A stretch of 21,559 nt of DNA from positions 1 to 21,559 of the forward strand of contig JACPQY010000070.1 in assembly GCA_016190245.1 (NCBI GenBank), read 5' to 3'. A program made the translations under genes and the position numbers. Positions 1 to 21,559 of this stretch are shown here, in pieces. The DNA is from Nitrospirota bacterium. Its GTDB lineage: Bacteria; JACPQY01. The first letter of the stretch is position 1. Every line of letters begins with the position of its first letter. The notes beneath the pieces were generated by a model. The model saw nothing but the letters and a program-made list of their open reading frames with translations. It did not search any database and was not told the origin of the DNA.

Positions 1-3000
1 GCCCCCGCCGTCACGTTGAGCGCCCCTTGCACAAGGGTGCCGGTGGTGACGGTGATTGTCCCGTCCACGTCCAGATCGTTCGTCTGCAACGTGACCGTGG
101 TGGCGCCGGCCCCCTTGCTGATCGTCAGGTTGTTGAAGTCCTGACCCGTCCCCGTCCCACCCGTCGTCACGGTCGCTGCGCCCGTCCCGTCCAACGTCAC
201 CGTGTTCGCCCCGCTCGTGTACGTCCCGGCATTGCTCCAGTTGCCCGCCACACTCACGTTCTGCCCGTTCGAATCCAACGTCCCCGCCGTGATCGTCAGG
301 TCCCCGTTCACATCCAACGCGTCCGGCTGCTGCCACGACCCCCCACTCCCGTTGACCGTCAGGTGATTGAACGACTGCCCACTGCTCCGCAGCGTCTTGC
401 CCGATACCGTCCCGTCCAATGTCACCGTCCCGCTCCGTGGCGTGAACACCCCCGTGGCGTTCACCGCCAAACTCCCCGCCACGTTCACCCCGTAGTTCGA
501 CGCCGATACGTCCACCTCCCCCAAACTCTTCACCGTCATGTCCCCGTTCACATCCAACGCCCCGCCCAACGTCCGCTTCCCAAACCCATACCCCCCACCC
601 GCCAATACGCTCACCTCCGTGGCACTCAACGCACGGTCGTACACCCTCACCTCGTCAATCAACCCATCCCAGTACTCCGCATAATTCACCTGCCGCCCGA
701 TGAACGTCACGTTCTTCACCAAGTTCCAGTTCTTCGCCCCCGACGTCAGCAACGACCCGTTCCCGTACAACCTCGCCGTCGTCCCGTCGTACGTCAAACA
801 CACGTGCTTCCACACCCCCACCGCCCAGAACCCCGCCGAGGTCAGGTCGTCCGCATACCCCCCCCCGTACAACGTCGTCCCGTTCAACCCAAGAAACATC
901 GCCTGCCCCCCCGCCGCACTCCCGTACGCCGCCACCCACCGGTAACCCGCCCCCGTCGTGTCCGTCCGCGCCCAGGCACACATCGAACGCGCCGCCGTCC
1001 CGCTCGGAAACAACGCCGGATTGCCCAAACTCACAAAATGGTTCGACCCGTTGAAATCCACCGAATACGAATCCGTAAAACTCACCGACGGCACCGTGGC
1101 GCTCCACGTCGGCCCGTTCGTCAACGTCCCCGTGTAGCCGTTCCCCGACGCGTCCGCCGCGCTCGTCCCGCTCCCATCATCCAGCTTCCAGTACCCCACC
1201 ACCCCCTCCCCCACCGTCACGTGATTGAGCACCGCCAAACCCGTGCTCACACTCTGGTCCGTCACCGTCCTCAACTCCAACGTCCCGCTCCCGTGGCTGA
1301 ACGTCCCCCCACTCTTCAAAAACGCACCCTCCACGCTCAACACGCTGCTCGTGCTCGTAAACGTCCCCCCAGAAAGCGTAAACGGACCCCCCACGTCCAC
1401 CCGCGAATTGCCCCCCGTAAACGTCCCCACCGCCTGCGCAAAACCGCCCGACCCCGTCTCCACCCTCACCCCAGCAGCCTGCGTGATCGTGCTCGTGTAG
1501 CCAGCCTGGATATCCAGACCTGCCACACTGGCATTCGCGTTGATCGTGCAAGCCTTGGTGGACGTGGCGTTGAAGATGGCCCTGTTGGTGGCTCCAGGGA
1601 CGACGTCCAGGGTCCAGTTCGCCGCGGTGTTCCAGTTGTTGTCCGCCCCACCGCCGTCCCAGGTCAGGTAGTCCACAATCGTGACCGTCTTGCTGTCGTA
1701 CGCCTGCGTGGTCCCGTCGTTCCGGACCTCCAGCTCCAGGTTGTCCGCCGACGACGCGGCCGAGAAGTTGTTGAACGAGAGGCCGGACACCGTGATGGCA
1801 TCACCGGCGGCGAAATCCGAGGTCACGTTCAGCACGAGGGTCTTGTTCGAGTCCTCGTAGCTCACGGTGGTGGAGACCTTTGCCGCGGCCGCGCCCCCGA
1901 TCGTGGCCGTGGTGTCTGTCACGTCCCACGTCATGTTGAAGGAGGGCGGGATCTTGATCCGGATATCGTTCGCCGCCGTGACGAACACCCCTCCATCGTC
2001 GCGCACAGTGATCGTCGAGATCGGCGTGGTCGCCATGCCGGTCCCGAAGGTCTGGTTGCCGGCCGACGAGATGTACAGCCGCAGGAATCCCACCACGAGG
2101 AGCGGTGCGCCGTTCACGTCCACTTCGTAGGCCTCGGCCGTCCGCGTCCCGGTGCCCGTCACGATCATCACGATGTTGTTCCCGCTCGCCCAGCCGGACC
2201 GGTTCACGATTTCCTGAACGATCGACGTCAAATCCGGCGACTGATGCTTCTCGCCCAGCGTGCTCCACGCCGGTACGCTGTTCCAGGCCACGGAAGCCGT
2301 CGTCTTCGTCCGGCTGGAGATGTTGTAGGCCCCGCTCGTGAAGGCCGCCGCGCTGTCCGCCGCCTCCCCGTTGAACGTCAGGTTCGTGGTGGTCGAGCCC
2401 GTCTCGTCCGTCTCGAACTCGACATAGGCGCTGGTGATGGCCGCGCCCTGGGGGATGGGCACGCTCAGGAACCGCATGCCGACCTGCTGGACCACGCCCG
2501 TATCGGTGGTCAGCTCGAGGTCGGCGCTGGTCCGGTTCACCGCACCCGTCCCCGTGTTTTCCTCGGCGTCATCGTTGCCAACGGTGACCCGGATGCCGAT
2601 CGTATCGGTGATCGTGATCGTCTTGTCGTCCAAGGCCACGGTCGAGCCGTCGTTCGCGACCTCCAGCTCAAGGTTGTCGGCGGACGAGACCGCCGAGAAA
2701 CTCTTGAACGACAGGCCGGAGACGGTGATGGAATCGGCCGCGGCGAAATTGCTCGTCACGTCCAGAACGAGCGTCTTGTTCAGGTCCTCGTAACTGACGC
2801 TGGTCGAAACCTTCGCCGCCGCGCCGCCGCCGATTGTGGCCGTGGTGTCGGTATCGTCCCACTTCATGTTGAACGAGGAAGGGATCTTGATCCGGATGTC
2901 GTTCGCGGCGGTGATGGCCGGCGTGGTGGCCTCGTCCGTCACCGTGATCGTCGAGATCGCTGTCGTCGGGTCGCCCACCATGAAGGACCGATTCGCCGCC

Positions 3001-4138
3001 GAGGACATCGTGGGGCCGGTGATCGTGATCGTCTTGTCGTCGAAGGCCTGAGTGATGCCGTCGTTCCGAACCTCGAGCTCCAAGTTGTCCGCCGCCGACA
3101 CGGAGGAGAAGTTCTTGAACCACAGATCCGAGACGGTGATGGCATCCGCCGCGGCGAAGTCGGATGTCACGTTGAGCACCAAGGTTTGGTTCGAGTCCTC
3201 GTAGCTCACGGTGGTGGAGACCTTTGCCGCGGCCGCGCCCCCGATCGTGGCCGTGGTGTCCGTGTTGTCCCACGTCATGCTGAAGCCGGAGGGGATCTTG
3301 ATCCGGATATCGTTCGACGCGGTGATGACGCCGGTCGTCGCGTCATCCGAAACCGTGATCGTGGAGATCGCTGTCGGTGAGCTGCCCACCAGGAACGACT
3401 GGTTAGCCGCCGAGGAAAGCGTGGGTGTGCTGTAGGAGACAACCAGAAGGGGCGCGGCGGGGACCTCGCCATCGTAGGATTCGGCCGTCCGGGTGCCCGT
3501 GCCGGTCACGATGATGACCATGTTGTTGCCGCTTGCCCAGCCGGAACGGTTCACGATTTCCTGGATGATCGAGGACAGGTCCGGCGACTGGTGTTTCTCG
3601 TCCAGGGTGTCCAGGCCGGCACGCTGCTCCAAGTCACCGTGGCGGTCGTCTTGGTCCGGCTGGAGATGTCGTAGTTGGTGCTCGTGAAGACCGCGGCATT
3701 GTCCGCCGCATGCCCGTTGAAGGTCAGGTTGGTCGAGCTGGATCCGGTCTCGTCCGTCTCGAACTCGACGTAGGCGTTGGTGATGACGGCCGCCTTGGGG
3801 ACGGTGACGTTCAGAAACCGCATGCCGACCTGCTGGACGACGCCACCGTCCGTGGTCAGCTCGAGATCGCTGCTGGTCCGGTTCACCGCACCCGTCCCCG
3901 TGTCCTCCTCGGCATCATCCGCGCTGACGCTGACGCGAATGCTGACCGAGCCGGCGTGGGCGGGGCCTGCCAACGAGAGCAGGGAAACAAGTGCGACTGA
4001 GAGGCCCAGCCACTGGCGGCACGGAACGAACTGTTTGACCAGAAGGGAAGGCACTCGCCGTCGGGAACCACACACCGCCGCCAGGGAGGACTGCGATAGT
4101 CCATGTAGCCACTCACGTGCCCAGCACACCAAATCCAA
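1..4138 (-). CDS. Giant secreted repeat protein with LamG-like domain (3' end outside window; frameshifted)
   Basis: Large exported adhesin-like protein. A signal peptide with a hydrophobic core ends at PAHA before GSVSIRV. Then come a beta-rich module of about 160 residues (about 3960-3425) and two modules of about 130 residues (3424-2610) with NDIRIKIPS, TDTTATIGG and VSYEDSN motifs. A second 160-residue module (about 2600-2085) and a third 130-residue module (2085-1670) follow, then a LamG/concanavalin-type domain (about 1205-610, with GYWKLDDGSG and GLIDEVRVYDRALS), then FNNLTI-type beta repeats to the window edge. The first frame (start TTG 4138; GTG 4075 or 4054 also possible) runs into junk at about 3609. 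The other frame is open without a stop from there to position 1, and the second 160-residue module shows that exactly one base is missing. Function inferred: cell-surface binding or adhesion. Substrate unknown. Confidence 0.85.
1846..1916 (-). repeat. 71-bp internal duplicate, copy 1 (of surface protein module)
   Basis: This 71-nt stretch is identical, base for base, to 3190-3260. Both encode the ATIGGAAAAKVSTTVSYEDSN part of the 130-residue module. The identity is much higher than elsewhere between the modules, which suggests recent recombination or gene conversion between them. Confidence 0.9.
3190..3260 (-). repeat. 71-bp internal duplicate, copy 2
   Basis: Identical to 1846-1916 over 71 nt. 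It lies in the first of the 130-residue modules of the surface protein, while copy 1 lies in the third. Confidence 0.9.
3605..3616 (-). other. Single-base deletion frameshift in the surface protein gene
   Basis: Comparing this site with the homologous module around 2259-2276 shows one base missing between 3609 and 3610. With the base restored, the reading is VPAWNTLDEKHQSPDL, matching VPAWSTLGEKHQSPDL in the second copy. As given, the upstream frame reads VPAWTPWTRNT and ends at 3551. It could be a true inactivating mutation or an assembly error. The rest of the gene shows no further decay, which favours a recent or artefactual change. Confidence 0.8.
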
Positions 4139-4147
4139 ATAGCCCTG

Positions 4148-4189
4148 CCTAGTTCCGGTATTTTCAGCAAGAATGGTGCCAGAACTAGG
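4148..4189. repeat. Inverted repeat enclosing the sigma-54 promoter
   Basis: The arms are cctagttccgg (4148-4158) and ccagaactagg (4179-4189), reverse-complementary at 10 of 11 positions with a 20-nt spacer. The -24 element overlaps the right arm and the -12 element lies in the spacer. The arms could be an operator for a dimeric regulator or a hairpin. Which one cannot be told from sequence. Confidence 0.6.
4166..4182 (-). promoter_or_regulatory. Sigma-54 (-24/-12) promoter for the surface protein gene
   Basis: The minus strand reads CTGGCACCATTCTTGCT. This fits the RpoN consensus TGGCAC-N5-TTGC, with GG and GC separated by exactly 10 bases. The expected transcription start is near 4156, leaving about 18 nt before the TTG at 4138. 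Placement directly upstream of the large secreted gene, with correct orientation, supports it. Sigma-54 genes need an activator ATPase; none is encoded in this window. Confidence 0.6.
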
Positions 4190-4472
4190 ATTTCGCTGAC
4201 ATTTTCAGAGACTTTTCCCCTAATCCGGATTCATCTTGTGTGGCAAATATCTTGCCGTCATAGATCGTTAGACAGCTAGACGTGGACGCGCCTTGTCACC
4301 AATTCCAAGGGGCAATGTGGACTATACTAGGCCTACACGGTAGTGTGTGAAAACTATTCGCGGCCAGCGTAAGATAGTCTGACACCGACTTGGGTGAGAC
4401 CCCCAGAAGCTCAAGCTGGCAGCACGCAACGTGATACAGCGACCCCCCTCCGCGTTCAGGTGTGTGACGGAC

Positions 4473-5438
4473 CTACTTGGAAGGCTCCCAGATGAATTCG
4501 CCGTCCTCGTCCACGTAGCCGTAGCCCGCTTGAGTCGTGACCGATGCCACGTCCCCCAGAAAGGCGCTGGCGAAGGAGAACGCGGGCTCTATCACGAGTC
4601 GCCCCTTCCTGTTCACGTAGCCCCATTTCCCTCCGGATTTCACGGCCGCCAGCCCTTGCGAGAAATCCGTTGCGTACTCGAAACTCGCTTCGATCCTGAG
4701 CTCACCCTTCTTGTTTATGTAGCCCCACTTTGGCCCGAACCTCACGCAGGCCAGACCTTCTGAGAATGGGCAGGCCGAGTCGAACTTTTCCTCAATGACC
4801 GACCTGCCTCCGCGATCGATGAATCCGAGCCTGCTCCCCACACCTGCCGGGGCCAAGCCCTCGGTGAAATCCAAGGCGTGCTGGAACTTGGGCTCGACGA
4901 CCCACCCCCCCTGCCGGTCGATGTAGCCCCACACGGGACGCTTGAGGACACGCGCGGCTCCCTCGCGGAACGGTCCGCCACCGTCAAACTGCGGCTCCAC
5001 GACGACCTTTCCGCTCCGGTCGACGTAACCGAATTTCCCGACTTGAACGACCGCCGCCAGGTCCTCCGAAAACGTGAGCGCTTCGTCAAAGGAGAGGGGG
5101 ACGGCGATCTCTCCGTCTTTGTCCACATAGCCCCATCTCCCTTCAACTCTCACCGCCGCCAGCCCCTGCGAGAACTCCTTTGCCCCGTCGAACCGCGGGG
5201 TGATCGCAAACCGCCCCTTTCGATTGATGTACCCCCACTTCGGGCCCACGCTCACCGCGGCCAGCCCCTGCGAGAACGGCTGCGCCTGGTCGTACGCCGG
5301 CTCGATTCTCAGGTCGCCATCGTCGTCGGCGTAGCCCCATCGGTCAGACTGCACTACAGGAAAGAGAGGCCCCCCCCCGCGGTCGCAGGAGAGGACGAAC
5401 AGGGCCAAGGCTGCCGCGCATCCCGCGGCTCTGGACAT
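4473..5438 (-). CDS. WG-repeat lipoprotein
   Basis: A 321-residue exported protein. The start ATG at 5438 is chosen because it is followed by a lipoprotein signal (MSRAAGCAAALALFVLSC) and preceded by a GAGGG ribosome site. The in-frame extension up to 5540 is Arg-rich and unlikely. After Cys18 come eight full repeats and a ninth partial one, each about 34 residues. Each repeat carries the WG pattern [KR]WGY[IV][ND]xxG...PxF......FSxGLAAV, typical of WG/KWG beta-propeller-like proteins. The period is almost exactly 102 nt. Such proteins are usually envelope-associated with unknown ligands. It starts 11 nt after the aspartic protease gene, so the two are probably co-transcribed. Confidence 0.88.
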   Translation of the reverse strand: MSRAAGCAAALALFVLSCDRGGGPLFPVVQSDRWGYADDDGDLRIEPAYDQAQPFSQGLAAVSVGPKWGYINRKGRFAITPRFDGAKEFSQGLAAVRVEGRWGYVDKDGEIAVPLSFDEALTFSEDLAAVVQVGKFGYVDRSGKVVVEPQFDGGGPFREGAARVLKRPVWGYIDRQGGWVVEPKFQHALDFTEGLAPAGVGSRLGFIDRGGRSVIEEKFDSACPFSEGLACVRFGPKWGYINKKGELRIEASFEYATDFSQGLAAVKSGGKWGYVNRKGRLVIEPAFSFASAFLGDVASVTTQAGYGYVDEDGEFIWEPSK

Positions 5439-5449
5439 GACGCAGGCCC

Positions 5450-5869
5450 TCAGTCGACTTCGGTGATGTCCGGGTCGCGCATGTCCAGCCCCACGCGCAC
5501 GGTGGTTTCGCCGTTGTTGTTCAGGATTGCAATGTGCCACTTCTGCATCGTTCCTGCGCCTATGAGCATGTCCTGAACGAGGTCCGGGGAAACGAGGGCG
5601 GAATCGCGGATCTGTTTGCCCTCAAGAACGATGACCAAGGGGATCTCCCCCGTCACCCGCAGCTTCCCGCCTTGCGCCGCTCTCAACTCCAAAGGGGAGG
5701 TTTGCAGAAAGACGCTCCGCGTCGCCGGAAGGCGGTCCTGTCGGACAATGGTGTAGAACGATCCCGAATCAATCACAGCCCTGATGTCGGCCGTCTTCTC
5801 GTCAAGGGTGCTGATCCTTACCGGCCGGATGGGCTTGCCCACGAGGCTATCGTACGATGAACGGTGCAC
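5450..5869 (-). CDS. Retropepsin-like aspartic protease family protein
   Basis: A 139-residue protein with the two hallmarks of a retroviral-type aspartyl protease monomer. The catalytic loop is AVIDSGSFYTIV (DSG in place of the commoner DTG, near residue 34). The C-terminal flap-side motif is QDMLIGAGTMQKWHI, which corresponds to the usual D-x-L-[IL]-G segment. No signal peptide or transmembrane segment is visible, so it is probably cytoplasmic and dimeric. The start at GTG 5869 is uncertain: the frame stays open upstream (LVPVHRSS) and no clear ribosome site is seen. It lies 32 nt after the BadI-like gene and 11 nt before the WG lipoprotein. The target is unknown. Confidence 0.75.
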   Translation of the reverse strand: MHRSSYDSLVGKPIRPVRISTLDEKTADIRAVIDSGSFYTIVRQDRLPATRSVFLQTSPLELRAAQGGKLRVTGEIPLVIVLEGKQIRDSALVSPDLVQDMLIGAGTMQKWHIAILNNNGETTVRVGLDMRDPDITEVD

Positions 5870-5901
5870 CGGTACAAGTCGGCCCGCGCCGCAGCGCCCC
5901 G

Positions 5902-6690
5902 CTATTTCCTGAACTTCGAGAAATCCGGGGGGCGCTTCTCCTTGAACGCCTTCAGGCCCTCCTGCGCCTCCTCCGACTGGACATAGAGCGCGAGGGCGCT
6001 CTCGCTCATGCGCGAGATGCCCTCGATGTGATCCGTGTCTGAGTTAAAGGAATGCTTTAGAAACTTTATGGAAGTGCTGCTTTTCGCGAGGATCTCCCTG
6101 CACCACGAAAAGACCTCATCCATAAGTTTGTCCGCCGGTACGACCTTGTTCACGAGGCCCATCTCGATCGCCTCTTGGGCGGTGTACTGCCGGCAGAGGT
6201 ACCAGATTTCGCGGGCCTTCTTCTCGCCAACCACGCGGGCAAGGTAGGCCGTGCCGTAGCCTGCGTCAAAACTCCCGACCTTCGGCCCCACCTGGCCGAA
6301 CTTGGCGGTGTCCGCTGCGATGGTCAGATCGCAGATGACGTGTAGGACGTGACCGCCGCCGATGGCGTATCCGTTCACGGCCGCGATCACCGGCTTGGGG
6401 ATGGCGCGGATGATCCAGTGGAGCGTCTCCATGTCCAGCCCGATACCGGTCTTCGCATCGCCATAGCCCTTCTCGCCGCGGTCCTTCTGGTCGCCGCCCG
6501 TGCAAAAGGCCTTGTCTCCGGCGCCCGTGAGCACCACCACACCGATGGTCGGGTCGTGCCAGGCGTCCTTGAAGGCCAGGATCATTTCGTCCACCGTCTT
6601 GCCACGGAACGCGTTGTACACTTTGGGACGGTTGATCGTGACGATCGCGATGCCGTCCTTCTTCTCGTAAAGAATGTCCTCGAAGTTCAT
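5902..6690 (-). CDS. badI: 2-Ketocyclohexanecarboxyl-CoA hydrolase-like (BadI/MenB branch of the crotonase family)
   Basis: A 262-residue crotonase-fold enzyme. Oxyanion-hole segments are FCTGGDQ (63-68) and AIGGGHV (109-115). The block [16 protein letters not shown] (131-146), with Ser140 and Asp142, and Tyr236 near the C terminus are the MenB/BadI active-site signatures. BadI hydrolyses the ring of 2-ketocyclohexanecarboxyl-CoA to pimelyl-CoA. MenB makes dihydroxynaphthoyl-CoA, and the two families are close. I prefer the BadI role because the gene directly upstream is BadH-like and no other menaquinone gene is present. The sequence [19 protein letters not shown] also resembles BadI more than MenB. 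Start ATG 6690 has GGAGG five bases upstream. The gap to the BadH-like gene is 9 nt. Confidence 0.8.
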
Positions 6691-6699
6691 ACCTGCCTC

Positions 6700-7464
6700 C
6701 TACCCCGCCATCGTAAGGCCGCCGCTGACGCTGAGCACCTGACCGGTGACAAAATCGGCATCCGGAGAGGCGAAATAGACAACTGCGCCGGCGATGTCCT
6801 CCGGCTTCGCGAGCCGCCGGAGGGGCGTGGCCTTGATCATCGCATCAATCACTTTCGCGCCCATCTCGCCGCCGGTCACCCGTTTCAGGAAGGGAGTATC
6901 GGTGGGGCCCGGGCAAACGACATTGACCGTGATCTGATGCCGTGCCAGTTCTCGGGCGAGGGTTTTGGAGAGTCCGATAATCGCCGCCTTGCAGCCCGCG
7001 TACACGGACTCGCCGCTCGAGCCCACCCGCCCCGCGTCGGACGAGATGCTGATGATCTTCCCTTTCTTGTTCCGGATCATCCCGTCCACGACGGCCCGGG
7101 AAAAATGGACAGGCCCCTTGTAGTTGATGGCGATGACCTTGTTCCAGAAGTCCTCCGTCATTTCCGAAAACGGCAGGATCAGGTCCCACCCGGCGTTGTT
7201 CACGAGGACGTCGACGGCTCCTCGCGCGGTCTCGATCTGCTGCACGCACCCCTGAACGGCGCCAAAATCCGTCACGTCCGCTTTGAACGCCCCCCCGGAG
7301 CCGCCGCCCGACTCGATCTCCTTCACAACGGCTCGGGCGCCGTTTTCATCCAGGTCCACCACGGCGATCCAGGCGCCTTCTTTTCCCAGCCGGAGCGCGA
7401 TCGCCCGGCCGATCCCGCTCGCTGCACCGGTCACGATGGCCGTCCTACCGCTCAGGATTCCCAT
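6700..7464 (-). CDS. badH: 2-Hydroxycyclohexanecarboxyl-CoA dehydrogenase-like SDR (BadH-like)
   Basis: A 254-residue classical short-chain dehydrogenase. It has the NAD-binding TGAASGIG (12-19), NNAG (89-92) and a catalytic set of Ser142, Tyr155 and Lys159 in SSDAGRVGSSGESVYAGCK. The stretches VNNAGWD, SSDAGRVGSSGE.VYA.CK, VNVVCPGPTDT and TGQVLSVSGGLTM match what I recall of BadH from Rhodopseudomonas palustris. BadH oxidises the 2-hydroxy group to a 2-keto group just before BadI ring opening. Start ATG 7464 has AAGGAGG nine bases upstream. It sits directly before the BadI-like gene, the same order as the known pathway. The ring size and substituents of the substrate here are unknown. Confidence 0.8.
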   Translation of the reverse strand: MGILSGRTAIVTGAASGIGRAIALRLGKEGAWIAVVDLDENGARAVVKEIESGGGSGGAFKADVTDFGAVQGCVQQIETARGAVDVLVNNAGWDLILPFSEMTEDFWNKVIAINYKGPVHFSRAVVDGMIRNKKGKIISISSDAGRVGSSGESVYAGCKAAIIGLSKTLARELARHQITVNVVCPGPTDTPFLKRVTGGEMGAKVIDAMIKATPLRRLAKPEDIAGAVVYFASPDADFVTGQVLSVSGGLTMAG

Positions 7465-7531
7465 TTCAGTTGCCTCCTTCTCGACTCTGCCGATTCATCT
7501 TCGCGCCGGATTCCTCTCTACCCCACCTCGC

Positions 7532-7550
7532 CTCCCCTTACAAAGGGGAG
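7532..7550. repeat. Palindromic mini-repeat containing the radical SAM stop codon
   Basis: A hairpin with arms ctcccc (7532-7537) and ggggag (7545-7550) around ttacaaa. The loop supplies the TAA stop (7538-7540) of the radical SAM gene, so the last residues (DPLSPL) come from the repeat. The flanking ccccacctcgc resembles the outer part of the element inserted at 9364-9460, so the two may belong to one family. Confidence 0.55.
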
Positions 7551-8634
7551 AGCGGATCGGAGGCCGCCGAACCGGCAGCAGGCTTTCCCATGGGAACCCC
7601 CTCGTGCTTCCAGCACATCGGATCCGAGCCGGTGATGTCGCCCGTGTAGAAATACGCGTTGGCCCGGCACCCCCAGCACACATCCCGATCCGCGCAGGCG
7701 GCGCAGGCGCCGTGGACCTCGAAGTCGTAGCAGAGCTTCCCCGACTCTTCGCGCACGATGTCTTTGAGCGATCCGCGATTCACATTGCCTACCTCGAAGT
7801 CATACAACACGGCGCACGGCAATACACGTCCATCATACGTGATATGGAACTTGGACCGGCAGTAGTGCTTTCCGCACTCCGTAGGCCCGATCCTGAGCCA
7901 ATGCGAACCCAGCCGCTTGGCCCTGTACTCATACGCGCGCCGGATCTCCTCGCGGTTCGGCGTGAAGGCTCCGTCCGCTCCCTTCCCGATCGGATGGTAC
8001 ACGAACATCGGGATGTAGCCCGCGCCCCACCGATCCACGAGATAGTCCAACGTCCGCTCGATCGAGCGCGCAATCGGCTTCGTCAGCGTGAGGCACGGCA
8101 TGATCCGGCTCGAATGAAACCCCGCCTCCTTGAGGTTCTCCAGCGCCCGGTATTTCTGCTCAAGCACTTTGCTCCGGGTGTGCGTCCTCAGGAAGTCCTC
8201 CGCATCGACGGTGTCGAAGTTGATGCCGACCAGATGGAGATTGGGCAGGCCGGCGAGGATCTTCGCCACCCGCTTCGTCACGATCCCCGCGACGAACACA
8301 CTGTTGTTGAGACCCCTTTCACCGGCATGGGCGATCACCCGCTCCCAGTCCCTGTGGAGGATGGGATCGCCGCCACACCACTGCACCTGCGAGATGCCCA
8401 GGTCCACCAGATCATCCACCAAGCGAAGGGCCTGCTCTGTCGGCATGTCCTCCCCCTTGAAAAAGGGCTGCTGGTGTAGCAGTAGGTGCACGCGCCGCCG
8501 CATTTCGAGGTGATCTCGAAGTCCACGATTCGCGGCCTGAGACCCGTCGCCGCCTCGCGTTTGCGCGGGCTTATGTAGCGTTCAAAGTAGTACTCGCTCG
8601 ACGGGATGGGCTTGGAGATCAGGGACGGGCTCAC
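7538..8634 (-). CDS. Radical SAM/SPASM protein, split by a -1 frameshift
   Basis: The first frame (GTG 8634) encodes the radical SAM CX3CX2C motif KCGGACTYCYTSSPF (Cys45, 49, 52), which binds the 4Fe-4S cluster and S-adenosylmethionine. The second frame, entered at 8460-8467, carries the rest: MPTEQALRLVDDL, QVQWCGGDPILH (the GGDP SAM-binding motif) and a C-terminal Cys cluster CAACADRDVCWGC...MCW typical of SPASM/twitch auxiliary clusters. The joined protein is about 365 residues, a normal length. The start overlaps the MaoC stop by 4 nt (GTGA), so the genes are coupled. Families with this layout modify peptides or cofactors, or act on heme or sugar precursors. Its substrate is not evident; context links it to the acyl-CoA pathway. 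Confidence 0.8.
8460..8467 (-). other. -1 frameshift site (slippery heptamer C CCT TTT) in the radical SAM gene
   Basis: The coding strand reads CCCTTTTTCAAG. In the upstream frame the codons are CCT TTT TCA. A one-base backward slip on C CCT TTT (pattern X XXY YYZ) gives CCT TTT TTC AAG and joins the two halves of the protein without loss of conserved residues. A missing T in the T5 run, as mutation or assembly error, explains the same data. AGGGGGAGG with ATG (8446) follows immediately and could allow internal initiation of the second part. Confidence 0.65.
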
Positions 8635-9062
8635 GGGGCCTCCTCCTCATCCTTCATTTCGAGCGCTTCTCCCGTCACCACAACCTCGCCCCGCTGGTTC
8701 GTGAGGGTATGCTTTACCCGGAGCTGCCGCTTCTCGGGGATCAACTCCGTGATCTCGGCGACGGCCGTAATGGTGTCCCCCGGTCGGACGGGTTTGCGGA
8801 ACTCCAACGTCTGCCGGAGGGAAATCCCTCCACCGGTCCCCAGGATCCAGCCGTTCAGCGTGGAGACGAGGCTGCCCACAAGCATCCCATGGGCGATGCG
8901 ACCGCCGAAACGGCTTCGTCGCGCGTACTCCTCGTCCACGTGCACGGGATAGTAGTCGCCCGTGAGCCCTGCGAAGAGGACGATGTCCGTCTCGGTGATC
9001 GTGCGCGTGAGGGTCGCGCGATCGCCGACTTTCAGATCTTCGTAGCGCTTCCGTTCGAGCAT
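8631..9062 (-). CDS. MaoC-like (R)-specific enoyl-CoA hydratase
   Basis: A 143-residue single hot-dog domain. The hydratase-2 signature TGDYYPVHVDEEYARRSRFGGRIAHG carries the catalytic Asp36 and His41 and the GxxxHG turn. Such enzymes add water to trans-2-enoyl-CoA to give (R)-3-hydroxyacyl-CoA; some relatives dehydrate branched or dicarboxylic acyl-CoAs such as mesaconyl- or methylmalyl-CoA. The start ATG 9062 lies after a 152-nt repeat-rich gap from the mutase small subunit, and the stop overlaps the radical SAM start. Its place in the operon suggests it hydrates the product of the acyl-CoA dehydrogenase or of the mutase branch. The exact substrate is unknown. Confidence 0.85.
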   Translation of the reverse strand: MLERKRYEDLKVGDRATLTRTITETDIVLFAGLTGDYYPVHVDEEYARRSRFGGRIAHGMLVGSLVSTLNGWILGTGGGISLRQTLEFRKPVRPGDTITAVAEITELIPEKRQLRVKHTLTNQRGEVVVTGEALEMKDEEEAP

Positions 9063-9214
9063 GTCTCAGAGCCACCAACAGAAAAAGAGCTTCTCGACCC
9101 GCCTGTCCAGTCCGCCACGGCGGACGGACGGGCAGGCCCGCCAAACCTGGAACGGCGGGCAGGCAAGCTCGAAGCCTATTCCGGGGCTGTCGTTCGAGCG
9201 AAGTCGAGAACCTG
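9063..9214. repeat. Intergenic block of REP-like palindromes
   Basis: This 152-nt gap between the mutase small subunit and the MaoC gene contains a strong hairpin gtccgcc-ac-ggcggac (9110-9125). Outside it lie cctgtcc and gggcagg, then a second pair of complementary GC-rich segments (cccgcc ... ggcggg), then tcgagcgaagtcgag. This mosaic looks like stacked mobile palindromic repeats rather than a gene. No long T-run follows the hairpin, so it is not a classical terminator. Confidence 0.6.
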
Positions 9215-9694
9215 TCATGACATCGCAAGGACGGACTGGATCCGCCGGACGATCTCGGTGACCAGCGTGCCCGCGGGGAAGACGTCGTCTGCTCCCGCCT
9301 GTTTGATCTTCGGTATGTCCGTGTTGGGGAAGACGCCGCCGACGAAGAGCTTCACCGACGGCACACCCCCCCCCCCACCCGTACCCTCCCCCTCCAGGGG
9401 GGAGGGAGACTCTTTGTTCTCCTCCCCCTTGACGGGGGAGGACGAAGGTGGGGGTGAGGCCTGCCGCAACCCGCGAGCCTCCATCAAGTGGGCGACCTCC
9501 TGGGTGTAGGTCACGTGCTCCCCGGAGAGAAACGACAGACCGACCGCATCCACGCTCTCCTGGACGGCCGCCGCGACGACCGTTTCCGGCGTCAGCAACT
9601 TGCCCAGATAGACCACCTCGTACCCGGCCTCGCGCAACAGCGTGCTCACCACCTTGATGCCGCGGTCGTGACCGTCCATGCCAACTTTGGCCAT
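9215..9694 (-). CDS. B12-binding (small) subunit of an acyl-CoA mutase, with an inserted repeat
   Basis: A 159-residue cobalamin-binding domain. The base-off/His-on motif DGHDRG (DxHxxG, residues 7-12) supplies the axial His9, followed by GLSFLSG (52-58, SxL) and VGGVFP (GG motif, about 118-123). The start ATG 9694 is preferred because GGAGG lies six bases upstream. A GTG at 9715 overlapping the large-subunit stop is possible. Residues about 79-111 (rich in Ser, Pro, Glu and Gly) are absent from normal family members and come from a palindromic DNA element. They fall in the loop before the strand carrying the GG motif, so the fold could survive. It pairs with the large subunit gene directly upstream. 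Confidence 0.88.
   Translation of the reverse strand: MAKVGMDGHDRGIKVVSTLLREAGYEVVYLGKLLTPETVVAAAVQESVDAVGLSFLSGEHVTYTQEVAHLMEARGLRQASPPPSSSPVKGEENKESPSPLEGEGTGGGGGVPSVKLFVGGVFPNTDIPKIKQAGADDVFPAGTLVTEIVRRIQSVLAMS
9364..9460. repeat. GC-rich palindromic element inserted in frame in the mutase small subunit
   Basis: Two perfect hairpins are visible. One is ccctccccc (9384-9392) with gggggaggg (9398-9406). The other is cctccccc (9421-9428) with gggggagg (9434-9441). Outer segments ccccccaccc and ggtgggggtg are also roughly complementary. The element contributes about 33 codons with no stop and no frameshift. It also creates an 11-base C run (9366-9376), a G run on the coding strand. Confidence 0.75.
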
Positions 9695-9711
9695 GAGGAT
9701 CCTCCGTCGTC

Positions 9712-11514
9712 TCACGCGAACGGATCCATCAGAGCTTCGAGCGGATCATAGGATTCTCCGAACGCGGCCCGTACAACACCCAGCGCCTCGCCCAGGGTCG
9801 CGCCGCAGGACACCGCTTCGCGCATGGCAGGTATCAGGTTCACGTCGGTGAGACCTTCGTGAGCCGGGGCCGTGGACGGCACGATCGGCGTGGAACGACC
9901 TTTCAACGCATCTCTGACCCGCTCGGCGTGCGCGTGGGCGCGGGACGCGATCTCCCGTAGCCTGCCGAGCGAGGCCCGAACCCTGCCGCCATCGCGCCGC
10001 TCTTTCCAGAGCGCCAGCCGGCGGATCTGGTCCGTCTTCGAAGCAGCCGGCGCCTCCTCGCCCACTACCTGCGTATCCTCTTCCGGCGGTATCGAAAACG
10101 CGTTCACCCCCACGATCGTGCGTTCCCCCGACTCGACCTCCTTCTGATACTCGAGCGACGCCTTCTCCATCTCCCGATCAATCCAGCCCGAGTCGATCAC
10201 CTCCACCATGCCTCCCCTTTCCTCGATCTGCGACAGGACCGCTTTCGCCTCCTCCTCGAGCCGATCCGTGAGGGACTCGACGTAGTAGGAGCCGCCGAGG
10301 GGATCGGCGGTGTTGGCGACACCCGTCTCGTACGCGAGCACCTGCTGGGTTCGCAGAGCCAGCCGGTGCGATTGACGAGTGGGCAACGCGAAAGGCTCAT
10401 CGTAGGCGCAGCAGTGCAGCGAACTCGCGCCCGCCAGCGTGGCCGCCAAGGCCTGGTAAGCGATGCGGACGACGTTCACCATCGGCTGCTGGGGATAAAG
10501 CGCACATCCCGCCGTGTGAACCGCGAAGCGGAACTTCCAGGAATCCGGGCTCCGAGCGCCGTATTTCTCCCGCATGAGCCGCGCCCACATCCGCCTTGCG
10601 GCCCGGAGTTTGGCGACCTCTTCAAACAGATCGATGTGGGCGGACATGTAGAAGGCGAAGCGGGGCGCGAACGCATCGATCGGCAGTCCCCGGGCGAGCG
10701 CGCCCTGGACGTAGGCCTCCGCCTGGGCGAGGGCAAAGGCGATCTCCTGGGGCGCATTGATGCCCGTTTCGCGGAAGTCGTAGCCGTTCACGTTGATCGG
10801 ATGCCAACCGGGCACGCACCGGGTCGTGTATTCGATGATGTCCACCGCCGTATGGAGCGCGAGTCCGATCGGCGCGAAAACGGCCGGATAGCCGCAGTAA
10901 CGATGGTGAAGCGGATCGTTCTGGACCGTGCCTCGAAGCGTCGAGACGTCCGCCCCCCGCTTGTGCGCCATCTCCAGGAACATCGAAAGAATCACCGGCG
11001 CCGCGGAGGACGTCACCACGAGCGACACGCTGAGGTTCTCCACAGGGATGCCATCAAACAAGTCCTCCATGTCTTGAAGCGACGAAACCGATGTCCCCTG
11101 AACGCCGATCTCATGCGGCACGCGGGGATGGTCCGCGTCGAGGCCCGTCATCGTGGGGATGTCGAAGATCACGTTGACCCCTGTCTGACCCTCGCGCTGG
11201 AGGTACTTGATCAGCTCATTCGTGTCTTTCGGCCCCCCGATCCCGCAAACCTCGCGCCGCGTCCAGTACCTGCCGCGGTACATGTTCGGGTGGATGCCGC
11301 GGGTGAAGGGATAGGTGCCGGGATCCTCCCTCGGCGGGGGGGCATCCGCAGCCTGATAGGCTTCCTTCACTTCCAGGCCTGACCACGTGGCGGTGCGGCG
11401 GGGGCGCTCGCGGTAGGCGTCAGGACGAGACGGCGTGAAGTCGGGAGGTCGAGAGGTCGAAGGCTTCCCCTGCTCTCTGGCCTGACTGGCGACATCCCGA
11501 CTTCTCGACATCAC
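9712..11514 (-). CDS. Large (catalytic) subunit of a B12-dependent acyl-CoA mutase, non-canonical
   Basis: A 600-residue methylmalonyl-CoA mutase-type TIM-barrel subunit that moves a carbon group by radical rearrangement. The N-terminal CoA-pocket segment PGTYPFTRG...[11 protein letters not shown] (65-88), GTVQND (195-200) and [14 protein letters not shown] near the C-terminal third are family hallmarks. Tyr79 corresponds to the substrate Tyr of methylmalonyl-CoA mutase. By contrast, the usual SGYH is NGYD here (Asp246), and the usual PSMR region is [12 protein letters not shown], so the carboxylate-binding Arg is not evident. It is therefore probably not a methylmalonyl-CoA mutase. The first 40 residues are low-complexity and come from a repeat. 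The start GTG 11514 overlaps the dehydrogenase stop, and an ATG follows at once. The stop overlaps or abuts the small subunit start. Confidence 0.88.
11437..11504. repeat. Inverted repeat encoding the N-terminal tail of the mutase large subunit
   Basis: Arms 11437-11451 (gaagtcgggaggtcg) and 11490-11504 are reverse-complementary at 14 of 15 positions. The stretch encodes about residues 4-26 of the mutase, ahead of the conserved domain. It resembles the gtcgagaagtcg-type intergenic repeats seen in many GC-rich genomes and has been taken into the reading frame. Confidence 0.6.
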
Positions 11515-12686
11515 GACCTCCCCAGCGTGGCTGCTCCGGCCAAGAGCGAGCGGGCGATGACGAGTCGCTGGATCTGGTTCGTGCCCTCGAAAATCTGTGT
11601 CACTTTCGCGTCGCGCATGTACCGCTCCACGGGGTAGTCCTTCGTGTACCCGTACCCCCCCAGAATCTGCACGGCATCCGTCGCCACTTTCATAGCCGTG
11701 TCGGAGGCCAGGAGTTTCGCCATCGAGGCCGCCGCCCCCGCCCCGCGCGATGCCCGATCGGTCTCGGCGGCCGCGTGGTACACAAGCAGGCGGGCGGCAG
11801 TGACGGCGGTCGCCATGTCTGCCAGCATGAATTGGATCGCTTGGAACTGGGCGATGGCCCGGCCGAATTGTTTCCGCTCGGTAGCATACGCCAGGGCGTA
11901 GTCGAATGCCGCCTGCGCGATCCCCACCGCCAAGGCCCCGATCCCTGGACGCGAGCGATCGAAGAACCGGAGTGCGAGAGGGAACCCATCTCCCTCCGCC
12001 CCCAGGCGGTGACTCTCGGGCAACTCACAAGCCTCGAACTCCATCGAGCATGTCCCCGATCCGCAGATGCCCATTTTTTTCTCCGGCTGCCCCGCACGAA
12101 AGCCTTCGGCGCCCCGCTCCACTACGAACGCCGAGAACCCCTTCTTGCCCGCCGAGCGATCCGTCGAAGCGAACACCACAACGACGTCGGCCTCGGGCCC
12201 GTTCGTAATGAAGACCTTCCGGCCGTTCAGGACGTAGTGCCCTTCCCGGCGGGTCGCCGTCGTGGACATGGCCGAGATATCGCTCCCCGCCTGGGGCTCC
12301 GTGAACGCGATGGCCCCGATCTTTTCGCCCGATGCCAGCGCCGGGATCCATCTCCGCTTCTGTTCGTCCGATCCCGCCATCAAGATTGGGTAGGCGCAGT
12401 GCGTCTGCGTCGCGAACGCCGTGGCCGTGGAGGCGCATGCCCGGGCGATCTCTTCGACCGCGAGACAGAGACTCACCACGCCCTCCCCGCTTCCGCCGCA
12501 CTCCTCTGGCATCACCAAGCCGAGGAGCCCCACTTCAGCCAACAGGCGCAGGTTCTCTCGCGGAAACTCGCCCGTCGCATCGATCGCCGCCGCCCGGGGC
12601 GCGATTTCCTTCCGGACGATGCGCCGCGCCTGATCCCTGATCAACCTTTGCTCCTCGGTGAGAACCGAGTCCAGGTCATCTACCAC
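11511..12686 (-). CDS. Acyl-CoA dehydrogenase
   Basis: A 391-residue FAD-dependent acyl-CoA dehydrogenase of normal length. FTEPQAGSD (128-136) is the FAD/substrate signature. The C-terminal segment [34 protein letters not shown] carries the catalytic base Glu367. It introduces a 2,3 double bond into an acyl-CoA and passes electrons to an ETF. The chain length or ring preference cannot be read from sequence. In cyclohexanecarboxylate degradation this step is done by BadJ/AliB, and the BadH/BadI-like genes downstream make that role plausible. The start GTG 12686 overlaps the preceding SDR stop by 7 nt and the stop overlaps the mutase start, so all three are translationally coupled. Confidence 0.9.
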
Positions 12687-13465
12687 GACGCCGTCTGCCC
12701 CCCATCAATGGTGAAGACGGACCCTGTGACGAACGAAGACGCCTCCGAAGCCAGGTAGACGACGAGGGGCCCAATTTCCCCGGGACGCCCGATCCGTCGC
12801 ATGGGAATCCGGCCGAGGATCGCTTCACGCGCACGATCCACTTTCATCGCCTCGTCGCTCATGCCGGTGGCGAAGTAGCCGGGCGAGATCGCGTTCACCC
12901 GCACGCCGAACCGGGCCCACTCGACGGCCAACGCCTTCGTCAGGCTGACGATGGCCCCTTTGGACGCGCAGTAAGAGGCCATGCGATTGACGCCCATCTC
13001 GGACCAGATCGAGGAGATGTTGATGATGCTCCCCGAGCCTGCCTTGACCATATGCGCTCCCACCCCCCGACAGAGACGGTAGCACGCACCCAGGTTCGTT
13101 TCGATCACCTCGCTCCACTCGTCTTCACCGATCTGCAGGAACGGCTTCTCCAGAAGGATCCCGGCGTTGTTCACGAGGACGTCGATTCTTCCGAATCGCT
13201 CCCATGCCTTCGCGACGAGTGCGACGCAATCCGCCGCCTTCGACACATCCGCGCGCACCGGGAGGAACTCCCTGCCCGGCGTTGCCGCGGCCTGGCCCGT
13301 CTCTTGCAAACCCTCTTCGCTCCGCGCCGCGGCCACGACGTTGGCCCCCGCCTCGGCGAGGGCGACACAGATCGCTCGGCCGAGGCCCCGGCTCGCGCCG
13401 GTCACAATCGCTGTCTTGCCCTCCAGAGTCACGGGGCATGCGTCATGGGTCATGGGACAGGCCAT
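12680..13465 (-). CDS. Short-chain dehydrogenase/reductase (FabG-like)
   Basis: A classical SDR of about 261 residues. The Rossmann motif is TGASRGLG, followed by VNNAG and the catalytic Ser152, Tyr165 and Lys169 in [20 protein letters not shown]. The C terminus [12 protein letters not shown] is typical of 3-oxoacyl-ACP or gluconate-type reductases. It is clearly different from the BadH-like SDR at 6700-7464. It may oxidise a 3-hydroxyacyl-CoA made by the hydratase. Several close starts exist. ATG 13465 (or GTG 13468) has AGGG about ten bases upstream and overlaps the end of the CoA transferase; ATG 13453 is also possible. Confidence 0.85.
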
Positions 13466-14834
13466 CACATTCGCGCCCTATTTCCGATATCTCTTCAGCG
13501 GAGAACCCGTGGGCGGCCAGGATCTCCTCCGTGTGCTCGCCCAGGACGGGCGGTCCGAAGGGTTCAGGGGTCATCGTCTGCGCGAGTTTCCATGGCACTC
13601 CCGCCAAGCGGATTCGGCCCAGGGTGTCGTGTTCCAGATCGAGGAGCGCCCCCCGAGCCAAGACTTGGGGTTCGGCCACGACTTCCTCGCACGAGTTGAC
13701 AGGTCCGCACGGCACACCCGCCTCAGACAGCAGCGAAATCCATTCCTGCTTCGTCCGCGCTGGGAACTCCGATTCGAGAATCTCGAACAGCTCCATCTGG
13801 CGCGCCTTGCGATCCGCGTTGGTCCTGAACCTCGCATCGTCCCGGAGCTGCGGGCGACCGAGGGCTAGGCACAGTCTCGACCAGATTTCATCATTCCCCA
13901 CCGCCAGCGTGACAAACCCATCCTTCGCCCGGAAGGACCTGTAGATCGCGATGGGCGACTCCGACCCTCCGCGGCAGCGCTGGAGTTCATCCCCGACCAG
14001 ATAGGCGGCGAGGCGGGGCGCCATGAAGGCAATTTGCCCGTCCAGAAGCGAGACGTCAATGAATTCGCCGCGGCCCGTCTCGCGCCGTCGCACCAGACAA
14101 CTGGCGATGGCGAACGCCGCGAACATCCCCGCCACGATGTCCGACACCGCCGTCCCCACCTTGAGCGGCCGCCGCCCCTCCTCCGTGCTCACGCTCATGA
14201 TCCCCCCGTACCCCTCCCCGATGAGATCGTAGGCGGGAGCGTCGCGTAGCGGCCCGTCCATTCCGAAACCCGTGATGGCGCAGTAGATCAATTCGGGGTG
14301 ACCCTGCGACAACTCGTTGTAGGTCAGCCCGCTACGCTCCAGCGCGGCGGGCCTCATGTTCTCGACGAACACATCGGCCGAGCCGATCAGCCTCAGGAGC
14401 GCGGGGCGACCGGCCGCGCCCTTCATGTTCAGCAAAACACTCTTCTTGTTTCGATTGGCCGAGAGAAACCACGCGCTCTCACCCTGCTTCATCCCACCAC
14501 ATGAAACGGCGCTTGAGCGACCCTCCTGGCTGGTTGCAGGTGGTGGGATGAAGGGCGGGCCCCACGTCCGGCACTCGTCCCCCGCCGGCGGCCGCTCCAC
14601 TTTGATCACCTCCGCTCCCATGTCTCCCAGCATCATCGTGCAATAGGGCCCCGCGTAGGACCCGCTGATGTCCACCACGCGGGTCCCGGCCAAGGGCAGA
14701 TCCTGGGTTGCTTCCGACAGGGACTCCCCGCTCATGGTTCGATCCGCCGCGGCGGACTCACCACGAGCGGGAACGGACCCGCTCGCCCTGTCCACCATAG
14801 GCGGATTGTCGAAGGGCGATGCGATGTGGGTCAT
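13443..14834 (-). CDS. Family III CoA transferase (CaiB/BaiF type)
   Basis: A protein of about 463 residues. The start ATG 14834 has an excellent GAGGAGG site and follows the previous stop by 7 nt. [35 protein letters not shown] is the conserved N-terminal CoA-binding region. [10 protein letters not shown] holds the catalytic Asp203, which forms the acyl anhydride intermediate. Members move CoA between carboxylic acids, so this gene probably activates the pathway substrate. Two oddities are seen. About 45 extra N-terminal residues include a palindromic repeat. An extra segment of about 21 residues (96-116, [12 protein letters not shown]...GGMK) interrupts the usual link between WGPPF and [12 protein letters not shown]. 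Confidence 0.9.
14487..14553. repeat. 67-bp element with perfect 14-bp terminal inverted repeats inside the CoA transferase gene
   Basis: Arms cttcatcccaccac (14487-14500) and gtggtgggatgaag (14540-14553) are perfect reverse complements with a 39-nt interior. The element encodes the extra residues 96-116 of the CoA transferase without a stop or frame change. It looks like a miniature mobile palindrome captured by the gene. Confidence 0.8.
14764..14785. repeat. Hairpin repeat in the N-terminal extension of the CoA transferase
   Basis: Arms cgagcggg (14764-14771) and cccgctcg (14778-14785) form a perfect 8-bp stem with a 6-nt loop. Surrounding caccacgagcgg and accatgagcgg words resemble widespread GC-rich dispersed repeats. 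It lies between the well-supported start and the first conserved residue of the enzyme. Confidence 0.5.
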
Positions 14835-14841
14835 ACCCTCC

Positions 14842-15279
14842 TCAAGATTCTGCCTCGTCCTCCTCGATCTCTTCTTCCGCCGCCGCGCTGCTCCTGCGGC
14901 CGGCAGCAACAAGCGCCATGAATCGGCCCGAATCCGACGGGGACTCCGAAGAGACCGTGCTCCCTCTCCGCCCGTTCGACCAAAGAGTGGACATCAGCGC
15001 AAAGGGATAGGTCACTAGGAACAGGCCGACGAAGGCCGTGAGTTTCACAAAAAGACCGAGCCTCTTCGGTGTGGCCATGTATCCTGCCATCCGGGGACTC
15101 AGGGCGATGGAAAAGAAATCATCCCAGCAGGTCTTCTGCATGCCGATGACGTAGGCCCAGTTCACGGGAGCCTTCACCCTACCGGTCAGAACCAGTTCAC
15201 GGCCATCGTCCTCCACCCCTTCTGTCCCGATGTCGATCGCCATGCTTCGCCTGCCGAGACCCTTGGACCAGAATTGCAT
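14842..15279 (-). CDS. Small membrane protein of unknown function, WSKGLG paralog A
   Basis: A 145-residue protein that I cannot assign to a family. It begins MQFWSKGLGRR, followed by a soluble beta-rich part with LVLTGRVKAPVNWAYVIGM. One hydrophobic helix (about residues 74-98, FVKLTAFVGLFLVTYPFALM) ends in a Ser-rich and then acidic tail (EEEIEEDEAES). The same opening and the same LTGxxxxxxxW pattern occur in the next gene upstream, so the two are tandem paralogs. It lies between the FAD oxidoreductases and the CoA transferase, 7 nt before the latter. It may be a membrane-anchored partner of the oxidoreductases; this is inference from position only. Confidence 0.75.
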   Translation of the reverse strand: MQFWSKGLGRRSMAIDIGTEGVEDDGRELVLTGRVKAPVNWAYVIGMQKTCWDDFFSIALSPRMAGYMATPKRLGLFVKLTAFVGLFLVTYPFALMSTLWSNGRRGSTVSSESPSDSGRFMALVAAGRRSSAAAEEEIEEDEAES

Positions 15280-15282
15280 GAC

Positions 15283-15306
15283 AGCTTTCAGCTTTCAGCT
15301 TTCAGC
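15283..15306. repeat. Tandem 7-bp repeat (agctttc)
   Basis: Three perfect copies of agctttc (15283-15303) plus a partial fourth span the 3' end of paralog B and the 8-nt gap before paralog A. The repeat encodes the last residues LKAES of paralog B and occupies the ribosome-binding region of paralog A, where no good Shine-Dalgarno sequence is seen. Copy-number change could alter the coupling of the two genes. Confidence 0.8.
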
Positions 15307-15644
15307 GATCGGCCGCGCGAGACGTCGTCCGGAACGGACGTAGGCCGCGTGAGCCACGCCTTCACGAAATACCCCACGAACTTCAGGCTGTCCTTCACAA
15401 CCCGGAGCCACAACTCGGCCCCCCCGTGGCGCGCCAGAAACGTTCGCACGTCTCGCTGATTCACAAAACGGACGAAACGGATCATGTCGTCTTCCGTGAG
15501 CGCCATCTTGTACCACCAGCGGACTTTTCGAACGGGAATGATACCCGTAAGGACCACACCGTCGGACGCCGTGGCGACGTCCGCCTCGCGCAAGTTGAGG
15601 GGAAGGATGTACTTCGAGCCGAGCCCCTTGGACCACAATCGCAT
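15288..15644 (-). CDS. Small protein of unknown function, WSKGLG paralog B
   Basis: A 118-residue protein. ATG 15644 is chosen because GGAGG lies nine bases upstream and because the next gene starts the same way (MRLWSKGLG versus MQFWSKGLG). The Arg-rich in-frame extension upstream overlaps the FAD gene and is unlikely. It contains DGVVLTGIIPVRKVRWWYKMALTEDD and a mildly hydrophobic segment LWLRVVKDSLKFVGYFVKAWL near the C terminus, more amphipathic than a clear membrane helix. No family recognised. It starts 4 nt after the stop of the FAD oxidoreductase, which suggests functional linkage. Confidence 0.72.
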   Translation of the reverse strand: MRLWSKGLGSKYILPLNLREADVATASDGVVLTGIIPVRKVRWWYKMALTEDDMIRFVRFVNQRDVRTFLARHGGAELWLRVVKDSLKFVGYFVKAWLTRPTSVPDDVSRGRSLKAES

Positions 15645-15648
15645 GTGC

Positions 15649-17346
15649 CTACGCCTCCGCCTTCGGCAGGTACCCTTTCCTGCGCGCCTCGGTGACGGTG
15701 GCATCCTCTCCAGGCAAGCCCTTGATCCCGAGGTCCTCCGCTACCACGCGCGCCGCGTTGTAGCCCGATCCGAGGATCACCATCCCGCCCGGGTGCGTGC
15801 TGGCGCCGCCCACGTAGAGCCCCTTCACGGGCGTGCGATACGATGAGCAATCCGGCGACGGCCGGTTGTAGCCCATCTGGAGCGTCACGTAGGCGCCGTG
15901 CTTGATTGCGCCTCGCTTCATCGTGGGGATCTCGCGTTCGATATCGAGGGGCGACCACGGAATCCTTACCCGCACATTGGCGTGCCGGATGTTGGGAGCG
16001 TAATGGGCCCACTTCTCCATGCACCGGTCCGCGTAGGCCTCGCGTCGTGCCTCCCAGTCGGTTCGATACGGCGCCCAGCACTCCCACCTGAGCACGTGGT
16101 GCTCCCCGAAGGGCACGTGGTTGGGAACGAGCAGGGAATCGAACAGCGAGAGACAGCTCCCGTGCCCCGCAATCGCGTCCGGCAGCTTTCCATCCCGCAA
16201 CTCCGAGACGTGGTGCAGCACGTCCTCAGGGCTCTCGAAACCCATCACAACCACCAACGCGCCGTTCACCTCGTCCTCGTACCCCTCGTACTTCGGCGCA
16301 CTGCCCACCACGCCCGAGCTGCACACAAAGAGGCTCCACTCGTCCCACTGCCACTCGGACGCCATGTCGCGCAGTTCGGCGATCTCATCGCCCCAAGCCG
16401 CTACAATCCCTCCCTTCCCCTGCCCTCCGGCGGCGGCGGGCGCCGCGTGCGTTCCATCAAGAAGCGTTACAAAGGTTTGTTCCGGGTTGAGGGTACTTAC
16501 CACGGCGCGCGCCCGCAGCTCGCCATCGGCGAGCCGCACGCCCACGACCCGTTCGCCCTCCATGACGAACGATTGCACCTGCGAGTTCGTCACCACGCGT
16601 CCGCCGAACTCCTCCACCGTTCTCCTCAGACCGGAGGCGAGTTGATGGGACCCGCCCCGCACCAGCGCGTTCTGCGTGAGGCGGTGGACGTAAATCGGCG
16701 CGAGAAAACCCATCCCGCTCTCCTCGGGATCGAGACCGAACATCGACGAAAGGTAGAGGATGCCCGCCTTCACGCGCCGGTCGGCGAACTTGTACCGATC
16801 GATGACCTCGAGTGGGGAGAGCTCGGAGATGTCCGCAATGACTTTCCCGAGCTTGTCGGCGTTCTGCAGGAGTTCGACCTGTTCGATCGGCTCTACGGGC
16901 GGGGCGTACGTGGCCGGGATCAGAAACGCGTCGCACATCTTCTGAAAGTCGTCGTGGAGCCGGCCGAACGCCTCCGCATCCTTTGGGGAGAGCTTCGCGA
17001 TGGACGCCTGCGAACGCTTCACGTCCGTGTAGAGAGTGAAGGACGACTTGTCCTCGAACAGAAACGCCACCTGGGCCTCCGGGCGCACGAAGGCCACTCC
17101 GCGATCGGCGAGGTTCAAATCGGAGTACGGCACCATGCGCTCGGCCAGCATCATGTAGGTCGCGTGATGGTTCAGCTTGAACCCGGAGATTTCCTGCGTC
17201 AGCAGGCCGCCGCCCGATTCCACGTTCTTCTCGATCACGGCCACTTTCGCCCCCGCCTTCGCCAAATAAGCCGCGCACGTCAGGCCGTTGGGGCCGGCGC
17301 CGATCACCAGGGCGTCGTATTCTTGCGATCCGTCTTGCGTGCTCAT
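15649..17346 (-). CDS. FAD-dependent oxidoreductase, phytoene desaturase (CrtI)-like, copy 1
   Basis: A 565-residue flavoprotein. The N-terminal dinucleotide motif is VIGAGPNGLTCAAYLAKAG (GxGxxG at 16-21) followed by VIEKN. The C-terminal FAD motif is GLYVGGASTHPGGMVILGSGYNAA, as in CrtI, carotenoid isomerase and PDPR-type oxidoreductases. Start ATG 17346 has a GAGGGG site and lies 10 nt after the preceding gene; the longer in-frame form is rejected. Members desaturate, isomerise or saturate isoprenoid or other hydrophobic chains. The length and pairing with a second homologue recall the paired CrtI-like enzymes of bacterial isoprenoid clusters, but no phytoene synthase is present, so a role on the degraded substrate is more likely. 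Confidence 0.87.
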   Translation of the reverse strand: MSTQDGSQEYDALVIGAGPNGLTCAAYLAKAGAKVAVIEKNVESGGGLLTQEISGFKLNHHATYMMLAERMVPYSDLNLADRGVAFVRPEAQVAFLFEDKSSFTLYTDVKRSQASIAKLSPKDAEAFGRLHDDFQKMCDAFLIPATYAPPVEPIEQVELLQNADKLGKVIADISELSPLEVIDRYKFADRRVKAGILYLSSMFGLDPEESGMGFLAPIYVHRLTQNALVRGGSHQLASGLRRTVEEFGGRVVTNSQVQSFVMEGERVVGVRLADGELRARAVVSTLNPEQTFVTLLDGTHAAPAAAGGQGKGGIVAAWGDEIAELRDMASEWQWDEWSLFVCSSGVVGSAPKYEGYEDEVNGALVVVMGFESPEDVLHHVSELRDGKLPDAIAGHGSCLSLFDSLLVPNHVPFGEHHVLRWECWAPYRTDWEARREAYADRCMEKWAHYAPNIRHANVRVRIPWSPLDIEREIPTMKRGAIKHGAYVTLQMGYNRPSPDCSSYRTPVKGLYVGGASTHPGGMVILGSGYNAARVVAEDLGIKGLPGEDATVTEARRKGYLPKAEA

Positions 17347-17356
17347 CGGGGCCCCC

Positions 17357-19006
17357 TCAGAAGCCGCCCGTGAGAAAGCCCTTGCCCGCGAAGTAGTCGA
17401 GCGGCCGGTGCGTCCACCAGTCCCGCTTGCGCACACCGAGGTCCTCGGCCACCGAGCAAGCCGCCACGTACCCGTTTCCCAGGTGCGTGAGCGACGCCGG
17501 CCAGATGCCCTGGCTGAAATACAAGCCGGGGATTTTCGATCGGGCGGGGATGCGGCCGAAATACCACTGACCGCCGCTCACGTCCCCGCCGAGCTCGTGG
17601 CCGTAGATCGCCGAAGGATTCCTCCGCCAATTGTCGATGGGCGTGTAGTACGTGTGGGCCAGAAGCTGATCCTTGAAACCGCTGATCAAGGCCCCGAGAT
17701 CGTCCATGTGGCTCTGGTGCAGGCGGTCGGTCAGCTCCCGGTTGTCCCACGCCTGAATCCCGCCGTAGCGTCTGAGGTTCATCGGATACTCGACTTCGTA
17801 CACGACCACGGTGCGGCCCTCGGGCGACACGCGGGTGGGGTCCACCGAGGAGAGGTTGTACATCTCGCCCACGTCACCGGCGACGGAAAACAGCTCCTCG
17901 TTCTTCGCGTATTGGAAGGATCGCTTCGCGTGGTCCCAGGAGTCCCACGCGCGAAGGGGGAACGCGCACTGGTTCACGTCCGGGTCCCATGATTCGGAAG
18001 CCCAGCGAGGCCGGCTCTTGAGGAGGACGTATGAGGTGAAGGCGCAGTGACCGGTCATGTCCCAGTCCTCCATCTTGCCCCACAGCTCGGGGTCCTTCGG
18101 CGCGATGGCGTCCTTCCCCAGCATCTCCTTCGCCAATGGAGGGCTCACGTGCATCACCACCGCCTGGCGGGCGCGGAACTCTCGGGTTGGGTACGGGGCG
18201 GCGTCGTTCAGATGCACGCGCCGGGGCGTCCCGTTTTCGAATTCCACGCGCTCGACGGGAGCATTGTAGAAGAGCGACCCGCCGTGGGTGCGGAAGCAAC
18301 GCACGAGCGAGTGGACCAGGTTGTGCATCCCGCCGCGCGGAACGCCGAAGGCGAGCGTGAAGCCGAGCAGCGACATGATAACGCCCTCGCCCTTCTCCGC
18401 GGGATCGCCGAACACGCCGATGGCAGAGCCGCCCATGCAGCTCATCCGCACGTAGTCGCTCTCGTACATGAGGTCAAAGAGCTCGAAACCGTTCATCGTC
18501 TTGAGATCCTTGGGCGAGAAACCGACGTGCTTTCCCATCCCCCACAAGAAATCGAGGTTCTCCTCCGAGGGCGAGCTGAAAACGCCCCGCTCCAGGATCT
18601 CGGGGGCCTGCGGGATGATCGAGCCGGCCGCTCTGAAAAACGTCTCGGCGTCCTTTTTCGAAAAGCGCGCGAAGGCCTCGTAGGTGCGGGCCGGATCGGT
18701 GCTGAAGAGTAGGTTCTTCCCGTCCTTCCAGACCGTGCCGGCGGGGACTTTCGGAATGATGAGGTCCAGACCGAACTTCTCGAGCTCGAGATCCGCCCAG
18801 GCCGGACTCATGACCACGAAGCAGACGCCCGCATGGGTGTCCACGGGAACGCCGCCGCCGAAGATGTCCTCCGTGAGCGCGAACGGGCCGCACTCGTTCC
18901 GCTTCTCGAAGACGGCCACCTCGAGGCCCGCCTTCTGGAGATAGCAGCCGCAGGCAAGGCCGTTGATGCCTCCCCCGACGATGATGACGTCAAACTCCGC
19001 CTTCAT
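17357..19006 (-). CDS. FAD-dependent oxidoreductase, CrtI-like, copy 2
   Basis: A 549-residue flavoprotein. FDVIIVGGGINGLACGCYLQKAG is the N-terminal FAD site. The C-terminal GLYFSQGIWPASLTHLGNGYVAACSVAEDLG is a variant of the family's second FAD motif. It is distantly related to the next gene and not a recent duplicate, since the substrate regions differ widely. ATG 19006 overlaps the TetR stop by 4 nt (ATGA), so it is coupled to the regulator and is the first enzyme of the operon. Substrate unknown; a hydrophobic or cyclic compound is plausible from family behaviour. Confidence 0.87.
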   Translation of the reverse strand: MKAEFDVIIVGGGINGLACGCYLQKAGLEVAVFEKRNECGPFALTEDIFGGGVPVDTHAGVCFVVMSPAWADLELEKFGLDLIIPKVPAGTVWKDGKNLLFSTDPARTYEAFARFSKKDAETFFRAAGSIIPQAPEILERGVFSSPSEENLDFLWGMGKHVGFSPKDLKTMNGFELFDLMYESDYVRMSCMGGSAIGVFGDPAEKGEGVIMSLLGFTLAFGVPRGGMHNLVHSLVRCFRTHGGSLFYNAPVERVEFENGTPRRVHLNDAAPYPTREFRARQAVVMHVSPPLAKEMLGKDAIAPKDPELWGKMEDWDMTGHCAFTSYVLLKSRPRWASESWDPDVNQCAFPLRAWDSWDHAKRSFQYAKNEELFSVAGDVGEMYNLSSVDPTRVSPEGRTVVVYEVEYPMNLRRYGGIQAWDNRELTDRLHQSHMDDLGALISGFKDQLLAHTYYTPIDNWRRNPSAIYGHELGGDVSGGQWYFGRIPARSKIPGLYFSQGIWPASLTHLGNGYVAACSVAEDLGVRKRDWWTHRPLDYFAGKGFLTGGF

Positions 19007-19650
19007 TGTTTCCTCCCAGGATCTTGACTTGGTGCGATGCCTCCGTTGGTCCCCTCCTCCCCGCGCAGCACGGGCCCGAGAAGGGAACGCATCAGCCTAG
19101 GATCGGGGGCGGGCAGACGGCCCAGTTGACTGGAGATGATCATGTAGTGATAGCCGCTCACGAAGATCCACTTTACGACCTCGATGTCCACATCGGAGCG
19201 GAAAATCCCCGCCTCGGTGCCGCGACGGATGCCTTGCTCCAAGATCATCTCGGCGCGAGCAATGTTCTCGTTGAGGATCTCTTTCACCTTCGGTTCCTGG
19301 GACTCGGAGAGGGCCGAGAGAACGAGACGGCCATACTCCGGGCAGTCCCTCAGGTATTCGGTGAAATAGGTGTAGGCCACCGCAAAGGCCCGGAGGGGAT
19401 CGCTCAAGTGCTCTTCGATGATCCGCTCGAGCGCCCCGGTGAGTTCCCGGCCGGCCTCGCGTAGGCTTTCAACGAAGATCTCTTCCTTGCTGGCGAAGTG
19501 CTGGAAGAGGAGGGCCTCGGATACTCCGGATTCCTCGGCAATCGCCTTGGTCGTCGCGCGGCGGTAGTTGGAGCGCCCGAACGCGGAGGCCGCTTTCTGA
19601 AGGATATGGGCTCGGCGTTCAGGCTTCGAGAGTCGCTCAGCGTATCCCAT
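19003..19650 (-). CDS. TetR/AcrR family transcriptional regulator
   Basis: A 215-residue regulator. The N-terminal helix-turn-helix is ILQKAASAFGRSNYRRATTKAIAEESGVSEALLFQHFASKEEIF (about 15-58), a textbook TetR domain. The C-terminal helical region would bind a ligand, probably an acyl-CoA or pathway intermediate. ATG 19650 is chosen because it begins right before the conserved domain and just after a palindromic operator. A start at ATG 19680 would put the operator inside the gene. Neither has a clear ribosome site. It is the first gene of the long operon and overlaps the next, so autorepression of the whole pathway is likely. Confidence 0.88.
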   Translation of the reverse strand: MGYAERLSKPERRAHILQKAASAFGRSNYRRATTKAIAEESGVSEALLFQHFASKEEIFVESLREAGRELTGALERIIEEHLSDPLRAFAVAYTYFTEYLRDCPEYGRLVLSALSESQEPKVKEILNENIARAEMILEQGIRRGTEAGIFRSDVDIEVVKWIFVSGYHYMIISSQLGRLPAPDPRLMRSLLGPVLRGEEGTNGGIAPSQDPGRKQ

Positions 19651-19658
19651 GTTTTTTG

Positions 19659-19676
19659 TGAGTGAGTACACACTCA
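19659..19676. promoter_or_regulatory. 18-bp palindromic TetR-type operator
   Basis: The sequence tgagtgagtacacactca is symmetrical in all base pairs except one (positions 7 and 12). The half-site tgagtg and its spacing are typical of TetR-family operators. It lies 9 nt upstream of the chosen TetR start, so binding would block transcription of the regulator and the downstream operon. A weak sigma-54-like pair (GG 19689-19690 and GC 19677-19678, ten bases apart) overlaps this region on the minus strand but is less convincing than the one at 4166-4182. Confidence 0.7.
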
Positions 19677-19692
19677 GCATGAAGCAAGCCAA

Positions 19693-20106
19693 GATCAGTA
19701 CAGATAAGTCAGTATATTCAATAAGAAAGACAAGCAGCTCTTGCCACCATCTGAAAGATGTAATGCATGCAGGAAAATATTATCATTCTTGATAGGGATC
19801 GAAGACACTGACATGTGCAGCAGATCCTGCGACGTCAGCGACAACGAACAGCACTGGGATCTCGAATGTGGGGCGGTGTCCGCCTCAGGCGGATCACACC
19901 CGCCCTCAGGGGGGAAGGGTCCCAGAACCCTCGCCTACGCGGCGTGGCCGGGGCGGCTGCGGGAGCGGGAGGCCGGTGGTGGCGTCCACTGGCGATCCAA
20001 CCGCGCGCCTTCCCGGGTGGGCTGGCAGGCAAAGCCCTGGACTTCGGGTGTCTCGCAAGGTTCGACTATCGTGAAAAACGCTCGGTGCTGGGGGCCTGGA
20101 CCGCTC
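19693..20106. other. Non-coding region upstream of the TetR operon
   Basis: About 410 nt without a credible gene. The part near 19693-19800 is AT-rich and probably holds the operon promoter (tatact-like words on the minus strand), but no clean -35/-10 pair was found. The part 19870-20060 is GC-rich and repetitive. It has a perfect hairpin tccgcc-tca-ggcgga (19879-19893) and a 38-bp dispersed repeat. Confidence 0.55.
19931..19968. repeat. 38-bp dispersed repeat, copy 1
   Basis: Begins tcgcctacgcggcgtgg and matches 20849-20886 at 33 of 38 positions in the same orientation. The two copies flank the VapBC-like pair on its two sides, at a distance of about 0.9 kb. Confidence 0.8.
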
Positions 20107-20499
20107 CTATTCCATCCAATCCTCGATCTTGAGGCCGGGGATTCTGGGGAATCCTCGCTTGTCATGCGTAACAAACGTGCCTCCGCGGCTCAATGCGACG
20201 GCGCCGATCATGGCGTCCACGGCGGGCGCCGGCTGGCCCGACTTCCTCAATCGTGTCTGTATCTCCCCGTAGGCTCGCGCCGATTCCACGTCAAATTCGA
20301 CGAAATGAACCGATGACAAGAAAGCTTCCAATTTCGGCAAGTTGTCGGCCGCTCGGGCCGACGCCTTGAAACCATAGTACAGTTCGGCGGCCACAATCGA
20401 TGAAACAGCAAGCTGCCCTTCATTCGCAAGAAAGTGCCCCTTGACGGATAAGTTCCCATTGAGGAACGCAACGCAGATGTTCGTGTCGAGAAAAAACAC
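20107..20499 (-). CDS. vapC: PIN-domain toxin, VapC-like ribonuclease
   Basis: A 130-residue PIN domain with the complete acidic active site: Asp5 in FLDTN, Glu39 in AAELYYG, Asp95 in AVDAMIGAVAL and Asp113 in THDKRGF. These residues coordinate metal for RNA cleavage, usually of tRNA or rRNA in VapC toxins. The start GTG 20499 follows the antitoxin stop directly (TGA GTG), which is typical translational coupling in toxin-antitoxin operons. It is expected to be held inactive by the upstream gene product. Confidence 0.9.
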   Translation of the reverse strand: MFFLDTNICVAFLNGNLSVKGHFLANEGQLAVSSIVAAELYYGFKASARAADNLPKLEAFLSSVHFVEFDVESARAYGEIQTRLRKSGQPAPAVDAMIGAVALSRGGTFVTHDKRGFPRIPGLKIEDWME

Positions 20500-20724
20500 T
20501 CAGAAGGATGGGACGGGACGCTCGCCCACGCGCCGAAGCCCGGAAACTTCGGCGAAAATCTCCTTCAACGACGGGTCGTCTCCGCAAGCCCCAAAAAGCT
20601 CGGCCAGTTTCTTCTCCATGCGGGTTTCAACCTGGATGGTGACGGGCGTGCCCTCTGGAAGGCCGGCATTCTCAACCAAACGAACCTGGCCGTTCTCTAT
20701 GACACCCTTCAGCACCCTGCTCAT
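20500..20724 (-). CDS. vapB: VapB-like antitoxin (AF2212/DUF104-like)
   Basis: A 74-residue protein. The opening MSRVLKGVIENGQVRLVENAGLPEGTPVTIQVE matches the small beta-barrel DNA-binding domain of AF2212/DUF104-type antitoxins, which often pair with PIN toxins. The C-terminal part (GDDPSLKEIFAEVSGLRR) would wrap the toxin. ATG 20724 is preferred, although the GGAGG is rather distant (about 13 nt). The in-frame extension to 20847 runs through repeat DNA and is rejected. It probably represses its own promoter within 20725-20848. Confidence 0.82.
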   Translation of the reverse strand: MSRVLKGVIENGQVRLVENAGLPEGTPVTIQVETRMEKKLAELFGACGDDPSLKEIFAEVSGLRRVGERPVPSF

Positions 20725-20848
20725 CAGGACAAGGATACCTCCGCGGTGCAGGCGTGACAAGCAAGCCCGACTGGTCAACTCTCTCGGTTTGCAACCATAC
20801 CGCGCAGCCGCCGCCGCAATCCACGCCCACGTCGGGGGTCCAGGCATC

Positions 20849-20886
20849 CTCCCCTACGCGGCGTGGCTCGGGCGACTACGGGAGCG
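20849..20886. repeat. 38-bp dispersed repeat, copy 2
   Basis: Matches 19931-19968 at 33 of 38 positions, same orientation. It lies just upstream of the antitoxin promoter region and just downstream of the orphan antitoxin-like gene. Confidence 0.8.
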
Positions 20887-20900
20887 GAACGAGAACGATA

Positions 20901-21098
20901 TCACCGGGTCGGCAAGCGATCGTAAATCTCGTCCTCCGGGTTGTCCCAAAACTGAAAAGATGGTTCGGAAGCCTTGAGCCATGCCATGTCTTCAGGATCA
21001 ATATCCAGCACAGAGGGCAGTATCTGCATGAGTTCCCTCTTCTTGTCGTGCGGCAAACCTTGGATTCTTCTTATCAACTCGGCCACGTCCGTGCTCAT
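20901..21098 (-). CDS. Small antitoxin-like protein, orphan
   Basis: A 65-residue acidic protein starting at ATG 21098 (MSTDVAELIRRIQGLPHDKKRELMQILPSVL). A helical first half is followed by a tail FQFWDNPEDEIYDRLPTR. The tail, with W-D-N-P-E-D-E-[IV]-Y-D, resembles the toxin-binding ends of several type II antitoxins that have no formal family name that I can recall. An upstream GTG/ATG extension to 21137 is less likely. No toxin-like gene follows it; 38-bp repeat DNA does. It may be a remnant of a second toxin-antitoxin pair. Confidence 0.6.
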   Translation of the reverse strand: MSTDVAELIRRIQGLPHDKKRELMQILPSVLDIDPEDMAWLKASEPSFQFWDNPEDEIYDRLPTR

Positions 21099-21296
21099 AC
21101 GGGGATTATCCAACGAACTCCGGCGTGGGTCAATCAAGACCGAACGCTCCAGCCGGCATTGCCCCCCCCCCCGGACTTCCCAGAGGGAACGCCGGGACTC
21201 AGGAACCCAATGTCAGAACTTGTATCCCGCACCAAGGCCGGCGGTGATCAGGTGGACGAAAATGCTATCGCCCGCGAACGAGTGAATGAGTACATG

Positions 21297-21349
21297 TTCA
21301 GGGGACAGAATACTTCATCTCCAGTAATTGGAGTATCCTGTCCCCCGAA
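21297..21349. repeat. REP/transposase-type palindrome
   Basis: Left arm 21297-21314 and right arm 21332-21349 are reverse-complementary at 16 of 18 positions around a 17-nt loop. The core ggggacag...ctgtcccc is the form of palindrome found at ends of elements mobilised by REP-associated (Y1) tyrosine transposases. No transposase gene is visible in the window, so it would be a non-autonomous copy. Confidence 0.7.
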
Positions 21350-21400
21350 TGCGCCCTGCTCGGAACTGCCGTAGGAGTGCCGTAAGTTGGTTTTCTTGGA

Positions 21401-21425
21401 AACGTCCCCCGAAAACGTCCCCCGA
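21401..21425. repeat. Tandem 12-bp direct repeat (aacgtcccccga)
   Basis: Two copies (21401-21412 and 21414-21425) separated by one base. The gtccccc core matches the arms of the palindrome at 21297-21349, so this is probably part of the same element or a nested copy. Confidence 0.7.
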
Positions 21426-21559
21426 ACTACCTGCGGGCGGCCTCGCCCCGCACCGTGCGACGACCGTCTCCCACCTCTTCCGGCCGAGCACGGGTGCCGT
21501 CGCCGTCCGCACGCCCCCGCCCTTCGGCTCCGATCCGCCCACACCCCATACTGTACAGA

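Follow-up and report, generated by a model that had tools for sequence, protein, structure and literature searches.

A candidate operon for alicyclic acyl-CoA degradation in a Nitrospirota bacterium, combining BadHI-like ring-opening genes with a B12 mutase

Described systems closest to the locus

In Castellaniella defragrans, ctmB is followed by the small hypothetical genes ctmC and ctmD, and the BadH/BadI analogues MrcD/MrcE open the ring of perillyl-CoA (PMC4109377). The locus described here, found within a window of 21,559 nucleotides (the whole stretch that was analysed), resembles ctm+mrc in having an adjacent, dissimilar CrtI-like pair followed by two small hypothetical genes and, judging from its genes alone, in opening the ring of a terpenoid-type acyl-CoA by BadH/BadI-type enzymes. 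Unlike ctm+mrc, it unites everything in one operon and adds a CaiB-type CoA-transferase, a B12 mutase, and a radical SAM protein but is devoid of the GeoAB dehydrogenases, the CoA ligase, and the CtmEF ferredoxin system (no counterpart of the ferredoxin gene ctmE or the reductase gene ctmF was found among the operon genes).

The delta-24 steroid desaturase (delta-24-SD) of Sterolibacterium denitrificans belongs to the same flavoprotein family as the CrtI-like pair described here, FAD1/FAD2 (PMC11061730), and likewise comprises two subunits, each with a His residue for covalent FMN; however, its substrate is a sterol side chain, and neither BadHI nor a mutase has been reported in its unit. The bad-ali pathway of cyclohexanecarboxylate degradation (AliA, AliB, BadK, BadH, BadI) shares the order of acyl-CoA dehydrogenase, hydratase, BadH, and BadI reactions. 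Compared with bad-ali, a CoA-transferase here replaces the ligase, MaoC replaces BadK, and TetR replaces the MarR-type BadR, the BadH- and BadI-like proteins score under the model cut-offs, and the flavoproteins, the mutase, and the radical SAM protein are extra. A badKHI cluster has also been proposed for monoterpene degradation in Aromatoleum (PMC9795900). The lss/lrc operons for anaerobic limonene degradation in Syntrophobacteraceae LiM6 also combine a ring-opening hydrolase (LrcA) with a CoA transferase, but activation there proceeds by glycine-radical fumarate addition instead of a CtmAB-type enzyme, and the methylmalonyl-CoA mutase, which serves the lower pathway, is encoded elsewhere. 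A literature search, with most subscription papers outside its reach, found no paper in which an alicyclic acyl-CoA mutase is linked to BadI and limonene dehydrogenase. The presence of BadHI-type ring-opening genes and a two-subunit B12 mutase in one operon, pointed out in an earlier sequence-only reading of this DNA, is borne out, and no published match for it came up in that search.

Gene organization and conservation

The 14 genes at positions 5902-19650, all on the minus strand, form one operon (Table 1). Neighboring genes overlap or are separated by at most 8 nt at 9 of the 13 junctions and by 9-10 nt at 2 more (the BadH-like gene is 9 nt upstream of the BadI-like gene); the only wider gaps are those between the B12-binding subunit and MaoC genes (152 nt, with a dispersed repeat inside) and between the radical SAM and BadH-like genes (73 nt). 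This confirms the single co-directional operon with many overlaps that the sequence-only reading had described, and all the families it named were found. The sole same-family genome among those compared, G001, which represents another genus, carries all 14 genes in identical order with no insertions, a widest gap of 16 nt, and orthologues that are from 57% (TetR) to 89% (FAD1) identical. The operon is real and conserved in a second genus. Related genomes might have carried these genes at unrelated loci, but this one close relative keeps the cluster whole.

Synteny of the whole set in unrelated genomes, which the same reading had put forward as support for a single pathway, was not found: beyond the source family, none among 386 genomes has the complete set, which is seen in only two genomes of one family. 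Outside that family, sub-modules alone recur, such as a flavoprotein pair accompanied by WSKGLG proteins, seen in three genomes (G168, G212, and G341, with FAD1 homologues of 59-61% identity). An Acidobacteriota MAG encodes a flavoprotein pair, a WSRGLG protein, BadH (52%), and BadI (67%) inside ∼10 kb, with an acyl-CoA dehydrogenase gene adjoining; a FAD2 search of 231 other Acidobacteriota gave no match, so this locus (L071) is rare. L059, a second locus of the CtmAB type that encodes a WSRGLG protein, includes MeaB and a divergent mutase with Asp in place of His244. No thiolase or aldehyde dehydrogenase gene was found in the operon.

Table 1. Features of the operon and its upstream region, in the direction of transcription
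Feature	Coordinates	Strand	Basis or remark	Identity to G001 orthologue
Candidate operator, 19-bp block TGCTGAGTGTGTACTCACT, directly upstream of TetR ATG	19661..19679	-		identical
TetR-family regulator, first gene	19003..19650	-	Pfam TetR_N, 2.6e-12	57%
FAD1, CtmAB/delta-24-desaturase-type flavoprotein subunit	17357..19006	-	VDTHAG flavin-His motif	89%
FAD2, second CtmAB-type flavoprotein subunit	15649..17346	-	GFKLNHHA motif	77-84%
WSK1, WS[KR]GLG-family small protein	15288..15644	-	no database match; recurs beside FAD1/FAD2 homologues	
WSK2, WS[KR]GLG-family small protein, hydrophobic C-terminal helix	14842..15279	-	motif; AF2 pLDDT 63, weak	
Class III (CaiB) CoA-transferase	13443..14912	-	Pfam CoA_transf_3, 3.7e-121	68% from residue 58
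Short-chain dehydrogenase (SDR)	12680..13468	-	family match	78%
Acyl-CoA dehydrogenase (ACAD)	11511..12686	-	family match	76%
B12 acyl-CoA mutase large subunit, divergent subfamily	9712..11514	-	Pfam MM_CoA_mutase, 7.8e-167; active-site residues, tree	
B12-binding mutase subunit, MDGHDRG motif	9215..9715	-	family match; in-frame dispersed-repeat insertion at about 9367-9458	
MaoC-type hydratase	8631..9062	-	family match	88%
Radical SAM/SPASM gene	7538..8634	-	frameshifted between 8464 and 8465	intact in G001 (364 aa)
BadH-like dehydrogenase	6700..7464	-	TIGR03206 best model	85%
BadI/MenB-type crotonase, probable ring-opening hydrolase	5902..6690	-	model scores, tree	86%

Predicted functions of the encoded proteins

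CtmAB and delta-24-SD are recognized by two adjacent CrtI-like subunits, about 26-30% identical to each other, and each subunit has an N-terminal motif of the G-F-L/R-X-N/S-T/L-H-A type, whose His binds the flavin covalently (PMC11061730). FAD1 and FAD2 are adjacent and dissimilar (cross-matches of 29-30%); FAD1 (VPVDTHAG) keeps the flavin His and the rest of the published motif only in part, and FAD2 has GFKLNHHA. The flavin-His motif HA[x] is present in 41 of the 43 family members, these members having been collected by motif. The two CrtI-like oxidoreductases noticed earlier are thus present, but with the flavin His in both, and likened via the published motif and pair architecture, they are better placed with the CtmAB/delta-24 sterol desaturase type.

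The two WSKGLG proteins, already singled out as unknown, gave no match in Pfam, NCBIfam, PHROGs, or PDB, and no paper on the motif was found in a search with most subscription papers outside its reach. The uncatalogued WS[KR]GLG family recurs next to CtmAB-type flavoprotein pairs in several phyla. WSK1 and WSK2 sit where CtmC and CtmD do, after the second flavoprotein gene, a likeness of gene position alone; a contig scan seeking Castellaniella CtmC/CtmD had no Burkholderiales locus among the matches listed, and plasmids yielded none either.

By sequence assignment, the ACAD, MaoC, BadH-like, and BadI-like proteins are a full predicted set for ring beta-oxidation and hydrolysis. ACAD scores highest with the NCBIfam model for acryloyl-CoA reductase (422 bits, under its cut-off of 640) and next with that for cyclohexane-1-carbonyl-CoA dehydrogenase (401 bits; cut-off 650). 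The BadH-like protein scores 309.1 bits with TIGR03206, under the cut-off of 431.2, though this is its best model. The BadI-like protein scores 368.7 bits with TIGR03210, under the BadI cut-off of 467.6, which only one (G375) of the 50 homologue-bearing genomes passes; it does pass the MenB models PRK07396 (391.7; cut-off 380) and TIGR01929 (371.5; cut-off 342.7). Firm clustering with MenB, which would have spoken against the BadI label, was not seen: the protein falls outside the MenB clade (98/94 for the clade without it), and no MenD above the cut-off was found in the source genome or G001. A plain MenB of menaquinone synthesis was rejected on these two grounds, and the protein is probably a ring-opening hydrolase. 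Of the BadHI-like label, what stands is a linked pair of BadH and BadI types, the latter lying outside the MenB clade; both members are under the NCBIfam cut-offs, and the BadI identity is unproven.

The mutase carries the marks of the B12 acyl-CoA mutase superfamily: its large subunit has the MM_CoA_mutase fold domain, and DxHxxG is present in the B12-binding subunit. It shares with MCM, ICM, and HCM the two-subunit architecture, the fold, this B12-binding motif, and residues Gln197, Tyr243, and Glu370; its closest solved structure is 4r3u. In the tree it forms its own clade, apart from the sampled MCM, ICM, and HCM sequences, and it deviates at 9-10 active-site positions: the residues at MCM positions 89/114/116/207/244/287/328/330/366 are Val/Asn/Ile/Gly/Asp/Tyr/Ala/His/Cys, unlike all three. 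Positions 89/116/207 are V/I/G with Asp244, versus Y/A/R (MCM), F/A/Q (ICM), and I/D/Q (HCM), all with His244. The protein probably represents a new acyl-CoA mutase subfamily and, because the active site is so altered, may catalyze chemistry different from that of the known acyl-CoA mutases. A methylmalonyl-CoA mutase of the methylmalonyl pathway was rejected on these residues and because the source genome and G001 each hold further family mutases, some with MCM-type residues (Tyr89/Arg207). The insertion in the B12-binding subunit (about 30 aa) is absent in G001.

The radical SAM/SPASM gene reported earlier is present, but its reading frame is split in the source assembly, which lacks one base compared with G001. 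Because of this deletion, the open reading frame at 7538-8503, which contains the SPASM domain, does not include the CX3CX2C motif, found farther upstream in a different frame; both are in a single frame in G001.

Proposed pathway, alternatives, and regulation

On balance, we favor a catabolic role under TetR control, in which the operon would serve to break down an unsaturated alicyclic compound of isoprenoid or terpenoid-like type. We infer its substrate, the order of steps, the mutase reaction, and the roles of the WSKGLG and radical SAM proteins as follows. FAD1/FAD2 would oxidize an allylic position without O2, either by hydroxylation (like limonene dehydrogenase) or by desaturation (like delta-24 sterol desaturase), and WSK1/WSK2 would be accessory subunits that perhaps anchor the pair to the membrane. 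Together with enzymes from other loci, the SDR would convert the product to a carboxylic acid, from which the CaiB-type transferase would form the CoA ester. The mutase would move the CoA-carboxyl group to a neighboring carbon; the most plausible starting point is a quaternary ring carbon at which beta-oxidation is blocked. Ring beta-oxidation by ACAD, MaoC, and BadH would then yield a 2-oxo-alicyclic acyl-CoA, whose ring the BadI-like hydrolase would open, giving a branched dicarboxylyl-CoA. For the radical SAM/SPASM protein, a role as a maturase or in an additional radical step is probable. The CtmAB-type pair strengthens the terpenoid framing of the cyclic, perhaps terpenoid-like acid suggested earlier, with the substrate itself still a presumed one. 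Since a flavoprotein pair, a ring-opening set, and a rebuilt B12 enzyme are joined here, a ring-shaped natural compound is probably degraded by an undescribed route.

More tentatively, the mutase, with Asp in place of His244 and without the substrate-binding Arg/Gln, could define a new class. Its rearrangement of a ring-bound acyl-CoA would give BadHI ring opening access to an alicyclic carbon that is quaternary or blocked. Recalcitrant cyclic terpenoids could then be degraded by a route that needs no oxygen, and the WSKGLG proteins would be an undescribed family of covalent-flavin oxidoreductase subunits. The mutase could instead act after ring opening on a short branched acyl-CoA (isobutyryl- or methylmalonyl-like), enabling beta-oxidation downstream of an ordinary CtmAB and BadHI upper pathway. 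Its gene is embedded among acyl-CoA genes, and the lower pathway of limonene degraders uses a methylmalonyl-CoA-type mutase (PMC12583861), but this reading appears rather unlikely, given that most catalytic positions carry none of the MCM, ICM, and HCM residues, that both genomes hold other mutases, and that the operon lacks a thiolase gene.

A sterol- or triterpenoid-like polycycle, desaturated by FAD1/FAD2 as by delta-24-SD, with BadI opening a nucleus ring or a late fragment, would agree with the shared flavoprotein family (PMC11061730) and with the two acyl-CoA dehydrogenase genes that accompany the related module in G168; it is decidedly unlikely, as neither a molybdenum hydroxylase nor known steroid ring-degradation genes were found in the operon. 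Very unlikely is a biosynthetic operon, in which a MenB-type enzyme would close a ring by Claisen condensation, BadH, MaoC, and the acyl-CoA dehydrogenase homologue would run reductively, and the radical SAM protein and flavoproteins would tailor an alicyclic or quinone-like product. The MenB cut-offs passed by the crotonase and the acryloyl-CoA reductase model for ACAD are in its favor, but the position outside the MenB clade, the absence of MenD and of a synthase, ligase, and transporter typical of biosynthetic clusters, and the fit of the CoA-transferase, hydratase, and dehydrogenase set to known catabolic ring opening all argue against it.

How bacteria handle quaternary and branched carbons of cyclic terpenoids without oxygen is largely an open question. 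The operon also indicates an acyl-CoA mutase subfamily whose active site has been rebuilt, as well as a family of small proteins, as yet without a name, that accompanies limonene-dehydrogenase-type flavoproteins. Because the candidate activation, rearrangement, and ring-opening enzymes share one transcription unit, the steps are accessible to expression and assay one by one.

The true start of the CoA-transferase gene is probably at about 14834 or 14735. The TetR open reading frame reaches a TTG at 19692, but its G001 orthologue begins at an ATG equivalent to 19650, so the start is best taken as 19650, where the sequence-only reading had ended the operon. The upstream block TGCTGAGTGTGTACTCACT is unchanged in G001 although the surrounding region has diverged; it is followed by a 5-nt indel, and coding is therefore an unlikely cause of its conservation, making it a candidate TetR-upstream operator.

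Operon layout and proposed pathway

The 14 genes of the operon encode, in order, a TetR regulator, two flavoproteins (FAD1 and FAD2), two small WSKGLG-type proteins (WSK1 and WSK2), a CaiB CoA-transferase, an SDR, an acyl-CoA dehydrogenase (ACAD), the large and B12-binding subunits of a mutase, a MaoC hydratase, a radical SAM/SPASM protein, and BadH- and BadI-like enzymes. Nine of the 13 junctions overlap or have gaps of ≤8 nt, and two further ones measure 9 to 10 nt; the remaining two are wider, at 152 and 73 nt. The window, a single contig (21,559 bases, 63% GC), comes from a genome of 3.29 Mb in 86 contigs with an estimated completeness of 85%.

In the proposed pathway, FAD1/FAD2 with WSK1/2 would carry out an allylic oxidation, the SDR and enzymes from outside the operon would yield an acid, and CaiB would form its CoA ester. 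The mutase would then shift the CoA-carboxyl away from a blocked carbon, allowing ring β-oxidation by ACAD, MaoC, and BadH and, finally, hydrolytic ring opening by BadI. Precedents for the two ends of this route are known from the ctm/mrc pathway of Castellaniella and from the bad-ali pathway; a literature search found no precedent for the middle mutase step. Taken as a whole, the pathway, whose substrate and step order we infer, has a slightly better than even chance of being correct.

Features of the window and of three loci from other genomes
Sequence	Positions	Strand	Feature	Observation
Window	3-3632		Large LamG-like/Ig-like protein ORF	Possibly a single gene with the next ORF, with a frameshift
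Window	3551-4138		ORF upstream of the LamG-like ORF, in a different frame	Signal-peptide-like start
Window	4473-5540		WG-repeat protein (Pfam WG_beta_rep, 8 repeats)	Directly downstream of the operon
Window	19650-5902	minus	14-gene operon	
Window	8464-8465		One base missing from the radical SAM gene versus G001	Frameshift separates CX3CX2C from the SPASM part; either a real mutation or an assembly error
Window	9098-9142		GC-rich dispersed repeat, ~40 bp, in the B12-MaoC gap	>30 genome copies; missing from the corresponding G001 junction
Window	9367-9458		In-frame dispersed repeat (protein ...SPSPLEGEGTGGGG...) adding ~30 aa to the B12-binding subunit	Not in the G001 subunit; related copies at other sites of the source genome; similar to palindromic elements known to insert into coding genes
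Window	19661-19679		19-bp block directly 5' of the TetR ATG	Identical in the source genome and G001, the remaining upstream region having diverged; a plausible candidate operator
Window	20107-20847	minus	VapBC-like pair	PIN-domain protein and AF2212-like antitoxin
L059 (Myxococcota)	16234-18326		Extremely divergent acyl-CoA mutase, near the CtmAB/WSRGLG cluster of a MAG	
L205 (G183)	9686-12816		MenB/BadI-like, CaiB, and ACAD genes	
L206 (G038)	391-3524		MenB/BadI-like, CaiB, and ACAD genes	

The comparison set comprised 386 relatives over ~260 families of the domain, with a single member (G001) from the same family. G001 carries all 14 genes in identical order, without insertions and with 57-89% identity. 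The sequence-only reading had looked to synteny across unrelated genomes as support for a single pathway: the whole set is intact in this same-family relative but was not found outside the family among the 386 relatives, so that only two of the compared genomes, both from a sparsely sampled lineage, carry it. Parts of the set recur more widely. FAD1-FAD2 and two WSKGLG-type proteins are found together in the more distant genomes G168 (where the first small protein has ASKGLG), G212, and G341. An Acidobacteriota MAG locus (L071) has a flavoprotein pair and a WSRGLG protein ~4 kb from homologues of BadH (52%) and BadI (67%), which are adjoined by an ACAD gene.

Flavoproteins and WSKGLG proteins

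NCBIfam models reveal only distant CrtI/CrtO similarity in FAD1 and FAD2. CtmAB, the limonene dehydrogenase of Castellaniella, has a CrtI-like domain structure and is related to another two-subunit flavoprotein, the Δ24 sterol desaturase (PMC4109377; PMC11061730), which carries covalent FMN on the His of a motif found in CtmAB as well (PMC11061730). The corresponding motif is VPVDTHAG in FAD1 and GFKLNHHA in FAD2, and its His-Ala is conserved in 41 of 43 family members, themselves collected by motif. FAD1 and FAD2 are 29-30% identical to each other, similarly to the published subunit pairs of this type (26-27%). Comparison with the published motif and descriptions of CtmAB and the Δ24 sterol desaturase provides strong evidence for membership of this family, which does not fix the substrate.

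WSK1 and WSK2 had no match in Pfam, NCBIfam, PHROGs, or PDB, and a literature search found no paper printing the motif. A motif search around CtmAB-type genes detected members of this type in nine genomes belonging to several phyla, and every one lay inside the flavoprotein cluster; since only such loci were searched, this does not imply that the family occurs nowhere else. G168 is a tenth genome. The alignment shows conserved W4, S5, G7, L8, G9, G33, V39, and W41. The AF2 model, which is weak, suggests a β part at the N-terminus and helices at the C-terminus, where WSK2 and some homologues contain a hydrophobic stretch. At the equivalent position, Castellaniella carries ctmC and ctmD, a pair of small hypothetical genes (PMC4109377); this positional likeness is a lead that they may belong to the same family.

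Divergent mutase and radical SAM protein

The nearest solved structure to the mutase large subunit is 2-hydroxyisobutyryl-CoA mutase (HCM; 411 bits versus 323 for human MCM). At positions 89/114/116/197/207/243/244/285/287/328/330/366/370 of Propionibacterium shermanii MCM (numbering based on the Y89F chain 5req), the window mutase has V N I Q G Y D A Y A H C E, compared with Y S A Q R Y H S F H Q N E in MCM, I S D Q Q Y H A F H Q N E in HCM, and F S A Q Q Y H S F H Q N E in sequences that we presume, from their residues, to be ICM-type. Loss of Arg/Gln at 207 and of His244, with retention of Gln197, Tyr243, Glu370, and MDGHDRG, would be consistent with an active B12 mutase that acts on a different substrate. 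Most of this pattern is common to G001 and two of three paralogues in genome G033, the third having Ala at 244; in a tree with modest sampling and some long rows, these four and the window mutase form a clade (support 98/77), split from all MCM, ICM, and HCM rows (100/95). A far more divergent mutase with Asp at position 244 is encoded, along with a B12 subunit and MeaB, at the CtmAB/WSRGLG locus L059. One of the three G033 paralogues (L198, L199, and L200) lies beside a protein resembling a 2-hydroxyacyl-CoA dehydratase subunit, and the L198 contig also holds a mutase of yet another unusual type.

Relatives of the radical SAM protein (35-43%) occur in several copies each in genomes G228 and G088, some of them adjoining CoA-transferase, crotonase, MaoC, SDR, or ACAD genes. 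Because of this multiplicity and gene context, the protein seems to belong to a so far unstudied family with a link to acyl-CoA metabolism. A multicopy radical SAM/SPASM family is seen close to CaiB, crotonase, MaoC, SDR, or ACAD genes at loci L258, L259, L260, and L262.

BadI-like protein and the MenB alternative

The BadI-like protein exceeds the cut-offs of two MenB models (391.7/371.5 bits) and falls under that of the BadI model (368.7); a G363 homologue followed by a MenA-like gene scores 433/406 and 338 bits, respectively. Firm clustering with MenB, which the sequence-only reading had named as evidence against its pathway, was not observed: in trees with modest sampling and some long rows, the protein falls outside the MenB clade (clade support 98/94-98/95), which takes in every menD-adjacent row, and also outside the pair containing the sole sequence over the BadI cut-off. 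No MenD above the cut-off was found in the source genome or G001. The alignment retains the Ser-Phe-Asp and Tyr residues that we take to be catalytic in both MenB and BadI. A role outside menaquinone synthesis is well supported, and hydrolytic ring opening would be its probable reaction because the BadH, MaoC, and ACAD genes are linked. The crotonase genes at L205 and L206, each followed by CaiB and ACAD genes with no MenD linkage, represent a further non-menaquinone use of the MenB/BadI-like family.
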